A stretch of 64,000 nt of DNA from assembly GCA_910575585.1 (NCBI GenBank), contig CAJTGF010000004.1, positions 1-64,000 on the forward strand, in the 5' to 3' direction. This DNA comes from Clostridiaceae bacterium (lineage in GTDB: Bacteria > Bacillota > Clostridia > Lachnospirales > Lachnospiraceae). The notes under the pieces were generated by a model. It saw nothing but the letters and a program-made list of their open reading frames with translations. It searched no databases and was not told where the DNA came from. The position numbers were made by a program, and so were the translations under genes. Positions 1 to 64,000 of this stretch are shown piece after piece (the stretch's first letter is position 1; the number at the start of each line of letters is the position of its first letter).

Positions 1-114
1 GTAGAGGATGTATAGTGGGGAGCCGTATACATCGAGAGGTGTACGTGCGGTTCCGGGGCGAGGGTTCGGAAACCTGCTGTCGTGAGACAGTAAGGCGCCG
101 GATTCTTAGCCTAC
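1..114 (+). ncRNA. 3' end of a group II intron (domains V and VI)
   Basis: Bases 20-53 form the 34-nt domain V hairpin: it starts GAGCCG with the AGC catalytic triad at 21-23 and ends GTGCGGTTC. Domain VI-like pairing follows to about 105, and the intron ends in AC at 113-114. Directly downstream the reading frame resumes with the conserved VirD4 segment beginning NIGQIPKFEK. The rest of the intron and any reverse transcriptase lie left of the window. Splicing would be needed to make a full coupling protein. Confidence 0.88.
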
Positions 115-669
115 AATATCGGGCAGATACCGAAGTTTGAAAAGCTCATAGCCACCATAAGGAGCCGGGAAATATCCGCGTCAATTATCTTGCAGTCACA
201 GAGCCAGCTAAAAGCCATTTACAAGGACAACGCCGACACAATCACGGGGAATTGCGACACGACCCTTTTCTTGGGCGGCAAAGAAAAAACAACCCTTAAA
301 GAAATGTCGGAACTTTTAGGCAAGGAAACCATAGACAGCTTTAACACCTCTGAAACGCGGGGACGGGAGCTTTCCCACGGGCTGAACTATCAAAAGCTGG
401 GGAAAGAGCTTATGACACAGGACGAAATCGCCGTTATGGACGGGGGCAAGTGTATTTTACAGGTGCGCGGGGTGCGCCCGTTCTTTTCGGATAAATTTGA
501 CATCACAAAACACCCGAAATACAAGTACCTTTCCGACACAGACCCGAAAAACGCCTTTGACATGGAAAAGCACATCAAACGCCGCCCCGCCATTGTGAAG
601 CCGGAGGAAGAATTTGACTACTACGAGATTGACGGGGAGGGCTTACAGGAGGACACAAACCATGAGTGA
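115..669 (+). CDS. VirD4/TraG-type coupling protein, 3' exon (partial)
   Basis: This is the C-terminal 184 residues of a type IV secretion coupling ATPase, the inner-membrane motor that hands relaxase-bound DNA to the mating channel. The exon starts NIGQIPKFEKLI, continues SREISASIILQSQSQLK (the segment after Walker B in TraG/VirD4 proteins), and ends in an acidic tail. The first ATG/TTG-initiated frame begins at 190, but homology continues upstream to the intron border at 115, so 115 is an exon start and not a translation start. The stop overlaps the next gene by 8 nt. N-terminal membrane segments and Walker A lie outside the window. Confidence 0.88.
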   Translation, partial: NIGQIPKFEKLIATIRSREISASIILQSQSQLKAIYKDNADTITGNCDTTLFLGGKEKTTLKEMSELLGKETIDSFNTSETRGRELSHGLNYQKLGKELMTQDEIAVMDGGKCILQVRGVRPFFSDKFDITKHPKYKYLSDTDPKNAFDMEKHIKRRPAIVKPEEEFDYYEIDGEGLQEDTNHE

Positions 670-829
670 ACACCCCGGAACTGACAGGCGGCGGTTCACC
701 CTGCTTGTCAACCCGAAAATCCGGGAGGAACAGCGGCGGGAAGCCGCCCTGCGGAAATTTATCAAGGATTGTGAACGGCTCTACGAGAAGAACCGGGCGC
801 ATTTACAGGAGGATGCAGACCATGAATAA
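662..829 (+). CDS. small conserved ICE protein of unknown function (55 aa)
   Basis: The ATG at 662 overlaps the coupling-protein stop and has a good Shine-Dalgarno (GGAGGA, 648-653). The product is 55 residues, highly charged, rich in Arg/Lys/Glu (NPKIREEQRREAALRKFIKD) and probably helical. It is translationally coupled on both sides: its stop overlaps the next start by 8 nt. I do not recognise a domain. Position between virD4 and maff2 suggests an accessory transfer role, by inference only. Confidence 0.6.
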   Translation: MSEHPGTDRRRFTLLVNPKIREEQRREAALRKFIKDCERLYEKNRAHLQEDADHE

Positions 830-980
830 AGGTATCAGTAAAGAAATGGAGATACGGGAGGTTATGAAGTGGCAGCTACTTATAGCCGGGGCGGTTGACG
901 CTGCTATTAAGGGGACAGAAAGCTATATCCGGCACATGGAGCTGACCCACCAGCAGGGAGAAAGGAGGGATTGCAGTTAA
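822..980 (+). CDS. small conserved ICE protein of unknown function (52 aa)
   Basis: It starts at ATG 822, overlapping the preceding stop, with AGGAGG (808-813) as ribosome-binding site. The 52-residue product (MNKGISKEMEIREVMKWQ...) is probably a helical soluble peptide with a short hydrophobic stretch (LLIAGAVDAAI). There is no recognised domain. The coupled overlap with both neighbours is the main support that it is translated. Confidence 0.55.
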   Translation: MNKGISKEMEIREVMKWQLLIAGAVDAAIKGTESYIRHMELTHQQGERRDCS

Positions 981-1020
981 GAACAGAAAAACCGGGCGTG
1001 AGATACGCGCCCCTTGCGCC

Positions 1021-1178
1021 GTGGAAATGTGGATAACAGGCTATGGGGCTATGGAAAACGCCATTCACAGCACATGGAAAAGCCAGAGTGCGGCTTTCCC
1101 ACGTCCTGCAAACAGCGTTTCCCACAGCCCCAAAAGAGCAGCCAGTTACCCACATTCCCACACCGCCGACGACTACGG
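1021..1178 (+). repeat. 158-bp imperfect palindromic repeat, copy A (ICE)
   Basis: The sequence folds back on itself: GTGGAAATGTGGATAAC at the left pairs imperfectly with GTTACCCACATTCCCAC at the right, and GGGGCT/AGCCCC and AAAACGC/GCGTTT pair further in. A DnaA-box-like TGTGGATAA sits at 1028-1036. A second copy (about 80% identical by eye) lies at 1678-1834 inside the nested element. No coding capacity is credible here. Confidence 0.7.
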
Positions 1179-1235
1179 AAAAACCCCTTTCCTACCTGTC
1201 ATTCATAAAAAATATTTTTAAGGAGCTGATCGGAA

Positions 1236-1397
1236 ATCAAGAACGTAAACATGGGCTACATGGTACGCGCCCCTACCGGGGGACGCACCGCCCAAACCCT
1301 TACAACTGAATACCGCCGCGCCGCAGGACTTACGCGGCGTGGGGACACCGCCTTTATCACAGGGCGGTTTTTTTATGCGGCGGCGACCATACGCTGA
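1236..1397 (+). CDS. possible small protein with a non-standard start (48-53 aa)
   Basis: A frame from ATG 1251 encodes 48 residues (MGYMVRAPTGGRTAQTLTTE...FYAAATIR). AAGGAG at 1220-1225 is too far from 1251 but well placed for an ATC start at 1236, a pattern echoed by the ATT start of the methylase gene at 12869. The composition looks protein-like. However, a terminator-like hairpin (1347-1374) lies inside the frame, so this may not be a gene. Confidence 0.3.
   Translation: MKNVNMGYMVRAPTGGRTAQTLTTEYRRAAGLTRRGDTAFITGRFFYAAATIR
1347..1374 (+). terminator. Rho-independent terminator candidate upstream of maff2
   Basis: ACCGCC (1347-1352) and GGCGGT (1363-1368) form a stem with a 10-nt loop, followed by a run of seven T. 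It would end the coupling-protein transcript or act as an attenuator before maff2. Confidence 0.55.
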
Positions 1398-1450
1398 CCG
1401 CCTTTTGTCCGCTTGCCGGACAGCCGCAGACGCGGCAGAAAGGATTTTAC

Positions 1451-1591
1451 ATGGCATTTTTTAATTCAGCAGTAGACGTTTTGCAGACCCTTGTTGTGGC
1501 ACTTGGAGCCGGACTTGGCATTTGGGGCGTTATCAATCTCATGGAGGGTTACGGCAACGACAATCCGGGCGCGAATGCTCATGTACGGTAA
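1451..1591 (+). pseudogene. maff2, 5' part, interrupted by the nested element
   Basis: The ATG at 1451 starts a Maff2-family membrane peptide (MAFFNSAVDVLQTLVVALGA...LMEGYGNDNPGA). The homologous part stops at 1572-1578, where the nested element begins, and the frame then ends at 1589-1591, giving a 46-residue truncated product. The missing 3' part (KSQGMKQLMAGGG...LSGLFG) is at 11711-11804. Joining the halves at a GC dinucleotide restores a 71- or 73-codon frame. Maff2 proteins are small hydrophobic proteins next to VirB6 in these ICEs and resemble VirB2-type pilins. Confidence 0.85.
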
Positions 1592-1677
1592 AGAAGCAAG
1601 CAACCGAAAACAAGAGATAGACCGCCAGCACCAAACTATTCCGAACCAAAGAAACCAAAGACCAAAAGACAAGCATT

Positions 1678-1834
1678 GTGGAAATGTGCATAACAGGCTA
1701 TGGAATCATGGATAACTCTATTCACAGCACGTGGAAAAGCTAAAGAGCAGCTTTCCCACGTCCTGCAAACAGAGTTACCCACAATTCCATGAGATAGCCA
1801 GTTATACATATTCCCACAATGCCGACTACTACGG
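1678..1834 (+). repeat. 157-bp imperfect palindromic repeat, copy B (nested element)
   Basis: This is a second copy of the 1021-1178 sequence, beginning GTGGAAATGTGCATAACAGG and ending GCCGACTACTACGG. The fold-back arrangement is kept, but the DnaA-like box is altered (TGTGCATAA). It sits about 100 bp inside the left end of the nested element. Confidence 0.7.
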
Positions 1835-1903
1835 AATCCCACACTATCTTTCATATCTTTTTATAAATTCTTAAATTTCGTTTAGGGTATTGCATTATCA
1901 CCT

Positions 1904-1946
1904 ACAAAGCGTTAAGATGTTTATACACCCACAAAATGTTAAGATA
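1904..1946 (+). promoter_or_regulatory. direct-repeat operator candidate of the blaI-like gene
   Basis: ACAAAGCGTTAAGATG (1904-1919) and ACAAAATGTTAAGATA (1931-1946) are 27 bp apart, start to start, immediately upstream of the BlaI-like gene and overlapping its expected promoter and leader. BlaI/MecI repressors normally autoregulate through such upstream sites; that these repeats are the site is inference. Confidence 0.5.
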
Positions 1947-1959
1947 AAAGGAGGACAAC

Positions 1960-2334
1960 ATGGCACAGCAGATTTCTGAATCCGAACTGGTACTAATGAA
2001 AATCATTTGGAAGAATGGAGGGGCAGCTTTATACTCTCTCATCATGGAGGAATTGGAAAAAGACAAAAACGAATGGAAGAACAACACCGTACTCACGTTG
2101 CTTTCCCGATTAGGCGAAAAAAAGTTCTTGAAAGTCAAAAAAATCGGCAGAAAGAATGAGTATGTGGCAACGGTAACAGAAGCAGAATACCAGACCATGC
2201 AGACCCACAGCTTTCTTGATAAAGTCTACGGCGGGAATGTGAAAAACTTAGTGTCAACCCTGTTGCGGCAGGATATTCTTTCGGCAGACGAATTGAAAGA
2301 GATTGAAATATTTTGGAGAAAAGAAAATGAATGA
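1960..2334 (+). CDS. BlaI/MecI/CopY-family transcriptional repressor
   Basis: The 124-residue protein has the family length and an N-terminal winged helix (SESELVLMKIIWKNG...NTVLTLLSRLGEKKFL, residues 5-55) followed by a dimerisation helix region. In the family, the partner M56 protease triggers repressor cleavage. It has a strong AAAGGAGG site and the ATG at 1960. Its last 8 nt overlap the BlaR1-like gene, so the two are co-translated. Base composition is more AT-rich than the mobilization genes, consistent with cargo. No beta-lactamase or mecA-type gene follows. Confidence 0.88.
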   Translation: MAQQISESELVLMKIIWKNGGAALYSLIMEELEKDKNEWKNNTVLTLLSRLGEKKFLKVKKIGRKNEYVATVTEAEYQTMQTHSFLDKVYGGNVKNLVSTLLRQDILSADELKEIEIFWRKENE

Positions 2335-4081
2335 ATTTATGAAAATATTATTGTCGCTGTCTGTTTCCGGCGCACTGTTACTGCTTCTTATTTTGGGATT
2401 GAAGCCGCTGTATAAAAACAGGTTCAGCAAGCGTTGGCAGTATTATATTTGGATAATTGTTGCGCTGCGGTTTCTGCTTCCATTTACTCCCAATACTACG
2501 ATTGTTGGAAGCCTGTTTGAAAAATTCGACACAGCAGCAATAACAAATGAAATCCCTACAATCCCCAATGTACCCGTTCAGGTAAGTCCGGGTAACAACG
2601 AAGCAGAGCCGATACAGACAAACAGGGATATGACCGCCGCTGCTGCGCTTGAACCATTTAACAAATATGTCTGCCTGTTTTTTATCTGGTCAGCATTGGC
2701 ACTGGTTCTATTTGTCCGTAGGATAACGGTTTATCAAGGATTTATCCAATACATCAAAGCAGGCAACACAGAGGTATCGGATATAAAGATTTTAAATCTG
2801 CTATCTGATTGTGAAGAAAAATTAAATATTAAGACGAGGGTTGAATTATCCTATAATTCGTTGATTGCTTCCCCTATTATGATTGGATTCTTTCGACCAA
2901 GAATTGTTTTGCCTGTTCATGAATTGGAAGATAAGGAGCTGTCTTATATCTTTGTGCATGAGCTAACCCACTACAAGCAGAGGGATATGTTTTACAAATG
3001 GCTGATACAGATTGTTGTGTGCGCCCATTGGTTCAATCCTTTTGTATATCTGCTGGAAAAGGAAGTGAATAAATCTTGTGAATTGTCATGTGATGAAAAA
3101 GTCATAGCGGTACTTGATGATAAAGCAAGGCGTGACTATGGGGACACATTGATTTCATTTTTGAAGTCAAACAATCTCTACAAAAGTTCTTTAGCTTCCG
3201 TCACTTTGACAGAAGGAGCAGAACAACTAAAAGAAAGGTTAGGTGCTATTATGAATTTTAAGAAAAAGAATAAACCCGTTGTTATTTTGACAAGCATATT
3301 GACACTGTTTTTTGTTATAAGTGCTATTGTTATTGGTGTCTATACAACAGGCTCAGGTGCTGCAAATGCTCATGCAGCTCCTCTCTCAAATCCACAGTTA
3401 GACACGGAGGGAAAACCCTCATTGACATTAGATGTGAGCAGTTGTGCAGTAAATGTGCTGCCAGCAACAGATAATAAAATTTCTGCTGAATACAACAGCA
3501 ATGTTTATGATGTGAAGATTGACGAATCAGATGATAGCCGAAAAGTATCTATTTCCTGCAAAACAAGCACGAATACAAATGATGAAACCATAAAACTTTA
3601 TATCCCAGATATTGATTATGGGGAAGTGAGTTTAACAGCAGATAGCGCCCATTTAACTTATGATTTTATAAGGTCTGGTAACATTGCGGGCAACTTCAAT
3701 ATGGCGTCTGTCTTTTTGACTTTGCCGGAGGGCTTTAATGGTTCATTAAACGCAGTAGCAAACAGCGGATATTTCCAGTTGATTTCCAAAGATGATTTTG
3801 AAAATACCACCACAACCATTACCGATAGCGGAGATTGGGGAGAAATATATACGCCTAAAAATTTCACAGAAAGCAACGGGAACTATACGTTTACGAATGG
3901 CACAGGGAACAATGTTATCAATGTGACAAGAAAAGGCTCTGGTGTCATGGGAATATACAGTTCGGACGCATTTGATTCCTCAAATTTCCCGGAGGAATGG
4001 AAAGATTTATGGTCTGATACATGGCAAGGTACACCGTGGGAAGATGACTGGTGGCAGAACAGTTGGAAAGAGGAAGATTAA
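2327..4081 (+). CDS. BlaR1-like M56 membrane metalloprotease with non-canonical sensor domain
   Basis: 584 residues from ATG 2327 (GGAG at 2315-2318; a TTG at 2303 is in frame but less likely). Membrane segments lie near residues 7-27, 36-50, 113-133 and 320-342. The zinc motif HELTH is at 211-215, with the downstream ELSCDE typical of M56 proteases. Instead of the penicillin-binding sensor domain of BlaR1/MecR1, residues about 365-545 form a beta-rich region resembling DUF4097-type repeats (alternating short strands, no SxxK/KTG motifs), and the tail is Trp-rich (EEWKDLWSDTWQGTPWEDDW). It should cleave or trigger cleavage of the co-encoded repressor; the signal is unknown. Confidence 0.82.
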   Translation: MNEFMKILLSLSVSGALLLLLILGLKPLYKNRFSKRWQYYIWIIVALRFLLPFTPNTTIVGSLFEKFDTAAITNEIPTIPNVPVQVSPGNNEAEPIQTNRDMTAAAALEPFNKYVCLFFIWSALALVLFVRRITVYQGFIQYIKAGNTEVSDIKILNLLSDCEEKLNIKTRVELSYNSLIASPIMIGFFRPRIVLPVHELEDKELSYIFVHELTHYKQRDMFYKWLIQIVVCAHWFNPFVYLLEKEVNKSCELSCDEKVIAVLDDKARRDYGDTLISFLKSNNLYKSSLASVTLTEGAEQLKERLGAIMNFKKKNKPVVILTSILTLFFVISAIVIGVYTTGSGAANAHAAPLSNPQLDTEGKPSLTLDVSSCAVNVLPATDNKISAEYNSNVYDVKIDESDDSRKVSISCKTSTNTNDETIKLYIPDIDYGEVSLTADSAHLTYDFIRSGNIAGNFNMASVFLTLPEGFNGSLNAVANSGYFQLISKDDFENTTTTITDSGDWGEIYTPKNFTESNGNYTFTNGTGNNVINVTRKGSGVMGIYSSDAFDSSNFPEEWKDLWSDTWQGTPWEDDWWQNSWKEED

Positions 4082-4099
4082 AAGTAGGTTATAAAGTAT

Positions 4100-4136
4100 G
4101 GGCGACAGTCTAAGTGCTATCGCCCCTTGCTTTATT
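4100..4136 (+). terminator. terminator of the BlaI/BlaR1-like operon
   Basis: GGGCGA (4100-4105) pairs with TCGCCC (4120-4125), followed by CTTGCTTTATT. The short T tract makes it a modest intrinsic terminator. Confidence 0.55.
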
Positions 4137-4189
4137 AGAATGTATTTATAAATCATGCACTGCCTTATAAGTAGAGAGGGGGAATTTCT

Positions 4190-4633
4190 ATGACTTGCAC
4201 GGAGGCATACAAGGAGCATATCGAATACACATTTAATGCCTTTTGCAGAGTAGTTATACGCTATGCCGCTATCAACGCATGGCGTGACAGGGATAAGCGG
4301 CGGCAAAGGGAAATATCTTTTGAATACCTCACAGAAGAAAAGTTTTATCCATTCTGTACGTCAGACGCATATTTCATAGACCCCTACAAACAATACCCAG
4401 TTATGATATGCGGTCAGAGGGTTATCCTCACAAATGGGAATCTTGCCGAAGCCCTGTCTGCCTTGCCAGAGAAAAAAAGGGAAATCATTTACCTTTACTT
4501 TTTCGGGCGTTACACACAACAGGAAATCGGGGAACTATACGGACGCTGTCGGAGTACGGCGTGGCATCACGTACACAGTGCCTTGCAAATACTGCATGAA
4601 GAAATGGAGGTGCTTTACCGTGAGGAATCCTAA
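4190..4633 (+). CDS. sigma-70-like factor of a mobile element (147 aa)
   Basis: A 147-residue protein with a weak region 2-like N-terminus and a clear region 4 helix-turn-helix (LPEKKREIIYLYFFGRYTQQEIGELYGRCRSTAWHHVHSALQIL, residues about 90-135). Proteins of this type are standard in Tn916/Tn1549-like elements and are thought to activate element promoters. It overlaps the next gene by 14 nt. A paralogous pair is found in the ICE at 35918-36593. Confidence 0.8.
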   Translation: MTCTEAYKEHIEYTFNAFCRVVIRYAAINAWRDRDKRRQREISFEYLTEEKFYPFCTSDAYFIDPYKQYPVMICGQRVILTNGNLAEALSALPEKKREIIYLYFFGRYTQQEIGELYGRCRSTAWHHVHSALQILHEEMEVLYREES

Positions 4634-4844
4634 ACTTGTGCCATATGAAACGATTATCCGAGCGACCAGCGGAGAGCCGGAAGCCGTTGACGAAGTTTTA
4701 CGGCATTACAGCAAGCGAATCCGAATTGTTTCCCTTGAAAACGGACAAGTCAACAAAGACACAGAGGACAACATCAAACGGCGGCTTATCGCTGCCCTGT
4801 TCCAGTTCCGCTTTGATGAACAGCCATACAAAAAAACTGAATAA
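4620..4844 (+). CDS. conjugative-transposon helix-turn-helix protein (Orf8-like, 74 aa)
   Basis: Start GTG 4620 is placed by GGAGG at 4606-4610 and by overlap with the sigma gene. The sequence (NPKLVPYETIIRATSGEPEAVDEVLRHYSKRI...DEQPYKKTE) matches the small Tn916 Orf8-type regulatory protein that always follows the sigma factor. It probably modulates sigma activity or binds DNA. The ICE copy is at 36342-36593. Confidence 0.78.
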   Translation: MRNPKLVPYETIIRATSGEPEAVDEVLRHYSKRIRIVSLENGQVNKDTEDNIKRRLIAALFQFRFDEQPYKKTE

Positions 4845-4872
4845 CCGCCGCCACATAGAACGGCACACCAAG

Positions 4873-4905
4873 ACAGGAAATCATAAAAAGGTTTCCTGTT
4901 TTTTT
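4873..4905 (+). terminator. terminator after the sigma/HTH pair
   Basis: ACAGGAAA (4873-4880) and TTTCCTGT (4892-4899) form a perfect 8-bp stem followed by seven T. Confidence 0.75.
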
Positions 4906-5509
4906 GCGTTTATTTTCGGCGTTTTTGAAAAACCGCCGTATTGCCCCACGAAAAGGGAAACATGACACGCTCTTTGTTTGGCAGTTTTCAATTTTCGGTG
5001 GTGTGGGGAATGAAAGGAAAATGAAGAAATTTTTCAAAATTCCCGCCTATCCGGGCTTGTGTGGTTTTGTAAGAAATGAGGGGAAATTTCCGCAAATCAC
5101 CGTCATTTTTGCTTTGCGTGGTGTTGTAGGTAGTAGGGGAAGAAATACCGCCGCAGAGTTGGCAAAATCCCCGCCCTGTCCGTCGAGGGTATCAGAAAGT
5201 TCCATGAGATATTTTCGCCGGAACGCAACAAACCAGCCGCCAATAGCCGGATAGTAAGCGAACAGACCACACAGCGCAGTTTCTTAGAGCAAGATTCTAC
5301 CACAGTACCAAATTTCGCTAATCGCTCAATTTTGTCCTGCGGGAATCTTGTTGGGGTTGCCACCCCAAGCCCGCCTTTTTGCGGCTTGCGCCGCTTGAAA
5401 AATCCCTCAAAAAATTTTTTCGGATTTTTCAAAAAACACTTCCGCTTTGCCCCCTGTTTTTCTCCTATTAGTGAAAGGGCAAAGCATAAAAGAAAGGAGG
5501 TCTACGACC
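4906..5509 (+). other. non-coding region upstream of mobC/relaxase; oriT candidate of the nested element
   Basis: About 600 bases without a credible gene. It holds a segment (CCGTCATTTT, 5100-5109, then GGTGTTGTAGGTAGTAGG, 5120-5137) also found upstream of the ICE mobC on the minus strand. It also holds CTTGTTGGG (5348-5356) leading into a perfect inverted repeat TTGGGGT-tgcc-ACCCCAA (5351-5368), resembling the CTTG-TTGGGA hairpins at 21766 and 30891. Position just before MobC and the relaxase is where oriT of MOB-P elements usually lies; the nic site is not identified. Confidence 0.55.
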
Positions 5510-5905
5510 ATGAAAAGATACAACACGCCCCACCGCCGCCGGGTAATCAAGACACGCTTGACCGAGGAAGAATACGCCGAGTTTTCCGAGCGTGTCACCC
5601 TCTGCAAAATGAGCCAGTCTGAATATATCCGGCAAGCCCTTACCAGGTCAAGGATATGCCCGGTTATCTCCGTTCCCACGGTCAATGATGAATTGCTGTC
5701 TGCCGTTGGGAAGCTCACAGCAGAATACGGGAAAATCGGCGGCAACTTAAATCAGATTGCCCGCTGTCTGAACGAGTATGGCGCACCTTATAACGCCCTC
5801 TCAAAAGAGGTACGAGCCGCCATAGCGGAGCTTGCCGCTTTGAAGTTTGAAGTCTTGCAGAAAGTAGGTGAAGCCGTTGGCAACGTTCAAACATATCAGC
5901 TCTAA
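5510..5905 (+). CDS. mobC: MobC-like relaxosome accessory protein
   Basis: 131 residues from ATG 5510, with an ideal AAAGGAGGT site 10 bases upstream. The N-terminus resembles a ribbon-helix-helix (KTRLTEEEYAEFSERVTLCKMSQSEYIRQAL, residues 12-42), followed by the MobC signature GKIGGNLNQIARCLN. The protein would bind oriT and assist nicking by the relaxase encoded immediately downstream, which overlaps it by 38 nt. The ICE has a more distant homologue at 30528-30857. Confidence 0.88.
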   Translation: MKRYNTPHRRRVIKTRLTEEEYAEFSERVTLCKMSQSEYIRQALTRSRICPVISVPTVNDELLSAVGKLTAEYGKIGGNLNQIARCLNEYGAPYNALSKEVRAAIAELAALKFEVLQKVGEAVGNVQTYQL

Positions 5906-7508
5906 AAATGCCGATTATGGGGCGGCTGAACAGTACCTAACCTTTGAGCATGACGAGTTTACCATGAAGCCCACTCTTGATAAAAATGGGCGGCTTGTTC
6001 TCCGTGACGATTACCGCATATCTTCCCTTAATTGCGGCGGGGAAGATTTCGCCATAGCGTGTATGCGCTCCAATCTGAAATACGGCAAGAACCAAAAGCG
6101 GGAGGACGTAAAGAGCCACCACTATATCATCAGCTTTGACCCCCGTGACGCTGCCGACAACGGCTTGACCGTAGACCGGGCGCAGAAGTTGGGCGAGCAG
6201 TTTTGTAAAGAGCATTTACCCGGACACCAAGCCCTTGTATGCACCCACCCGGACGGGCATAACCACAGCGGCAATATCCATGTGCATATCGTCATAAACA
6301 GCTTGCGGATTGCGGAAGTGCCGCTATTGCCCTACATGGAAAGACCAGCGGACACAAGGGAGGGCTGCAAGCACCGCTGTACGGACGCAGCTATGGAGTA
6401 TTTCAAAGCGGAAGTCATGGAGATGTGCCACCGGGAAAACCTCTATCAGATTGACTTGCTGAACGGGAGCAAGAACCGAGTTACCGAGCGTGAGTATTGG
6501 GCGAAGCGGAAAGGACAAGCCGCACTGGATAAAGAGAACGCTTCCCTTGCCGCCGCAGGAGAGCCGCCCAAACTTACGAAATTTGAAACGGACAAGGAGA
6601 AGTTACGGCGCACGATCCGCGCCGCCCTGTCCTCTGCTGTTTCCTTTGAGGACTTCTCCGGGAAGCTGCTACAACAGGGCGTGACCGTCAAGGAGAGCCG
6701 GGGGAGGTTGTCGTATCTCACGCCGGACAGGACGAAGCCAATCACCGCCCGGAAGTTGGGTGATGATTTTGACCGTGCCGCCGTACTGGAAGCACTCATC
6801 ATAAACGCACAGAACGCCGCCAGAGCCGCCGAAAAGCCCGCACCCAAACAGGAATACCCCCGGAGCATAAAAGACCGCTTACAGCGCAACAAAGCCGCCA
6901 TAAACGCCCCGAAACAGGACAGCGTACAGCGCATGGTAGACATAGCTGCCAAGAAAGCCGAGGGCAAGGGGAAAGGCTACGAGAAATGGGCGACCCTGCA
7001 CAATCTGAAGCAAATGGCGGCGACCATGAGCATTTACGAGGAATCCGGCTTTTCTTCCCCGGAAGAACTGGAAGCCGCCCTTGCCGCCGCCAGTGCGGAG
7101 CTGAACAGCGTCCACGCCGAACTGAAAACCGTGGAAAGCACTTTACGGGAGAAAAAAGACTTGCAGAAACAGCTATTAGCGTACATCAAGACCAAGCCAG
7201 CCCGTGACGGATTAAGGGCGCAGAAAACGGAGAAAGCCCGGAGAGCCTACCGGGAACAGCACGAAAGCGAGTTTATCATTTCCGAATCTGCCGCCCGGTA
7301 TTTTAAGGCACAGGGAATCTCCAAGCTGCCAGCGTCCAAAACCCTACAAGCGGAGATTGAGCAGCTTATGAGGGAGAAGAACACGCTTTACAACGAGTAC
7401 CGGGAGAAGAAAGAGAACGTCCGGGAATTGCAGACCATAAAGAGCAACATAAACCAAATTTTGCGCCGTGAGCCGGAACGGGGAAAGGGGCGGGAGAATG
7501 AACGGTAA
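5868..7508 (+). CDS. MOB-P type relaxase of the nested element
   Basis: 546 residues from GTG 5868 (a TTG at 5877, starting LATFKHISSKNADYGA, is a possible alternative). The metal-binding motif is GNIHVHIVIN with H138 and H140. The N-terminal 200 residues are the nickase; the C-terminal half is coiled-coil rich and shares GYEKWATLHNLKQMA with the ICE relaxase. It would cut one strand at oriT and pilot it into a conjugative channel. No VirD4 or VirB genes lie in this element, so a helper must supply them. Confidence 0.9.
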   Translation: MKPLATFKHISSKNADYGAAEQYLTFEHDEFTMKPTLDKNGRLVLRDDYRISSLNCGGEDFAIACMRSNLKYGKNQKREDVKSHHYIISFDPRDAADNGLTVDRAQKLGEQFCKEHLPGHQALVCTHPDGHNHSGNIHVHIVINSLRIAEVPLLPYMERPADTREGCKHRCTDAAMEYFKAEVMEMCHRENLYQIDLLNGSKNRVTEREYWAKRKGQAALDKENASLAAAGEPPKLTKFETDKEKLRRTIRAALSSAVSFEDFSGKLLQQGVTVKESRGRLSYLTPDRTKPITARKLGDDFDRAAVLEALIINAQNAARAAEKPAPKQEYPRSIKDRLQRNKAAINAPKQDSVQRMVDIAAKKAEGKGKGYEKWATLHNLKQMAATMSIYEESGFSSPEELEAALAAASAELNSVHAELKTVESTLREKKDLQKQLLAYIKTKPARDGLRAQKTEKARRAYREQHESEFIISESAARYFKAQGISKLPASKTLQAEIEQLMREKNTLYNEYREKKENVRELQTIKSNINQILRREPERGKGRENER

Positions 7509-7884
7509 ACGCCCTTACATGGATTACCGCCAGTACCGGGCGGCGTGTCGGCTTGTGCATGAGTGCTGTAACTACGATAACGGCAACTGTATTTTGCTGG
7601 ATAACGGAGAGCCTTGCGTGTGTGTGCAGAGTATCAGCTATTCCCTCTTGTGCCGCTGGTTCATTGCCGCCGTGCTGCCGCTGGACGGGAAACTGGAAGC
7701 CGCCCTGCTCCACCGGGCAGACAGGAAACACTGTACCGAGTGCGGCGGGTATTTTCTTCCCAAATCAAACCGGGGGAAATACTGCCCGGATTGTGCCGGA
7801 CGCATGAAAAGAATCAGAGCCACACAGCGCAAGCGGAAACAGAGGGATAAATGTCACGCTTTAGGATATTCCAAACCCCCGTAA
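7498..7884 (+). CDS. cysteine-rich VLP-domain mobile-element protein
   Basis: 128 residues from ATG 7498, overlapping the relaxase stop. The central block CCNYDNGNCILLDNGEPCVCVQ...SYSLLCRWF is the Cys-rich VLP signature. A second zinc-ribbon-like CTECGGYFLPKSNRGKYCPDC and a basic tail suggest nucleic-acid binding. Its paralogue in the ICE is at 28415-28780. Function is not established; constant association with relaxase genes implies a transfer or regulatory role. Confidence 0.82.
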   Translation: MNGKRPYMDYRQYRAACRLVHECCNYDNGNCILLDNGEPCVCVQSISYSLLCRWFIAAVLPLDGKLEAALLHRADRKHCTECGGYFLPKSNRGKYCPDCAGRMKRIRATQRKRKQRDKCHALGYSKPP

Positions 7885-7926
7885 ATCAAGGCTTTTCAGA
7901 CCGCCCTCAAAGGGTATGTGATACTT

Positions 7927-7966
7927 TTATCCTTTACCCCCAGAAAAGCCGCTTTAATTGCGTAAC
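7927..7966 (+). promoter_or_regulatory. conserved 40-bp motif after the Cys-rich VLP gene (nested element copy)
   Basis: TTATCCTTTACCCCCAGAAA continuing to AATTGCGTAAC is matched at 28841-28880 in the ICE, also just after the VLP gene. An inverted repeat GGCTTTTC...GAAAAGCC surrounds it here. It may be a promoter, protein-binding site or origin signal; no function is assigned. Confidence 0.45.
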
Positions 7967-7999
7967 AGAAGCCACAGAACAGACCATAAGGAGGAACGA

Positions 8000-8764
8000 A
8001 TGGCAGATAACCGCAAATATTACTACCTAAAGCTGAAAGAGAGCTATTTTGACGAGGACGCTATCGTGCTGCTGGAAAGTATGCAGGACGGTATGCTCTA
8101 CTCAAACATTCTCTTGAAGCTGTACCTAAAATCGTTGAAAAACGGGGGAAAGCTCCAGCTTGCCGAGAATATCCCCTACACCGCACAGATGATAGCCACA
8201 ATCACCCGCCAGCAAGTCGGCACAGTGGAGAGGGCTTTGCAGATTTTTATGAAGCTGGGGCTTGTAGAGCCGTTGCAGAACGGGGCTTTATACATGAGCA
8301 ACATTGAACTCTTAATCGGTCAGTCCTCTACCGAGGGGGAGCGAAAACGCCGGGCAAGGCGGGCTTTGCAGGAACAGAAAGCCTTGCCGGAAGCCGTGGC
8401 GGACAAACGTCCACCATATGGGGCGGACATTTGTCCACCAGAGATAGAGATAGAGAAAGAGATAGATATAGAGTTAGAGATAAAGAGAGAGGGAGAGATA
8501 AAGACAGGACAGACAGCCCCCACCCCTTTTGGCAGATATGAAAACGTATTCCTGTCAGAAAGAGAGCTTGCAGAGCTGCAAGAGGAACTTCCCGGCAAAT
8601 GGGAGTATTACATAGACCGCTTATCCGGCTATATCGCTTCCAGCGGGAAGAAATACAAGAACCATGCCGCCACTATCCGGCGTTGGGCGGCTGATGACAG
8701 GGCAAAGGGGAAGCCGAAAAAGGGAATCCCCGATTATTCCTACAAAGAGGGCGAGAGCCTTTGA
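8000..8764 (+). CDS. replication initiator (phage replisome organizer-type N-terminus)
   Basis: 254 residues from ATG 8000 (GGAGG at 7990-7994). The N-terminus KYYYLKLKESYFDEDAIVLLES is the replisome-organizer winged-helix domain found in phage and IME initiators, and the C-terminal part resembles DnaD-like domains. Between them is an unusual alternating acidic linker (EIEIEKEIDIELEIK, from a GATAGA-rich DNA run near 8445-8500). With the DnaC-like loader next to it, this would allow replication of the excised circle. Confidence 0.8.
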   Translation: MADNRKYYYLKLKESYFDEDAIVLLESMQDGMLYSNILLKLYLKSLKNGGKLQLAENIPYTAQMIATITRQQVGTVERALQIFMKLGLVEPLQNGALYMSNIELLIGQSSTEGERKRRARRALQEQKALPEAVADKRPPYGADICPPEIEIEKEIDIELEIKREGEIKTGQTAPTPFGRYENVFLSERELAELQEELPGKWEYYIDRLSGYIASSGKKYKNHAATIRRWAADDRAKGKPKKGIPDYSYKEGESL

Positions 8765-8827
8765 CCGCATAGACACAACGCCCTGTAAACAGGGCGTAAA
8801 AGACCATGAACAAGGAGGAACGATTTT

Positions 8828-9682
8828 ATGTGTGATTACGATAACGCTATTTTCCGGCTTGCCACGGCACAGGAAGCAGAGCCGGAGGACTACACGGGCG
8901 AGGACGGGCTTTTGTATTGCGGGAGCTGCCGCCAGCCCAAAGAAGCCTATTTTGCAGAGGGCAAGACGCTTTTCGGACGTGACCGCCACCCCAAAGAATG
9001 TGACTGCCAGCGGAAACGCCGGGAAACGCTGGAAGCCGCAGACCGGGAACATAAGCACCGGGAGGAAGTGGAACGGCTGAAAAGAAAAGGCTTCACCGAC
9101 CCGGCTATGAGGGAATGGACTTTCGGGAACGACAACGGGAAATGCCCACAAATGCACAAAGCCTATTCCTATGTGGAGCAATGGGAACAGATAAGCACCG
9201 GGAACTATGGATTGATTTTGTGGGGGAATGTCGGCAAGGGAAAAAGCTATTTTGCCGGGTGTATCGCTAACGCCCTCATGGAGAAAGAGGTTTCCGTGTG
9301 CATGACGAACTTTGCCCTTATCCTCAACGACCTTGCCGCCAGCTACAAGGACAGGAACGAATATATCTCCCGCCTTTGCAGCTTCCCCTTGCTTATCCTT
9401 GACGATTTCGGCATGGAGCGTGGCACGGAATACGGCTTAGAGCAAGTCTATAACGTGATTGACAGCCGATACCGAAGCAGAAAGCCGTTAATAGTCACTA
9501 CAAATTTGACGCTGGAAGAATTGCAGAACCCGGAGGACACGCCCCACGCCCGGATTTATGACCGCCTTATTGAAATGTGTACCCCCGTCCGCATTACCGG
9601 AGAAAATTTCAGAAAAGCCGCCGCAAGGGAGAAAATGGAACAGCTTAAAAAGCTGCTGAATGGAAAGGAGATTTGCCTATGA
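8828..9682 (+). CDS. DnaC/IstB-like helicase loader ATPase
   Basis: 284 residues from ATG 8828. An N-terminal zinc-finger-like part (CGSCRQPKEAYF...CDCQRKR) precedes an AAA+ domain with Walker A GNVGKGKS (133-140) and Walker B LLILDDFG (about D192). DnaC-type loaders place the replicative helicase at the origin bound by the initiator, here the preceding gene. Typical size and order for mobilizable elements. Confidence 0.88.
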   Translation: MCDYDNAIFRLATAQEAEPEDYTGEDGLLYCGSCRQPKEAYFAEGKTLFGRDRHPKECDCQRKRRETLEAADREHKHREEVERLKRKGFTDPAMREWTFGNDNGKCPQMHKAYSYVEQWEQISTGNYGLILWGNVGKGKSYFAGCIANALMEKEVSVCMTNFALILNDLAASYKDRNEYISRLCSFPLLILDDFGMERGTEYGLEQVYNVIDSRYRSRKPLIVTTNLTLEELQNPEDTPHARIYDRLIEMCTPVRITGENFRKAAAREKMEQLKKLLNGKEICL

Positions 9683-9876
9683 CCGACACGCCCAAGAGAA
9701 GCACCGCCACTACTGCCCGCCGCCCGGATTGCGTGACCGAGGTACGCCGGGGGAACACCGTCCTTGTGGTTTCCGGCTACTTCAAACAGGACACCACCGC
9801 CACCGCCGCCGACAAGATGATGAAAGTGCTGGAAGCGGAAAGCGCAGCCGGGGGAACAGCCGCCCATGCCATGTGA
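9679..9876 (+). CDS. TnpW-family transposon protein (65 aa)
   Basis: ATG 9679 overlaps the loader stop (ATGA), with GGAAAGGAG upstream. The product MTDTPKRSTATTARRPDCVTEV...TATAADKMMKVLEAE matches the small TnpW-type protein found next to TnpX recombinases in Tn4451-like elements. Known function is unclear; it may assist recombination or transfer. Confidence 0.75.
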   Translation: MTDTPKRSTATTARRPDCVTEVRRGNTVLVVSGYFKQDTTATAADKMMKVLEAESAAGGTAAHAM

Positions 9877-9935
9877 AGTGACATTCCTTACTGAAATTTA
9901 TCCGACATTATGTGCCATAAAGTAACAAAAAGGAC

Positions 9936-9991
9936 TGTACAGCCAGCCCCGCCCTATGGTATAATAGACATACGGAATAGTGGGCTGGCTG
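9936..9991 (+). promoter_or_regulatory. recombinase promoter flanked by a 10-bp inverted repeat
   Basis: TGTACA (9936-9941) and a perfect TATAAT (9960-9965), 18 bp apart, precede the recombinase gene. CAGCCAGCCC (9940-9949) and GGGCTGGCTG (9982-9991) are exact complements bracketing the -10 and start region. This could be a recombinase or repressor binding site, or an RNA hairpin near the ribosome-binding site. Confidence 0.65.
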
Positions 9992-10009
9992 TCGGAAACG
10001 GAGGAAACC

Positions 10010-11629
10010 ATGTTAAGACAGACCACCCAAAAAATCACCGCCCTTTATCCGAGGTTATCCCATGAGGACGAGCTGCAAGGCGAGAGCAATTCCATAAGCA
10101 ACCAGAAGCGAATCCTTGAAAACTACGCCAAACAGAACGGCTTTTGCAATCTGAAATGGTACACGGACGACGGTTATTCCGGGGCGAATTTCCAAAGACC
10201 CGGCTTCCAGTCCATGCTTGCCGACATTGAAGCGGGGCTTGTGGGAACGGTTATCGTAAAGGATATGTCACGGTTAGGGCGAAACTATCTTCAAGTGGGA
10301 ATGTACACGGAAATGATTTTCCCACAGAAAAACGTCCGTTTCATTGCAATCAATGACGGAGTAGACAGCGCACAGGGCGACAATGATTTTGCCCCCTTGC
10401 GTAACATTTTTAACGAATGGCTGGTGAGGGATACGAGCAAGAAAATCCGGGCGGTAAAACGCTCAAAAGGCATGAGTGGGAAGCCCGTCACAAGCAAGCC
10501 CGTGTACGGCTACCTCATGGACGAGGACGAAAATTTCATCATTGACGAAGAAGCCGCCCCCGTGGTGAAGCAGATATACAGCTTATGCCTTGCCGGGAAT
10601 GGACCGACCAAGATAGCCCGTGTCTTGACGGAACAGCAGACACCCACGCCGGGAACGCTGGAATACCGCCGGACGGGAAGCACACGCCGCTACCACCCCG
10701 GCTATGAGTGCAGGTGGGCGACAAACACCGTGGCGCATATCCTTGAAAACCGGGAGTACACGGGCTGCCTTGTAAACTTCAAGACCGAGAAAGTGTCCTA
10801 CAAGGTAAAGCAGAGCAGGGAGAACCCCGAAGAAAAGCAGGTAATCTTTGAGAACCACCACGAGCCAATCATAGACCGTGACACATGGGAGCGTGTGCAG
10901 GAGCTACGCAAGCAGCGCAAACGCCCCAACCGCTATGATGAAGTGGGCTTGTTCTCTGGCATACTCTTTTGTGCCGACTGCGGCAGCGTCATGTACCAGC
11001 AGAGGTATCAGACGGACAAGCGGCGGCAGGACTGCTATATCTGCGGCAGCTACAAGAAGCGCACGGCAGACTGTACGGCGCACTTTATTCGCACCGACCT
11101 CTTGACCGAGGGAGTGACCGAGAACCTACGGAAAGTCACCAGCTACGCCGCAAAGCACGAAGCCCGGTTTATGAAGCTGTTGACCGAGCAGACCGAGGAC
11201 GGGAGCAAACGCCGGAACGCCGCCAAGAAGAAAGAGCTGGAAGCGGCAGAAAAGCGGATTGCGGAACTCTCCGCTATTTTCAAGCGGCTGTATGAGGACA
11301 GCGTGACCGGGCGCATATCGGACGAGCGTTTCACGGAACTTTCGGCAGACTACGAAGCCGAGCAAAAGGAACTGAAAGAACGTGCCGCCGTTCTGCAGGG
11401 CGAGCTTTCAAGGACACTGGAAGCCACGGCAAACGCCGAAAAGTTTATGAAAGTGGTACGCAAGTACACCAGCTTTGAGGAACTCACCCCTACCCTGTTA
11501 CGGGAGTTTGTGGAGAAAATCGTAATCCACGAATCGGAAGCCCTTGACGGGAAACGCCGGGGGAAGCTCCGCAGACAGGAAATCGAAATCTATTACTCTT
11601 TTGTCGGCAAGGTAGAATTGCCCGACTAA
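10010..11629 (+). CDS. TnpX-type large serine recombinase (integrase/excisionase of the nested element)
   Basis: 539 residues from ATG 10010 (GGAGG at 10000-10004). The resolvase domain has the catalytic serine at position 17 (YPRLSHEDE) and conserved DGYSGANFQRPGFQ and KDMSRLGRNYL. A recombinase domain follows, then a zinc ribbon (CADCG from residue 321, CYICG, C) and a long coiled coil. It would excise and insert the element at a 2-bp core, here GC, in maff2. It lies at the right end of the element, as in Tn4451/Tn5397-like units. Confidence 0.92.
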   Translation: MLRQTTQKITALYPRLSHEDELQGESNSISNQKRILENYAKQNGFCNLKWYTDDGYSGANFQRPGFQSMLADIEAGLVGTVIVKDMSRLGRNYLQVGMYTEMIFPQKNVRFIAINDGVDSAQGDNDFAPLRNIFNEWLVRDTSKKIRAVKRSKGMSGKPVTSKPVYGYLMDEDENFIIDEEAAPVVKQIYSLCLAGNGPTKIARVLTEQQTPTPGTLEYRRTGSTRRYHPGYECRWATNTVAHILENREYTGCLVNFKTEKVSYKVKQSRENPEEKQVIFENHHEPIIDRDTWERVQELRKQRKRPNRYDEVGLFSGILFCADCGSVMYQQRYQTDKRRQDCYICGSYKKRTADCTAHFIRTDLLTEGVTENLRKVTSYAAKHEARFMKLLTEQTEDGSKRRNAAKKKELEAAEKRIAELSAIFKRLYEDSVTGRISDERFTELSADYEAEQKELKERAAVLQGELSRTLEATANAEKFMKVVRKYTSFEELTPTLLREFVEKIVIHESEALDGKRRGKLRRQEIEIYYSFVGKVELPD

Positions 11630-11639
11630 AGCCCGACCC

Positions 11640-11658
11640 GTCCGGCAGTCAGCCGGAC
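11640..11658 (+). other. stem-loop downstream of the recombinase
   Basis: GTCCGGC (11640-11646) and GCCGGAC (11652-11658) form a perfect 7-bp stem. The T run (11673-11678) is too far away for a standard terminator. It is the last feature before the right end of the element. Confidence 0.4.
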
Positions 11659-11710
11659 AGGGAACGGCAAAATTTTTTACACTTCTTTTACTTCTTTATC
11701 TCACATGAGC

Positions 11711-11804
11711 AAAATCACAGGGCATGAAACAGCTTATGGCGGGCGGCGGCGTTGCCCTGATCGGCATGACCCTTGTACCCCTGCTTTCCGGGCTGTTCGG
11801 CTAA
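11711..11804 (+). pseudogene. maff2, 3' part, separated by the nested element
   Basis: In the frame of the 5' part this encodes KSQGMKQLMAGGGVALIGMTLVPLLSGLFG and stops at 11802-11804: the second hydrophobic segment of Maff2. It has no start of its own. Excision of the nested element would rebuild the gene exactly in frame, ahead of VirB6. Confidence 0.85.
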
Positions 11805-11823
11805 AAAGCGCGGGTAAGAGCCT

Positions 11824-12693
11824 ATGCAGAGCATACTTGACGCGATCACGGAATGGATAAAGGAAATCCTCATAGGAGCCATTAACGGGAACCTGTCAAC
11901 TATGTTCGGGGACGTAAACGAGAAAGTCGGCACAATCGCCGCCGAGGTAGGGCAGACCCCGCAGGGGTGGAACGCGGGCATTTTCAGCATGATACGCTCA
12001 TTATCGGAAAATGTCATTGTCCCCATAGCGGGGCTTGTCATTACCTACGTCCTATGCGTGGAGCTAATCAGCATGGTAACGGAAAAGAACAATATGCACG
12101 ACGTTGACACATTTATGTTCTTCAAGTGGTTTTTCAAGGCGTGGGTGGCGGTGTACCTTGTCACCCACACCTTTGATATTACTATGGCAGTCTTTGACGT
12201 TGCGCAGCACGTCGTTTCCGGCGCGGCGGGGGTGATAAGCGGCAGCACAGAAATTGACGTTGCCGCCGCCCTTGCTTCCATGCAGGAGGGGCTTGACGCA
12301 ATGGAAATCCCCGAACTTTTATTACTGGTTATGGAAACAAGCCTTGTGAGCCTTTGCATGAAAATCATGTCCGTACTGATAACCGTTGTCCTCTACGGCA
12401 GAATGATAGAAATTTACCTTTACTGTTCCGTGTCGCCTATCCCATTTGCAACAATGACAAATAAAGAGTGGGGGCAGATCGGCAACAACTACTTAAAAGC
12501 CCTGTTCGCTATCGGCTTTCAAGGCTTCCTCATTATGGTGTGCGTCGGCATTTACGCGGTACTGGTGAACAACATAACAGTGGCGGACAACCTACACAGC
12601 GCGATATTCTCCCTTGCTGCTTATACGGTGATCCTCTGCTTTTCCCTGTTCAAATCCGGCGCACTTGCTAAGTCCATTTTCGCGGCGCACTAA
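11824..12693 (+). CDS. VirB6/TrbL-like conjugal transfer membrane protein
   Basis: 289 residues from ATG 11824, with several membrane segments (around residues 60-80, 98-115, 160-185, 215-240, 255-280) and the family block YLYCSVSPIPFATMTNKEWGQIGNNYLKALFAIGFQGFLI. VirB6-type proteins build the inner-membrane pore of the mating channel. It directly follows maff2 and precedes PrgI/VirB4, the standard order. With maff2 broken by insertion, expression through this junction may be altered. Confidence 0.85.
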   Translation: MQSILDAITEWIKEILIGAINGNLSTMFGDVNEKVGTIAAEVGQTPQGWNAGIFSMIRSLSENVIVPIAGLVITYVLCVELISMVTEKNNMHDVDTFMFFKWFFKAWVAVYLVTHTFDITMAVFDVAQHVVSGAAGVISGSTEIDVAAALASMQEGLDAMEIPELLLLVMETSLVSLCMKIMSVLITVVLYGRMIEIYLYCSVSPIPFATMTNKEWGQIGNNYLKALFAIGFQGFLIMVCVGIYAVLVNNITVADNLHSAIFSLAAYTVILCFSLFKSGALAKSIFAAH

Positions 12694-12868
12694 AGGCGTG
12701 TCAAGGGCAGGGTGGAGATTTTCAGAGCGAAGCGGAGAAAATACGACCCGACCTTGACGCGGGAAAACCCATAAAATCGGGACAGGCAAAGGGCAAAGAT
12801 TGACCTTTGCCTTGATTACCCTTTATGGAGCTTAAAAGGAAGCATACGGAAAGGAGGGACAAGAAACC
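12694..12868 (+). other. intergenic stem-loop between virB6 and the methylase gene
   Basis: TCAAGG (12701-12706) pairs with CCTTGA (12752-12757), with further pairing (GGGT/ACCC, ATTTTC/GAAAAT) inside. A second complementary pair (AAAGGGCAAAG, 12788-12798; CTTTGCC, 12815-12821) follows. There is no T run; a role in processing or attenuation is possible. Confidence 0.4.
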
Positions 12869-13405
12869 ATTGAAAAGAAATACGGCATAATCTACGCCGA
12901 TCCCCCGTGGAAGTACGCACAGAAGCGGCTTTCCGGCGCGGCAGAACACCACTACCCGACCATGAGCATAGAGGAACTTTGCGCTCTCCCCGTGGCTGAC
13001 CTTGCGGCAGAGGACAGCGCGCTTTTCTTATGGGCGACATTCCCCCAACTCCCCGAAGCCCTGCGGCTTATCAAGGCTTGGGGCTTTACCTACAAGACCG
13101 CCGCCTTTGTATGGCTGAAACTCAATAAAAAATCCTACACATGGTTTTACGGCTTGGGGTTTTGGACGCGGGGAAACGCGGAACTCTGCCTGTTTGCTAC
13201 ACGGGGACACCCAAAGAGAAAATCGGCGGGTATTCATCAATTCATTATCTCCCCCATAGAGCAGCACAGCAAAAAGCCGGACATAACGCGGGAAAAAATC
13301 ATTGCCCTTATGGGCGACATTCCCCGGATAGAGCTTTTCGCAAGGCAGGAAACAGCGGGCTGGGACACATGGGGGAATGAAACAAAGAACAGCATAGAGC
13401 TTTGA
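12869..13405 (+). CDS. MT-A70-family adenine-N6 DNA methyltransferase, ATT start
   Basis: 178 residues if translation starts at ATT 12869, ten bases after GGAGGG. The frame has no ATG, GTG or TTG before the catalytic motif and is closed upstream at 12833-12835; the first ATG (12962) would remove YADPPWKY. The protein contains the DPPW catalytic motif (residues about 11-14) and the conserved NAELCLFATRGHPKR. It would methylate adenine, plausibly protecting incoming element DNA from restriction. The rare ATT start implies low or regulated expression (inference). Confidence 0.8.
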   Translation: MEKKYGIIYADPPWKYAQKRLSGAAEHHYPTMSIEELCALPVADLAAEDSALFLWATFPQLPEALRLIKAWGFTYKTAAFVWLKLNKKSYTWFYGLGFWTRGNAELCLFATRGHPKRKSAGIHQFIISPIEQHSKKPDITREKIIALMGDIPRIELFARQETAGWDTWGNETKNSIEL

Positions 13406-13424
13406 CGGAAAGGAGGTTTTCGGT

Positions 13425-13829
13425 ATGGCGTATGTACCCGTACCAAAGGATTTATCAAAGATAAAAACAAAAGTCGCTTTCAACCTCACGAAGCGGCAGA
13501 TCGTTTGTTTCGCGGCAGCACTCATTACAGGCTTGCCGCTTTTTTTCTTGCTAAAGGATAGCGCGGGAACCAGCGCGGCGGCATTTGTGATGATCGTCGT
13601 CATGCTCCCCTGCTTCCTCATGGCAATGTACGAGAAGCACGGACAGCCCCTTGAAACCGTGGTGAAAAACATCATACAGACAAAATTTGTCCGACCAAAG
13701 GAGCGACCCTATCAGACACAAAATCTATACGCTGTCTTGGAAAGACAGCGGAAACTGGAAAAGGAGGTATCAGCGATTGTCAAAGGAACCAACCAAAGGC
13801 GGCGCACCGGGAAAAAGCCCCGGAACTAA
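13425..13829 (+). CDS. PrgI-family conjugation membrane protein
   Basis: 134 residues from ATG 13425 with a strong AAAGGAGG site. N-terminal VPVPKDLSKIKTKVAFNLTKRQIVCF is the PrgI signature, followed by two membrane helices (about 28-45 and 50-68) and a basic tail. It is a VirB3-like inner-membrane part of the mating channel. Its last 53 nt overlap the VirB4 gene, linking their translation. Confidence 0.88.
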   Translation: MAYVPVPKDLSKIKTKVAFNLTKRQIVCFAAALITGLPLFFLLKDSAGTSAAAFVMIVVMLPCFLMAMYEKHGQPLETVVKNIIQTKFVRPKERPYQTQNLYAVLERQRKLEKEVSAIVKGTNQRRRTGKKPRN

Positions 13830-16200
13830 GGCGAAGCGGAAACTGACCCGCAGCGAGAAGAAGCAGATCGCCGCCGCAATCAGACAGGCAAAGGGGGACG
13901 GAAAGGCGCACACCGCCCAGCAGACAATCCCCTACATCAACCTGTACCCGGACGGGATATGCCGGATAACGGAAAAGAAATACAGCAAGAGCATTGTCTA
14001 CGAGGATATAAACTACCAGCTTGCACAGGCAGACGACAAGACCGCCATTTTTGAAAACTGGTGTGACTTCCTCAATTATTTTGACGCTTCCGTATCGGTG
14101 CAGCTCTCTTTCATCAATCAAGGGACTAAACGGGAGGAAGCGGAAAAAGCAATCAACATTCCGGCGCAGGAGGACGCTTTCAACTCTATCCGCACCGAAT
14201 ACGGGGATATGTTAAAAAGCCAGCTTTCCAAAGGGAACAACGGGCTTGTGAAGCACAAATATATCACGTTCAGTATTGAAGCGGACAACATGAGCGCGGC
14301 AAAATCTCGGCTTTCCCGTATTGAAACGGACATACTGAACAATTTCAAGGTGCTGGGGGTATCTGCCCGCCCGCAGACAGGTTATGAACGGTTACAGACC
14401 ATGCACGGGGTATTCCACCCGGAGGGGGAGCCGTTCAATTTTGACTTCTCTTGGCTTGCCCCGTCCGGGCTTACCACAAAGGACTTTATCGCCCCGCCCT
14501 CATTCCGTTTTGGCGAGGGGCGGTATTTCCGCATGGGGCGCAAAATCGGCGCGGTATCATTTTTACAGATACTTGCGCCGGAGCTGAACGACCGCATTTT
14601 AGCAGATATGTTAGACCTTGAAACGGGCGTGATTGTCAATCTTCATATCCACAGTATCGACCAGACGGAAGCAATCAAGACGGTAAAGCGGAAAATCACC
14701 GACCTTGACAAAATGAAGATCGAGGAACAGAAAAAGGCTGTCCGCGCAGGGTACGACATGGATATAATCCCGTCCGACCTTGCCACGTTTGGCGGCGAAG
14801 CGAAAAATCTCTTGCAGGACTTACAGAGCCGCAATGAAAGAATGTTCCTCTTGACTTTCCTTGTGGTGAACATGGCAGACACAAAAAGAAAGCTGGAAAA
14901 TGACATTTTCGCAGCGGCGGGGATTGCACAGAAATATAACTGCGCCCTCACCCGGCTTGACTACCAGCAGGAAGCGGGGCTGATGTCAAGCGTCCCTATC
15001 GGTGAGAACCTTATCCCCATACAGCGGGGCTTGACGACTTCCAGCACGGCAATCTTTATCCCCTTTATCACGCAGGAGCTTTTTCAGAGGGGCGCAAGCC
15101 TTTATTATGGGCTGAACGCTCTTTCCAACAACATGATCTTATGCGACCGCAAGCAGCTTAAAAACCCCAACGGCTTAATCTTGGGAACGCCGGGAAGCGG
15201 GAAATCCTTTGCGGCAAAGCGGGAAATGACAAACGCTTTCCTCATTACGGACGACGACATTATTATCTGCGATCCCGAAGCCGAGTATTACCCCCTTGTG
15301 CAAAGATTACAGGGACAGGTGATAAGGCTTTCCCCCACCAGCCCGCACTACGTCAACCCTATGGATATAAACCTCAACTATTCCGAGGACGACAACCCGC
15401 TTGCGCTGAAAAGCGATTTTATCCTCTCCCTTTGTGAGCTGATCGTCGGCGGCAAGGAGGGCTTGCAGCCCGTGGATAAGACCGTCATTGACCGCGCTGT
15501 TAGGAACGTGTACCGTCCTTTCCTTGCAGCCCCCGACCCGGCAAAAATGCCGATTTTGGGCGACCTTTACGACGAGCTTTTGAAGCAGCCGGAGCCGGAA
15601 GCGGCGCGTATCGCGGCGGCATTGGAGCTTTACGTTTCCGGGAGCCTTAACGTATTTAACCACAGGACAAATGTAGAGCTTAACAACCGCCTTGTCTGCT
15701 TTGATATTAAACAGCTTGGGAAGCAGCTCAAAAAGTTAGGTATGCTGATTGTGCAGGATCAAGTGTGGAACCGCGTCACCGTGAACCGGGCGGCGAAGAA
15801 ATCCACGCGGTATTTCATGGACGAATTTCACCTGTTACTGAAAGACGAGCAGACCGCCGCTTACAGCGTCGAAATCTGGAAGCGTTTCAGAAAATGGGGC
15901 GGCATACCCACCGCGATCACGCAGAACGTGAAAGACCTTTTGGCAAGCCGGGAAGTGGAAAATATCTTTGAGAACAGCGATTTTGTCCTCATGCTCAATC
16001 AAGCGGCGGGCGACCGGGCTATCCTTGCGAAGCAGCTCAACATCTCCCCGCAGCAAATGAGCTATGTCACCCATTCCGAAGCGGGCGAGGGGCTTTTATT
16101 TTATGGCAATGTCATTCTGCCCTTTGTAGACCGTTTCCCCAAAGATACCGAGCTGTACCGCGTTATGACGACGAAGCCGGAGGAAGTGGGCGGCGCGTAA
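13777..16200 (+). CDS. VirB4-like conjugation ATPase
   Basis: 807 residues from TTG 13777, chosen because AAGGAGG lies just upstream; the longer frame to 13687 has no ribosome-binding site. Walker A is GTPGSGKS (470-477) and Walker B FMDEFH (around D682/E683), with the VirB4 C-terminal block GGIPTAITQNVKDLLASREVENIFENSDF. VirB4 energises channel assembly and transfer at the inner membrane. It overlaps PrgI and is followed by the CHAP hydrolase. Confidence 0.92.
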   Translation: MSKEPTKGGAPGKSPGTKAKRKLTRSEKKQIAAAIRQAKGDGKAHTAQQTIPYINLYPDGICRITEKKYSKSIVYEDINYQLAQADDKTAIFENWCDFLNYFDASVSVQLSFINQGTKREEAEKAINIPAQEDAFNSIRTEYGDMLKSQLSKGNNGLVKHKYITFSIEADNMSAAKSRLSRIETDILNNFKVLGVSARPQTGYERLQTMHGVFHPEGEPFNFDFSWLAPSGLTTKDFIAPPSFRFGEGRYFRMGRKIGAVSFLQILAPELNDRILADMLDLETGVIVNLHIHSIDQTEAIKTVKRKITDLDKMKIEEQKKAVRAGYDMDIIPSDLATFGGEAKNLLQDLQSRNERMFLLTFLVVNMADTKRKLENDIFAAAGIAQKYNCALTRLDYQQEAGLMSSVPIGENLIPIQRGLTTSSTAIFIPFITQELFQRGASLYYGLNALSNNMILCDRKQLKNPNGLILGTPGSGKSFAAKREMTNAFLITDDDIIICDPEAEYYPLVQRLQGQVIRLSPTSPHYVNPMDINLNYSEDDNPLALKSDFILSLCELIVGGKEGLQPVDKTVIDRAVRNVYRPFLAAPDPAKMPILGDLYDELLKQPEPEAARIAAALELYVSGSLNVFNHRTNVELNNRLVCFDIKQLGKQLKKLGMLIVQDQVWNRVTVNRAAKKSTRYFMDEFHLLLKDEQTAAYSVEIWKRFRKWGGIPTAITQNVKDLLASREVENIFENSDFVLMLNQAAGDRAILAKQLNISPQQMSYVTHSEAGEGLLFYGNVILPFVDRFPKDTELYRVMTTKPEEVGGA

Positions 16201-16261
16201 CCCGCAGATTATTTTATCAGCCTTGCGCCCTCTTGGGGGCGCAGTTTGGAGGTGAACCACC

Positions 16262-18379
16262 ATGAAGCAGTACAAAGCCCGCGATAAAATCACGCAGAAA
16301 ATGACCCGTGACGGGGCTATCGAGGTAAACGCGGCGACCGGGAAACAAAAGCGTATCAGCAAGCGGGCGCGGGAAGCTGCCTTACTGAAAACGCCGGAGC
16401 AACAGGCGGCACAGGACGCACAGGCAGCGCAGCCCATACCGGGCAGTCCCGCGCCGGACATATCCCCCAATGCGCCGCCCCTGCCCCATGCGCCGGGGAC
16501 GGAAGCCCCACAGGACACGGGAACCGCCGAGCGCGTCTTAGAGCATATCGACGGGGCACACACCCGCAACGCCAGCAAAAAGGCGGCAAGGAAAGCACAG
16601 GCAGAAGCCGAAAGCCGCGCCCGCACTTCCCGGCTGCAATTCACCGAGGAAGAACGGGCAACGCCGGAGCTGGAAAAATACATCAAAAAATCCGACAAAG
16701 CCGCTGACAAGCTGGACGAAGCAAGGGCGAAAATCCCAAAGGAAAAGAAACTTGTGGGGGAACGGACTTTTGACGAAGCCACCGGGAAAGGCAAGACCCG
16801 CCTACGTTTTGAGGAACGGGAAAAGCCGCAGAACTACGGCAAGGCACATAAAAACCCGTTATCCCGCCCCGCGCAGGAAGCGGGTATTTTCGTCCATAAC
16901 AAGGTACATTCCGTGGAAAAGGACAATTCCGGCGTGGAGGGTGCGCACAAATCCGAGGAAACCGCCGAAAAAGCCGCGAAGTATGGGGCGCGGAAAGTCA
17001 AGGAGGGCTACCGCAGCCACAAGCTCAAACCCTACCGGGCGGCGGCAAAGGCTGAAAAGGCGGCGCAGAAAGCAAACGCCAACTATCTCTACCAAAAGGC
17101 ACTCCATGACAACCCGCAGATCGCCGCGTCAAATCCATTCTCCCGGTATATGCAGAAGCAGCGTATCAAAAAGCAGTATGCAAAGTCTGTCAAGGCACAG
17201 GGCGCAAAGTCTGTCAAGAAAGCAGCGGAGAACACAAGAAAAGCCGCCAAAAAGACCGCCGAGGGAACCAAAAAGGCAATCGCATTTGTCGGGCGACACC
17301 CGGCGGGCGTATGTATCGCCATAGGTGCGCTGCTGCTTTTCATTATGATTTCTTCCGCATTATCTTCTTGCGGGGCTATGTTTTCCGGCATGATTAACGG
17401 CATTGTCGGGACTTCCTACACGTCGGAGGACGCGGATTTAGTCGCCGTGGAAAACAACTATGCGGCACTGGAAACGGACTTGCAGCGCAGGATTGACAAT
17501 ATCGAGCGCGACAACCCCGGCTATGACGAGTACCGCTATGACCTTGACAGTATCGGGCATAACCCCCATGAATTAGCGTCCTATCTGACCGCGCTTTTAC
17601 AGACCTACACCCCGGCGACCGCACAGGCAGAAATACAGCGTATCTTTGAACTTCAATATACCCTCACGCTGACGGAGGAAGTGGAAATACGTTACCGCAC
17701 AGAAACAAGCACAGACCCGGACACCGGGGAAACCACCACCGAGGAAGTCCCCTATGAGTATTTTATCCTCAATATCAAGCTGGAGAACAAGCCCATATCC
17801 GAGCTTGCGCCGGGACTGCTTACCCCGGAGCAGCTTGAAATGTTCCGGGTGTACTTGGAAACCAGCGGAAACAAGCCCCTTATTTTCGGCGGCGGTTCCC
17901 CGGACGGGAACCCGTCGGAGGATTTAAGCGGGGTGCAGCTTGTCAACGGCACACGCCCCGGAAATACCGCCGTGGTAGACCGGGCAAAGTCACAGGTAGG
18001 CAATGTAGGGGGACAGCCCTATTGGAGCTGGTACGGCTTCAACAGCCGCGTGGAATGGTGCGCCTGTTTCGTTTCATGGTGCTACAATCAAGCCGGGAAA
18101 AGCGAGCCGCGCTTTGCCGCGTGCCAGTCACAGGGCGTACCGTGGTTCCAGTCACGGGGGCAATGGGGCGCGAGGGGCTATGAGAATATCGCCCCCGGCG
18201 ACGCGATCTTTTTTGACTGGGACGGGGACGGGAGCGCAGACCATGTGGGGCTTGTAATCGGCACGGATGGGCAGCGCGTTTACACCGTCGAGGGCAATTC
18301 CGGCGACGCTTGCAAGATAAAAAGCTACCCCCTTGACTATGGCTGTATCAAAGGGTACGGCTTGATGAATTGGAACTGA
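16262..18379 (+). CDS. CHAP-domain cell-wall hydrolase of the conjugation apparatus (VirB1-like)
   Basis: 705 residues from ATG 16262 (GGAGGTG at 16249-16255). A long Lys/Ala-rich cytoplasmic region (1-345) is followed by one membrane helix (about 347-369), an extracellular stalk, and a C-terminal CHAP domain with EWCACFVSWC (C600/C602) and ADHVG (H661). It would locally open peptidoglycan for the mating channel. The low-complexity N-terminus is typical of CTn-family homologues. Confidence 0.85.
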   Translation: MKQYKARDKITQKMTRDGAIEVNAATGKQKRISKRAREAALLKTPEQQAAQDAQAAQPIPGSPAPDISPNAPPLPHAPGTEAPQDTGTAERVLEHIDGAHTRNASKKAARKAQAEAESRARTSRLQFTEEERATPELEKYIKKSDKAADKLDEARAKIPKEKKLVGERTFDEATGKGKTRLRFEEREKPQNYGKAHKNPLSRPAQEAGIFVHNKVHSVEKDNSGVEGAHKSEETAEKAAKYGARKVKEGYRSHKLKPYRAAAKAEKAAQKANANYLYQKALHDNPQIAASNPFSRYMQKQRIKKQYAKSVKAQGAKSVKKAAENTRKAAKKTAEGTKKAIAFVGRHPAGVCIAIGALLLFIMISSALSSCGAMFSGMINGIVGTSYTSEDADLVAVENNYAALETDLQRRIDNIERDNPGYDEYRYDLDSIGHNPHELASYLTALLQTYTPATAQAEIQRIFELQYTLTLTEEVEIRYRTETSTDPDTGETTTEEVPYEYFILNIKLENKPISELAPGLLTPEQLEMFRVYLETSGNKPLIFGGGSPDGNPSEDLSGVQLVNGTRPGNTAVVDRAKSQVGNVGGQPYWSWYGFNSRVEWCACFVSWCYNQAGKSEPRFAACQSQGVPWFQSRGQWGARGYENIAPGDAIFFDWDGDGSADHVGLVIGTDGQRVYTVEGNSGDACKIKSYPLDYGCIKGYGLMNWN

Positions 18380-18412
18380 ACACATTTTTGACTATGAAAG
18401 GAGTTTTACACT

Positions 18413-18682
18413 ATGGCAGCAAACAAGATTGACCGTATCAACCGGGAGATTGAAAAGACCCGCGAGAAGATCACCGAGTATCAGAACAAGCTCAAAGGGC
18501 TGGAAGCGCAGAAAACCGAAGCGGAGAATTTGCAGATCGTCCAGCTTGTGCGCTCTATGCGGCTTTCCCCGCAGGAGCTTACCGCCATGCTGCAAAACGG
18601 GGCAATCCCCGGCATGACCCCCGCGCCCGTTTTAAGCGGCGCAGACAATGACGAACAGGAGGAAAACGAAGATGAAGAATAA
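18413..18682 (+). CDS. DUF4315-family mobile-element protein
   Basis: 89 residues from ATG 18413 (AAAGGAG upstream). The N-terminal coiled coil ([20 protein letters not shown]) and acidic tail are the DUF4315 pattern. It overlaps the next start by 11 nt and always lies between the CHAP hydrolase and the DUF4366 protein in this ICE family. Function is unknown. Confidence 0.8.
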
Positions 18683-19388
18683 GAAAACCCTTAAAATGCT
18701 GTTGACCCTTTGCGCCGCCCTTATCCTCATGGGCGGCTTTTCCGTTACCGCCTACGCGCAGACCCCGGAGGGACAGGACGACGCGACCGACGACAGCGGC
18801 GTTGTCTACGAGGAACCCGAAAAGGAAGAACCCCTCACCCCGGACGGGAACGCGACGCTGGTTGACGATTTCGGCGGCAACAAGCAGCTTATCACCGTGA
18901 CGACCAAAAACGGCAATTACTTTTATATCCTCATTGACCGGGACGACGAGGGAGAAAACACCGTGCATTTCCTCAATCAAGTGGACGAAGCCGACCTTAT
19001 GGCACTGATCGAGGACGGGAACACCACCACGGAGCCGCCCGCAGTCTGCAACTGTACGGAGAAATGCGAAGCCGGGAAAGTAAATGTAAGCTGCCCCGTC
19101 TGTAAAGACAACATGACCGCTTGCAGCGGCAAGGCAGCGGAGCCGGAAACGGAGGAACCCACGGAAAAGCCGGAGAAGAAAACAGGCACGGGCGGGCTGC
19201 TGCTCTTTCTGATCGTTGCCATTGCCGGGGGCGGCGGTGCGTTCTACTACTTTAAGGTTATGAAGCCGAAGCAGGACGTAAAGGGCGGCACAGACCTTGA
19301 CGATTTCGATTTTGACGATTACGACGAGGACGAGCCGGAACCCGACGAAACCGGGGACGACGGGGAAACGGAGGACGAGGAAGCATGA
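18672..19388 (+). CDS. DUF4366-type surface protein of the ICE
   Basis: 238 residues from ATG 18672 (AGGAGG at 18657-18662). It has a cleavable signal peptide ([21 protein letters not shown]), an extracellular domain with a Cys cluster ([19 protein letters not shown]), a C-terminal membrane helix ([20 protein letters not shown]) and an Asp/Glu-rich cytoplasmic tail. It is probably an extracellular component of the mating apparatus. Its stop overlaps the next start (ATGA). Confidence 0.78.
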
Positions 19389-19570
19389 CCCTGTTCACCG
19401 ACAACCCCTTAGAAAGAATGATGATACAGAAACCGGGCGACGGGCGGCGTGGAAAATCGCCGCCCGCTTCCATTCCCCCGCACTGCAAGGGCTGTCCCTA
19501 CAACCGGGAGCCGCCCTGCGTGGGGTACTGTATCAAGAAGCTGACAGAGAAGAAAAACACGGGAAAATGA
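19385..19570 (+). CDS. small Cys-motif mobile-element protein (61 aa)
   Basis: ATG 19385 overlaps the previous stop. The product is 61 residues with [16 protein letters not shown] (about residues 34-49), a possible metal site. There is no recognised domain family. It is conserved in position between the DUF4366 gene and topoisomerase III in related elements, as I recall. Confidence 0.6.
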
Positions 19571-19585
19571 AAGGAGGAATTTTTA

Positions 19586-21682
19586 TTGACTTCACATAGA
19601 TTAGTTATTGCAGAAAAACCCAGCGTCGCGGCAAGTATCGCCGCCGCGCTTGGGGTAAAAGAGAAAAAAGACGGATATATCGAGGGCGGGGGCTACCTCA
19701 TTTCTTGGTGTGTCGGTCATTTGGTGGAGCTTGCGGACGCTGCCGCCTACGGGGAGCAGTATAAAAAGTGGAGCTATGAGAGCTTACCCATTCTGCCGGA
19801 GGAATGGCAGTACACCGTTGCCGCCGACAAAGGGAAGCAGTTCAAGATATTAAAAGAGCTTATGCACCGCGCCGACGTTTCCGAGGTAGTCAATGCTTGC
19901 GACGCTGGGCGCGAGGGGGAATTGATTTTCCGCTTTGTATACGGCGTGGCAAAATGCAACAAGCCTATGCGCCGCTTGTGGATTTCCTCAATGGAGGACG
20001 CGGCGATCAAGGCGGGCTTTGCAGACTTAGGGGACGGGCGGGACTATGACGCGCTCTATGCTTCCGCATTGTGCCGCGCAAAAGCCGACTGGATCATTGG
20101 TATCAACGCGACGCGCCTTTTCTCCTGCCTGTATCACAAGACCTTGAACGTGGGGCGGGTGCAGACCCCCACACTGAAAATGCTGGTTGAGAGGGGCGAA
20201 GCAATCTCCCATTTCAAGAAAGAGAAATATTACCATGTACGTCTTGACTTATCCGGCGCAGAAGCCGCCAGCGAAAGGATTTCGGATAAACCGGGAGCCG
20301 ACACACTGAAAGCGGCTTGTGAAGCGGAAACGGCGGTTTGTGTTTCCCTCACCAAAGAGAAAAAGACCACCGCCCCGCCGAAGCTCTTTGACCTCACTTC
20401 TTTACAGAGGGAAGCTAATAAAATCTACGGCTACACGGCGAAACAGACCCTTGACCTTGCACAGACCTTATATGAAAAACGGCTGCTTACCTACCCCCGG
20501 ACAGACAGCGCATTTCTGACCGACGACATGGGGGACACGGCGGCAAAGACCGTCGCCATGCTGTCCGGCAAGCTGCCTTTTATGGAGGGCGCGGAGTTTA
20601 CCCCCGACGTTTCCCGGACGCTTGACAGCAGCAAAGTATCAGACCACCACGCCATTATCCCCACTATGGAGCTTGCAAAGACCGAACCTGCCGCCCTGCC
20701 GGAAAGTGAAAGGAATATCCTCACCCTTGCCGGGGCGCGTCTTATTTTCGCTGCCGCCGAGCCGCATATCTTTGAAGCGGTCACGGCGGTTTTCTCATGC
20801 GCCGGTACGGAGTTTACGGCACGGGGAAAGACAGTGCTTGCGGGCGGCTGGAAAGAGCTTGAACGCCGCTACCGGGCAACCCTCAAAGGCAAGCCCGACC
20901 CGGAGGATATGGAGGAAGCAAACACCCTGCCGGAGCTTTCCGAGGGACAGACCTTTACAAGCCCTACGGCAAAGGTGACAGAGCATTTCACAACGCCGCC
21001 GAAGCCCCACAACGAAGCAACTTTGCTTTCGGCAATGGAACGCGCCGGGAACGGGGACACCGACCCGGACGCGGAACGCCGGGGGCTTGGCACACCCGCC
21101 ACCCGCGCCGCCGTCATTGAAAAACTGGTGAAGTCCGGCTTTGCAGAGCGCAAGGGAAAGCAGCTTATCCCCACGCAGAACGGAGCCGCCCTTGTGTCTG
21201 TCCTGCCGGATATGCTGACTTCCCCGCAGCTTACCGCCGAATGGGAAAACAATCTGACGCAGATCGCAAAGGGAGCCGCCGACGCTGGGGAGTTTATGCA
21301 GCGCATTGAAGCTATGGCGCGGGAGCTGGTAAAGGAAAACACCGCCGCCGACAAAGGCAAGGCGGCTTTCACGGGCGGGGAGGAAAAGCCCTCTGTCGGC
21401 AAATGCCCCCGGTGCGGCTGTCCCGTCCATGAGGGCAAGAAAAATTTCTACTGCTCTAACCGGGATTGCGCCTTTACCATGTGGAAAAACGACCGTTTCT
21501 TTGAGGAAAGGAAAGTCACCTTTACCCCGAAGATTGCCGCCGCCCTCTTAAAATCCGGCAAGGCGAATGTCAAAGGCTTGTATTCCCCGAAAACAGGCAA
21601 AATCTATGACGGAACCGTTGTTTTAGCTGATACGGGCGGGAAGTACGTCAACTACAAGATAGAGATACCGAAGAAAAAATAA
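19586..21682 (+). CDS. topB: DNA topoisomerase III (TopB-like) of the ICE
   Basis: 698 residues from TTG 19586, preceded by AAAGGAGG. The Toprim domain has AEKPS near residue 9 and CDAGREGELIF near 105. The active-site tyrosine is Y303 in LTYPRTDS. A C-terminal zinc ribbon begins CPRCGCP near residue 607. As a type IA enzyme it would relax or decatenate DNA during transfer or circle replication. It is followed by the repeat at 21684-21787. Confidence 0.93.
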   Translation: MTSHRLVIAEKPSVAASIAAALGVKEKKDGYIEGGGYLISWCVGHLVELADAAAYGEQYKKWSYESLPILPEEWQYTVAADKGKQFKILKELMHRADVSEVVNACDAGREGELIFRFVYGVAKCNKPMRRLWISSMEDAAIKAGFADLGDGRDYDALYASALCRAKADWIIGINATRLFSCLYHKTLNVGRVQTPTLKMLVERGEAISHFKKEKYYHVRLDLSGAEAASERISDKPGADTLKAACEAETAVCVSLTKEKKTTAPPKLFDLTSLQREANKIYGYTAKQTLDLAQTLYEKRLLTYPRTDSAFLTDDMGDTAAKTVAMLSGKLPFMEGAEFTPDVSRTLDSSKVSDHHAIIPTMELAKTEPAALPESERNILTLAGARLIFAAAEPHIFEAVTAVFSCAGTEFTARGKTVLAGGWKELERRYRATLKGKPDPEDMEEANTLPELSEGQTFTSPTAKVTEHFTTPPKPHNEATLLSAMERAGNGDTDPDAERRGLGTPATRAAVIEKLVKSGFAERKGKQLIPTQNGAALVSVLPDMLTSPQLTAEWENNLTQIAKGAADAGEFMQRIEAMARELVKENTAADKGKAAFTGGEEKPSVGKCPRCGCPVHEGKKNFYCSNRDCAFTMWKNDRFFEERKVTFTPKIAAALLKSGKANVKGLYSPKTGKIYDGTVVLADTGGKYVNYKIEIPKKK

Positions 21683-21683
21683 G

Positions 21684-21787
21684 TTTCGTAGCAAGCATAG
21701 GAAAAGAGTACCCTTTTCCGTAAATCCCCTTTCGCCGCTGACGCGCCGGACGGGGATTTTGCTTGTTGGGAAGTTTCCCAAACCCTC
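21684..21787 (+). repeat. oriT-like triple-hairpin element, copy 1
   Basis: Three consecutive inverted repeats: GGAAAAG/CTTTTCC (21700-21719), AAATCCCC/GGGGATTT (21722-21759) and TTGGGAAGTTTCCCAA (21766-21781), the last preceded by CTTG. The same array, in opposite orientation and with a different middle-stem sequence, lies at 30885-30979 ahead of mobC. This copy lies about 110 bp ahead of the giant polyvalent gene. Confidence 0.7.
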
Positions 21788-21896
21788 TTGAAAAAATAAA
21801 AATCTTGGCAGAAAACGCGGGTGCTGCAAGGCAGACCGGGCAACAATAAAAGAGCAGCTTCCGCAATGCTGCCATAAAAGAAAGGAGAAAATGCAA

Positions 21897-24800
21897 ATGA
21901 GCGAAACATTTTCAGTTTTAATTGACAGCCGCAGCCGCTTTGAAACCGGGCAACCGGGCGGCGAATGGCTTTCTATGCCGACCACTACGGAGCAGCTTCA
22001 CGCGGCTATGAAAAGCGTCGGCATTTCTGTGGAGAACCCGCAGGAGTTTTTCATCAACGGATTTTCCAACACCGAGCAATACCCCTTTGACGTGCCGCTT
22101 TCCGTGGTACAGGACAGCACCATTGACGAGCTGAATTATTTGGGGAAGCTCTTAGAAATGCAGAGTGACGACGACCGGGATAAATTCACGGCGGCGGTAA
22201 CGCTGGGGGAACACGCCGGGAGCGTGAAAGACCTTATCAACCTTGCGCAGAACCTTGACTGCTACTGGATTTATCCCACTGTCCGAAGTGAAACCGACTA
22301 CGGTTATTACCTCATTGACGAGCTGGACGAATTGGAGCTGCCCGAAGAAGCAAAGAAATATTTCAAGTATGAGGAATACGGACGGGACGCGGTACAGAAA
22401 GACCGGGGACAGTTTACCGATCAAGGCTATATCTACAACAACGGCAACACCTTTTCACAGTGGTACAACGGGCGGGAAAATGACATACCGAAAGAATACA
22501 GGGTAATGAGCTTCCCGGAGCCGGAACGCCCTACCCCGGATAAGCTGGAAAAGGACGAAGCCGCGCCGGAGCAGGAGGAACCCCAGCCGGGAACGCCGAC
22601 AGGTTCCCCGCCACCGCCGCGCCCGGTGAACCCGATCATCCTCACCGCCGACAAGCCCGCTGAAAAGATCAAGGAGATCACAGACCGCTTGGAGCAGGGT
22701 ATCACGGAATTATTTGACAGTGAACGCTACAAGGAATATTTGCAAGTCATGTCAAAGTTCCACAATTACAGCTTCAACAATACGCTGCTGATCGCCATGC
22801 AAAAGCCCGACGCTTCCCTTATCGCCGGATTTAACGCATGGAAAAATAACTTTGGGAGAAACGTCATGCGCGGGGAAAAGGGCATACGCATACTTGCCCC
22901 GTCACCGTACAAAATCCGGCAGGAGGTAGAGAAGAAAGACCCGCAGACGGGAAAGACGGTGATCGGCAGCGACGGGAAGCCCGTCACGGAAACAAAAGAA
23001 ATCCAAATCCCCGCTTATAAAGTTGTCGCCGTTTTCGACGTGTCGCAGACCGAGGGGCGGGAGCTTCCCAGCATTTCCGCAAACGAGCTGACCGGGGACG
23101 TGGAACAGTACGAGGATTTTTTCGCCGCGCTGGAAAAGACCTCTCCCGTGCCTATGGGATTTGAGAAAATCGAGGGCGGCGCACACGGCTACTACCACTT
23201 GGAGGAAAAGCGCATTGCCATTGACGAGGGCATGAGCCAGCTTCAGAACCTAAAGACCGCTATCCATGAGATCGCACACGCAAAGCTGCACGACATTGAC
23301 CTCAACGCCCCGGAGCAGCCGGACAGACCCGACCGCCGCACCCGTGAGGTACAGGCTGAAAGTATCGCTTATACGGTGTGCCAGCACTACGGGCTTGACA
23401 CGTCCGACTATTCCTTTGGGTACGTCGCCGGGTGGAGCAGCGGGCGGGAGCTTGCGGAGCTGAAAGCGTCCCTTGAAACAATCCGCGCCACCGCCGCCGA
23501 GATCATCAACAGCATTGACGGGCATTTTGCGGAGCTGCAAAAGGCGCGGGAAGCACAGAAAGCGCAGGAAGCAGAGAAAGAGCCGACACCCGACCTTACA
23601 GCAGAGCCGACCGTCACAATCCTTTGGAGCGAAAGCCCCCAGCTACGGGAGGGTGATACATTCCCCCTGTCCCGTGCCAATGCCCTTATCGAAGCCATTG
23701 ACGAAGCGAACCTTGCAAGCCCCGGCTACGATAAAACGGAGTTCCGCATTGATTATGTGATGAACGGCATACCCGACCATTACGAGGGGCGGCAGGATTT
23801 AGGCGACGGGGAGGGCGCACTGATAGAGCATATCGAAAAATATCATACCTACTATGCCAATGATCCGAATTGGGAAAACTTTCTTTTACAGCATGAGGGC
23901 AAGGAAGCACTGGAAGCCGACAAGGAACACCGGGCTATGCTCTTAAATGAGTTTATCCCCTATCTGAAACTGCATTGCAACCTGTCCGAAATGGAGCGTA
24001 TCGCCGGGGAAGCCCTGCAAACCGGGGACAATCTCACCCCTACGGAAACCGCCTACCATACCGCCATACAAGCCTATGTTGCCGAGTGCCGGGGGCTTGT
24101 CAATCAAGGCGAATACAACTTGCCGCCTGTCCCCCAGCTCAAAGATTTTGACGTGGAGCTTGCCGCATACAAGGAACACGTCAAGGAGGAAATCGCACAG
24201 GAAGCCGCCGCAGCAGGAATGACCGTGGAGGAATACGCCGCCAACGGGTACGAGCCTTACTCTACGTCGGAGCCGGAAGCGGGACAGACCGCCGAAAAGC
24301 CGGAGCCGGAAAAAGCAGACACCCCCGCACAGGAGGGAGCCGCAGCGGAAAAAGCAGACGCGCCGGAACAGGCAGCACAGACCGCCGACAAACCCCTTAC
24401 GGATATACAGAAAAAAGCGGTTGAGATCGCCGGAAAGTACGAAAATCTTCCCTTGCAGGACAAGATCGGGATTGTCGCACAGGCTTTCAGCGGCACGGAG
24501 GGAAAAATCGAAACTTCCCCCTGTACCGGGAAATGGCGCGGGACAAGCGACATATCTATCAAGTTTGACAATGGCGCGTCCCTCTTTATCGGCAACCACA
24601 GGACACCGCAAGCCAAAACCGCAAGGGTGCAGAATGAATGTGTCAATGCCGCGCTGGTACGGTATAACCCGGAGATCATAGCCGCAACAAAGGAAGCCGC
24701 CATTGCCGCACTTAGGGCGCGGGAAACAAAGGACAACGAGATTGCCGCACAGAAAGGCTTGAAGCCCTATACCATGCTGAACGTGGAATTTAACGACGGT

Positions 24801-27242
24801 ACAGACGAGAAAAGCAGCGGACACATGGGCTGGTATTATGTGACGCTTGCCGTTGGCGGTGAAATCCATTCCCACATAGAAACCGGGCTGAACTATGCCA
24901 TATCAGACGGGAAAGTAAGTGAAATGCCTACGCGGGAAGATTATTTTGCGGCGGGAGCCTTGAAAGAAAGCGACGTTGACTATGTTTTCAACAACGTGGG
25001 CTTTTCCTCAACCTCTGACCTGTATTCGCTTCCGATTAGCGAAGAAGTCCGGGAACGTGCGGAAAAGGCACTTGCAGAACGGAACGGGGCGCAGCCGGAG
25101 AAAGCCGCCGACCCGCAGAGCCACGCAGCGGAGCAGCCGGAGCCGACGGAAACAAAGGTTACATACTACCCGATCAACGAAGCGGCGGCGAAACGCGCAA
25201 AGCAAGCGATCAGCTTTTCCGACTACAAGCCCGGAAGCGCAACGGCAGAATACCGCCACTATGTAGACGAAGCCGCCGAGATCGCCGCAAGGCAGAAAAA
25301 GCGCGTTGACCCCTCTTTCCATGAGAAGATCGACGGGCTGCTTGACGCTTACGCCCGGAAACTGGCGGCGAACATGAATAAGGGCTACGAGATCACCGCC
25401 CGCGTCCCGTCTATTATGATTGCCGGGGGAAGCAATTTCCCCGTCCGCAAAAAGGAGAAGCAGAACGCCGCAGCAGATAAAAATATGCAGGAGTTTACGG
25501 AGATACAGGGCTTGCTTGACAAAATCCGCAGCACGGGCATGGGCGGTATCAGTGCCGACGACCCGAACGCCGTTTCTAAGCTGGAAAGCAAACTTGCGAA
25601 GCTGGAACAGGCGCAGGAAACCATGAAAGCGGTCAACGCCTATTACCGCAAGAACAAGACCCTTGACGGCTGCCCCCATTTATCCACGGAGCAGATCGAA
25701 AAGCTGAAAGAAGCCATGTCCGGGAGCTACCGGGCAAACCCGAAACCCTTTGAGAGCTACCAGCTATCCAACAACAACGCGGAAATCCACAGGCTGAAAG
25801 ACCGCATTACCGCCCTCACCCGCAGGAAAGAGCTTGGATATGTGGGCTGGGAGTTTGACGGGGGACGTGTGGAAGCCAACACAGCGGACAACCGCTTGCA
25901 GATTTTCTTTGACGAAAAGCCGGATAAGGAGATACGGGAGGAATTAAAGGGGAATGGCTTCCGCTATGCGCCCAGCGCGGAAGCGTGGCAGAGGCAGCTA
26001 AACGACAATGCGATCTACGCCGCCGACCGTATCAAGTGCATACAGCCCCTTACCGGGGAACGCCCCACCGAGTTACAGAAACGGGCAAGGCAGGAAGCCG
26101 CCGCAGAGAGAACCGCCGCCCCGGAGCCGCCGCAGGAGGAAGCAAAGGGCGCGGAGCCGGGGGAAACCGCCACGCCGGAAACCTTTTACAAGGTGCGGCA
26201 GAACCCGTACAGCGACAGCCCGGAAAACAGCTATCTCTTGCAGGAATATGTGGCACAGGATAACGGCATGGCAAAGCTGGGGGATATTCTCTACAAGGGA
26301 ACCCCGGAGAAATGCCGGGAGCTTTTGGGGAAGCTGGAAGCCGGGGAGCTGACGCAGGGCGACGTGAAAGAGCTTTATGTAAAGGCACAGGAAGCACAGC
26401 CCGCCGCAGAGCCGGACAAGGACACCTTTACCATTTACCAGCTAAAGGACGGGGACGGTATGCGGGACTACCATTTTGAGCCTTACGACCGCCTGCAGGC
26501 GGCGGGGCTTTCCGTGGAAGCGGCGAATTACGACCGTATCTATACCGCAGAGCTTACGCCGGGGACTTCCCTTGAAGATATTTACACCCGTTTCAATATC
26601 GACCACCCCAAAGACTTTCGGGGACACAGCCTTTCCGTGTCGGATATAGTGGTGCTTCATCAGAACGGCGAGAACACGGCGCATTACGTTGACAGCTTCG
26701 GCTATAAGGAAGTGCCGGAGTTCTTGCAGGAGCAGACCCCGCAGCTTACCCCCGACACCCGCATGACCGGGGAGCAGATCAGAACGCCACGGGGGAGCTT
26801 TTCTGTTACCGACATGACCGCCGAACAAATGCGGGAAGCCGGGTATGGGCTTCACCACACGTCGGAGGACGGGAAATATCTCATTATGGGGAACGGGACA
26901 CAGGCGTTTGCGGTTGCCGCAGAGCAGCCGGAAAAGGCGAACCCCTTAAAACACGTCGAGGACACTATCGAGCAGAACGACAACAGCTTTGACGGTATCA
27001 TCAACAACACGCCCACGCCTACTGCTGACGAGCTGGAAGCAAAGGCGAGAAGCGGCGGGCAGATCTCCCTTGCCGAGTATGCCGCCGCGCTGAAAGCGGA
27101 AAAGGAACAGGGCAAAAAAGCGGAGCCGGGGAAAAAGCCGGAAAAGAAGCCCTCTATCCGGGCGCAGCTCAAAGCCGACAAGGAACGGGCGGCGCAGAAG
27201 AAACAGGCAAGAAGTAAGTCGCAGGACTTGGAAAGGAGCTGA
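21897..27242 (+). CDS. giant polyvalent protein: ArdA-like, ArdC-like metallopeptidase, LPD/YodL/DUF4316-like domains
   Basis: 1781 residues from ATG 21897 (AAGGAG is 9 bases away; the ATG at 21891 is too close). Order: ArdA-like antirestriction domain (about 1-215), proline-rich linker, ArdC-like ssDNA-binding region, zinc peptidase motif HEIAH (H457-H461), two Ala/Glu/Pro-rich linkers, large-polyvalent-protein-associated modules (about 800-1430), a YodL-like domain (about 1510-1615) and a DUF4316-like end. Such proteins are thought to enter the recipient with the DNA and blunt host defences. Its C-terminal KPSIRAQLKADK recurs in the next protein. Confidence 0.75.
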   Translation: MSETFSVLIDSRSRFETGQPGGEWLSMPTTTEQLHAAMKSVGISVENPQEFFINGFSNTEQYPFDVPLSVVQDSTIDELNYLGKLLEMQSDDDRDKFTAAVTLGEHAGSVKDLINLAQNLDCYWIYPTVRSETDYGYYLIDELDELELPEEAKKYFKYEEYGRDAVQKDRGQFTDQGYIYNNGNTFSQWYNGRENDIPKEYRVMSFPEPERPTPDKLEKDEAAPEQEEPQPGTPTGSPPPPRPVNPIILTADKPAEKIKEITDRLEQGITELFDSERYKEYLQVMSKFHNYSFNNTLLIAMQKPDASLIAGFNAWKNNFGRNVMRGEKGIRILAPSPYKIRQEVEKKDPQTGKTVIGSDGKPVTETKEIQIPAYKVVAVFDVSQTEGRELPSISANELTGDVEQYEDFFAALEKTSPVPMGFEKIEGGAHGYYHLEEKRIAIDEGMSQLQNLKTAIHEIAHAKLHDIDLNAPEQPDRPDRRTREVQAESIAYTVCQHYGLDTSDYSFGYVAGWSSGRELAELKASLETIRATAAEIINSIDGHFAELQKAREAQKAQEAEKEPTPDLTAEPTVTILWSESPQLREGDTFPLSRANALIEAIDEANLASPGYDKTEFRIDYVMNGIPDHYEGRQDLGDGEGALIEHIEKYHTYYANDPNWENFLLQHEGKEALEADKEHRAMLLNEFIPYLKLHCNLSEMERIAGEALQTGDNLTPTETAYHTAIQAYVAECRGLVNQGEYNLPPVPQLKDFDVELAAYKEHVKEEIAQEAAAAGMTVEEYAANGYEPYSTSEPEAGQTAEKPEPEKADTPAQEGAAAEKADAPEQAAQTADKPLTDIQKKAVEIAGKYENLPLQDKIGIVAQAFSGTEGKIETSPCTGKWRGTSDISIKFDNGASLFIGNHRTPQAKTARVQNECVNAALVRYNPEIIAATKEAAIAALRARETKDNEIAAQKGLKPYTMLNVEFNDGTDEKSSGHMGWYYVTLAVGGEIHSHIETGLNYAISDGKVSEMPTREDYFAAGALKESDVDYVFNNVGFSSTSDLYSLPISEEVRERAEKALAERNGAQPEKAADPQSHAAEQPEPTETKVTYYPINEAAAKRAKQAISFSDYKPGSATAEYRHYVDEAAEIAARQKKRVDPSFHEKIDGLLDAYARKLAANMNKGYEITARVPSIMIAGGSNFPVRKKEKQNAAADKNMQEFTEIQGLLDKIRSTGMGGISADDPNAVSKLESKLAKLEQAQETMKAVNAYYRKNKTLDGCPHLSTEQIEKLKEAMSGSYRANPKPFESYQLSNNNAEIHRLKDRITALTRRKELGYVGWEFDGGRVEANTADNRLQIFFDEKPDKEIREELKGNGFRYAPSAEAWQRQLNDNAIYAADRIKCIQPLTGERPTELQKRARQEAAAERTAAPEPPQEEAKGAEPGETATPETFYKVRQNPYSDSPENSYLLQEYVAQDNGMAKLGDILYKGTPEKCRELLGKLEAGELTQGDVKELYVKAQEAQPAAEPDKDTFTIYQLKDGDGMRDYHFEPYDRLQAAGLSVEAANYDRIYTAELTPGTSLEDIYTRFNIDHPKDFRGHSLSVSDIVVLHQNGENTAHYVDSFGYKEVPEFLQEQTPQLTPDTRMTGEQIRTPRGSFSVTDMTAEQMREAGYGLHHTSEDGKYLIMGNGTQAFAVAAEQPEKANPLKHVEDTIEQNDNSFDGIINNTPTPTADELEAKARSGGQISLAEYAAALKAEKEQGKKAEPGKKPEKKPSIRAQLKADKERAAQKKQARSKSQDLERS

Positions 27243-27246
27243 CCCA

Positions 27247-28200
27247 ATGGGGAAACGGAATAAATTTGAAGATGTGGACGTACTGGCTTCCCTTGAAGCC
27301 ATTCTGAAACAGAACACGGGATTTTATCAGAGCGATTTTGATATTGATAAACAGATCATTGCGGAAAAGGCGGAAAGCCCCAATAAGGAGGATAAAACCC
27401 TTTTGTGGCTTTCCCGCCCGTCCGGGACGTACTGCTTCCGGGAGCGTGACGTTTTCATCAGCGACACCGCCCCGCACAATACATGGCGTTTCTACAAGGA
27501 GCAGACCCGCGACCATATCCTTGCGTATGCCGTGGAGCTGACCGGGACGCAGGACGGGAAGATCAAGGGCAACCTGTACGAGCTGGACTATGAAAGGCAC
27601 TATGAGCGCGTCAAGGACAATACCCTTGCCGCCGGGACGGTGACGCTCATGTATGAGCATGGGACGCGGGAGCAGCCCGCAGACCGACGCTTTGACGGTT
27701 ATCCCGACCCCCAGCTTGGGAAGTTTGAACGCTTCGAGGTGCAGCCCAAAGACCCGGAAGCCCTGCAATCCCTGTTACGGGAGGAAAAGGAAAGCCGGGA
27801 TAAGCTGAAACCGGGGGATTTCAAGGAACATATCGCCGCATTGCATGAGGGCATGATCGACCGGGAAGCGCGGCGCATTGTGGCAGACATGAAAAAGCTG
27901 TCTGCCCCCAACAGCCCGGACAAATCTCATTTCATGGTGGAGCTGTCCCCGTCCTTTGAACGGCTTGCGTCCACAAAGGACACGGAACGGCTTTTCTCCA
28001 TGCTGCCCTATAAGAGCCTTGCTTTCTCACAGATCAAGAACAGTTTCGGCACATACGTGCTGATCGGCAGGGACGAGAACCGGGACAGGCAGATAAGGAA
28101 GCCCCGCCCCTCTATCCGGGCGCAGCTTGCGCAGGACGCAAAGAAAACCGCCCCGAAGAAAACGGCGGCGAAAACAAAAAATCACAGTTTGGAGGTATGA
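27247..28200 (+). CDS. ICE protein of unknown function (317 aa)
   Basis: 317 residues from ATG 27247, five bases after the previous stop. No signal peptide or membrane segment. Two features stand out: a beta-rich N-terminal half (LLWLSRPSGTYCFRERDVFI) and a C-terminal PRPSIRAQLAQDAKK motif almost identical to the end of the preceding giant protein, perhaps a shared targeting or interaction tail. Function not recognised. Confidence 0.6.
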   Translation: MGKRNKFEDVDVLASLEAILKQNTGFYQSDFDIDKQIIAEKAESPNKEDKTLLWLSRPSGTYCFRERDVFISDTAPHNTWRFYKEQTRDHILAYAVELTGTQDGKIKGNLYELDYERHYERVKDNTLAAGTVTLMYEHGTREQPADRRFDGYPDPQLGKFERFEVQPKDPEALQSLLREEKESRDKLKPGDFKEHIAALHEGMIDREARRIVADMKKLSAPNSPDKSHFMVELSPSFERLASTKDTERLFSMLPYKSLAFSQIKNSFGTYVLIGRDENRDRQIRKPRPSIRAQLAQDAKKTAPKKTAAKTKNHSLEV

Positions 28201-28202
28201 GC

Positions 28203-28418
28203 ATGAACACATATAACAATTTCACGGTGGAGGAAACCAACCTTTTAAGTATCTACATGACCGGGAGCAAGGAGGGGCTTGTGGTGGCTATGAACGCCGC
28301 GCTGCCCTTTATGGACGGGGAAATGCGGGACTTTGCCGCCCGCACCCTTGCCAAAGTGGTACACATGACCGAAGCGGAGTTTGCGGGGCTTGCCCTTTAC
28401 CCCGCCGACGAGGTATGA
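28203..28418 (+). CDS. TTRAP-like transposon-transfer assisting protein
   Basis: 71 residues. ATG 28203 is preferred over 28197 because GGAGGT ends directly before 28197. The sequence FTVEETNLLSIY...LPFMDGEMRDFAARTLAKV matches the TTRAP family of Tn1549-like elements. Its stop overlaps the next start (ATGA). Confidence 0.78.
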   Translation: MNTYNNFTVEETNLLSIYMTGSKEGLVVAMNAALPFMDGEMRDFAARTLAKVVHMTEAEFAGLALYPADEV

Positions 28419-28780
28419 GCGAGATCAAGCGGCTAACGCCACCCCAGAGCCGGAAAGTCAATACCCTTGTGCGCCGGACGTGCTGCAACTGCGATAACGG
28501 GAATTGTATCTTGCTGGACGACGGGGACGAGTGCGTATGTCCGCAGCTCATTTCCTATTCCCTGCTCTGTAAATGGTTCCGTATCGCCGTACTGCCCGCA
28601 GATAAGGAGCTGTACGCCGAAATATACCAAACGGGGGATATGCGCCGTTGTAGCGTATGCGGTGCGCCCTTTGCTTCCAGCTCCAACCGAGCTATTTACT
28701 GCCCGGACTGCCGGAAACGTATCACCCGCAGACAGACCGCCGAGCGCATGAGGAAACTGCGGGCGAATGTGACGCGGTAG
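28415..28780 (+). CDS. cysteine-rich VLP-domain protein of the ICE
   Basis: 121 residues from ATG 28415. The core CCNCDNGNCILLDDGDECVC and ISYSLLCKWFRIAVLP are near-identical to the nested-element paralogue (7498-7884). A C-terminal CSVCGAPF...CPDC zinc-ribbon and Arg-rich tail point to nucleic-acid binding. It ends the forward transfer operon. Confidence 0.82.
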   Translation: MSEIKRLTPPQSRKVNTLVRRTCCNCDNGNCILLDDGDECVCPQLISYSLLCKWFRIAVLPADKELYAEIYQTGDMRRCSVCGAPFASSSNRAIYCPDCRKRITRRQTAERMRKLRANVTR

Positions 28781-28840
28781 GGGCGAAATAAGCCTTGATT
28801 TATGCGGCTTTCCGGGCGGGAAAATAAGGCGGCAAGGGAT

Positions 28841-28880
28841 TTATACCTTTCCCCCGCAAAATGGCGTTCTATTGCGTCAC
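28841..28880 (+). promoter_or_regulatory. conserved 40-bp motif after the Cys-rich VLP gene (ICE copy)
   Basis: TTATACCTTTCCCCCGCAAA through ATTGCGTCAC corresponds base by base, with few changes, to 7927-7966 in the nested element. Function unknown. Confidence 0.45.
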
Positions 28881-28901
28881 AAACCAATCTCTGCACCCAT
28901 A

Positions 28902-28956
28902 AGAAAACCGGGGCGCGGTGGCTGTCTGATAGCTGCCGCGTCCCGGTTTTCTTTTT
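28902..28956. terminator. bidirectional terminator between convergent operons
   Basis: AGAAAACCGGG (28902-28912) pairs with CCCGGTTTTCT (28942-28952), with CGCGG/CCGCG pairing inside and a T run after it; on the minus strand the stem also ends in an A/T-rich tract. It separates the forward VLP gene from the reverse relaxase operon. Confidence 0.8.
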
Positions 28957-29212
28957 ATTCGGATAGTTCTTCTATATCCTTTATTCGGTTTCCCACTAAG
29001 ATATAAAGCCCGCCGTTCTCTACTCTTATAATCAGAGTATCATTTTCATCGGGATTAGTCCCATATTCCACACGCTCTATATAGCCTATAAGTATATTTC
29101 CGTCCTCAAAAGTAATTCGGAGTTTACTGTCTGCACAAATATAGGTTTCCATGCCATAGCTGCCATTTTCTAATGTTATTCTGTAACATGGTGTAATATC
29201 AACAATTTTCAT
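28955..29212 (-). CDS. small AT-rich protein of unknown function (85 aa)
   Basis: 85 residues on the minus strand, starting two bases after the relaxase stop, with a purine-rich site inside the relaxase end. The sequence (MKIVDITPCYRITLENGSYG...GNRIKDIEELSE) is predicted all-beta and acidic. Its AT-rich codons differ from the GC-rich relaxase, suggesting a separate origin. No family recognised. Confidence 0.6.
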   Translation of the reverse strand: MKIVDITPCYRITLENGSYGMETYICADSKLRITFEDGNILIGYIERVEYGTNPDENDTLIIRVENGGLYILVGNRIKDIEELSE

Positions 29213-29214
29213 AA

Positions 29215-30567
29215 TTATTCCCGTTCCTTTCCTTTCTCCCGTTCCGGCTGCTTCTCTGTCTGTAAAATGCTGTCTATGTTCCGCTTGATAACGTCATACT
29301 CCTGTACCTGTTTTTTCAGCTTGCCATAGTCGGCATAAAGGCTTTCTTTCTGCGCTTGGAGTTTTTCATACTCTGCTTGCAGGGCGGGAACGCTGGGGAG
29401 CTTGCCGCCGATCTGCGCCGCCTTTAGTGCCTTTGCCGCCGCTTCATGGAGGATAATACCCCGTTCATGCTCTGCCCGGTATTTCTCTTTGTTCCGGGCT
29501 TTTCGGTAGGCTTCATAGAGGGGCTTTGTCTTTTGGTAGGTAGTGACGTTCTTAATCAGCAACGCCATATCCGAAAGACGCTTTTCCACTTCCTTTAGGC
29601 TGTCCCCCGCCTGTTCGCTTGCCGTGGCGGTTTCCTCTATCCGGGTGAGCAGATCAGCGTACTGCTCAATCTTGTGTTCGGTGAGGAAATTCATAGTCTT
29701 TGCCGCCTGTTTCAGATTGTGGATTTTCGCCCACTGTTCATAGCCCCGGCTCTGCTGCGCCTTGATACTGTTCTCAATGTCAATGAGCAGATTAACGCCC
29801 CTGCGCTCTGCCTTTGGAGCTTTGGCGGCGCGGGTGCGCCTGCCCGCTATCCGTTCCCTTATGGCTTCCTCTGTATAGTCCGCGCCGAGGGTTTTAAGGC
29901 GGGTAAAGCGTTCCTGTCCCGGTGCGCGGCATGACACATATTTTCCCGGCTTGATCTCATAGCCCGCCGCCTGTAACCGCTGCAATAATTCCTCAAAGCT
30001 GGAAACTTGGGGAATGAGCGCGTCCACGGCGATTTTCAGCTTGCCTTTCCAGCTTGTCCCGGTTTTCTCCGCTTGGTACTCCGCATAGCTCTTTCCCTTG
30101 CTGCCCTTGCCGGGGACGACCACGGAAAGCCCGTTGTCCCGGCACAGCTTGTCACTCATGTTCCGTATGCCGTAATACGTCCGCTTGTTGGAAACGTACT
30201 TGTGATGATCTACGAAGTTGACCGCGCAGAAAATAATGTGGTTATGGATATGCCCCTTGTCAATGTGCGTCGTTAATACATATTCATGCTGCCCCTTTGT
30301 TACCGCGTCGGCAAGCTGCCGCCCGATCTCATGGGCTTTCTCATAGTCCACTTCCCCCGGCGCAAAAGACTGTATCAAGTGAAAGGCTAAGTTGTTGCCC
30401 TTATCCCGCGCTTGCGAGAGGGTATAGCCAAACTCAATATCTGCCGTTTCATAGGAGCAGCCAAAAGAGGATATAAGCATTTTCCCGTCCGTCTTGTCCG
30501 GGTTTTCGATATAGTCAAGGGCTTTGCTTAGAGTGCTTTTAACAGGCTTAATCTTTGTAACCGCCAT
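29215..30567 (-). CDS. MOB-P type relaxase of the ICE
   Basis: 450 residues, minus strand. The metal-binding motif HIDKGHIHNH puts H106, H108 and H110 in the nickase site. The C-terminal half is coiled coil with SRGYEQWAKIHNLKQAAKTM, shared with the nested-element relaxase. It overlaps mobC by 40 nt, so accessory protein and nickase are co-translated. It would nick oriT, probably the hairpin region upstream at 30885-31023. Confidence 0.9.
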   Translation of the reverse strand: MAVTKIKPVKSTLSKALDYIENPDKTDGKMLISSFGCSYETADIEFGYTLSQARDKGNNLAFHLIQSFAPGEVDYEKAHEIGRQLADAVTKGQHEYVLTTHIDKGHIHNHIIFCAVNFVDHHKYVSNKRTYYGIRNMSDKLCRDNGLSVVVPGKGSKGKSYAEYQAEKTGTSWKGKLKIAVDALIPQVSSFEELLQRLQAAGYEIKPGKYVSCRAPGQERFTRLKTLGADYTEEAIRERIAGRRTRAAKAPKAERRGVNLLIDIENSIKAQQSRGYEQWAKIHNLKQAAKTMNFLTEHKIEQYADLLTRIEETATASEQAGDSLKEVEKRLSDMALLIKNVTTYQKTKPLYEAYRKARNKEKYRAEHERGIILHEAAAKALKAAQIGGKLPSVPALQAEYEKLQAQKESLYADYGKLKKQVQEYDVIKRNIDSILQTEKQPEREKGKERE

Positions 30568-30857
30568 ATCTCCGCAAGCACCCCCTTGATTTCGTCTATG
30601 TCCTCTTTGTATGCGTTCTCCGTCGCGTTTACGCGACGTGCAATCTGGTTGACATTGACCCCGATCTTCTGTATCTCCGCTGTCATTGCCTTTATGTCCG
30701 TGTGGTCTACTTGGATAATGTACCCGTCAATGGCGATCTTGCGCAGATACGCCGCCATGTTGCTTGTGGGGACGAGCTTCATTTTTTCCTCAATCAGTTT
30801 CCTTTCTTCCTCTGTCACATAGAATTTGACCTGTACCGTCCTTTTGCGTCCGTTCAT
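30528..30857 (-). CDS. mobC: MobC-like relaxosome protein of the ICE
   Basis: 109 residues from ATG at 30857 (AAAGGAG upstream on the minus strand); an in-frame start at 30899 lacks a site. Ribbon-helix-helix-like N-terminus (RTVQVKFYVTEEERKLIEEKM) and the MobC block KIGVNVNQIARRVN. Binds oriT DNA with the relaxase encoded downstream. Confidence 0.87.
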   Translation of the reverse strand: MNGRKRTVQVKFYVTEEERKLIEEKMKLVPTSNMAAYLRKIAIDGYIIQVDHTDIKAMTAEIQKIGVNVNQIARRVNATENAYKEDIDEIKGVLAEIWRLQRLSLLKAL

Positions 30858-30884
30858 GGTTTTTCGCTCCTTTCCGTTCTCATA

Positions 30885-31023
30885 GAGGGTTTGGGACACT
30901 TCCCAACAAGCAATTTCTGACCGACCGGGCGGGCAGAAATACGGAAAAGGGTACTCTTTTCCTATGCTTGCTACGAAAGTTCTTCCTACTACCTACAACA
31001 CCGAAAAAACCTAAAATGACGGA
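30885..31023 (-). other. ICE oriT candidate: triple-hairpin copy 2 plus conserved box
   Basis: Read on the minus strand: the box GGTGTTGTAGGTAGTAGG (31002-30985, preceded by CCGTCATTTT) also occurs upstream of the nested-element mobC. Then come GGAAAAG/CTTTTCC (30962-30943), a middle stem ATTTCTG/CAGAAAT (30940-30913) and TTGGGAAGTGTCCCAA (30906-30891), preceded by CTTG. It lies 30-165 bp upstream of mobC, the expected place for oriT. The nic site is not determined. Confidence 0.65.
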
Positions 31024-31102
31024 CTTTCACAAAAGAAAAACGCTGCAACCGAAAAGAATTGCAACGCTTCCTAAATCCCTATGTAATTTTGCCGGACAGC
31101 AG

Positions 31103-31456
31103 TTATTCTCCCTCACACTCAACCTCTGCAATCTCCCGCGCCGTGGCGGTGACTATCCGTATTCCCGTATCGCTCATATCGTCCAGCAGCGCGTCAAGCT
31201 GCCGCCGCTGGGTATTCTTCCCGGCGGGCTGCTTCAAAAGGAATTGGTCTACCGAGATATTGTAACGCAGCATAAGCTCAAAGAATATCTGTAAGCTGGG
31301 GTGCTGCCCCTTATTCTCAATATTCGCAAGGTAGCGCGGAGATATATACATTTCGTCGCATACCTTTTTACGGCTCTCCTTGCGTCCTGTCCTTGCCGCC
31401 TTGATCGCCGCCCCAAAAGCCTTGAAATCGTATTGTGGTACTGGTCTTTTTGCCAT
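31103..31456 (-). CDS. XRE-family helix-turn-helix regulator
   Basis: 117 residues, minus strand. The helix-turn-helix is in residues 10-65 (FGAAIKAARTGRKESRKKVCDEMYISPRYLANIENKGQHPS). It ends in an acidic tail. Divergent from the 31619 gene and close to relaxase and regulatory genes, it likely controls ICE transfer promoters. Confidence 0.85.
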   Translation of the reverse strand: MAKRPVPQYDFKAFGAAIKAARTGRKESRKKVCDEMYISPRYLANIENKGQHPSLQIFFELMLRYNISVDQFLLKQPAGKNTQRRQLDALLDDMSDTGIRIVTATAREIAEVECEGE

Positions 31457-31560
31457 AGTTATTCACCCTCTTACATTTTACTGTTCACCTTTCTTTTTGG
31501 ATATGTCTACACAGTTCCATTGATTAGCTTGAATAATTCCCTATTTCTGACGTGGCACTA

Positions 31561-31589
31561 TTGAATTTATTCGGCTAACCGTATATAAT
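31561..31589 (+). promoter_or_regulatory. sigma-A promoter of the 31619 gene
   Basis: TTGAAT (31561-31566), 17-bp spacer, TATAAT (31584-31589): five of six and six of six consensus matches. It lies 30 bp before the HTH gene and may also serve the two-component genes. Confidence 0.75.
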
Positions 31590-31618
31590 TATAGCGATAG
31601 AACTTATAGAAAGGGTGA

Positions 31619-31810
31619 ATGAAAATGTTAGAGTATATTTCTGCCCCGGAAGCGGCGAAGAAATGGGGCATTTCAGAAAGACGGGTACAAAAGCTATGCG
31701 AGGAAAACCGCATACCCGGCGTGGCAAAATTCAGCCGTATGTGGCTGATACCAAAGGACGCGGAGAAACCGACCGACAAAAGACGAAAAAATTTCAAATC
31801 TACACAATAG
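31619..31810 (+). CDS. excisionase/MerR-type small HTH protein (63 aa)
   Basis: 63 residues from ATG 31619 (or 31625). LEYISAPEAAKKWGISERRVQKLCEENRIPGVAKFSRMWLIPKDA is a complete winged helix-turn-helix of the DNA-binding excisionase family. It stands directly before the two-component cargo and ends with a basic tail. It may regulate the module or be an ICE maintenance gene; distinct from the true Xis at 37036. Confidence 0.78.
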   Translation: MKMLEYISAPEAAKKWGISERRVQKLCEENRIPGVAKFSRMWLIPKDAEKPTDKRRKNFKSTQ

Positions 31811-31835
31811 ATTCAAATTACCCTGTTACAATTAC
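31806..31835 (+). promoter_or_regulatory. response-regulator box upstream of the regulator gene
   Basis: AATAGATTCAAATTA (31806-31820) differs by one base from AATAGATTCAAGTTA (33989-34003) upstream of the lipoprotein gene. An AATTAC repeat follows (31816-31821 and 31830-31835). The shared box suggests autoregulation and control of the lipoprotein by the same regulator. Confidence 0.5.
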
Positions 31836-31851
31836 GGTTAGGAGGTGCGCT

Positions 31852-32523
31852 ATGAGTAAAATCTTAATTGTTGAGGACGATTTATCTATACAGGCTTTGC
31901 TGCATGACTTTATACAGGAAGCCGGGTATAGTGTTGTACTGGCGGCTGACGGTGTGGAAGCCCTTGCGAAGTATTCCGAACAGAGCTTTGATTTAATACT
32001 GCTTGATATTATGCTTCCCAAAATTGACGGTTTTGGTGTCTGCGAAGTTATCCGGCAAAAATCAGATGTGCCTATTATCATGCTTACAGCATTAGACGAC
32101 GAGGGAAACCAGCTAAAAGGCTTGGACTTGCAAGCTGACGATTATATCACAAAGCCGTTTTCTATGCCTGTATTGTTGCGGAAGATTGCCGCTGTCCTAC
32201 GCCGTTCATCAAAGCAGAATGATATTCCGCAAACTATGAGCTATAAGGATTTGACACTGGATTTAGAGGGGTATAAGGTTTATACAAAGGAAGAAAGCAT
32301 TGATTTAACGCCCCGCGAGTTTGAAATACTACGGGAACTGATGATACACAAAGGCAGAATTTTAACGCGGCAAAACCTGTTACAGACACTTTGGAAGTAT
32401 GAGTTTTTCGGGGAAGAACGGATTGTTGACACGCACATAAAGAACTTACGGAAAAAACTTGGTGCTGCTGACTACATAGAAACGATTAGAGGGGTGGGAT
32501 ATAGAATTGATAAGGAAGATTAA
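31852..32523 (+). CDS. OmpR/PhoB-family response regulator
   Basis: 223 residues from ATG 31852 (GGAGG at 31841-31845). Receiver domain with acidic pocket (VEDD, 7-10), phospho-acceptor D52 (LLDIMLP) and K in TKPFSM; C-terminal winged helix (LTPREFEILRELMIHKGRILTRQNLLQTLW). It resembles VncR/VanR-type regulators. It overlaps the kinase gene by 17 nt and is AT-richer than the ICE backbone, suggesting acquired cargo. Confidence 0.92.
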   Translation: MSKILIVEDDLSIQALLHDFIQEAGYSVVLAADGVEALAKYSEQSFDLILLDIMLPKIDGFGVCEVIRQKSDVPIIMLTALDDEGNQLKGLDLQADDYITKPFSMPVLLRKIAAVLRRSSKQNDIPQTMSYKDLTLDLEGYKVYTKEESIDLTPREFEILRELMIHKGRILTRQNLLQTLWKYEFFGEERIVDTHIKNLRKKLGAADYIETIRGVGYRIDKED

Positions 32524-33910
32524 AAGTAAATTGTCGGTAAAAGTTTTTTTGATTACATCAATGCTTATGGTGGCTTGCTGCTCTGTAACATATTTGTGTA
32601 TAGCCCACTTTGCCCCATATATTTATTCCCATGATTTAGCGGAAGTGGAAGAATTGGCTGATATGCTATCAGAGGAATTATCTCATATTCCTAAAGAGGA
32701 AGTGCAATATTTCATTCAAGGGTATAATGATATTCTTACAAAGCAGTATGATGATGAGTTTGCTTTTCACCTGTTTCAAAACTCTGGCAATGAAATAGCC
32801 TTATCAGACTTAAATGAATTTACTGGCAATAAAATTGATGATTATAAAAGCACAGATACGACAAGAGAATATGAAATATCATTTGCGGACAGCACAGAAG
32901 CATATATTTTATTGCTTGCCAAAAACACCAATAAAGAAAGTCAAGTTGTTTTAGCACTTCAAAAGACGCTTCCTATTTTGAGTGTTGCTATTTTATTGGT
33001 ATCTGTAATTGCAGCTTTTTTCTATACTTGGTATATGACAAAGCCAATTAAAAAAATAAGCAAATTATCAAAGCAAATGGCTGATATGGATTTTAGCGGT
33101 TTATGCCCTACTAACCGTACAGACGAAATAGGGGTGCTTTCTCATAGCTTAAATGACCTATCAAAGAAACTGGCGGCTGCTCTTTCAGAGTTACAGGAAG
33201 CCAACCAAAAGTTACAAGCTGATATTGACATGGAAAGGCGGCTTGAAAAACAACGGGTAGAATTTTTTGCAGCAGCTTCCCATGAATTAAAAACGCCTAT
33301 CACCATTATCAAAGGGCAGCTTCAAGGTATGCTCTATCAAGTGGGACGCTATAAAGACCGGGAAACATATCTTGCACAGTCTTTGGAAATTACGGACACT
33401 TTGGGAAAAATGGTACAAGAGCTTTTAACAATATCCCGATTAGATACTCCGGGTTATACTTGCAAAAAAAGTAATCTTAATCTTAGCAATTTCATAATTG
33501 ACCGCATTACAGTGTTTGAAGATTTATTCATGCAAAAGGATTTGACGGTTGAACAATCCATATCCCCGGAGATTTATATTTTAGGCGATATGCAGCTACT
33601 TCAAAAAGCATTGGATAATCTTTTAGGAAATGCGGCGGCGTATTCGGGAGCCGGAAATCAAATATTGATAAAGTTATGGAAAGAAACTGAAACGACCACC
33701 CTTACGATTGAGAATACAGGCGCACATATCCCCGACGAAGCTATTTCCAAGCTGTTTGAACCATTTTATAGGGTAGACCAGTCAAGAAATAGGCAAACAG
33801 GCGGCACAGGATTAGGATTATATATTGTAAAAACGATTCTTGATTTGCATGGTGCGAAAATTGAAATTACTAATACTATTCAGGGTGTTATCGTTTCCGT
33901 ACAGTTTTAG
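32507..33910 (+). CDS. sensor histidine kinase
   Basis: 467 residues from TTG 32507. Two membrane helices (about 11-33 and 155-180) enclose an extracellular sensor of about 120 residues. Then come HAMP, the H-box AASHELKTPIT (H259), N-box DNLLGNAAAYS and G-boxes (GGTGLGLYIV). It pairs with the preceding regulator. The sensor has no recognised domain, so the signal is unknown; overall layout resembles VncS/VanS-like kinases, but no van genes are present. Confidence 0.92.
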   Translation: MIRKIKSKLSVKVFLITSMLMVACCSVTYLCIAHFAPYIYSHDLAEVEELADMLSEELSHIPKEEVQYFIQGYNDILTKQYDDEFAFHLFQNSGNEIALSDLNEFTGNKIDDYKSTDTTREYEISFADSTEAYILLLAKNTNKESQVVLALQKTLPILSVAILLVSVIAAFFYTWYMTKPIKKISKLSKQMADMDFSGLCPTNRTDEIGVLSHSLNDLSKKLAAALSELQEANQKLQADIDMERRLEKQRVEFFAAASHELKTPITIIKGQLQGMLYQVGRYKDRETYLAQSLEITDTLGKMVQELLTISRLDTPGYTCKKSNLNLSNFIIDRITVFEDLFMQKDLTVEQSISPEIYILGDMQLLQKALDNLLGNAAAYSGAGNQILIKLWKETETTTLTIENTGAHIPDEAISKLFEPFYRVDQSRNRQTGGTGLGLYIVKTILDLHGAKIEITNTIQGVIVSVQF

Positions 33911-33922
33911 CACTTATATCTC

Positions 33923-33956
33923 AAAGGCGGCGAGCTTTTTCAGCTTGCCGCCTTTT
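33923..33956 (+). terminator. terminator after the kinase
   Basis: AAAGGCGGCGAGCT (33923-33936) pairs with AGCTTGCCGCCTTT (33942-33955; one mismatch) and is followed by TTCTAT. Confidence 0.78.
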
Positions 33957-33988
33957 CTATCTCCACATAAAAAACATATTCAATTCAA

Positions 33989-34003
33989 AATAGATTCAAG
34001 TTA
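33989..34003 (+). promoter_or_regulatory. response-regulator box upstream of the lipoprotein gene
   Basis: AATAGATTCAAGTTA, a one-base variant of the box before the response-regulator gene. A -10-like TATTCT lies at 34010-34015. Typical placement for an OmpR-family activator. Confidence 0.5.
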
Positions 34004-34056
34004 GGGAAGTATTCTTTAACTGTACCCGGAAAGGGCAACAGAAAGGAGCTTCTACT

Positions 34057-35403
34057 ATGAAAAAATATTTAACAATCATTCTTGCAACCCTTTTAACCTT
34101 GAGTGTGTTTACAGGGTGTGCAGGGCGAAGTAGTTCGCCGGAACAAAGCAACGTATCAACCACCAATTCCCCTATTGCTACTTCTGAACCGGGGGAAATG
34201 CCGGACAATTCCTTTAGTAAAGAGGAATATCAAAAATTGTTGGCTCTGCAATTAGACGGTTATGAGGATATGACTATTTCAGATTATCGGAGCCATATTG
34301 CAAAATTGACAGATACAACAGAATACAGAGATTTGTTGGAAAGGTTTTGGAAAAGTCAAATCCTCTACGGGGCAAAAGATACCGACACAACAGCTTCATT
34401 CTTGTTTTATGTGCTGCCACTTGCAGGAGATGAATGGAAAACCCAAAATTTCAGTGAGGAAGTGAGGACTTCAAATTCAGCAGATAGCGCAAGGTTGGAA
34501 TATTCATTTTCCTTAACTATTTTAGACGCTGACACGCTTACTATCCGGGAATATAATACCGCCCGCTTAAATGTGATAAAGGGTATGCAGGATATATTAG
34601 GGGATAAGACAGCCCCGGAATTGCAGAATACTAATTCCATATTGGTTGACATTCAAAGCGATACGGATAATCTGATTGAACAATTAAAAACAGAAGAAAT
34701 TGAAATCTCCATTGAATACGCATATTTTCCGGCTTCCGTACAGGGCATAGATAAAGAAAACGGTCAATCGCAAGGAAACAGCGAACAGGAAACCCGCGTA
34801 TATTCCAATGGTACGGAAGAAGATTATCGTTCTCTATTCACTTTGAAAACGCCCGATTATCAGAATACGTCAATCAAGGATTTTAACACTTCTTTGTTGG
34901 CGTGGGCGAATGAAAATCGTGAAAGAATGGAAAGAATTGATGAAGATACTAAATTCAATGACTTTTCCGTTACTTTAACCGCCGAGGAACTTTCTTTTGT
35001 GAGGTTGACAGTATTTTTATCCGGCATGGAGAATGGAAAAGCGATTCAGAGCAGCTACACCGAAACAGAATTGAATCCTTACTATGGTGAATATCTGCCG
35101 GAAAAAATCACCAGTGGGAGCCTTGATGTGGCAAGGTGTAATTTATACTATCAATTTTCTTACCGCATTTCAGAAACAGTCACAGTCGGTGAACGTGACC
35201 GCCAAATTGAAAATATGATAAATGCGGTACAAACATTTTGGGGCGATATGGACGTTGAAAGTGCATTGAAAATGAGTGAAAGCGATATAGTGAAAAAACT
35301 GGAAGATATTGCAGCCACATATACCACAGACCATATAACAATCACTATTAACAAAGAGCAAATCCATTTTGAACGCATGGACGAAAGGGCATATAGAAAT
35401 TAA
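34057..35403 (+). CDS. lipoprotein controlled by the adjacent two-component system
   Basis: 448 residues from ATG 34057 (AAAGGAG upstream). Lipobox LSVFTGC gives a lipid-anchored cysteine at residue 22. Two halves appear related: SKEEYQKLLALQLDGYEDMTISDYRSHI (near 50) and TEEDYRSLFTLKTPDYQNTSIKDFNTSL (near 252), pointing to an internal duplication. No enzyme motif. It has its own regulator box, so it is probably the output, or a signal-modifying accessory protein, of the kinase system. Family not recognised. Confidence 0.72.
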   Translation: MKKYLTIILATLLTLSVFTGCAGRSSSPEQSNVSTTNSPIATSEPGEMPDNSFSKEEYQKLLALQLDGYEDMTISDYRSHIAKLTDTTEYRDLLERFWKSQILYGAKDTDTTASFLFYVLPLAGDEWKTQNFSEEVRTSNSADSARLEYSFSLTILDADTLTIREYNTARLNVIKGMQDILGDKTAPELQNTNSILVDIQSDTDNLIEQLKTEEIEISIEYAYFPASVQGIDKENGQSQGNSEQETRVYSNGTEEDYRSLFTLKTPDYQNTSIKDFNTSLLAWANENRERMERIDEDTKFNDFSVTLTAEELSFVRLTVFLSGMENGKAIQSSYTETELNPYYGEYLPEKITSGSLDVARCNLYYQFSYRISETVTVGERDRQIENMINAVQTFWGDMDVESALKMSESDIVKKLEDIAATYTTDHITITINKEQIHFERMDERAYRN

Positions 35404-35460
35404 CAGATACAGCCCCTTTTAAGGGTGACAAACAACTACACTTTTTATTATCTGCCGCAC

Positions 35461-35483
35461 GACGGCAAAAGAAAAAAAGCCGT
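35461..35483 (+). terminator. stem-loop after the lipoprotein gene
   Basis: GACGGC (35461-35466) and GCCGTC (35478-35483) around an A-rich loop; a weak terminator or processing hairpin. Confidence 0.4.
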
Positions 35484-35520
35484 CGTACAGCAGAGGTATT
35501 TACACACGCCTATTCTTACG

Positions 35521-35558
35521 CGGCGGCTTTTGAGAAATCAAAGCCGCCGTTTCTTTTT
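35521..35558 (+). terminator. strong terminator upstream of the 35.6-kb small gene
   Basis: CGGCGGCTTT (35521-35530) and AAAGCCGCCG (35540-35549) form a perfect 10-bp stem, followed by TTTCTTTTTATT. Confidence 0.8.
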
Positions 35559-35595
35559 ATTATCTACAGAAGTGACAGCCTATCCCTAAAGATAC

Positions 35596-35618
35596 GGCGG
35601 CTAAAGGAGGTAGCCGCC
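35596..35618 (+). promoter_or_regulatory. hairpin displaying the Shine-Dalgarno in its loop
   Basis: GGCGGCT (35596-35602) and AGCCGCC (35612-35618) form a perfect 7-bp stem. The 9-nt loop AAAGGAGGT is a near-ideal ribosome-binding site. The ATG follows the stem at once (35619). Such a structure could hold the site exposed or, with a competing fold, regulate initiation. Confidence 0.6.
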
Positions 35619-35729
35619 ATGCAATACAAGAGATACCGACAAGGTATGACGGTCTTTGACTTGTCAAAAAAATCCCGTCCACCACCGAGGAAAATTCTAC
35701 CCATGAATATGAACTGTCTAATCAACTGA
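35619..35729 (+). CDS. 36-aa leader gene, frameshifted or with programmed slip into the sigma gene
   Basis: ATG 35619 gives MQYKRYRQGMTVFDLSKKSR... and stops at 35727-35729. Codons 16-18 contain A-AAA-AAA (35666-35672), a classical -1 slip heptamer in the correct phase. In the -1 frame the reading continues KIPSTTEENSTHEYELSNQL... with no stop into the sigma-factor start at 35918 and on to its end. Either a one-base deletion has broken a small gene, or slippage makes an extended fusion. The product is not recognised. Confidence 0.45.
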   Translation: MQYKRYRQGMTVFDLSKKSRPPPRKILPMNMNCLIN

Positions 35730-35917
35730 ATACAGCTTACAATTCCAATACGCCTGTCTGCGTTTTTTGCAGACGGGCGTATTGTTTTTCCCCGAAAAAT
35801 ATTTTCAAAAATCTTGTAAAATCTCAATCATTTTTGGCTTGCGTGGTTTTGAGGGTTTACGAAAGGGGACATCAGAAAAAATCACCCGCTTTCGCGGCTG
35901 CGAAAGGAGGTGAGAAC

Positions 35918-36367
35918 ATGAATGAACCAATTCGTACCCAATGGGAAATCCGTTGTGCTTTTAATGGCTTTTGCAAACAGGCATTGAAGCGTGAAGCAAT
36001 GAACGCCCACAGGGACACAAAGCGGCAGCAATCACGGGAAGTAACATTCTCCGACCTGTCACCGCAGGAAGAAAACCAGCTTTATACCTACGACAAGTAT
36101 TTTGCAGATGATGAAGCTGAACAGTCTTTCTTTATCGCAGGAAAAGAGATAACCGCTAAGCTGCTTGCCGAAGCCCTGCGGAGCTTGCCGGAAGAAAAAC
36201 GGGAAGCTGTCCTGCTGTATTATTTTTTCGATATGAACGAGAGCGAGATCGCAAAGCTCTGCAAGATTTCACGATCAGCAGTACAGTACCGCCGGACAAG
36301 CTCTTTCGAGCTATTAAAACGCTATTTGGAGGAACACGCCTATGACTGCACCGATTGGGAACAATGA
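35918..36367 (+). CDS. sigma-70-like factor of the ICE
   Basis: 149 residues from ATG 35918 (AAAGGAGGT at 35902-35911). Region 4 is clear: LPEEKREAVLLYYFFDMNESEIAKLCKISRSAVQYRRTSSFELLKR (about 92-137). It is the paralogue of the nested-element factor (4190-4633) and overlaps the next gene by 26 nt. It probably activates ICE promoters such as those for xis/int or transfer. Confidence 0.82.
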   Translation: MNEPIRTQWEIRCAFNGFCKQALKREAMNAHRDTKRQQSREVTFSDLSPQEENQLYTYDKYFADDEAEQSFFIAGKEITAKLLAEALRSLPEEKREAVLLYYFFDMNESEIAKLCKISRSAVQYRRTSSFELLKRYLEEHAYDCTDWEQ

Positions 36368-36593
36368 AAATGCTGAACGCGGCTTATTACCCTACCCGGT
36401 AATCATAGCCGCAACAAAAGGCGACCCGGAAGCTATGGCGATTGTCGTCAAGCACTACGAAAGCTACATAGCGTCCCTGTCTATGCGCAAGCTCTACGAC
36501 GAGCGGGGAAATGTATATTGGGGCATAGACGAGGACATACGCGACCGTTTACGGTCACGGCTTATGCGGGCTGTCCTTTCATTCGAGGTTTAA
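36342..36593 (+). CDS. Orf8-like helix-turn-helix protein of the ICE
   Basis: 83 residues from ATG 36342. The core LLPYPVIIAATKGDPEAMAIVVKHYESYIASLS is shared with Tn916 Orf8-type proteins and with 4620-4844 here. It is translationally coupled to the sigma gene, with a likely regulatory role. Confidence 0.78.
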   Translation: MTAPIGNNENAERGLLPYPVIIAATKGDPEAMAIVVKHYESYIASLSMRKLYDERGNVYWGIDEDIRDRLRSRLMRAVLSFEV

Positions 36594-37035
36594 GCTGATT
36601 TAGGACAGGCAGCGAACCCCTTTCCGCTGTTCTGTCCCCGGCAGAACCTTTCCAGCACCTTGACAAAGAAAGCGGCGCAAGATAACGGCGGCGCAGCATA
36701 GGGCAGATCGGATACGTCCCTTTTGCGCCGAGCCATACGGCGGGTGCGCCATGACACTATCCCGGCGGGGTTTTCTTTCCCTGCCGGGACAGCCGAGCGA
36801 CCAACACCGCGCCGGGGAGCAAGTTTAGCAGCTTGCGGGCGACGACAGCGCAGAATATATAATGATACTCCCTTACCGCCACAGTCCGAGCGTTCAAAGC
36901 GTCGCAGGCAATGGGTAAGGCTGCATGAGAACCATGCAGGGGTGAAACTCCCGTGAGGTTACGCTATTAACCGTCCGATCACAGCCCCTTTTTCACCATT
37001 AACCTTTTACCCATTTTGAAAGGGGGATTTATAGA
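36594..37035 (+). other. structured non-coding leader ahead of xis
   Basis: About 440 bases with no credible gene. A GC-rich stem CCCGGC/GCCGGG (36763-36788) is followed later by an AT-rich TATAAT (36858-36863). Near the 3' end are two tight stems, CTGCATG/CATGCAG (36922-36940) and GGGG-TGAAA-CTCCC. The arrangement resembles an RNA leader or attenuator controlling xis-int. No known RNA family recognised. Confidence 0.4.
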
Positions 37036-37239
37036 ATGAACAATGCTGATGTGCCTATTTGGGAAAAGTACACGCTTACCATTGAGGAAGCGTCAAAATA
37101 TTTCCGCATTGGAGAAAACAAGCTGCGGAAACTTGCAGAGGAAAACCCCACGGCGGGCTGGGTAATCTTGAACGGCAACCGTATTCAGATCAAGAGGAAA
37201 CAGTTTGAAAAAATCATTGACACACTGGACGCAATTTAG
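37036..37239 (+). CDS. xis: Tn916-type excisionase
   Basis: 67 residues, exactly the Tn916 Xis length. The winged HTH ([47 protein letters not shown]) fits the family. It bends the element ends and directs the neighbouring integrase towards excision. It has an AAAGGGGG site and lies 90 bp before int. Confidence 0.93.
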
Positions 37240-37250
37240 CGAAAAAGATA

Positions 37251-37279
37251 GTGAAAAGGAGCCTTGAATGTGCTATAAT
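37251..37279 (+). promoter_or_regulatory. promoter of int
   Basis: GTGAAA (37251-37256), 17-bp spacer, TATAAT (37274-37279), between xis and int. Confidence 0.6.
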
Positions 37280-37328
37280 AAATGTAGGCATATCAAGGCT
37301 CTTTCCGACACGGAAAGGAGCAAAAACA

Positions 37329-38525
37329 ATGTCGGAGAAAAGACGTGATAATAGAAACCGCATTTTGCGTTCGGGAGAGAGCCAGAGAAAAGACGGGAGA
37401 TATGCTTACAAATATACCGATACTTTTGGTAAAGTGCAATTTGTCTATGCGTGGAAGTTAGTGCCTACGGACAAGACCCCAGCCGGGAAGCGTGACGACA
37501 TATCCCTTAGAGAAAAGGAAAAAGAGATACAGAAAGACCTTGACGACGGGATAGACACAATCGGAAAGAAAATGACCGTCTGCGAGCTTTACGCGAAGCA
37601 GAACCGCCACCGGGGAAATGTAAGGCACAACACCACAAAGGGGCGTGAACGGCTGATGAAGCTGCTGGAAGCGGATAAACTTGGTTCCTGCCCCATTGAC
37701 AGTGTGAAGCTGTCCGACGCGAAAGAATGGGCGTTGCGCATGAAAGAAAAGGGACTATCCTACAAGACCATAAGCAACGACAAGCGTTCTCTGAAAGCTG
37801 CTTTTTACACAGCGATACAGGACGACTGTATAAGGAAAAACCCCTTTGACTTCCAGCTAAACACCGTGATCGAGGACGACACAGAGCCGAAAGTACCCCT
37901 CACAGGAGAACAGGAAGAAAGCCTTTTATCCTTTATGCAAAGTGATAGCGTCTATCAGAAATACCGTGACGAAGTTATCATACTGCTGGGGACAGGGCTT
38001 AGGATTTCCGAACTCTGCGGGCTGACTGAAACCGACCTTGACTTTGAAAACCGGGTAATCAATGTAGACCACCAGCTTTTACGGAGCGCGGAAACAGGCT
38101 ACTACATAGAGAAGCCCAAAACACAAAGCGGTATCAGACAAATTCCAATGAGTGAAAAAGTGTATGAAGCGTTGGGGCGCGTGTTGGAGAACCGCAAGGG
38201 AGCGAAGAAAATCACCATTGACGGTTACAGCAATTTCCTTTTTCTCAACCGGGACGGCTGCCCGAAAACGAATGTGAACTATGCGACCATGTTCCGGGGG
38301 CTTGCGAAAAAGTACAACAAGTGCCATGAGGAAGCCTTACCCAAAGTAATGACACCCCACACCCTGCGCCATACGTTCTGCACCAACTTAGCTAATGCGG
38401 GCATGAACCCGAAAGCGTTACAGTATATCATGGGACATTCCAACATCACCATGACGCTGAACTATTACGCACACGCAACATTCGCTTCCGCAAGAGCTGA
38501 AATGGAAAGGCTGATCGCAGCATAG
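37329..38525 (+). CDS. int: Tn916-type tyrosine recombinase (integrase)
   Basis: 398 residues from ATG 37329 (GGAAAGGAG upstream). N-terminal arm-binding domain (MSEKRRDNRNRILRSGESQR), then a catalytic domain with R225 (GTGLRISELCGL), H344 and R347 (HTLRHTF) and Y379 (LNYY). These positions agree with Tn916 Int as I know it. It integrates and excises the ICE with Xis at AT-rich sites. It is the last ICE gene. Confidence 0.95.
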   Translation: MSEKRRDNRNRILRSGESQRKDGRYAYKYTDTFGKVQFVYAWKLVPTDKTPAGKRDDISLREKEKEIQKDLDDGIDTIGKKMTVCELYAKQNRHRGNVRHNTTKGRERLMKLLEADKLGSCPIDSVKLSDAKEWALRMKEKGLSYKTISNDKRSLKAAFYTAIQDDCIRKNPFDFQLNTVIEDDTEPKVPLTGEQEESLLSFMQSDSVYQKYRDEVIILLGTGLRISELCGLTETDLDFENRVINVDHQLLRSAETGYYIEKPKTQSGIRQIPMSEKVYEALGRVLENRKGAKKITIDGYSNFLFLNRDGCPKTNVNYATMFRGLAKKYNKCHEEALPKVMTPHTLRHTFCTNLANAGMNPKALQYIMGHSNITMTLNYYAHATFASARAEMERLIAA

Positions 38526-38590
38526 CAGCAGACGGATTTACTACTTCTTTTACTACCATTGAGAGGGAAAACCTAAGAAGTTTTAAGGGT

Positions 38591-38710
38591 ATATAAGAAC
38601 TTCTCCCCATATCTAAAATGCCGGGAAAGCCCGAAAATACGGGCTATACCGACATATAAGAACTTCTAAAGAGATAATCTAAATTCACCATAAATTTTGT
38701 TATACAAGTA
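38591..38710 (+). other. right end of the ICE (attR region) with direct repeats
   Basis: ATATAAGAACTTCT occurs at 38591-38604 and 38654-38667, like integrase or excisionase arm sites near a Tn916-type end. Transposase-like coding sequence begins on the other strand at 38710, so the junction lies between 38668 and 38710, in AATCTAAATTCACC and the AT-rich bases after it. Confidence 0.6.
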
Positions 38711-38973
38711 AACTGATAGTCTGTCCGAAAGCCACATACTTCGTGCAGGGCATCCGTGATCCGTTCTCTCTTATATAAGGGCATGTACCCCTGCCCTTCG
38801 ATATCTGCAAAATTCATCCCCTTTAAGGTACTGAGGATTTCCTCGCAGGTATACGCTCCTTCCAGCTTTAACTCCAAAAGGCGGTAAACCAATAGCGCCA
38901 GGAAACAAATAAGAAAGTGGGCAGTAATTCGATTTTCTAAGCGTACAAAGGTTGGCCTTGCCTCAAACTCAGA
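38710..38973 (-). pseudogene. IS1634-like transposase, C-terminal fragment
   Basis: The minus strand encodes EFEARPTFVRLENRITAHFL through HEVCGFRTDYQF, the C-terminal part of an IS4/IS1634-type transposase. A stop lies just before it at the 5' side and the ICE end replaces its 3' end, so no start and no catalytic DDE core remain. The ICE appears to have inserted in, or next to, this remnant. Confidence 0.7.
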
Positions 38974-39382
38974 TTATATCATATATCGCTAAATATTGCT
39001 ATATAATAAAACAGAAATTTTGACAAAAAAAGTACAGGCTTTATAGGGCCTGTGGAGGGTTTTTTAATTTTCAAACTGTCAAACACCCGGGCTTGGGAAC
39101 TTCACGGATTCAGGTTTTGCTGAAAGGATTTTCAAACACGCTCTAGCGATTGAAAAAGGAAATTGTGTAAATTTGCTTTTATGAAGTGCAAAAGTGTGGT
39201 ATAATTTTACAGGAACATATTTGGAACCCCAGGACTAATAGAAACAGAAAATGATAAAATTTTTGGAAAATGATTCGCATTTCGTCATAAAAAATTAATA
39301 GTAAAACCGTGGCAGGTAGTGTATAATGGGTGACATGATAAAATAGGCTGAGATAAGTTCGGGATTGCACGGAGGAAAAAAG
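38974..39382 (+). other. AT-rich intergenic region upstream of the SH3 lipoprotein gene
   Basis: It holds a stem ACAGGC/GCCTGT (39034-39053) with T6 shortly after, the repeated motif ATTTTCAAACACGCTCTAG (39128-39146), and two TATAAT boxes (39200-39205, extended TGG-TATAAT; 39322-39327) that may drive the next gene. No gene seen. Confidence 0.45.
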
Positions 39383-40396
39383 ATGAGGAAAAAATGGTTG
39401 ATTTTCGTAGCGGCGATGACAATATTGAGCATTACGGCCTGCGGCAGCGGTGATGGGATCGTGATCAATGGCACTACTGCGGCAGAGGAAGCGGAAAGCG
39501 ACCAGTTAGAGGAGGAGGGAAGCGTGGCAGAAGCGGAGACCACGTCCGGAACCAGGATAGAGATCATCACAGGGGATACCACTGCGGTGTTTTCCACGGA
39601 GGAGACGGCGGCTGTGTCCACAGAAGCATGGACCGAAGCTGAGCAGACCCAGCCTGCGACTACGGCTGCGCCCCAGACTACCAGCGCTGCTAAGGCGGCT
39701 GCGGAGACCACGGCAGCTAAAAAGTATAAAGTGACGGATGTTAAAAAGACCATGTACGCCACGGCGTCGGTCCGCGTGCGGGCCAACTATTCCACCAGCT
39801 CCGACGTGGTGGCGGCATTGGCGGACGGGGAGAAGGTGGATGTGACGGGCCAGGCGGAAAACGGCTGGATGCGTGTCAGCTATAAAGGCAACGTAGGCTA
39901 TGTGTCGGGGAGTTATCTGTCCGAGACGCCACCCGCCACCAAGAGCAGCGCTGCTAATTCCGCCAACCAGGGCAGCAGCCAGACAAAGCCGGCCACCGGC
40001 AATCAGTCGAAGCCGTCCACCACTACCGGGACCGGAACGACTCCAGGCGGCACCACAGGCCCCACAGCAGGCAATAACTCCGGAGGCGCCACAGGGCCTT
40101 CTGCCGGCGGAAATTCCGGCCAGAGTACAAGCCCAGGCGGCACCACAGGCCCTTCGGCGGGAAATAATTCCGGCACTGCCAACCCTGGCGGAGGCTCTTC
40201 TTCCGGCGGAAGTTCCGTGTCAGGCACGGTGACCTCCTTGGATCCTTCGGGGGTTACCATCCAGTCCAGCAGCGGAACCTCCTATCAGTTTGTGTGGGGG
40301 AACAATGCTCCGGATCTGGTCACCGGCGACCAGGTGCATATCTCCTATGAGACCACAAGTTCAGGGGAGAAGAAGATAACCAGCGTTTCAAAATAA
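39383..40396 (+). CDS. SH3-domain lipoprotein
   Basis: 337 residues from ATG 39383 (GGAGG at 39371-39375). Lipobox LSITAC anchors the protein at Cys20. An Ala/Glu/Thr-rich stalk leads to a bacterial SH3 domain (ASVRVRANYSTSSDVVAALADGEKVDVTGQAENGWMRVSYKGNVGYVSGSYL, about 125-180), then a Gly/Ser/Pro/Thr linker with repeats of TTGPSAGNNSG type, and a small C-terminal beta domain (SGTVTSLDPSGVTIQSSSG). It probably binds the cell wall. Confidence 0.8.
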   Translation: MRKKWLIFVAAMTILSITACGSGDGIVINGTTAAEEAESDQLEEEGSVAEAETTSGTRIEIITGDTTAVFSTEETAAVSTEAWTEAEQTQPATTAAPQTTSAAKAAAETTAAKKYKVTDVKKTMYATASVRVRANYSTSSDVVAALADGEKVDVTGQAENGWMRVSYKGNVGYVSGSYLSETPPATKSSAANSANQGSSQTKPATGNQSKPSTTTGTGTTPGGTTGPTAGNNSGGATGPSAGGNSGQSTSPGGTTGPSAGNNSGTANPGGGSSSGGSSVSGTVTSLDPSGVTIQSSSGTSYQFVWGNNAPDLVTGDQVHISYETTSSGEKKITSVSK

Positions 40397-40429
40397 GAGA
40401 TGCGAAATGAAAAAGTGAGGTGTTTAAGG

Positions 40430-40765
40430 ATGAAGATTATTTATGCGATCGTAAGTTCTGATGACGGCAACCGGGTCACGGAGGTACTCAATGAACACCA
40501 GTACATGGTGACAAAGCTGGCAACCACAGGAGGCTTCCTGAAAAAGGGAAACTGCACTCTGATGATCGGTACGGAGGCGGAGAAGGTGGATCATGCCATT
40601 GAGCTGATCAAGGATACTTGCGGTAAACGGCAGAAGATTACGTGTAGTGTCCCGGCTCCCAACATTTCATCCATTTCCGCAGGCTACATGATGATGCCAA
40701 TGACCGTGGAGCTGGGAGGAGCAACCATCTTTGTGACGGATGTGGAGCGTTTTGAGAAGATATAG
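40430..40765 (+). CDS. darA: cyclic-di-AMP receptor, PII-like (DarA/PstA)
   Basis: 111 residues from ATG 40430. The sequence MKIIYAIVSSDDGNRVTEVLNEHQYMVTKLATTGGFLKKGNCTLMIG is characteristic of the PII-like c-di-AMP receptor, trimeric and cytosolic. Length is exactly that of the family. It follows the SH3 lipoprotein by 33 bases and is probably co-transcribed with it; a terminator follows. Confidence 0.9.
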   Translation: MKIIYAIVSSDDGNRVTEVLNEHQYMVTKLATTGGFLKKGNCTLMIGTEAEKVDHAIELIKDTCGKRQKITCSVPAPNISSISAGYMMMPMTVELGGATIFVTDVERFEKI

Positions 40766-40802
40766 ACAAAGGCAGACGGCGGATAGCCGGAGGTAACGAA
40801 TA

Positions 40803-40850
40803 AAAAATGCTGTGCAGAAGCTTTTTAACTGCATAGCATTTTTATTTTTT
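40803..40850 (+). terminator. terminator after the c-di-AMP receptor gene
   Basis: AATGCTGTGCAG (40806-40817) pairs with CTGCATAGCATT (40829-40840), followed by TTTATTTTTT. Confidence 0.8.
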
Positions 40851-40867
40851 GGCAGTTGTCATATAAG

Positions 40868-41030
40868 ATGTACTCTCGGAATCTCTCTTGCACCTGCCTT
40901 TGTGGATGATTTTCCGTCATATGCATATAAATTTAATCAACGTATGTTCCACGTACGCCTCATAAATTTATGCACATCTGACAAAAAATCATCTCACAAA
41001 ATCAGGCACAAAGAGACTCCGAGAGTACAT
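40868..41030 (+). repeat. 163-bp MITE-like element with TSD
   Basis: Perfect 13-bp terminal inverted repeats ATGTACTCTCGGA and TCCGAGAGTACAT, flanked on both sides by TAAG (40864-40867, 41031-41034), a 4-bp target duplication. The whole unit is partly palindromic and codes for nothing. A related copy with a degraded right end lies at 47920-48070. Confidence 0.8.
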
Positions 41031-41249
41031 TAAGCAGAGAGGGATGGCAGACAGAAACCTAAATTTATCGGAAGATGATGAAAAAAATGAAAAAATGCAC
41101 ATAAAATACGAAAAATACATAATAAATATAAAATGCATACAAAATACACAGAATTAAATGTGTAATCCTAGAAAAAATTAAAATTAATAAGTGAAATTGA
41201 TTAAATTACAAAATATAATAAAATATTTAAAAATATAAGCAAAAAAGTG

Positions 41250-41278
41250 TTGACAAATTAAGCGTAATTAGCTATAAT
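41250..41278 (+). promoter_or_regulatory. perfect consensus sigma-A promoter
   Basis: TTGACA (41250-41255), 17-bp spacer, TATAAT (41273-41278). It is the only fully consensus promoter I found in the window and has no ordinary gene downstream; it drives the candidate RNA below. Confidence 0.88.
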
Positions 41279-41284
41279 AAAGAC

Positions 41285-41780
41285 AACAAAAAGAAATTAA
41301 AAAGTTAGAGACAATATCAATCAGATATTCAAGAACTAACAAATACGAAAGAAGGAGGTACGGACCACCAAAAACTTAACTTTTGTTTCATTTATCAAAT
41401 GAAGATGTCAATCGGAAGGAGGTAGATGAGACCAGGACCCCCTTATACTATATCAGCAGGCCCGGTACATAAAGGCTGCGGGTTCCGATTCTGAAATGTT
41501 AAGAGGAGACGGTTGTTTGGCAGTATGACGAGAAAGTATTGCTGGTGCGGCAGGGATCTTTTGGAAGATAACATAGGATTAGAGATAGAAGAGGTGTATT
41601 CGCAGAAAGGGAAGCAAGATATAGGAAAGGTACACAATTAAATATAGAAATCTTAGGGATAAGGTCAAAAGGGACCAAAAGATCCTTAAGAAATCCAAGA
41701 CAAGAGAGGTAAAGTCCAATGGATGAGATAGTATGAGAAGCAAGTATCGGCGATGAGAGAACGATACTTGCTTCTGTTAT
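41285..41780 (+). ncRNA. candidate structured non-coding RNA, about 490 nt
   Basis: It starts under a perfect promoter and ends at a 13-bp perfect hairpin (GAAGCAAGTATCG, 41737-41749; CGATACTTGCTTC, 41762-41774). Internal pairings include AATCGGAA (41410-41417) with TTCCGATT (41484-41491), and a two-tier stem around 41650-41693 (TCTTAGGGAT/ATCCTTAAGA enclosing GGTC/GACC). Two AAGGAGG-type sites (41352, 41416) precede only very short frames: 21 codons from 41426 and about 38 codons from 41525 (KYCWCGRD). A peptide-encoding transcript is the alternative. No known RNA family recognised. Confidence 0.5.
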
Positions 41781-41943
41781 TGAGGTTTTCCGGTTATTTG
41801 CGGATACGGAAGAAGTGAAAAAATTATATGTTTTCCCATATCCTTTCCGGGATGGCTGGGAAAGGCCGCTTTATTTTTCTTTTGTGCCGACAGAAGCGGC
41901 ATTGGAAGAAATGAGGACCATAATTAAAATATCTAATTTTTGA
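41737..41943 (+). pseudogene. coding remnant of unknown protein
   Basis: An open frame without a start encodes about 68 residues ending ...KLYVFPYPFRDGWERPLYFSFVPTEAALEEMRTIIKISNF and stops at 41941-41943. Composition is protein-like. It overlaps the hairpin assigned to the RNA terminator. It looks like the end of a lost gene; identity unknown. Confidence 0.35.
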
Positions 41944-41951
41944 CAGAATTA

Positions 41952-42182
41952 ATGAAATTAAGGCTATCCCGTATCATGACATTCCGGTTGGGATTCTTTG
42001 GACCGTTTTTTATTGACACCAGTTATTTTCTGGTTCAGCTTTTTGCCTTTGAGGCAATTTACGGGCATGTGGATAAAATCCGTGGATGGGGGCATGGAGA
42101 AATCCTTGTTTTTGTAGGAACATTTTCCCTGATCAATGCCCTTAACATGATAAAATTGAAAAAATTCCGGTACGCGGATTAA
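41952..42182 (+). pseudogene. ABC-2 type permease, N-terminal fragment
   Basis: From ATG 41952: MKLRLSRIMTFRLGFFGPFFIDTSYFLVQLFAFEAIYGHVDKIRGWGHGEILVFVGTFSLINALNM, the first two membrane segments of an ABC-2 (DUF990-type) exporter permease. The similarity breaks at IKLKKFRYAD and a stop follows; the remaining two thirds and any ATPase are missing. Confidence 0.65.
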
Positions 42183-42457
42183 TAGAGATCCGTTTCTTCT
42201 TCAGATGCAAAATAGGCGCGTTAAATATCAAAAAGTTCTTCAGATTGCAGGGCCAGGATAAGTGCGCCCTCAAAATGGCAACTGCCTAAAAAATGGTGGA
42301 ATATCTATCTGCTATACGCAGCAAAAACCATCTAAAATCAACATTTCTGAAAATTAACAGCAATATATTCAGTTTTCAAAGTTCCTATCACCAAAAGGAT
42401 AAAACACAAATATCCTTTTGACTCCCTAACCCGGATAAACCGGAACTTTAAATTCGT
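42183..42457 (+). other. intergenic, no gene seen
   Basis: AT-rich sequence between the permease fragment and the hairpin element. It holds short inverted pairs such as AAAAGGATA (42393-42401) with TATCCTTTT (42411-42419). Nothing else supported. Confidence 0.4.
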
Positions 42458-42750
42458 TATGTTGCTGTATTGTTGAGTGAGCAATGGGGCCGATTTAGTC
42501 GTGAAGCCAGTCAGAGAAGGAGAGATGTCCCGTCCGGGTTCAGATATGCCAAACATTCCGATGAGCCCAAAACGGAAATCAGTCGGGATTAGGCCCTCCT
42601 GCTTTCCTGGTCTCATCTCCATGGCATATATTCACCCTGCCGGGACATCTCTCCTCTGACTGGCCCCACGACAATCCCCGCCCATTTGCCCACTCAACAA
42701 TCCAACAATTCCATTATTTTGCCATTTTGCGCAAGAAATCGTTCTTAAGG
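42458..42750 (+). repeat. long hairpin element, copy 1
   Basis: Outer arms 42469-42506 and 42664-42703 pair imperfectly (GTTGAGTG.../...CACTCAAC). An inner stem 42507-42532 pairs with 42641-42663 over 23 bp with a 3-nt bulge. A 108-nt loop (42533-42640) has nested pairs ATATGCC/GGCATAT and GATGAG/CTCATC. The loop is conserved in the copy at 55787-56040, but the stem sequence there is different and still fully paired. No protein is credible. Confidence 0.75.
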
Positions 42751-42776
42751 GTCTAATCATATCATAAAGTTATTTG

Positions 42777-42800
42777 AAAACACGCTCTAGAGCGTGTTTT
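42777..42800 (-). terminator. palindromic terminator of the radical-SAM gene
   Basis: AAAACACGCTCTAGAGCGTGTTTT is a perfect 24-bp palindrome just past the gene stop, ending in T on either strand. Confidence 0.6.
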
Positions 42801-42802
42801 AG

Positions 42803-43786
42803 TCAGACGCCTTCCAGATCAAAAGGAGGCGTATATTCTTCTTTCGCGCTGGTTTTTTCCTGCATATATCCATCTGTCAAGCCAAGTCCAATGGCATGAT
42901 CCAACACTTTTTCATATTCATAGGTTGTGATTTTGCGGTTCAGGTCCGGGTAGCTGCCAGTGTCTTTTACCAGGTGGCAGGGGGTGTACTGGCTTAAAAG
43001 GCTTAGGCGGTAATGGCCCTGGGGCAGGGTGTCTTTTATCCATTCAAGGAGTTTGAAGGAGTCCTCCTTTTGGCTGGGGAGGACCATGTGGCGAATAATG
43101 ACGCCGGATTGCAGGATCCCGTTGTTGTCCATTACCGGGGGGCCGGACTGGCTTACCATTTGGGCGATGGCCCGGGAGGCGAAGGAAAAGTAATCCTTTG
43201 CCCCAGAGCAGCGGGCAGCCAGAGGGGAGCTGTAGTATTTTAGATCGGGAAGCCAGATGTCCACATAGGGTTTTAAGGCTTTGACGATCTCCGGCCTCTC
43301 ATAACCGCCGCAGTTGTAGACTACCGGTATGGTCAAATGAGGGCGGACCAGCCGGAGGGCGGCGGTTACGGAGGGCAGGTAGTGGGTTGCGGTGACCAGG
43401 TTGATGTTGTGGGCCCCCTGGTCCTCAAGGTCAAGGAAGATGGCCGCAAGCCTTTGGACGCTTACTTCTTTGCCAAATCTTTGGTGGCTGATCACATGGT
43501 TTTGGCAGAAGCAGCAGCCCAGGGCGCATCCGCTGAAAAATACGGTCCCGCTGCCGCGGCATCCGCTGATGCAGGGTTCCTCCCAGTGGTGAAGGGCAGC
43601 TCTGGCTATTTTAACGTTTGCTCCGCTTTGGCAGAATCCGGCATAGGGACCGGAGCCGGTGGGGGAGGACTTGTCCGGATAGCCGGCCGAAATGCGCGTC
43701 CGGTCAGCATGACACTGGCGGGGGCACAGCCGGCAGTCTTTGTAATCATAGGGAAACGGGGAGGCAGCAATGGCTCGTTTTTTCAT
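42803..43786 (-). CDS. radical SAM protein, PflA-like
   Basis: 327 residues, minus strand. The [4Fe-4S]-SAM motif is CALGCCFC (CX3CX2C) in FFSGCALGCCFCQNHVIS, preceded by an N-terminal Cys-rich segment (CRLCPRQCHADR). NLVTATHYLPS and VVYNCGGYERPE fit the PflA-like subgroup. Such proteins are often labelled pyruvate formate-lyase activating-like, but no glycyl-radical enzyme is nearby, so the substrate is unknown. Divergent from azlCD. Confidence 0.87.
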   Translation of the reverse strand: MKKRAIAASPFPYDYKDCRLCPRQCHADRTRISAGYPDKSSPTGSGPYAGFCQSGANVKIARAALHHWEEPCISGCRGSGTVFFSGCALGCCFCQNHVISHQRFGKEVSVQRLAAIFLDLEDQGAHNINLVTATHYLPSVTAALRLVRPHLTIPVVYNCGGYERPEIVKALKPYVDIWLPDLKYYSSPLAARCSGAKDYFSFASRAIAQMVSQSGPPVMDNNGILQSGVIIRHMVLPSQKEDSFKLLEWIKDTLPQGHYRLSLLSQYTPCHLVKDTGSYPDLNRKITTYEYEKVLDHAIGLGLTDGYMQEKTSAKEEYTPPFDLEGV

Positions 43787-43808
43787 CTGCTTTTTACCTT
43801 CACTTTCA

Positions 43809-43837
43809 TTGACAAATCATGGGGAAAGGAATAAAAT
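43809..43837 (+). promoter_or_regulatory. promoter of azlCD
   Basis: TTGACA (43809-43814), 17-bp spacer, TAAAAT (43832-43837). Confidence 0.75.
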
Positions 43838-43892
43838 ACTGATACTATTATAAACACGACAAAGAAAAAAGCAAGAAGGGGAAACAGAGATT

Positions 43893-44621
43893 ATGAGAAA
43901 GAAAGCCGCTCTTGCCCTGGGCTATGCATTTCCCAAGACGATCCCTGTAATGGTGGGGTATCTGTTTCTTGGGACGGCATACGGGATTTTGATGAAGGTG
44001 AACGGATACGGGATTTTCTGGGCATTGGCCATGAGCCTGTTTGTGTATGCAGGAAGCCTGCAATATATGGGGGTGACCCTTTTGACGGCTGCGGTAAGCC
44101 CGATATACGCGTTTTTCATGGGGCTGATGATAAATGCCCGCCATCTTTTTTACGGAATCTCCATGCTGGGAACGTACCGGGATCTGAAACGGTTTAAGCC
44201 GTACCTGATCTTTGCCCTTACGGATGAAACGTTTTCTGTTCTGTGCAGCGAGAATGTGCCAAGGGCTATTGAACGGGAGTGGGTGTATCTGTGGGTGTCG
44301 GTTCTCGACCAGTGTTACTGGGTTTTGGGAAGTATCCTGGGAAGCGTTTTGGGCGGTATGATCGTCTTTGATACCAAGGGGCTGGATTTTGCGCTGACGG
44401 CGCTGTTTGTAGTGATCTTTACAGACCAGTGGAAGAGCCGCAGGGATCACAGGCCGGCGCTGGTGGGAGTGGCCAGCTCCGTGGCATGTGTCATAGTTTT
44501 CGGCGCCCAGGCGTTTATCATTCCTGCCATGGTGGTGATCTTGGCGGTGTTAAGCCTGTGGTATCGGAGATGGGAAAACGGATCGAGAAAGAACGGGAAG
44601 GAGGCTGGGAAGAATGGATAG
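43893..44621 (+). CDS. azlC: AzlC-family branched-chain amino acid exporter subunit
   Basis: 242 residues from ATG 43893. Seven or more hydrophobic segments, with the family block FVYAGSLQYMGVTLL and INARHLFYGISML. AzlC and AzlD together export branched-chain amino acids or analogues. The stop overlaps azlD by 8 nt. The charged C-terminal tail is cytoplasmic. Confidence 0.9.
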   Translation: MRKKAALALGYAFPKTIPVMVGYLFLGTAYGILMKVNGYGIFWALAMSLFVYAGSLQYMGVTLLTAAVSPIYAFFMGLMINARHLFYGISMLGTYRDLKRFKPYLIFALTDETFSVLCSENVPRAIEREWVYLWVSVLDQCYWVLGSILGSVLGGMIVFDTKGLDFALTALFVVIFTDQWKSRRDHRPALVGVASSVACVIVFGAQAFIIPAMVVILAVLSLWYRRWENGSRKNGKEAGKNG

Positions 44622-44958
44622 CGTGACGGCCGGTATGGGCAATGGAGCATGGATCGTGGCTGCGCTGGCCGGGGCAACGTTGATCACCCGGTTTCTGCCC
44701 TTTCTTTTGTTTCCGGCGGGCAGGGAGATCCCTAAGTATGTAGAGTATCTGGGGAAGACACTTCCCTATGCCACCATCGGACTTTTGGTGGTGTACTGTC
44801 TGAAAGATGTCCAGGTGTCGGGGGCATTCCATGGGCTGCCGGAGATGATCGCGGTGTCGGTTACTGTGGGGCTTCACTGGTGGAAGGGGAATTCCCTGTT
44901 CAGCATTGGCGTGGGCACAGTGGTGTACATGGTGCTGGTGCAGAGGGTATTTGTGTAG
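44614..44958 (+). CDS. azlD: AzlD-family transporter subunit
   Basis: 114 residues from ATG 44614 (AAGGAGG at 44598-44604). Four membrane segments and TLITRFLPFLLFPAGREIPKYVEYLGKTLPYATIGLLVVYCL, the AzlD signature. Small partner of AzlC in one operon. Confidence 0.9.
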   Translation: MDSVTAGMGNGAWIVAALAGATLITRFLPFLLFPAGREIPKYVEYLGKTLPYATIGLLVVYCLKDVQVSGAFHGLPEMIAVSVTVGLHWWKGNSLFSIGVGTVVYMVLVQRVFV

Positions 44959-44994
44959 AAAAGGGGCTGTGTTTTGGGAAACACAGCCCCTTTT
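44959..44994 (+). terminator. terminator of azlCD
   Basis: AAAAGGGGCTGTGTTT (44959-44974) and AAACACAGCCCCTTTT (44979-44994): a perfect 16-bp stem, usable in both directions. Confidence 0.92.
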
Positions 44995-45034
44995 CTGCAG
45001 ATTTTGAAAGCTTTGCACTGACGGCAATGCCTGG

Positions 45035-45211
45035 TTACTTAAACGCTTCCGGGTCCTTGGATGCGGCGGGAGTCAGATAGGGAAAGATCTCCTCGTAGGC
45101 TTCCAGTTCGTCATCGGTTTCGGGAAGGGCGGGGATCAGTCCGGTACACTCCATGGCGCAGGCTGCCGGGTTGTCCAGGTAATCGTCCTTGTCTTCGTTA
45201 TAGATCGTCAT
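45035..45211 (-). CDS. small conserved protein of unknown function (58 aa)
   Basis: 58 residues, minus strand; the ATG at 45211 is favoured over a GTG at 45220 by spacing to GAGG. The sequence MTIYNEDKDDYLDNPAACAMECTGLIPALPETDDELEAYEEIFPYL is very acidic. I believe similar short proteins occur in Lachnospiraceae, but no function is known. Confidence 0.6.
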   Translation of the reverse strand: MTIYNEDKDDYLDNPAACAMECTGLIPALPETDDELEAYEEIFPYLTPAASKDPEAFK

Positions 45212-45582
45212 TTTTATCACCTCATCATTAGTATGGGCTTAGCAAAAGAAAGTATGTATGGTTTTAAAAATTTTTGTGCATATGTGGGAAAATCAGCCGC
45301 AAATTGTGACGCGCGTCTGTCAGAAAGCAATTTTCAAACACGATCTAGTAGAAGGCGCCCAATGGCAGCGTACCAGGCCAGACATCGCCGGAGACGATTT
45401 GGAATGGCGGACAGGGTTACCGTTTGCTGGGATCAGTAAGCAAAAAAGCATTTTAGTCTATATGGAGAACACATGAAATTATGTTTTTTTCCGCATTCCC
45501 CATGATATAATGCAGATACATGAAGGGGATGCGAAAGGATGCAGACTCCGGGGAATACATTAATGAGGTGGAGGAAAAGAAG
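45212..45582 (+). other. intergenic region upstream of the sugar-binding lipoprotein gene
   Basis: Contains ATTTTCAAACACGATCTAG (45330-45348), a variant of the motif at 39128 and 42774, then a GC-richer stretch (45350-45440) with no supported gene, and an extended -10 TGATATAAT (45503-45511) that may start the next gene. Confidence 0.4.
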
Positions 45583-46872
45583 ATGAATCAGAAAAGATGG
45601 TTATCAGCGATGTTGGCGGGGACTATGGCGTTTTCACTGACAGCCTGCGGAGGAGGCGGTCAAAGTGGGAACGGGGACAGCAGTAAGGATTCCAGTAATT
45701 CTCTCACCGTTGCCATCTGGGACAACAACCAGCTTCCGGGGCTGAAAGAGATCATGGGGGACTTTACGGCTCAGAGCGGGATCAATGTGGAGATTCAGGT
45801 GGTTCCGTGGGATCAGTACTGGACTCTTCTGGAGGCGGGGGCCCAGGGCGGCGAACTGCCGGACGTGTTTTGGATGCACTCTAATTACAGCCAGAAATTT
45901 ATGAGCAATGACATTTTGCTGGATCTGACAGACCGGATTGCCCAGAGCGAAACCATTGACATGGGCAATTATTATGAGGATATTGCAGGATTGTACCAGC
46001 TGGATCAGAAGACTTATGCCATTCCCAAGGATTATGACACCATTGGGCTCTGGTACAACAAGACCATGTTTGACGAGGCGGGCATTGCCTATCCGGATGA
46101 AAGCTGGACCTGGGAGACCTTTGCCGAGGCGGCAGAGAAGCTGACCAAGGAGGATGGCAGCCAGTACGGTTTTACCTCACCGGCCAGTTTTAACCAGGAC
46201 GGATACTACAACCTTATCTACAGCATGGGCGGTTCCGTGTTAAGCGAGGACAAGACCCAGTCTAATTGGGATTCTCCGGAGACAGTCAAGGCCATGAACT
46301 GGTGGTACGACAATCTGGTGGCAAAGGCCATGCCTACCCAGCAGGTGATGGCGGAGAATACGCCGGATGTTATGCTTGGGTCCGGCAAGGCGGCCATGGT
46401 CTTTCAGGGCTCCTGGATGGTGGCTGCTATGAAAGGAAATGAGTACATTGTGGAAAACTGTGATGTGGCAGTGCTTCCAAAGTCTGATGCAGGAAAACGG
46501 ATTTCCATTTACAACGGCCTTGGATGGGCGGCATCAGCCAAAAGTTCCAATGCGGAGGGCGCATGGAAGCTTCTGGAATATCTGGGAGGCGAGGATGCCC
46601 AGAAAAAACAGGCTCAGCTGGGAGTGACCATGTCGGCGTTCATGGGTACTTCCGATACCTGGGTAGAGTGTGCGCCGGAGTTTAACCTTCAGGCATATCT
46701 GGATATGGCCCAGGACATGGTGATCCGTCCCTACACCAGAAATACCAAAGCCTGGGAGGATTATTCCCAGGAGACTATGGTGAAAGCCTACACAGGGGAT
46801 ATGACCATGGAGGCGGTGTGCAGTGACATTGCCGCGTATATGAACGAGCAGATCGCGGATGAGCAGAGATAA
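45583..46872 (+). CDS. sugar ABC transporter substrate-binding lipoprotein (family 1)
   Basis: 429 residues from ATG 45583. Lipobox FSLTAC, followed by a family 1 solute-binding fold: NVEIQVVPWDQYWTLLEAGAQGGELPDVFWMH, DYDTIGLWYNKTMFDEAG and MVFQGSWMV. It would deliver a sugar or oligosaccharide to membrane permeases. No permease or ATPase genes adjoin it; the converging AraC-type gene could control it. A strong terminator follows. Confidence 0.88.
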   Translation: MNQKRWLSAMLAGTMAFSLTACGGGGQSGNGDSSKDSSNSLTVAIWDNNQLPGLKEIMGDFTAQSGINVEIQVVPWDQYWTLLEAGAQGGELPDVFWMHSNYSQKFMSNDILLDLTDRIAQSETIDMGNYYEDIAGLYQLDQKTYAIPKDYDTIGLWYNKTMFDEAGIAYPDESWTWETFAEAAEKLTKEDGSQYGFTSPASFNQDGYYNLIYSMGGSVLSEDKTQSNWDSPETVKAMNWWYDNLVAKAMPTQQVMAENTPDVMLGSGKAAMVFQGSWMVAAMKGNEYIVENCDVAVLPKSDAGKRISIYNGLGWAASAKSSNAEGAWKLLEYLGGEDAQKKQAQLGVTMSAFMGTSDTWVECAPEFNLQAYLDMAQDMVIRPYTRNTKAWEDYSQETMVKAYTGDMTMEAVCSDIAAYMNEQIADEQR

Positions 46873-46901
46873 AGGGATTTAAATCCCTGTCGTTAGGAAT
46901 G

Positions 46902-46962
46902 GCCGTTTCCCGCCAGGACGGAACAAGGTATGGACAGGTTCCGGGCGGGAGACGGCTTTTTT
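46902..46962. terminator. terminator between the convergent SBP and AraC genes
   Basis: GCCGTTTCCCGCC (46902-46914) pairs with GGCGGGAGACGGC (46944-46956), one mismatch, followed by T6. Confidence 0.85.
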
Positions 46963-46972
46963 GGCGCCGGGA

Positions 46973-47896
46973 TCAGCTTTTTGAGGATAAGGGCAGTGCA
47001 TTCTGGGTTACTATGTGCTGCCGGTAATTCTTAGGGCTGAGGCCGTAGGCATTTTTGAACATTTTGGAAAATGTCAGAGGATTATCATAGCCGATATGGG
47101 ATGCCACCTCCTGGATGGACAGGTCCGTGGTGCGCAGCAGACGGCTTCCCTGGTCCAGGCGGTAGGAGAGAAGATATTCCTGGGGGGAAATGCTAAGCTT
47201 TTGCTTGAAAATATGGGTCAAATAGGAGCGGGTGATGCCGATGTAGGAGGCAATGTCGCTGATGCGGGCATTGCGGTAATTGGTGTGGATGTATTCTACC
47301 GCGTGGTTTACATAGATATCCGGGGAGTAGTCAAGGGGGCGGGGCTTGTGCTGCTGTTCCAGGTTCTGGTTCCTGGAATTGACGAGCAGGGCCAGGATTT
47401 CATACAGCAGGGCGGTGCGGGTCAGTTCGTTGGCAATGACCAGTTCGTGGTGGTTAAGGATTTTTTCGGTGAGAGCTAAAAACTCCTCCGGTTCCACATA
47501 AGCATCCCGGACAGGGCAGGCGGAAGTAAAGCCTGCTTTTTCCATATAATAGGCGGCTTTGCTGCCGCCGAAGGATACCCAGGTATAGTGCCAGGGATCT
47601 TTGGGATCTGCATAGTAGTAAGTCTCGATATCCGGGGGAATGGCGAAGATCTGTCCCCGCCCCAGGCGGTAGGATTGACCGTTTATCTCCAGGGTTCCTT
47701 TGCCGGACAGGATGAAATGGACGTGGAAATCATCCCGGATAACGGGGCCGTATGATTTGTCCGGAGGACAGTGTTCAATGCCGCAGACGGTGAGGAACAG
47801 TTCGGCATGCTCAATAGGGGAGCTGCCCAGCCAGCGGAAGGTGGCGCCGACCCGGTAGTTTGGCTGGGGGGACAAATAATCAGTGGTGGGAGACAT
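46973..47896 (-). CDS. AraC-family regulator with cupin sensor
   Basis: 307 residues, minus strand, start at 47896 (AAAGGAGG upstream); the longer frame to 47986 has no ribosome-binding site. N-terminal arabinose-binding cupin (FHVHFILSGKGTLEINGQSYRLGRGQIFAIPPDIETYY), C-terminal double HTH (ISDIASYIGITRSYLTHIFKQKLSISPQEYLLSYRL; IQEVASHIGYDNPLTFSKMFKNAYGLSPKNYR). Senses a sugar and probably controls transport or catabolic genes, perhaps the convergent SBP. Confidence 0.9.
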   Translation of the reverse strand: MSPTTDYLSPQPNYRVGATFRWLGSSPIEHAELFLTVCGIEHCPPDKSYGPVIRDDFHVHFILSGKGTLEINGQSYRLGRGQIFAIPPDIETYYYADPKDPWHYTWVSFGGSKAAYYMEKAGFTSACPVRDAYVEPEEFLALTEKILNHHELVIANELTRTALLYEILALLVNSRNQNLEQQHKPRPLDYSPDIYVNHAVEYIHTNYRNARISDIASYIGITRSYLTHIFKQKLSISPQEYLLSYRLDQGSRLLRTTDLSIQEVASHIGYDNPLTFSKMFKNAYGLSPKNYRQHIVTQNALPLSSKS

Positions 47897-47919
47897 GGGA
47901 GTTCCTCCTTTGGGATATG

Positions 47920-48070
47920 ATGCACTCTCGGAATCTCGCCTGCGCCTGCCTTGGTGACAGATTGGCTGATTTTCCGTCATATGCATATAAATTTAATCAA
48001 CGTATGTTCCACGTGTGCCTCATAAATTGATACCTTGTGGCGCAGAGTGCCGCCGCTCCGTAGGAGCATG
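47920..48070 (+). repeat. MITE-like element, degraded copy
   Basis: Left end ATGCACTCTCGGA and about 60 central bases (ATTTTCCGTCATATGCATAT... to CCTCATAAATT) match the 40868-41030 element almost exactly. The right end is eroded. It occupies the space between the divergent AraC and SBP genes, so it may affect their promoters. Confidence 0.7.
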
Positions 48071-48147
48071 TATTTTAGATTTATTTTAGCACAGGGCGGG
48101 GGATTTTTCTATTATCTTTTGCAGGAATCGAATTCTTACATGCAGTC

Positions 48148-48177
48148 TGGACAGAACCCTGTAGATGGTGGTATAAT
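48148..48177 (+). promoter_or_regulatory. promoter of the NitT/TauT-like operon
   Basis: TGGACA (48148-48153), 18-bp spacer, TATAAT (48172-48177). The 140-nt leader that follows has inverted pairs (GCAGCCTGTC; CAGGCAGGCCGC) but matches no riboswitch I know. Confidence 0.6.
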
Positions 48178-48319
48178 AAAAAACGCATATCATATCCGCA
48201 GCCTGTCGGTTGGAGATATGGTATCATATACAGGCAGGCCGCAAACCAGGCAGATGGATCTGCGGTCAGTATCACTAACCCGGAAGTATACTTACGGGAA
48301 AGAAAGAGAGGATTTTTAT

Positions 48320-49462
48320 ATGAGAAAAGTATTATCAATGGTTATGGCGTGTGCCATGACCGCGGCTGTGATGGCGGGATGTTCGTCTCCGGCCAGGGAA
48401 AACGCTCCTGAAAGCGTGACGGCTGCTGAGAGTGTCAGCACCGAAACCTCCCAGGAGGAAAAAACGGATGAAAGCCAGGAGAGCTATGGGGCAGAAGACG
48501 GTCAAAACGAGAGCGCGGCAGAGACAGAGGCCGGTGAGCGTGTGGATTTGTCTGGAAATACACCAATTCTGCGCATCGGCTCCCTGAAAGGGCCCACTAC
48601 CATGGGGATGGTGTCACTGATAGATAAAGCCGCCAAGGGGGAGGCGAAAGGTTCCTACGAGTTTACCATGGTCACAGCGGCGGATGAGCTGGTGGGGAAG
48701 ATGGTGTCAGGCGATCTGGATATTGCTCTGGTTCCGGCCAATATGGCAAGTATTTTGTACCAAAAGACAGGACAGGGGATTGAGGTGCTGAATATCAACA
48801 CCCTGGGGGTTTTGTATGTGGTGGCCGGGGATGATTCCCTGAAAACCATTCCGGACCTGAAGGGAAGGACGGTGTACATGACGGGCAAGGGGACCACTCC
48901 GGATCATGTGTTTCAATATCTGCTGTCAGCCAACGGCCTTGGCCAGGAGGATGTGACGGTCGAGTATAAGTCTGAGGCCGCGGAGGTGGCGGCAATCTTG
49001 AAAGAGCAGCCAGATGCCATCGGTCTTCTCCCACAGCCTTTTGTGACGGCTGCCATGGCTCAGAATGAGAATCTTAAGATGGTCATGGATCTGACCAAAG
49101 AGTGGGACAGTCTTCCGATTGAGGAGGGCGGACGGCTGGTAACAGGGGTTACGGTTTGCCGCAAAGAAGTGCTGGAGGATGCTGCCATGAGGGAGAGCGT
49201 AAAGGCATTTATGGAGGAACATAAGGAATCGACAGAATTTGTCAACAACAACGTGGAGCTTGCCGGTAATCTGGTGGCGGAAGCGGGGATTATTGAGAAA
49301 GCGCCGGTTGCCCAGAAGGCCATCCCTTACTGCAGTATCGTGTGTATTGACGGGGAAGAGATGAAGACCATGCTGTCCGGCTACTTGAATGTGCTGTTTG
49401 GGCAGGATGCTTCTTCTGTGGGAGGAAAGCTTCCGGATGACGGGTTTTACTATATTCCGTAG
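48320..49462 (+). CDS. substrate-binding lipoprotein, NitT/TauT (SsuA/THI5-like)
   Basis: 380 residues from ATG 48320. Lipobox AAVMAGC and an acidic Ser/Glu linker (25-75), then a periplasmic-binding fold of the SsuA/ThiY type: LRIGSLKGPTTMGMVSLIDKA, DIALVPANMASILYQ and LKGRTVYMTGKGTTPDHVFQYLL. Substrates of this class include sulfonates, nitrate-like anions and thiamine precursors; which one applies here is unknown. First gene of a complete ABC operon. Confidence 0.87.
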   Translation: MRKVLSMVMACAMTAAVMAGCSSPARENAPESVTAAESVSTETSQEEKTDESQESYGAEDGQNESAAETEAGERVDLSGNTPILRIGSLKGPTTMGMVSLIDKAAKGEAKGSYEFTMVTAADELVGKMVSGDLDIALVPANMASILYQKTGQGIEVLNINTLGVLYVVAGDDSLKTIPDLKGRTVYMTGKGTTPDHVFQYLLSANGLGQEDVTVEYKSEAAEVAAILKEQPDAIGLLPQPFVTAAMAQNENLKMVMDLTKEWDSLPIEEGGRLVTGVTVCRKEVLEDAAMRESVKAFMEEHKESTEFVNNNVELAGNLVAEAGIIEKAPVAQKAIPYCSIVCIDGEEMKTMLSGYLNVLFGQDASSVGGKLPDDGFYYIP

Positions 49463-49513
49463 CTGCGGGTTCCTTTTAAGGCAGAAAGGTATTCATTGCT
49501 CATAGGAGAGTTT

Positions 49514-50287
49514 ATGAAGGAGAACACTGCAAGGTTTGGGCGAAGGCTGTTTGTCATAGGGTTCTGGATACTGGTGTGGCAGCTGGGGGCTCATGCCGTT
49601 GACAATCATATTATTTTGGTGGGGCCGTGGGACACGGTTTTGGCTCTGGGGCGTCTGATTCCCGACTGGGAATTCTGGCGCTCCATCGCTTATTCTTTTG
49701 GGAAGATCACCCTGGGTTTTTTGTCCGGGTTCGGGGCCGGGGTGTTTTTGGGCAGCCTGGGGTACCGATTGACATTTGTGAAAGATCTGCTGAAGCCGGT
49801 TATGGTGCTTTTGAAATCCATTCCCGTGGCTTCATTTGTGATCCTGGCTCTGATCTGGGCAGGGTCTAAGAATCTGTCGGTGCTCATTTCTTTCATCGTG
49901 GTTCTTCCCATGATCTATGTAAATACTTTGGCAGGGCTTGGAAGCACGGACGGGAAGCTTTTGGAGATGGCAAAGGTTTTTCGGATGTCTGCGGTAAGGA
50001 AGATCCGGTATATTTATGTTCCTGCTCTTCTCCCTTACCTGAAAAGCGGGTGCAGGATTGCCCTGGGCATGAGCTGGAAGTCCGGTGTGGCGGCGGAGGT
50101 GATCGGGGTTCCGGATCACTCCATAGGGGAGAAGCTTTATATGGCGAAGATTTATCTGAATACTGCGGATGTTCTGGCCTGGACTCTGGTGATCATCCTG
50201 GTCAGTGCTTTGGTGGAAAGGGCTGTACTGGGGGTTTTGGGCCGTATATCTTTCGGGGGAGGCGCGTATGAGTCTGGTGGTTCGTGA
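49514..50287 (+). CDS. ABC transporter permease, NitT/TauT type
   Basis: 257 residues from ATG 49514 (GGAG at 49505-49508). Six membrane segments and the cytoplasmic coupling motif EMAKVFRMSAVRKIRYIYVPALLPYLKSG. It partners the preceding lipoprotein and following ATPase, with a 20-nt overlap with the latter. Confidence 0.88.
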   Translation: MKENTARFGRRLFVIGFWILVWQLGAHAVDNHIILVGPWDTVLALGRLIPDWEFWRSIAYSFGKITLGFLSGFGAGVFLGSLGYRLTFVKDLLKPVMVLLKSIPVASFVILALIWAGSKNLSVLISFIVVLPMIYVNTLAGLGSTDGKLLEMAKVFRMSAVRKIRYIYVPALLPYLKSGCRIALGMSWKSGVAAEVIGVPDHSIGEKLYMAKIYLNTADVLAWTLVIILVSALVERAVLGVLGRISFGGGAYESGGS

Positions 50288-50849
50288 TCTGAGCAAGGCT
50301 TTTGAGGACCTGCAGGTGCTTCGTGGGGTGGATCTTACCTTTGGGGACAGTGGAATCTACTGTCTTATGGGATCCTCGGGAACAGGAAAGACCACGTTTT
50401 TGCGGATCCTTATGGGGCTTGAGAAGGCAGACTGCGGGGTCATCGAAGGGGTGGAGGGAAAACGGTTCAGTGCGGTTTTTCAGGAGGACAGGCTGTGTGA
50501 GGACCGTACGCCGATGGAGAATGTGATGATGGTGGCAGAGCGGTCCGTAACCAGGGAAGCGGCGCAAAGGGAGTTGTGCCGGATTTTGCCGGAGGAGTCC
50601 ATTTGGCGGCCCGTGTATACCCTAAGCGGCGGCATGAAGCGGCGGACGGCTGTGTGCAGGGCGCTTCTGGCGTCTTTTGATATCCTATTGATGGATGAGC
50701 CTTTTACGGGACTGGATGAAGATACCAGGACACAGGTGATACGGTATGTGCGGGAGAGGACCCAGGGGAAGCTGGTGATCTTGTCCACTCATATGGAGGA
50801 GGATGCGAGAGAGCTGGGGGCAGAGGTGGTGAGGCTGGAGGAAAGGTGA
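50268..50849 (+). CDS. ABC transporter ATPase, NitT/TauT type
   Basis: 193 residues from ATG 50268. Walker A GSSGTGKTT, Q-loop VFQEDRL, signature LSGGM, Walker B ILLMDEPFTGLD and H-loop STHMEED. It is shorter than usual (about 250), lacking a C-terminal extension. Last gene of the operon. Confidence 0.9.
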   Translation: MSLVVRDLSKAFEDLQVLRGVDLTFGDSGIYCLMGSSGTGKTTFLRILMGLEKADCGVIEGVEGKRFSAVFQEDRLCEDRTPMENVMMVAERSVTREAAQRELCRILPEESIWRPVYTLSGGMKRRTAVCRALLASFDILLMDEPFTGLDEDTRTQVIRYVRERTQGKLVILSTHMEEDARELGAEVVRLEER

Positions 50850-50900
50850 TCAGCCCCAAAGGCAGGTGGAAGAGACGGACGTCTGATGGATAGGATGGCA

Positions 50901-50929
50901 ATAAAAAAGTGCTTGGACCAAGCACTTTT
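50901..50929 (-). terminator. terminator of tRNA-Leu
   Basis: AAAAGTGCTT and AAGCACTTTT pair around GGACC (50905-50929); on the minus strand the stem is followed by a T run. Confidence 0.75.
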
Positions 50930-50931
50930 CA

Positions 50932-51011
50932 TGCGGATAACAGGAATCGAACCTGCACGGTCTCCCACCAGAACCTAAATCTGGCGCGTCTGCCAATTCC
51001 GCCATATCCGC
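50932..51011 (-). tRNA. tRNA-Leu (anticodon UAG)
   Basis: On the minus strand the molecule starts GCGGATATGGCGGAATTGG and ends ATCCGCA. The acceptor stem GCGGATA/TATCCGC, the anticodon stem CCAGA-TTTAGGT-TCTGG with TAG, a long variable arm and the GGTTCGATTCC T-arm are all present. CCA is not encoded. It is not disrupted by any element. Confidence 0.95.
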
Positions 51012-51068
51012 AGAGATGAAACTATTGAACATTGTATCAAAGGCAGGGATATTTGTCAATATGGAACC

Positions 51069-52097
51069 TTACACCGTTCTGGTGGACTGTCCCACCACCA
51101 GTTCTCCTTTAAACACTTTCTGCTGATTCTGTGCCTTGTTCCGGATCATATCAAAGAGAAGTTTTGTGGTAGCCAGGGCCATCTCCTCCACCGGCTGGCG
51201 TATGGTAGTAATGGCGGGATTATAGTAGCGGGCGATATCCAGGCCGTCAAACCCGGCGATGGAGTAATCCTGCGGCACGGACTTGCCGGCATCGAACACT
51301 GCTTTGCAGGCGCCGATCGCCACGCTGTCGGACACGGCAAACAGGGCGGTAAGGTCCTGACCGGAGGTCATCACCTTCTGCATCTGACGGTAGCCATTGC
51401 CCATAGTGTAGCACTCGATATCCTCGTCGCTGTAAAAGATCCATCTGGGATCAGGAGTAATGTTGTGGTCCAAAAGAGCTTTTCGGTATCCCATAAGCCG
51501 CAGTTTCCCGATGCTCTCGTCGTCAGGGGTGGCGGCCAGGAAGCCGATTTTTTTGTGGCCCTGGCCGCAGAGGTAGCTGACCATCTTGTAGCTTTCCGCC
51601 ATGTCATCTACCGATATGCTGGAGAACCGGTTTCGGTCCATCTGCTCTGTGGAAGCAATGGTGGACAGAACGAAGGGGATATCCAGTTGTCCCAGCTTTT
51701 TCTGGCTGTGGGAAAAATACCCGCCCAGGAAAATAATGCCCTTAGGCTTTTTCTCTTTTATCACTTCCATGGCCACGTCCACCTCATTTTCCCCGCTGTC
51801 GACCCGGTGCAGAAGGAACGAATACCGATGGTTCTGGATCTCCTCGCCGAAGATCTTGATCATGGCGCTGAAAAACGGATTGTCGATACCTTTGATGAAA
51901 ACCACGATGGTCCTGGAAACCGACCGTTTCAGATTCCTGGCGCTGTTGTTGGGGATATAATTGTGTTCCCGGATAACCTGAAGCACCATATTTTTCGTCT
52001 CCTCGTTAATATCCGGGTGATTGTTGATGGCCCTGGATACGGTGCTGACGCCAACGCCGCATATTTTGGCCACATCTTTGATGGTAATACTGTCCAT
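51069..52097 (-). CDS. LacI-family transcriptional regulator
   Basis: 342 residues, minus strand. N-terminal HTH (MDSITIKDVAKICGVGVSTVSRAINNHPDINEETKNMVLQVI) with the hinge helix, and a C-terminal sugar-binding domain (ending ELVVGQSTRTV). It lies downstream of and co-oriented with the sugar ABC genes, whose promoter region (55.49-55.56 kb) carries palindromic sites fitting a LacI-type repressor. Confidence 0.92.
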   Translation of the reverse strand: MDSITIKDVAKICGVGVSTVSRAINNHPDINEETKNMVLQVIREHNYIPNNSARNLKRSVSRTIVVFIKGIDNPFFSAMIKIFGEEIQNHRYSFLLHRVDSGENEVDVAMEVIKEKKPKGIIFLGGYFSHSQKKLGQLDIPFVLSTIASTEQMDRNRFSSISVDDMAESYKMVSYLCGQGHKKIGFLAATPDDESIGKLRLMGYRKALLDHNITPDPRWIFYSDEDIECYTMGNGYRQMQKVMTSGQDLTALFAVSDSVAIGACKAVFDAGKSVPQDYSIAGFDGLDIARYYNPAITTIRQPVEEMALATTKLLFDMIRNKAQNQQKVFKGELVVGQSTRTV

Positions 52098-52133
52098 GGC
52101 AATGTCCTCTTTTTTGTTTTTGTACAGGCGGGG

Positions 52134-52973
52134 TTACCCTTTCACTGCTCCGGCCACTACACCCTCTATGATGTATTTCTGGCAGAACAGATAGAAAATG
52201 ATGATGGGGATAATGGCAAGGACCAGCACACCCATCATGGCGCCCATGTCGATGGAGCCGTACCCACCCCGGAGATACTGGATGGCAATGGATACGGTCT
52301 TAAACCGCTTCATATCCAGGTTCAGGTAGGGCAGCAGATAGTCGTTCCAAATCCACATGGTCTGGAGAATGGCCACGGTGACGCAGGTGGGCTTCATGAT
52401 AGGGAGCACCACGTCGAAAAAGGTGTGGATAGGGGTGCAGCCGTCGATCATGGCAGCCTCCTCGATCTCCAGGGGGATGGATTTCACAAAGCCGGTGAAC
52501 ATGAACACCGACAATCCGGCCCCGAACCCCAGGTACACGATAATAAGCCCCCAGGGAGTGTTCAGCTTGAGCATGTTCACGATCTTTGACAAGGGGAACA
52601 TGACCATCTGGAAGGGCACGATCATGGAAAACAGGCACAGGTAATAAAAGATGCTTGTAAATGTGTTTTTCACACGCACAATGTACCAGGCACACATGGA
52701 GGTACACAGGATGATGATGAACACAGAGCCGATAGTGATGAACAAGGTCCAGCCAAAGGCTTCAAAGAACCCGGTCTTTTCGATGCCGTTAATATAGTTT
52801 TCCAGACCCACAAACATTTTATCCGTGGGGATGGCAAATGGCCTGCGGCTGATATATGCTTTCTTCTTAAAAGAGTTTAAGACCACCAGGGCGATGGGGC
52901 AGAGCCACAGTATGGAAAGCAGGGAGAAAAAAATGGTCATGGCTGTATTTTGTGCTGCGTTCTTTTTACCCAT
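52134..52973 (-). CDS. sugar ABC permease (MalG-like)
   Basis: 279 residues, minus strand. Six membrane segments, with the EAA-type loop EEAAMIDGCTPIHTFFDVVLPIMKP (about 188-212). Its ATG shares one base with the stop of the MalF-like gene, so the two are co-translated. It forms the channel with that partner. No ATPase gene in the operon; a shared MsmX-type ATPase encoded elsewhere is likely (inference). Confidence 0.9.
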   Translation of the reverse strand: MGKKNAAQNTAMTIFFSLLSILWLCPIALVVLNSFKKKAYISRRPFAIPTDKMFVGLENYINGIEKTGFFEAFGWTLFITIGSVFIIILCTSMCAWYIVRVKNTFTSIFYYLCLFSMIVPFQMVMFPLSKIVNMLKLNTPWGLIIVYLGFGAGLSVFMFTGFVKSIPLEIEEAAMIDGCTPIHTFFDVVLPIMKPTCVTVAILQTMWIWNDYLLPYLNLDMKRFKTVSIAIQYLRGGYGSIDMGAMMGVLVLAIIPIIIFYLFCQKYIIEGVVAGAVKG

Positions 52974-53815
52974 TACTGTTCGATCTCCTTTCTTCTGGTG
53001 AGGACATTCTGCGTCACGGCGATAATGCCCACAAGGATGAAAAATACCACGGCTTTGGCCTGGCCTACGCCCTCCCAGCCGGCCCGGCCGTAGAAGGTGG
53101 AAAAGATGTTCAGAGCCAGAAGTTCCGACATGTTGGACGGCTCTCCGTTGGTCAGAGCCAGGTTTTGGTCAAACAGCTTGAAACTGTTGGTCAAGGTCAG
53201 GAAGGTGCAGATGGTAATGGAAGGCATGACCATGGGCAGAGTTACATTTTTAAGGATCTGCCAGTTGGTGGCTCCGTCAATCTTGGCCGCCTCCACCAAA
53301 TCTCCGGGGACGTTCTGGATCCCGGCGATATAGATGATCATCATATAGCCGATCTGCTGCCAGCACATGAGGATGACCAGGCCCCAAAAACCATACACAG
53401 AGGAATGGGTCAGGGTGCGTTCCACCTGTAAAAGGATGCCGTTTAAGAGCAGGCTCCACACATAGCCCAGGATAATGCCGCCGATCAGGTTAGGCATGAA
53501 AAATACGGTGCGGAACAGGTTGGTGCCCTTGATCTTTCTGGTTAAAAGGAGGGCAATGGCAAACGCGAAAAAGTTGATGAAAACCACGCTGACAATGGTA
53601 AACAGGGAGGTGTACCACAGCGCATGGACAAATGTGCCGTCTGTGAGGATCTTGGCGTAATTGCTAAAGCCGATAAATGTAGCATCGTTGATGGTGGTAA
53701 ACTTGCAGAATGACAGCCACACGCCTACCAGAAACGGAGCGATGAACCCCATAGTAAAAGCCAGGAGGGTAGGCAGGACGAAAAGGGGAAAGTACCGTTT
53801 GATTGCTTTGTCCAT
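52973..53815 (-). CDS. sugar ABC permease (MalF-like)
   Basis: 280 residues, minus strand, start at 53815 (GGAAGGAAG-type site); the longer frame to 53929 lacks one. Six membrane segments and the EAA loop VEAAKIDGATNWQILKNVTLPMVMP. Middle gene of SBP-MalF-MalG. Confidence 0.9.
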   Translation of the reverse strand: MDKAIKRYFPLFVLPTLLAFTMGFIAPFLVGVWLSFCKFTTINDATFIGFSNYAKILTDGTFVHALWYTSLFTIVSVVFINFFAFAIALLLTRKIKGTNLFRTVFFMPNLIGGIILGYVWSLLLNGILLQVERTLTHSSVYGFWGLVILMCWQQIGYMMIIYIAGIQNVPGDLVEAAKIDGATNWQILKNVTLPMVMPSITICTFLTLTNSFKLFDQNLALTNGEPSNMSELLALNIFSTFYGRAGWEGVGQAKAVVFFILVGIIAVTQNVLTRRKEIEQ

Positions 53816-53952
53816 AGATTTTTCTTCCTTTCCAGGGATGATGTAAACAATTACTGCAATGGGGCAGATGCTGTGCATCTGCCCCATAAGTTTTGATAAG
53901 GAGACGCATTGATTTATATTAAGCGTCATGCGCCGAAAGCCGGAATTCCCTT

Positions 53953-55356
53953 TTAGTTGTTGGCTGCCTGGTACTCTGCCGCCCAGCCGTCCACAAATGC
54001 GGTAACAACCGAATCCCAGCTGCCAGTACCCTGGGCATACTCAAGCATGGCGCTTCCAAGCTGATTCTTCCACTCCTCAGAAGGCATGGTGGTGAAGTTC
54101 CATGTCACGGAAACCGTGCCGTTCTTTACATACTCGTCTGCCGCAGCTACCAACGGGTTGGCAGGCAGGTACTCTTCGGTGAAGGTGGAGAAGGGCGTTA
54201 CGAAGCCCATTTCCTTGGCAAGCCCATTCTTTCCGGCGTCGCTCTCCACAACCCACTGGAGGAAATCAAGAGTGGCCTGGATGTTGGCCTCGGAGGCCTT
54301 GCTGTTGACACACCAGTAGTTTTCGGAACCGGTACACAGGCCCTGGTTGGCCTCTTTATCAGCGCCGATGAAGATGGGGAGCATACCAAGATCTTCGTCC
54401 GCAACCTCGTTGTCCTTGATGTCATTGTAAGCCCATGTCCCGTTCTGATAGAAGACAGCCTCTCCAAGGGCAAATTCGGAAGCAGCGTCCTCGCCGGTCT
54501 TGCCTGACAGCAGAGTGGGAGCGCAGGTGGAGTCGGTGATATACAGGTCAAAAATCTGTTTGAAGTTGTCAAGGTAGGTTCCTTTTACCGCGTCTGTGGA
54601 GGTGATGCCGTCTGCCAGATACTCATAGTACAGAGGCAGGTTGGCAAGATGAGTCTTGAACCTCCAGTCGGAGGATGCGTCAAAGCCAGCGGAAGTAAAT
54701 GCTCCGGCTATGCCCAAGTCGTCTTTTTTAGCCTGGATGTCGTCGGCAACTGCCTTTAAGGTGGCGAAATCCTTGATGTCGTCAGCGGAGGTGATCACTG
54801 CACCGTCCATGGCAATGTAGTCGTTTAACAGTTTCTTATTGTAGATCAGGCCGTAAGTCTCGATCACGTAAGCGATGCCTTTTACGGAGCCGTCGTCGAT
54901 GAGGGCAAAGTCATCGCTGGACAGGTCTTTATACACAGCGGAATCCTTTAAGTCGTAGCAGTAATCTTTCCAGGAAGCCAGGCCCACAGGGCCGTTGACC
55001 TGGAACAGGGTGGGAGCTTCGGTCTTAGCCATCTCGGATTTCAGGGTCTGCTCGTAGGTTCCGGAAGCTGCGGTCACCACGGTTACGGGAACGCCGGTTT
55101 CTTTGGTGTAAGCCTCTGCTAAGGCTACCCACTGGTCTGCCTGCTCAGGCTTAAAGTTCAGATAGTACACCGCGCCTTCGCCGGAGGATGGGGAGGCGGG
55201 AGCGCTGCTGCCGCCTGCAGTGGTTTCAGCGCCTGAATCTGCCGCAGAAGTGGAGTCTGCGTTCTGGTCTGCGGAACCTCCGCCGCATCCGGCCAGAGTA
55301 CCCAATGCCAGGGCTGATGTCAGCCATAAAGCTATCATTTTCTTTGTTTTCTTCAT
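53953..55356 (-). CDS. sugar ABC transporter substrate-binding lipoprotein
   Basis: 467 residues, minus strand. Lipobox LGTLAGC, Ser/Ala-rich linker, then a family 1 solute-binding fold (VPVTVVTAASGTYEQTLKSEMAKTEAPTLFQVNGPVGLASWKDY; GLIYNKKLLNDY; LGEAVFYQNGTWAYNDI). First gene of the operon with its own promoter/operator. Sugar specificity cannot be read from sequence. Confidence 0.9.
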   Translation of the reverse strand: MKKTKKMIALWLTSALALGTLAGCGGGSADQNADSTSAADSGAETTAGGSSAPASPSSGEGAVYYLNFKPEQADQWVALAEAYTKETGVPVTVVTAASGTYEQTLKSEMAKTEAPTLFQVNGPVGLASWKDYCYDLKDSAVYKDLSSDDFALIDDGSVKGIAYVIETYGLIYNKKLLNDYIAMDGAVITSADDIKDFATLKAVADDIQAKKDDLGIAGAFTSAGFDASSDWRFKTHLANLPLYYEYLADGITSTDAVKGTYLDNFKQIFDLYITDSTCAPTLLSGKTGEDAASEFALGEAVFYQNGTWAYNDIKDNEVADEDLGMLPIFIGADKEANQGLCTGSENYWCVNSKASEANIQATLDFLQWVVESDAGKNGLAKEMGFVTPFSTFTEEYLPANPLVAAADEYVKNGTVSVTWNFTTMPSEEWKNQLGSAMLEYAQGTGSWDSVVTAFVDGWAAEYQAANN

Positions 55357-55489
55357 AATGAATCCTTCCCTTCTTTAAAAATATGATTTGCCAGGTTGCG
55401 CAAGCAGGATTCGGTGCGCAAAACGTCTGTGGTCAAAACAGGAATCGAAGATTGGAGTTTTGAGCTGGAGATCTGTTTGGAACCGAACC

Positions 55490-55557
55490 CGGTAACGATA
55501 TCGGTAACGTTACCAATCTTGTGGTTTTAATATAGCACATTGACGGTGAGTATGCAA
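55490..55557 (-). promoter_or_regulatory. promoter and LacI-type operator of the sugar ABC operon
   Basis: On the minus strand, TTGCAT (55557-55552), 17-bp spacer, TATATT (55534-55529). Downstream, over the start region, lies the perfect palindrome GGTAACGTTACC (55503-55514), and a second CGGTAACG half (55490-55497) lies 12 bp away. This placement fits repression by the LacI-type protein encoded at 51069-52097. Confidence 0.75.
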
Positions 55558-55786
55558 GAGAAAAAAATTTGAAATTGCGTTTTTGGTGAAGTTGTATGGA
55601 TTTTGGAGAAGAATTTAGATGTTTTTCACAACGAGTTATTTGAGTGAGGAAGAAAGATGTTATGGGAAGTGGCTATGGCCACAAATCCGGATGAAAAAAG
55701 ATGGCTTAAAGATCATGGGGGTGAGCTTGTGACTTATGATGATCTGTGATCAGGAAGCAGGAGATAAGTTATGGGACTGTTTAAAC
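55558..55786 (+). other. intergenic with a possible small remnant frame
   Basis: A short plus-strand frame (from about 55659) reads MLWEVAMATNPDEKRWLKDH and ends near 55749. It looks like a gene fragment but has no recognised source. Nothing else supported. Confidence 0.3.
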
Positions 55787-56040
55787 CCTTAAGAACGATA
55801 TCTTGCACAAAATGGCAAAATAATGGAATTGCTGTATTGTTGAGTGAGCAATGGGCGGGGATTGTCGTGAGGCCAGGGCGGGAAGGGTGGGATGGTACCG
55901 TCCGGGTTCAGATATGCCAAACATTCCGATGAGCCCTTAAAGCAGAAAACACTCGGGGTGAGGCCCTCCTGTTTTCCTGGTCTCATCTCCATGGCATAGA
56001 TTCACCCTGCCGGTACCATCCCACCCTTCCCGCCCTGGCA
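55787..56040 (+). repeat. long hairpin element, copy 2
   Basis: Left outer part begins CCCTTAAGAACGATATCTTG, the reverse complement of the right outer end of copy 1. The inner stem is a perfect 28-bp pairing (55873-55900 with 56011-56038), GC-rich and unlike copy 1 except at its ends. The 110-nt loop (55901-56010) is largely identical to that of copy 1, including the nested ATGCC/GGCAT and GATGAG/CTCATC pairs. Confidence 0.75.
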
Positions 56041-56352
56041 AAAGCAGATATTCGCTGGCCGGGATTTGCCCGCTTAAGGTGTTTCCGACAGGGACGCTGT
56101 TTCAACGTTGTGGCGGAAAGATATCTGTTTTTTAAGGTGGTTTCGATAGGGAACGCTGTTTCGACTCTGTAGTGAAAAGATAACTGCTTTGTCTGCAGTG
56201 ACAGGTTGTGCATAACATTTATGGGAACCAATCCTGCTTCTATATTTTTTGTGTGAGTCAATGACTGTCTTGGCTGCCATATTTTTAATTGCCCATATAA
56301 AACAAGCGTTTATTGGTGTATACCCCAAGGGCATACCAGAATGGAAATCTCT
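56041..56352 (+). repeat. insert with a tandem repeat inside the hairpin element
   Basis: Two adjacent imperfect 58-59 bp units (56074-56131 and 56132-56190) each begin TTAAGGTG and contain ACGCTGTTTC and AAAGATA. The remaining bases to 56352 show no gene. The block separates copy 2 from the partial arm at 56353. Confidence 0.6.
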
Positions 56353-56420
56353 TCTCTGACTGGCCTCACGACAATCCCCGCCCATTGCTCACTCAACAAT
56401 CCAGCAACATAACAAATCTC
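56353..56420 (+). repeat. hairpin element, partial copy (right outer arm)
   Basis: TCTGACTGGCCTCACGACAA and on to CACTCAACAATCCAGCAACA is the right arm of a type-1 element: its complement matches the left arm of copy 2 outside the stem and the stem foot of copy 1. Confidence 0.65.
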
Positions 56421-56486
56421 TGGCTTTTTGCTGTAAAAGATTTGGAGAGATGGCAAAAAAATTAAGAAAAAAATTAAGGAAAGTAA

Positions 56487-56515
56487 TTGATAAAAATATC
56501 ACAATATGCGATAAT
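56487..56515 (+). promoter_or_regulatory. promoter of the hydrogenase operon
   Basis: TTGATA (56487-56492), 17-bp spacer, GATAAT (56510-56515) with an upstream TG (extended -10). Confidence 0.75.
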
Positions 56516-56568
56516 AGAAAGAGTTGTGAAGTTTTTATACATAAATTTAATATGTGGAGGGATAAGTT

Positions 56569-56811
56569 ATGAAAGTAACCATTTGTATCGGGAGTGCATG
56601 CCATTTGAAAGGTTCCAGAGAGATCATCAAGGAGATGCAGGATCTGGTATCCGCCAGGGGATTAAAGGATAAGGTGGACTTAAACGGCGCGTTCTGCAGC
56701 GGAAACTGTGTGAAGGAAGGGGTATGCGTAACCGTTGACGGGACTCTGTTCTCCTTAAAGCCTGAGGAGTGTACTGAGTTCTTTGAGAAGGAAATTGTTG
56801 GGAGGCTGTAA
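56569..56811 (+). CDS. thioredoxin-like [2Fe-2S] ferredoxin
   Basis: 80 residues from ATG 56569 (GGAGGG upstream). Four cysteines in the NuoE/HydC-like order CIGSAC ... CSGNC bind one [2Fe-2S] cluster. It sits two bases before the sensory hydrogenase gene, so it probably passes electrons within this system. Confidence 0.88.
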   Translation: MKVTICIGSACHLKGSREIIKEMQDLVSARGLKDKVDLNGAFCSGNCVKEGVCVTVDGTLFSLKPEECTEFFEKEIVGRL

Positions 56812-56813
56812 TC

Positions 56814-58547
56814 ATGGCGATCATTGATTTCAAGGCTACGAAGTGTAAGCATTGCTACAAATGCGTCCGCAACTGTGAAGTCAAGGCGATCATGATTAAG
56901 GACGGCCGGGCGGAGATCATGCCGGAGAAGTGTATCCTCTGCGGCACCTGTTTACAGATCTGTCCCCAGTCGGCCAAGAAGCTGGTCAGTGATCTCAGCA
57001 AGGTGAAGGGGTATCTATTGAGCGGCCAGAAGGTGGTTGTGTCGATTGCCCCGTCATATATGGGATTATTGAAATACAAGACTCTGGGGCAGGTAAAGGC
57101 TGCCCTTAAGAGGCTGGGATTTGCCGATGTGCGGGAGACTTCCGAGGGGGCCGTTCTGGTGACGGAGGAGTATACCCGGCTTTTGCAGGAGGGGAAGATG
57201 GAGAATATCATCACCACCTGCTGTCCCAGCGTCAATGACCTGATCGAGATTTATTATCCCCAGCTGGTGCCTTATCTGGCTCCGGTGGTGTCGCCTATGA
57301 TCGCTCACGGCAGGCTTCTGAAGAAGGAATACGGCCAGGATACCAAGGTGGTGTTCTTAGGGCCGTGTATTGCTAAGAAAAAAGAGTCCCAGGACCCGCG
57401 GCATGATAACTGCATTGACGCGGTGCTGAATTTCGGCGAGATCCAAAGTTGGTTAAAGGATGAGGATATCTGTATTGAGAACTGCGAGGATGATCCGTTT
57501 GAGCGCATCAATCCCAAGGTGAACCGGCTGTACCCGGTGACCAACGGCGTTATCAATTCCGTTATGGCCACAGAGGGGCGGGTGGATTCTTATCGGAAGT
57601 TCTATGTTCACGGCACAAAGAGCTGCATCGATCTGTGCGAGAGCATGTCCAGAGGGGAGATCAAGGGCTGTTTTATTGAGATCAACAACTGCGCCGGCGG
57701 CTGCATTCAGGGGCCTACGGTGGAAGACGATACCATTTCCCGGTTTAAGGTGAAGATGGATATGGAGGATGCCGTTAAGAAAGATCCGGTGGATTCCAAG
57801 ACCGTGGCCCAGATGCTGGTGGATGTGGATATGGAAAAGAACTTTGTGGACCGGTCCGCAAGGGAGCCTATGCCTACGGAGGAACAGATCCGGGCGATCT
57901 TAAAGGAGACGGGGAAGAACCGGCCGGAGGACGAGTTAAACTGCGGAGCCTGCGGGTATCCGACCTGCCGGGAGAAGGCCATCGCCGTGTTCCAGAAGAA
58001 GGCGGAGCTGAATATGTGTATCCCGTTCATGCATGCCAAGTCAGAGTCCTTTGCCAATCTGGTCATGGAGACTTCTCCCAATATCGTGCTGATTGTGGAC
58101 AAAGACATGAAAGTTATGGAGTACTCGGCAGTGGGCGAGAAGTATTTTGGCAAGACCAGGGCCGAGGCGCTGGATATGTATCTGTATGAGTTTATCGATC
58201 CGGTGGATTTCCAGTGGGTATACGATACCCATCAGAGCATCCACGGCAAGAGGGTGAAGTACGAGGAATACAATTTGTCCACGCTTCAGAATATTGTGTA
58301 CATAGAGAAAGAGGATGTGGTTCTGGCTACGTTTATTGATATCACCAAGGAAGAGGAGCAGGCCAAGGCGGATTATGACAAGAAGCTGGAGACGGTTGAC
58401 CTGGCCCAGCGCGTCATTCACAAGCAGATGATGGTTGCCCAGCAGATCGCGGGGCTTTTGGGAGAGACTACGGCGGATACCAAGACTACCCTGACGAAGC
58501 TTTGCCAGTCCATGCTGGAAGACGGCAATGAAAGCGAGGTTCGATAG
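56814..58547 (+). CDS. sensory-type [FeFe] hydrogenase with PAS domain (HydS-like)
   Basis: 577 residues. Two N-terminal [4Fe-4S] motifs (CKHCYKCVRNCEVKA; CILCGTCLQICPQSA). The H-cluster domain has TTCCPS, GPCIAKKKE and NNCAGGCIQGP (degenerate compared with catalytic enzymes). A Fe-S motif NCGACGYPTCREKA (about 380) and a PAS domain (about 405-520) with a C-terminal helix follow. The domain order is that of group C sensory hydrogenases, thought to sense H2 and signal to the adjacent phosphatase. Confidence 0.88.
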   Translation: MAIIDFKATKCKHCYKCVRNCEVKAIMIKDGRAEIMPEKCILCGTCLQICPQSAKKLVSDLSKVKGYLLSGQKVVVSIAPSYMGLLKYKTLGQVKAALKRLGFADVRETSEGAVLVTEEYTRLLQEGKMENIITTCCPSVNDLIEIYYPQLVPYLAPVVSPMIAHGRLLKKEYGQDTKVVFLGPCIAKKKESQDPRHDNCIDAVLNFGEIQSWLKDEDICIENCEDDPFERINPKVNRLYPVTNGVINSVMATEGRVDSYRKFYVHGTKSCIDLCESMSRGEIKGCFIEINNCAGGCIQGPTVEDDTISRFKVKMDMEDAVKKDPVDSKTVAQMLVDVDMEKNFVDRSAREPMPTEEQIRAILKETGKNRPEDELNCGACGYPTCREKAIAVFQKKAELNMCIPFMHAKSESFANLVMETSPNIVLIVDKDMKVMEYSAVGEKYFGKTRAEALDMYLYEFIDPVDFQWVYDTHQSIHGKRVKYEEYNLSTLQNIVYIEKEDVVLATFIDITKEEEQAKADYDKKLETVDLAQRVIHKQMMVAQQIAGLLGETTADTKTTLTKLCQSMLEDGNESEVR

Positions 58548-59726
58548 ATGGGAGTTACGGTTGACGTTGCTTATAAAAGCCTGAATAAATTTACGGAGAT
58601 TTTGTGCGGGGACAGCGTGGAGATCTTAAAGACCGCTGACTCGGATATCTTGATTCTGGCAGATGGTATGGGCAGCGGCGTTAAGGCCAATATCCTGTCT
58701 ACCCTGACCAGCAAGATCCTGGGGACCATGTTTTTAAACGGCGCTACATTGGATGAGTGTGTGGCTACGATCGTGGAGACGCTTCCGGTCTGCCAGGTGC
58801 GGGGGGTGGCTTACTCCACCTTCAGCATTCTGCAGGTATTCCACAGCGGGGACGCTTACTTAGTGGAGTTTGACAATCCCGGGTGTATTTTTATTCGGGA
58901 CGGGAAACTGATGGAGATTCCCCGGAGTATCCGGGAGATCGACGGAAAGAAGATTAACGAGTTTCGGTTCCGGGTGAAGAAAGGGGACGCCCTGGTGCTG
59001 ATGAGCGACGGGACCATCCACGCAGGCGTGGGGCAGCTGCTGAATTTTGGCTGGCTGTGGGAGGATATCGCGGACTACGCGGTGAAGGAGTACGGCAAGA
59101 CCGTGTCCGCCATCCGCCTGGCTACGGCGATCTGCCATGCCTGCGATGAGCTTTATATGTTCAGGCCAGGGGATGATACCACCGTGGCCTGTATGCGGAT
59201 CATTGACAGCAAGCCGGTGCATCTCATGACAGGGCCTGCCAGCAACGCGGATGATGATGAGCGGATGGTGGCGGATTTTGTGGGGGATCCCAACGCAAGG
59301 ACCATTGTGTGCGGGGGCACCAGTTCCACCATTGTTTCCAGGGTTTTGAAGAAGCCTTTGGATGTTTCCATGGATTATGTGGACCCGGAGATCCCGCCCA
59401 TCGCCTTTATGGAGGGGATTGATTTGGTGACCGAGGGTGTGCTGACCTTAAACCGCGTGCTGCAGCTCCTTAGGCGGTATGTGAAGAAGGAGAGCGTAGC
59501 GGAAGATTTCTTTGAGGAGCTGGATAAGCCCAACGGCGGGTCCATGGTGGCCAAGATGATCATTGAAGACTGCACGGAGATCCACATGTTTGTGGGCAAA
59601 GCCATTAACAGCGCTTACCAGAATCCGGGCCTGCCTTTTGATCTGGGCATCCGGCAGAATCTGGTGGAGCAGCTTAAGAATACCCTGGAGGAGATGGGCA
59701 AGCCGGTTACAGTGACTTACTATTAA
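58548..59726 (+). CDS. SpoIIE/PP2C-type serine phosphatase
   Basis: 392 residues, ATG 58548 directly after the previous stop. PP2C motifs: LILADGMGSGVKAN, ALVLMSDGTIHAG and PGDDTTVACM give the metal-binding aspartates. The C-terminal third (from about 225) has no recognised domain. It is paired with sensory hydrogenases in other Clostridia and would relay the redox or H2 signal by dephosphorylation (inference from context). Confidence 0.88.
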   Translation: MGVTVDVAYKSLNKFTEILCGDSVEILKTADSDILILADGMGSGVKANILSTLTSKILGTMFLNGATLDECVATIVETLPVCQVRGVAYSTFSILQVFHSGDAYLVEFDNPGCIFIRDGKLMEIPRSIREIDGKKINEFRFRVKKGDALVLMSDGTIHAGVGQLLNFGWLWEDIADYAVKEYGKTVSAIRLATAICHACDELYMFRPGDDTTVACMRIIDSKPVHLMTGPASNADDDERMVADFVGDPNARTIVCGGTSSTIVSRVLKKPLDVSMDYVDPEIPPIAFMEGIDLVTEGVLTLNRVLQLLRRYVKKESVAEDFFEELDKPNGGSMVAKMIIEDCTEIHMFVGKAINSAYQNPGLPFDLGIRQNLVEQLKNTLEEMGKPVTVTYY

Positions 59727-59755
59727 GATGTGGAGGAAATGGAGGAGAGAGAGCT

Positions 59756-61207
59756 ATGGTGACAAATGACGCGACCATTTTAAAAGTTAAGCATGACGTG
59801 CTGCGGGAGGTGGCAAAGCTGGCCTGGGAGGGCAAGCTGGAGGAGGGCAGAGACGAGATGCCCTACAAGATGATTCCGGGGCCTCAGGCCCAGTTTCGGT
59901 GCTGTATCTATAAGGAGAGGGAGATCATCCGGCAGAGGGTCCGCCTGGCGGAGGGTAAGTGTCCGTCCGGCAAGGATTCGATGAATGTGGTACAGGTTAT
60001 CGGAGCTGCCTGCGAGGAGTGTCCCATCGCTTCTTATGTGGTGACGGACAACTGCCGGAAGTGCATGGGCAAAGCCTGCCAAAATTCTTGTAATTTCGGG
60101 GCTATTTCCATGGACGATACGAGAGCGCACATCGACCCGTCCAAGTGCAAGGAGTGCGGAAAGTGTGCCCAGGCGTGTCCTTACAGCGCCATTGCCCATC
60201 TGGAAAGGCCGTGCAAGAAGGTTTGTCCGGTGGATGCCATTACCTATGATGAGTACGGTATTTGTATTATAGATGAGAAGAAATGCATCCAGTGCGGGGC
60301 CTGCGTGCATAGCTGCCCGTTTGGGGCCATTGGGACAAAGACCTTTATGGTGGATATTATCCGTCTCATCAAGGCCGGAAAGCGGGTGGTAGCTATGGTG
60401 GCGCCTGCTACGGAGGGACAGTTCGGGCCGGATATTACTATGGCAAGCTGGAGAACGGCTCTTAAGAAAATGGGTTTTGCGGATATGATCGAAGTGGGGC
60501 TTGGAGGCGACATGACGGCTGCCGCAGAGGCGGCAGAGTGGGCAGAGGCTTACAAGGAAGGAAAGAAGATGACCACCTCCTGCTGTCCCGCTTTTGTGAA
60601 TATGATCAGGCAGCATTTCCCCACGCTCCTTGACAATATGTCTACCACCGTATCGCCCATGTGCGCGGTGTCCAGGCTGGTGAAGGAGCGGGATCCGGGG
60701 ACCATCACGGTGTTTATCGGGCCCTGCATTGCGAAAAAGAGCGAGACTTTGGATCTGAATATCCAGGGCAATGCGGATTATGCCTTGACATTCGGCGAAA
60801 TTCGGGCTATGATGCGGGCTAAGGACGTGGAGCTGGAGCCGGAGGAGAACAGCTATCAGGACAGCTCTGTGTTCGGCAAGCGGTTCGGCAACGGCGGCGG
60901 TGTTACGGCGGCTGTGGTTCAGTGCTTTGAGGAAATGGGCGAGGATATAAAGCCGGAAGTGATGAAGTGCAATGGGGCGGCGGAGTGCAAGAAGGCGCTG
61001 CTCTTGATGAAAGTCGGAAAGCTGCCGGCGGATTTCATCGAGGGCATGGCCTGCGTAGGCGGCTGCGTAGGCGGTCCCAGCAAGCACAAAGCAGAGACAG
61101 AGGCGAAAAAGGCAAGAGATACGCTGATCGGCAAAGCGGATAAGCGGAAAGTGCTGGAGAACCTGGAGAAGCTGGGGGCAGATAAGGTGCATATGCATCG
61201 GAATTAA
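59756..61207 (+). CDS. group B-type [FeFe] hydrogenase
   Basis: 483 residues from ATG 59756 (GGAGG upstream). Several N-terminal [4Fe-4S] motifs (CRKCMGKACQNSC; CKECGKCAQACPYS; CIQCGACVHSCPFG) and a full H-cluster domain: TSCCPAF, GPCIAKKSE and EGMACVGGCVGGP. The layout fits group B enzymes, presumably ferredoxin-linked. Likely the target of, or partner in, control by the two preceding genes. Maturation genes hydEFG are not in the window. Confidence 0.9.
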   Translation: MVTNDATILKVKHDVLREVAKLAWEGKLEEGRDEMPYKMIPGPQAQFRCCIYKEREIIRQRVRLAEGKCPSGKDSMNVVQVIGAACEECPIASYVVTDNCRKCMGKACQNSCNFGAISMDDTRAHIDPSKCKECGKCAQACPYSAIAHLERPCKKVCPVDAITYDEYGICIIDEKKCIQCGACVHSCPFGAIGTKTFMVDIIRLIKAGKRVVAMVAPATEGQFGPDITMASWRTALKKMGFADMIEVGLGGDMTAAAEAAEWAEAYKEGKKMTTSCCPAFVNMIRQHFPTLLDNMSTTVSPMCAVSRLVKERDPGTITVFIGPCIAKKSETLDLNIQGNADYALTFGEIRAMMRAKDVELEPEENSYQDSSVFGKRFGNGGGVTAAVVQCFEEMGEDIKPEVMKCNGAAECKKALLLMKVGKLPADFIEGMACVGGCVGGPSKHKAETEAKKARDTLIGKADKRKVLENLEKLGADKVHMHRN

Positions 61208-61281
61208 TGAGTATTGCGGTATGGGAAAGGTCCCTTCCGGCTGGCTGCCGGAGGGGACTGACTTTGAGGAGGGCGAGGGAT

Positions 61282-61968
61282 GTGCTGACGGCGGAAGGGA
61301 TCTATAAAAGTTATAAGAAAAGGGAGATCCTAAAAGGCGTGGATCTGACGGCTGCTGCGGGGGAGTGCGTGGGGATCGTGGGCAGCAACGGGTGCGGCAA
61401 GACGACGCTGCTGTCCATCTTGGCAGGGGCGGTAAAGGCAGACAGAGGAAGGGTCAGCCTGGACGGCAGGGATGCCTCCCAAAATCTTAGGGACCATACC
61501 AGGGCAGTGGCTTATGTACCCCAGGAGAATCCCCTGATCGAGGAACTGACGGTCCGGGACAACCTGCTGTTGTGGTACTGTGGGGATAAGAAGGCTATGG
61601 AGCGGGACTTGGAGTCAGGGGCAGCGGCATTTTTAGGAGTAGGGGCCATGCTGGGCAGGACTGTGGAGAAATTGTCCGGAGGTATGAAAAAGCGGGTCAG
61701 CATCGCCTGCGCGCTGTGCAGCCACGGAAAGACGCTGATACTGGATGAGCCGGGAGCAGCCCTTGATATGGAGTGCAAGGCGGATATCCGCAAGTATTTG
61801 GAACAGTACCGAAGGGAGGGCGGGGCTGTGGTTCTGACCTCCCATGAAATGATGGAGCTTTCGGCCTGTACGAAGATGTATGTATTGAAAGAGGGGAAGC
61901 TGGAGGCCATAGACCATAAGCTGTCGGAGGAGGAACTGATCGGAGTCTTTCGCCAGACAGGGCAATAA
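61282..61968 (+). CDS. ABC transporter ATPase (orphan)
   Basis: 228 residues from GTG 61282, with GAGGAGGG upstream; an ATG at 61207 overlaps the hydrogenase stop but has no ribosome-binding site. Walker A GSNGCGKTT, Q-loop VPQENPL, signature LSGGM, Walker B LILDEPGAALD, H-loop TSHEM. It resembles ATPases of ABC-2 exporters. No permease is adjacent and a terminator follows. Confidence 0.85.
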   Translation: MLTAEGIYKSYKKREILKGVDLTAAAGECVGIVGSNGCGKTTLLSILAGAVKADRGRVSLDGRDASQNLRDHTRAVAYVPQENPLIEELTVRDNLLLWYCGDKKAMERDLESGAAAFLGVGAMLGRTVEKLSGGMKKRVSIACALCSHGKTLILDEPGAALDMECKADIRKYLEQYRREGGAVVLTSHEMMELSACTKMYVLKEGKLEAIDHKLSEEELIGVFRQTGQ

Positions 61969-61977
61969 AAAGAAAAA

Positions 61978-62021
61978 GCGCCGTTTCCGGCTCCTGGGGA
62001 GTGGGAAACGGCGTTTTTTAC
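61978..62021. terminator. terminator between the ATPase and chemoreceptor genes
   Basis: GCGCCGTTTCC (61979-61989) pairs with GGGAAACGGCG (62004-62014), followed by T6; on the minus strand it ends in AT-rich sequence after the chemoreceptor stop. Confidence 0.85.
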
Positions 62022-62061
62022 TGTCCATATGCGAGCGGACCGTATATGTACGCGATGCGCA

Positions 62062-63876
62062 TCAATACTTAGAGTTATCCGCAAAACTGCTGTAGGAACT
62101 CTCTGCCTGCGGAAGGGGCGCGGCATAACTGCTGCTGCTGACGTCCGGCTGGGGCTGGACACTGGCAACGCCGGTGTTGTCCTCTAAGCGGAACCGTCCG
62201 ATCAATTCCTTGAGCACGTTGGCCTGGCTGGACAGCTCCTCGCTGGCTGCCGCGGACTCTTGGGAGGTGGCGGAGTTGGTCTGCACCACGCTGGAGATCT
62301 GATCCACCGCAATGGCGATCTGGGAGATGGAAGCAGTCTGCTCCTCGGCAGCGCCGGCAATCAGGCCTACAGCATCCAGAACCTTCTGGGAGCTACCCAC
62401 CACGATCTGGAGGGCCTGGCTGGTTTCGTGGGACAGATCAAGCCCCTCTTTGACTGCTTTTACCGTATCTTCGATCAGGGTGGTAGTGCTCTTGGATGCC
62501 TCTGCTGATTTGCTGGCCAGGTTGCGCACCTCGTCGGCTACTACCGCAAAACCTTTGCCGGCGGCGCCGGCCCGGGCAGCTTCTACGGCGGCGTTCAGGG
62601 CCAGGATATTGGTCTGGAAGGCGATGTCCTCGATGGTTTTGATCACCTTGCTGATCTCGCTGGAGTGTGTCTCGATCTTGTTCATGGCATTTAAAAGAGA
62701 TTCCATATCGCTGAAACATACCCCGATCTGCTGGTGGGACTGTTCGTTTTCTTTCTTGGCGGTCCTGGCATGGGAGGCAGTGGACTCCACCTGCTTGCTT
62801 ACGTCCTGGATGGTAGCGGCCAGTTCCTCAACGGAGGATGCCTGCTGCGTAGCGCCCTGAGCCAGAGCCTGGGCTCCGCTGGACACCTGATCGCCGCCGG
62901 CGTTGACCTGATCGGCGGCGGACTCGATCTTGGACAGCGTCTCGCTCATGGAGATCTTCATAGAACGCATGGCCTGTAAGATGTTGGCATAATCGCCTAC
63001 ATATGCCTCGGGATTTTTGCTCTTCACGGTAAAGTTGCCCTGGGCCAGTTCCTTCATGCAGTAATTAATATCGCTGATCAGGACTTTGACAGTGTCCGTC
63101 ATATTCCGCATGTTGTCCGCCATCTCTCCCAGCTCGTCGCGGGAGTGGTAGGTGATGGCCACATTCATATCGCCTTTGCTGACCCGGGCAGCCACCTGAC
63201 GCATCTCCTCTACAGGCTTGCGCACGCTGTCGCTCATGGAAAGGGCCAGGAAGATGCTGACCACGACTGCCATCACGATCAGGACGATCACGATGGTGTC
63301 GGCGATACCGGCTAACCGCTCGCTTTCTTCCACGTTGGCCAGGGCGTTGGATTCGGAGGTCTCACAGAGACTGGTCAAAATATCGCGGCTGGAGTCCATG
63401 TGGGGCTTATAGTTGGATTTATATAACGCAAGGGACTCGTCGTCTTTTTGCTGCGCGGCCAGATCCAGGATCTGGGACAGATAGCCGGATGCCTGATTTA
63501 GCTTTTCTTCTACCTGGGTCAGCTGGGAGGATCCGCTCTTGGATGAGCCGGTCATCTTCTGTTCGATTTCCTGCAATTCCTCTACCAGCGTGTACAAGTA
63601 GTCGAAATCGCTTAAAGCGTTGGAATAAGCTTCATCGCTGTACTCTACAATGGTCGACAGGATGTTGCCCCGGGCGGAGAATACGGTGCGGCGGGCATCC
63701 ATGGCTAACGATACGGTTTTAAACTGCAGGTCATAGAACTTCTGCAGCCGTTGGCTCGACTGATTGAGCATAACGATAGAGGTAATACCGACAATGAGCA
63801 GCAGAAACACAATAATAAAATAGGATATGAGCATTCGGCTGCGGATCTTTAAGTTCTTAGTCATTTGATTCAACAT
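62062..63876 (-). CDS. methyl-accepting chemotaxis protein
   Basis: 604 residues, minus strand, from ATG 63876 (AAAGGAG upstream). Membrane helix 13-35, a four-helix-bundle extracytoplasmic sensor (about 36-195), second helix 195-215, HAMP (about 217-270), a second HAMP-like stretch, and the signalling hairpin [23 protein letters not shown] (about 415-437). It feeds CheA/CheW. The ligand is unknown. The C-terminus is Ser-rich, without a CheR-docking pentapeptide. Confidence 0.92.
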
Positions 63877-64000
63877 TTCATAAACTCTCCTTTGTTAAAT
63901 TTCACCTTCAAAATTTGTGGACGCATTTTTCAGGCTCCCCCACTGCAGCCTTCCTCTCTTTGGTAAATATTATAGTTGTTCAGACATATTTTCCTATGTC
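63877..64000 (-). other. upstream region of the chemoreceptor gene
   Basis: It contains the ribosome-binding site and an AT-rich stretch (TAAATATTATAGTTGTTCAG near 63964-63983) that could hold the minus-strand promoter. No other feature seen before the window ends. Confidence 0.35.

Follow-up and report, generated by a model that had tools for sequence, protein, structure and literature searches.

A mobile hairpin family of a Hungatella-like genome with a conserved head and many unrelated, well-paired stems

Within the window, the 64,000-nucleotide stretch of DNA that was analysed, we find two related elements, each containing a hairpin that carries a long conserved loop, referred to below as the head. 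Their features are as follows.

42430..42752, minus strand: element 1, a single-hairpin collapsed form with the B end on the left and the A end on the right, delimited by end motifs and junctions
42426..42429 and 42753..42756: CTAA flanks of element 1, equal to TTAG on the A-to-B strand
42430..42460, minus strand: B end of element 1, reading outward ...CCGGTTTATCCGGG, an end-motif match
42462..42505, plus strand: left outer (T) arm of element 1, inverted repeat I1
42506..42531, plus strand: 5′ stem arm of hairpin 1, type a2, 26 nt
42532..42641, plus strand: conserved head of hairpin 1, 91% identical to head 2
42642..42664, plus strand: 3′ stem arm of hairpin 1, type a, 23 nt, with a 3-nt bulge relative to the 5′ arm
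42665..42708, plus strand: right outer (T′) arm of element 1, inverted repeat
42709..42752, minus strand: A end of element 1, reading inward on the minus strand ACCCTTAAGAACGATTTCTTGCGC
55785..56413, plus strand: element 2, right limit uncertain by a few bases
55829..55871, plus strand: left outer (T) arm of element 2, inverted repeat I1
55872..55899, plus strand: 5′ stem arm of hairpin 2, type b, 28 nt
55900..56011, plus strand: conserved head of hairpin 2
56012..56039, plus strand: 3′ stem arm of hairpin 2, 28 of 28 positions paired
56351..56407, minus strand: far outer arm of element 2, comprising T′ and part of an a-class stem arm, 91% complementary to 55829-55885

Element 2 is ordered as A end, T arm, type b hairpin, centre, remnant of a second hairpin (an a-class arm), T′ arm and truncated B end, and is without a second head. 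Its A match at 55785 has two mismatches and its left flank is TTAA, not TTAG. Both hairpins are matched by the covariance model, at 42506-42664 with 168 bits and at 55877-56034 with 179 bits, and the fold of element 1 has a z of -9.9 relative to dinucleotide shuffles. The first-pass annotation had described largely identical loops, different stems and shared outer arms, and all of this is borne out: 99 of 109 alignment columns (91%) agree between the loops, the stem sequences of the two copies are unrelated, and the outer arms pair as inverted repeats over 58 nt with 78% complementarity and over 57 nt with 91%. It had also called the stems fully paired, which is true of copy 2 and not of copy 1; the latter is a collapsed chimera of a type a2 5′ arm and a type a 3′ arm, with the 3-nt bulge situated near the base. 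The supposed third partial arm at 56353-56420 is no third element, being the far outer arm of copy 2, whose element runs from 55785 to about 56413.

The 6.1-Mb Hungatella-like genome holds 166 copies of the head at no more than 3 mismatches, compared with none for a reversed control pattern, which together with the fold statistic speaks against a chance resemblance; the stem analyses below drew on the part of these for which loci were retrieved, and one candidate scan scored 40 of 186 candidates. A pattern scan of genome contigs returned 25 stretches, all labelled Hungatella MAGs. Among 114 distinct hairpins the heads are about 89% identical, and the two arms of one hairpin match each other with a median score of 0.92 (maximum 1) against a background of 0.28 across stem types. 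This is a non-coding hairpin family with a conserved tip and many unrelated yet well-paired versions of the stem, and the original observation of hairpins that keep their pairing while the stem sequence is replaced is real and general. The exchange of stems is nevertheless not free, as the stems of the Hungatella loci fall into roughly a dozen types, some of which are present tens of times. Types a and c have remained stable over tens of copies, and arm copying acting by itself is therefore slow to produce new stems. Hypermutation of the stems in this genome is rejected because, within a type, the stem sequence hardly varies among many copies. Nine of the 114 hairpins, including L025, L031, L082 and L127, are badly paired or chimeric (arm-match score below 0.75), and their persistence indicates that pairing is not strictly required. 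Representative hairpins measure 112-168 nt and those of the carrier genome G148 are longer, giving a range of about 110-400 nt for the family overall, with a head of about 90 nt. The foot of the aligned hairpins is GCC/GGC, TTAG being found at unit ends only. The 5′ arm is purine-rich in Hungatella (68%, against 37-60% in other genera), a bias that we do not use as an argument because it is absent in the other genera.

Covariation in the stems, judged by shuffles and slid structures only, is far above both controls: 96.2% of 1949 alignment cells are paired and 31 of 61 pairs contain double changes, none of 500 shuffles was as high in paired cells or in double changes, and slid structures pair 40-49% of cells. 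Cells with double changes outnumber those with one-sided changes by 234 to 9, and the cross-genus head alignment behaves similarly (95.9% paired, 138 double-change against 8 one-sided cells). A 3-nt indel that distinguishes types a and a2 is mirrored in both arms, as seen in an alignment of 34 of 42 representative hairpins. Exceptions to standard pairing in the stems comprise 18 G·T and 17 A·C overall, that is 5 against 9 in 113 Hungatella hairpins and 13 against 8 in 16 hairpins of other genera, with other mismatches numbering 45 and 9; these counts leave out seven whole loci (L025, L127, L031, L082, L030, L113 and L156) and hairpins with weak arm alignment, exclusions that lower the mismatch counts. 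A control on tRNA acceptor stems gave 14 G·T and 0 A·C, with an offset chosen to maximise standard pairs and hence favouring few mismatches. Since neither G·T nor A·C prevails among the exceptions, the pairing is kept at the level of DNA, most simply by copying of one arm from the other, and template switching is the probable cause. The first-pass annotation had offered selection for the fold or an arm-copying mechanism as explanations. The underlying claim, that pairing is kept while sequence is replaced, holds for the 114 hairpins and in several genera, and of the two mechanisms arm copying fits better than stepwise compensatory selection, given the ratio of double to one-sided changes, the mirrored indel and the lack of any excess of G·T over A·C.

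Among the Hungatella loci there are 39 two-hairpin units, defined by heads 250-1050 bp apart, in which the hairpins lie in inverted orientation on opposite strands. The left and right stems are unrelated (score below 0.5) in 38 of the 39, the exception being L074, whereas random dealing of stems yields on average 11.5 similar pairs and never fewer than 3 in 1000 runs; as units of one genome are related, the 38 do not represent 38 independent events. Of the 26 units that could be oriented, 17 have an a-class stem beside end B and 9 have it beside end A; a further 4 of the 30 were left unassigned. When whole units are folded, the heads pair with each other in three of four cases (L106, L056 and L042) and separate hairpins are not formed; a four-armed cross is the minimum-energy fold of L070 only, and we do not claim such a structure. 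A plausible explanation for the unequal stems is that a unit with matching stems would as a whole form a long, almost perfect palindrome, of a kind that cells are prone to delete, so that palindrome clearance may have left the units with unrelated stems.

Searching relatives with the loop, as had been suggested, located the head in at least 8 other sampled genera of the same bacterial family, and all counts from these searches are lower bounds, as they used stricter filters and sampled genomes with at most 19 and at most 11 candidates scored per genome. Each of 19 loci from other genera gave one model match. In genome G148, 15 copies have both arms and no two of their stems are the same, with a median of 1.0 for own arms and 0.22 between copies, although some stems are related (the closest pair at 0.76). 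A different pattern, named beforehand as one that would speak against the idea, is a single fixed stem with scattered mismatches; the copies of G123 show it, and those of the Hungatella-like genome, G148 and G137 do not. The own-arm medians of G123 and G445 (0.54 and 0.49) are too low because the fixed 41-nt window used for comparison overshoots their shorter stems. In G509 the stem comparison did not find the head at 2 of 4 loci, L320 is cut by a contig end, and G022 is included among the carriers on the strength of weak head matches alone. Four genomes close to G509 (G214, G356, G395 and G541) gave no match.

The units are mobile, as is evident from their asymmetric ends, their TTAG flanks and a nested insertion with a paralogous empty site. 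The Hungatella-like genome has 46 matches to the A end motif and 46 to B, which are not inverted repeats of each other, and among distinct flanks TTAG is present at 35 of 44 A ends and at 41 of 48 B ends, mostly preceded by A or T and with one orientation (CTAA occurs at 1 of 48 B flanks). Other Hungatella genomes count against this to some extent, as TTAG is weaker there (3 of 8 flanks beside A, 7 of 11 beside B). For the nested insertion L090, the paralogous empty site is 88/89 identical once one CTAA copy is removed, and one head-to-tail tandem has a single TTAG (L131 and L035, which are the same place in two collections). The opinion that the elements are not expected of a decaying IS or MITE is not supported, since fixed ends, a fixed target and nested insertion are MITE-like. 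Outside Hungatella the hairpins are presumably mobile as well.

On this basis we propose, with a probability of roughly 60%, that the hairpins are structural modules of a high-copy, non-coding and non-autonomous family of mobile DNA, and that their arms are kept alike mainly by template switching. A typical unit of this genome has an A end and a distinct B end, is framed internally by the T/T′ inverted repeat, and contains either a single hairpin or two that are inverted relative to each other. It is inserted beside TTAG, in fixed orientation to the site, probably by a separate enzyme acting in trans. The head of about 90 nt would be the recognised and sequence-constrained part, probably bound by a protein, with the stem needed only as a paired arm of DNA. 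During replication one arm may be copied from the other by template switching within the palindrome, so that stems stay paired, loss of badly paired copies may provide a second filter, and recombination between heads probably shares them between stem types. Arm copying and head sharing together would allow stem lineages to drift fully apart with the heads remaining alike. More tentatively, we suggest that these could be an undescribed class of mobile hairpin in this bacterial family, moved by a non-Y1 enzyme that reads the head only, and with an arm-copied stem that is private to each lineage or, in some genomes, to each copy; a description of the hairpin family was not found in the open-licence literature searched. 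The family points to an enzyme of gut bacteria that moves DNA and may recognise the head in its folded form, and its more than 100 paired stems with a common head are a natural series for separating arm copying, selection on the DNA fold and palindrome clearance.

As to the enzyme, we found no linked transposase, and the neighbourhoods of 33 hairpin loci from other genera show no recurrent gene of transposase type; the wider recurrent protein matches there are translated hairpins or common gene families, and a few locus pairs share related genes. Single distant searches of plasmid and of phage sequences, each with 636 bases, found nothing, and a viral scan with a head pattern was likewise negative. 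We consider it unlikely that the units are IS200/IS605-like (Y1 HUH) non-autonomous elements, excised and inserted as single strands 3′ of TTAG by a trans-acting TnpA, the A and B ends bearing small hairpins. Such a mechanism would suit the lack of inverted repeats at the ends, the insertion of units next to a single tetranucleotide in a single orientation, and the recurrence of this tetranucleotide at the right end, and the genome has an intact IS200-type tnpA (C33, 149 aa) as well as three broken tnpA relics beside or between hairpins. However, orientation relative to local GC skew (29 of 46), taken as a pointer to any preference for the lagging-strand template, reveals no clear strand bias, and A- or B-like ends occur at only two of 11 Y1 loci (L120 and L123), where they are degraded (8-9 mismatches) and belong to relics. 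The three relics share a truncated 3′ junction and resemble carried passengers, for which reason they were dropped as the autonomous source. A Y1 match is present in 7 of 14 searched hairpin carriers, compared with 11 of 20 genomes for which hairpins are not known; it is absent from the carriers G148, G137, G123 and G445 (96-100% complete) as well as the less complete G016, G024 and G022, and as a family-wide mover Y1 is rejected because it is missing from those four near-complete carriers. It is similarly improbable that these are ordinary MITEs of a DDE transposase, whose stems differ only between diverged subfamilies and whose pairing goes back to an ancestral palindrome. The abundance of copies, the fixed ends and a 4-bp direct repeat agree with this, and the few units with IS4/IS231-like ends may move as cassettes of that DDE family, but non-inverted A and B ends and a TTAG of one orientation are unusual for DDE ends, and inheritance alone does not hold the arms alike while the stems of sister copies become unrelated. 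In the loci inspected, which surround some of the 46 A and some of the 46 B matches, no DDE element with A/B ends was seen; this draft assembly breaks at many copies. Integron attC sites, judged by eye against their core motifs, were set aside as the ends are without a matching inverted core and TTAG mostly follows an A or T.

The very strong covariation of stem and head helices might also be read as that of a structured RNA in which head and stem are transcribed and selection acts on the RNA fold, a reading to which we give little weight. The stems show no preference for G·T over A·C, the head helices of alignment A2 have 8 G-U and 6 A-C cells, and two-hairpin units hold their hairpins on opposite strands. 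No Rfam family matches the window hairpins at threshold, and over 13 loci the sole weak match overlapping a head is TD-2 (E 0.11), on the other strand of L236. Least probable of all, in our estimation, is an inner module that acts as an invertible DNA switch; the occurrence of a-class stems next to either end could be taken to suggest one, yet recombination between T arms accounts for both orders.

Comparison with known systems places the proposed template-switched mobile hairpins close to several of them without a full match. The parvovirus inverted terminal repeat has a stem with two unequal palindromic arms and is found in both orders; the likeness appears to be one of resemblance only, the units here being without a viral gene and internal to a chromosomal unit. 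Members of the IS200/IS605 family have asymmetric ends and a fixed tetranucleotide target, and their derivatives (PATEs) share with our units the asymmetric ends and the fixed tetranucleotide at the insertion site, whereas here there is no matching tnpA, no clear strand bias, and long inverted repeats are nested inside. Mobile insertion cassettes (MICs) of IS231, in the IS4 family, find a parallel in some units in the genus that lie between IS4-like ends, which we take to be IS231-like, but most units examined in the Hungatella-like genome have A/B ends and TTAG. REP, BIME and REPIN sequences with their RAYT transposases (PMC3733652) are likewise high-copy palindromes in inverted pairs that are thought to be moved in trans, and REP subfamilies have alternative complementary stem residues much as there are stem types here; that account also reports REP heterodimers with different stems, proposed to escape SbcCD. 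REPs are described there as 20-40 bp long; their stems measure 6-13 bp, they bear GTAG/CGTC tags, and G-T pairs are frequent in them (PMC3733652). The present hairpins span roughly 110-400 nt, of which some 90 nt are conserved head, they lack a GTAG/CGTC tag at the foot, and four near-complete carriers have no Y1 transposase. Template switching is described in PMC8794818 as creating and maintaining perfect stems by copying one arm from the other with the loop unchanged, as we propose here, and the origin of multi-base compensatory changes is called an open question in the same source (PMC8794818). The setting there is RNA genes, in contrast to the present mobile DNA family, in which the arms reach about 140 bp.

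Re-reading the sequence bears out the positions in the window that the first-pass annotation gave for two hairpins with exchanged stems, and their loops (heads) are indeed alike, with 99 of 109 columns identical. In copy 2 (unit at 55785 to about 56413) the two 28-nt stem arms pair without a mismatch, as claimed. In copy 1 (42430–42752) arms of 26 and 23 nt do pair, but full pairing does not hold, as one arm is of stem type a2 and the other of type a, with a 3-nt bulge. The supposed third partial arm at 56353–56420 is complementary to copy 2's left outer arm and is simply the far end of that unit. A complete unit reads A end, T arm, hairpin, centre, inverted hairpin, T' arm, B end, where T and T' are outer inverted-repeat arms; collapsed units, with the hairpin single or fused (L058, L089, L092, L103), also occur, among them window copy 1. 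In the 6.13-Mb genome from which the window comes (253 contigs), the head is found 166 times at up to 3 mismatches against none for a reversed control pattern; there are 115 matches to the outer-arm motif at up to 2 mismatches, and 46 to each of the distinct ends A and B. As seen from A and B, the inner module lies one way round in 17/26 units and the other way round in 9/26, with 4 further units left unassigned, and locus L204 in genome G003 is a unit of about 60 bp, hardly more than A plus B.

Among 114 distinct hairpins, from every locus collected at that stage, the match of the 5' arm to the same hairpin's 3' arm has a median of 0.92 of 1 (nine score below 0.75); across hairpins with differing 5' arms it is 0.28, and the heads are 0.89 identical. 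An alignment of 34 hairpins has 96.2% of 1949 cells paired and double changes in 31 of 61 pairs, with 234 double-change cells versus 9 one-sided. Under controls made of shuffles and slides, with the tree not modelled, 0 of 500 shuffles reach the observed pairing or double-change values, and moving the partner 1–3 columns leaves 40–49% of cells paired; a measure of further pair types in this alignment is no higher than in shuffles, 279 of 500 of which attain the observed value. Types a and a2 differ by 3 nt, and the difference appears in mirrored form in the two arms.

Were pairing kept in RNA, one would expect tolerance of G·U but not of A·C. The stems of 113 Hungatella hairpins contain 5 G·T, 9 A·C and 45 other mismatches, and those of 16 hairpins from other genera 13, 8 and 9 respectively; acceptor stems of 22 distinct control tRNAs, aligned at an offset picked to favour standard pairs, contain 14 G·T and 0 A·C. 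The head helices behave as the stems do (8 G-U and 6 A-C cells in a cross-genus alignment, counted manually). This pattern fits a structure maintained in the DNA itself, or arms homogenised through copying. The stems are best accounted for by template switching, in which one arm is copied from the other. This process is already known in hairpin stems, as PMC8794818 describes; here it would act on a large natural set of stems.

The observation extends beyond the window. An exact 22-base head pattern, scanned against 84,980 species genomes, occurs in 25 stretches, all titled Hungatella, which makes this the probable genus of the window too, and the A end is present in 6 of 26 Hungatella genomes. 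Of 150 genomes sampled from the family, 7 match a hairpin covariance model, and of 391 sampled from the class, 3 match a head-only model, all three in the same family, with the window's genome in both sets; together the searches reach eight other genera, three with one match only, and a head core, CATTnCrATGAGCC ... GTCTCATyTCCATGGC, is common across genera. Stem replacement with pairing kept, as first proposed, holds in the window's genome and in two of other genera: G148, where each of 15 two-armed copies has a stem of its own (median 1.0 for own arms and 0.22 between copies, closest pair 0.76; arms of about 110–140 bp in six copies inspected closely), and G137, where stems differ in 7/7 and pairing is weaker (0.76). 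It fails in G123, where one stem, with mismatches, recurs in 11 copies. The stem of G445 is variable and flanked by conserved parts, with an own-arm median of 0.49 versus 0.20 between copies, measured in a window overlong for these stems. Copy-specific stems are thus real, yet not present in every genome.

Within two-hairpin units the stems are unrelated (score below 0.5) in 38 of 39, which are not independent observations as the units are related; the exception, L074, combines types a2 and a (0.64). When stems were dealt to the units by chance, similar pairs averaged 11.5 and never numbered fewer than 3 in 1000 rounds. Whole-unit DNA folds gave a four-armed cross for L070 and heads paired with each other in three others. 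Unequal stems within one unit are paralleled by REP heterodimers, as described in parts of PMC3733652. The family behaves like REPINs or MITEs, yet fails tests of features that define each of them.

Evidence of mobility comes from Hungatella loci. TTAG adjoins A in 35/44 distinct flanks and B in 41/48 in the window's genome, in a single orientation, and A in 3/8 and B in 7/11 flanks at other Hungatella loci; window copy 2 has TTAA on its A side. One unit is nested within another copy's head, and joining its flanks with one CTAA deleted gives 88/89 bases identical to an uninterrupted relative. In another Hungatella two units lie head to tail, sharing one TTAG. Orientation relative to local GC skew (29/46) shows no clear bias.

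No recurring transposase-like gene was seen beside the hairpins at 33 loci of other genera. The IS200/IS605-type (Y1) transposase occurs in 7/14 hairpin carriers versus 11/20 other genomes, with no match in G148, G137, G123 or G445. A broken IS200-type tnpA with a common truncated 3' junction lies beside or between hairpins at L120, L123 and L125. Some units have IS4/IS231-like ends. In L032, L041, L050, L054, L059, L102 and L231 such an end, lying near CAATGTCATTAACTTAAG and in many cases with GTTACTGTTCAC before it, takes the place of the A end; these units are possible mobile insertion cassettes. IS4/IS231-like elements also lie repeatedly at one head position beside GGTCTCATC (L077, L143, L154, L159, L182), and the head has the appearance of a hotspot for insertions; the first four have an identical IS end type, L182 has a different IS-like end, and the L159 transposase matches DDE_Tnp_1.

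Other features of the window are:
18–114, group II intron end (Rfam, 50.9 bits)
1047–1129, minus strand, separate nested hairpin weakly matching the hairpin model (29.4 bits)
36859–36956, pemK RNA motif (Rfam, 61.7 bits)
42777–42800, perfect 24-bp palindrome AAAACACGCTCTAGAGCGTGTTTT, adjoining copy 1

Judged by eye, the hairpin at 1047–1129 does not share the head core. Half-sites of the 42777–42800 palindrome occur five times in the window plus loci L162–L201.
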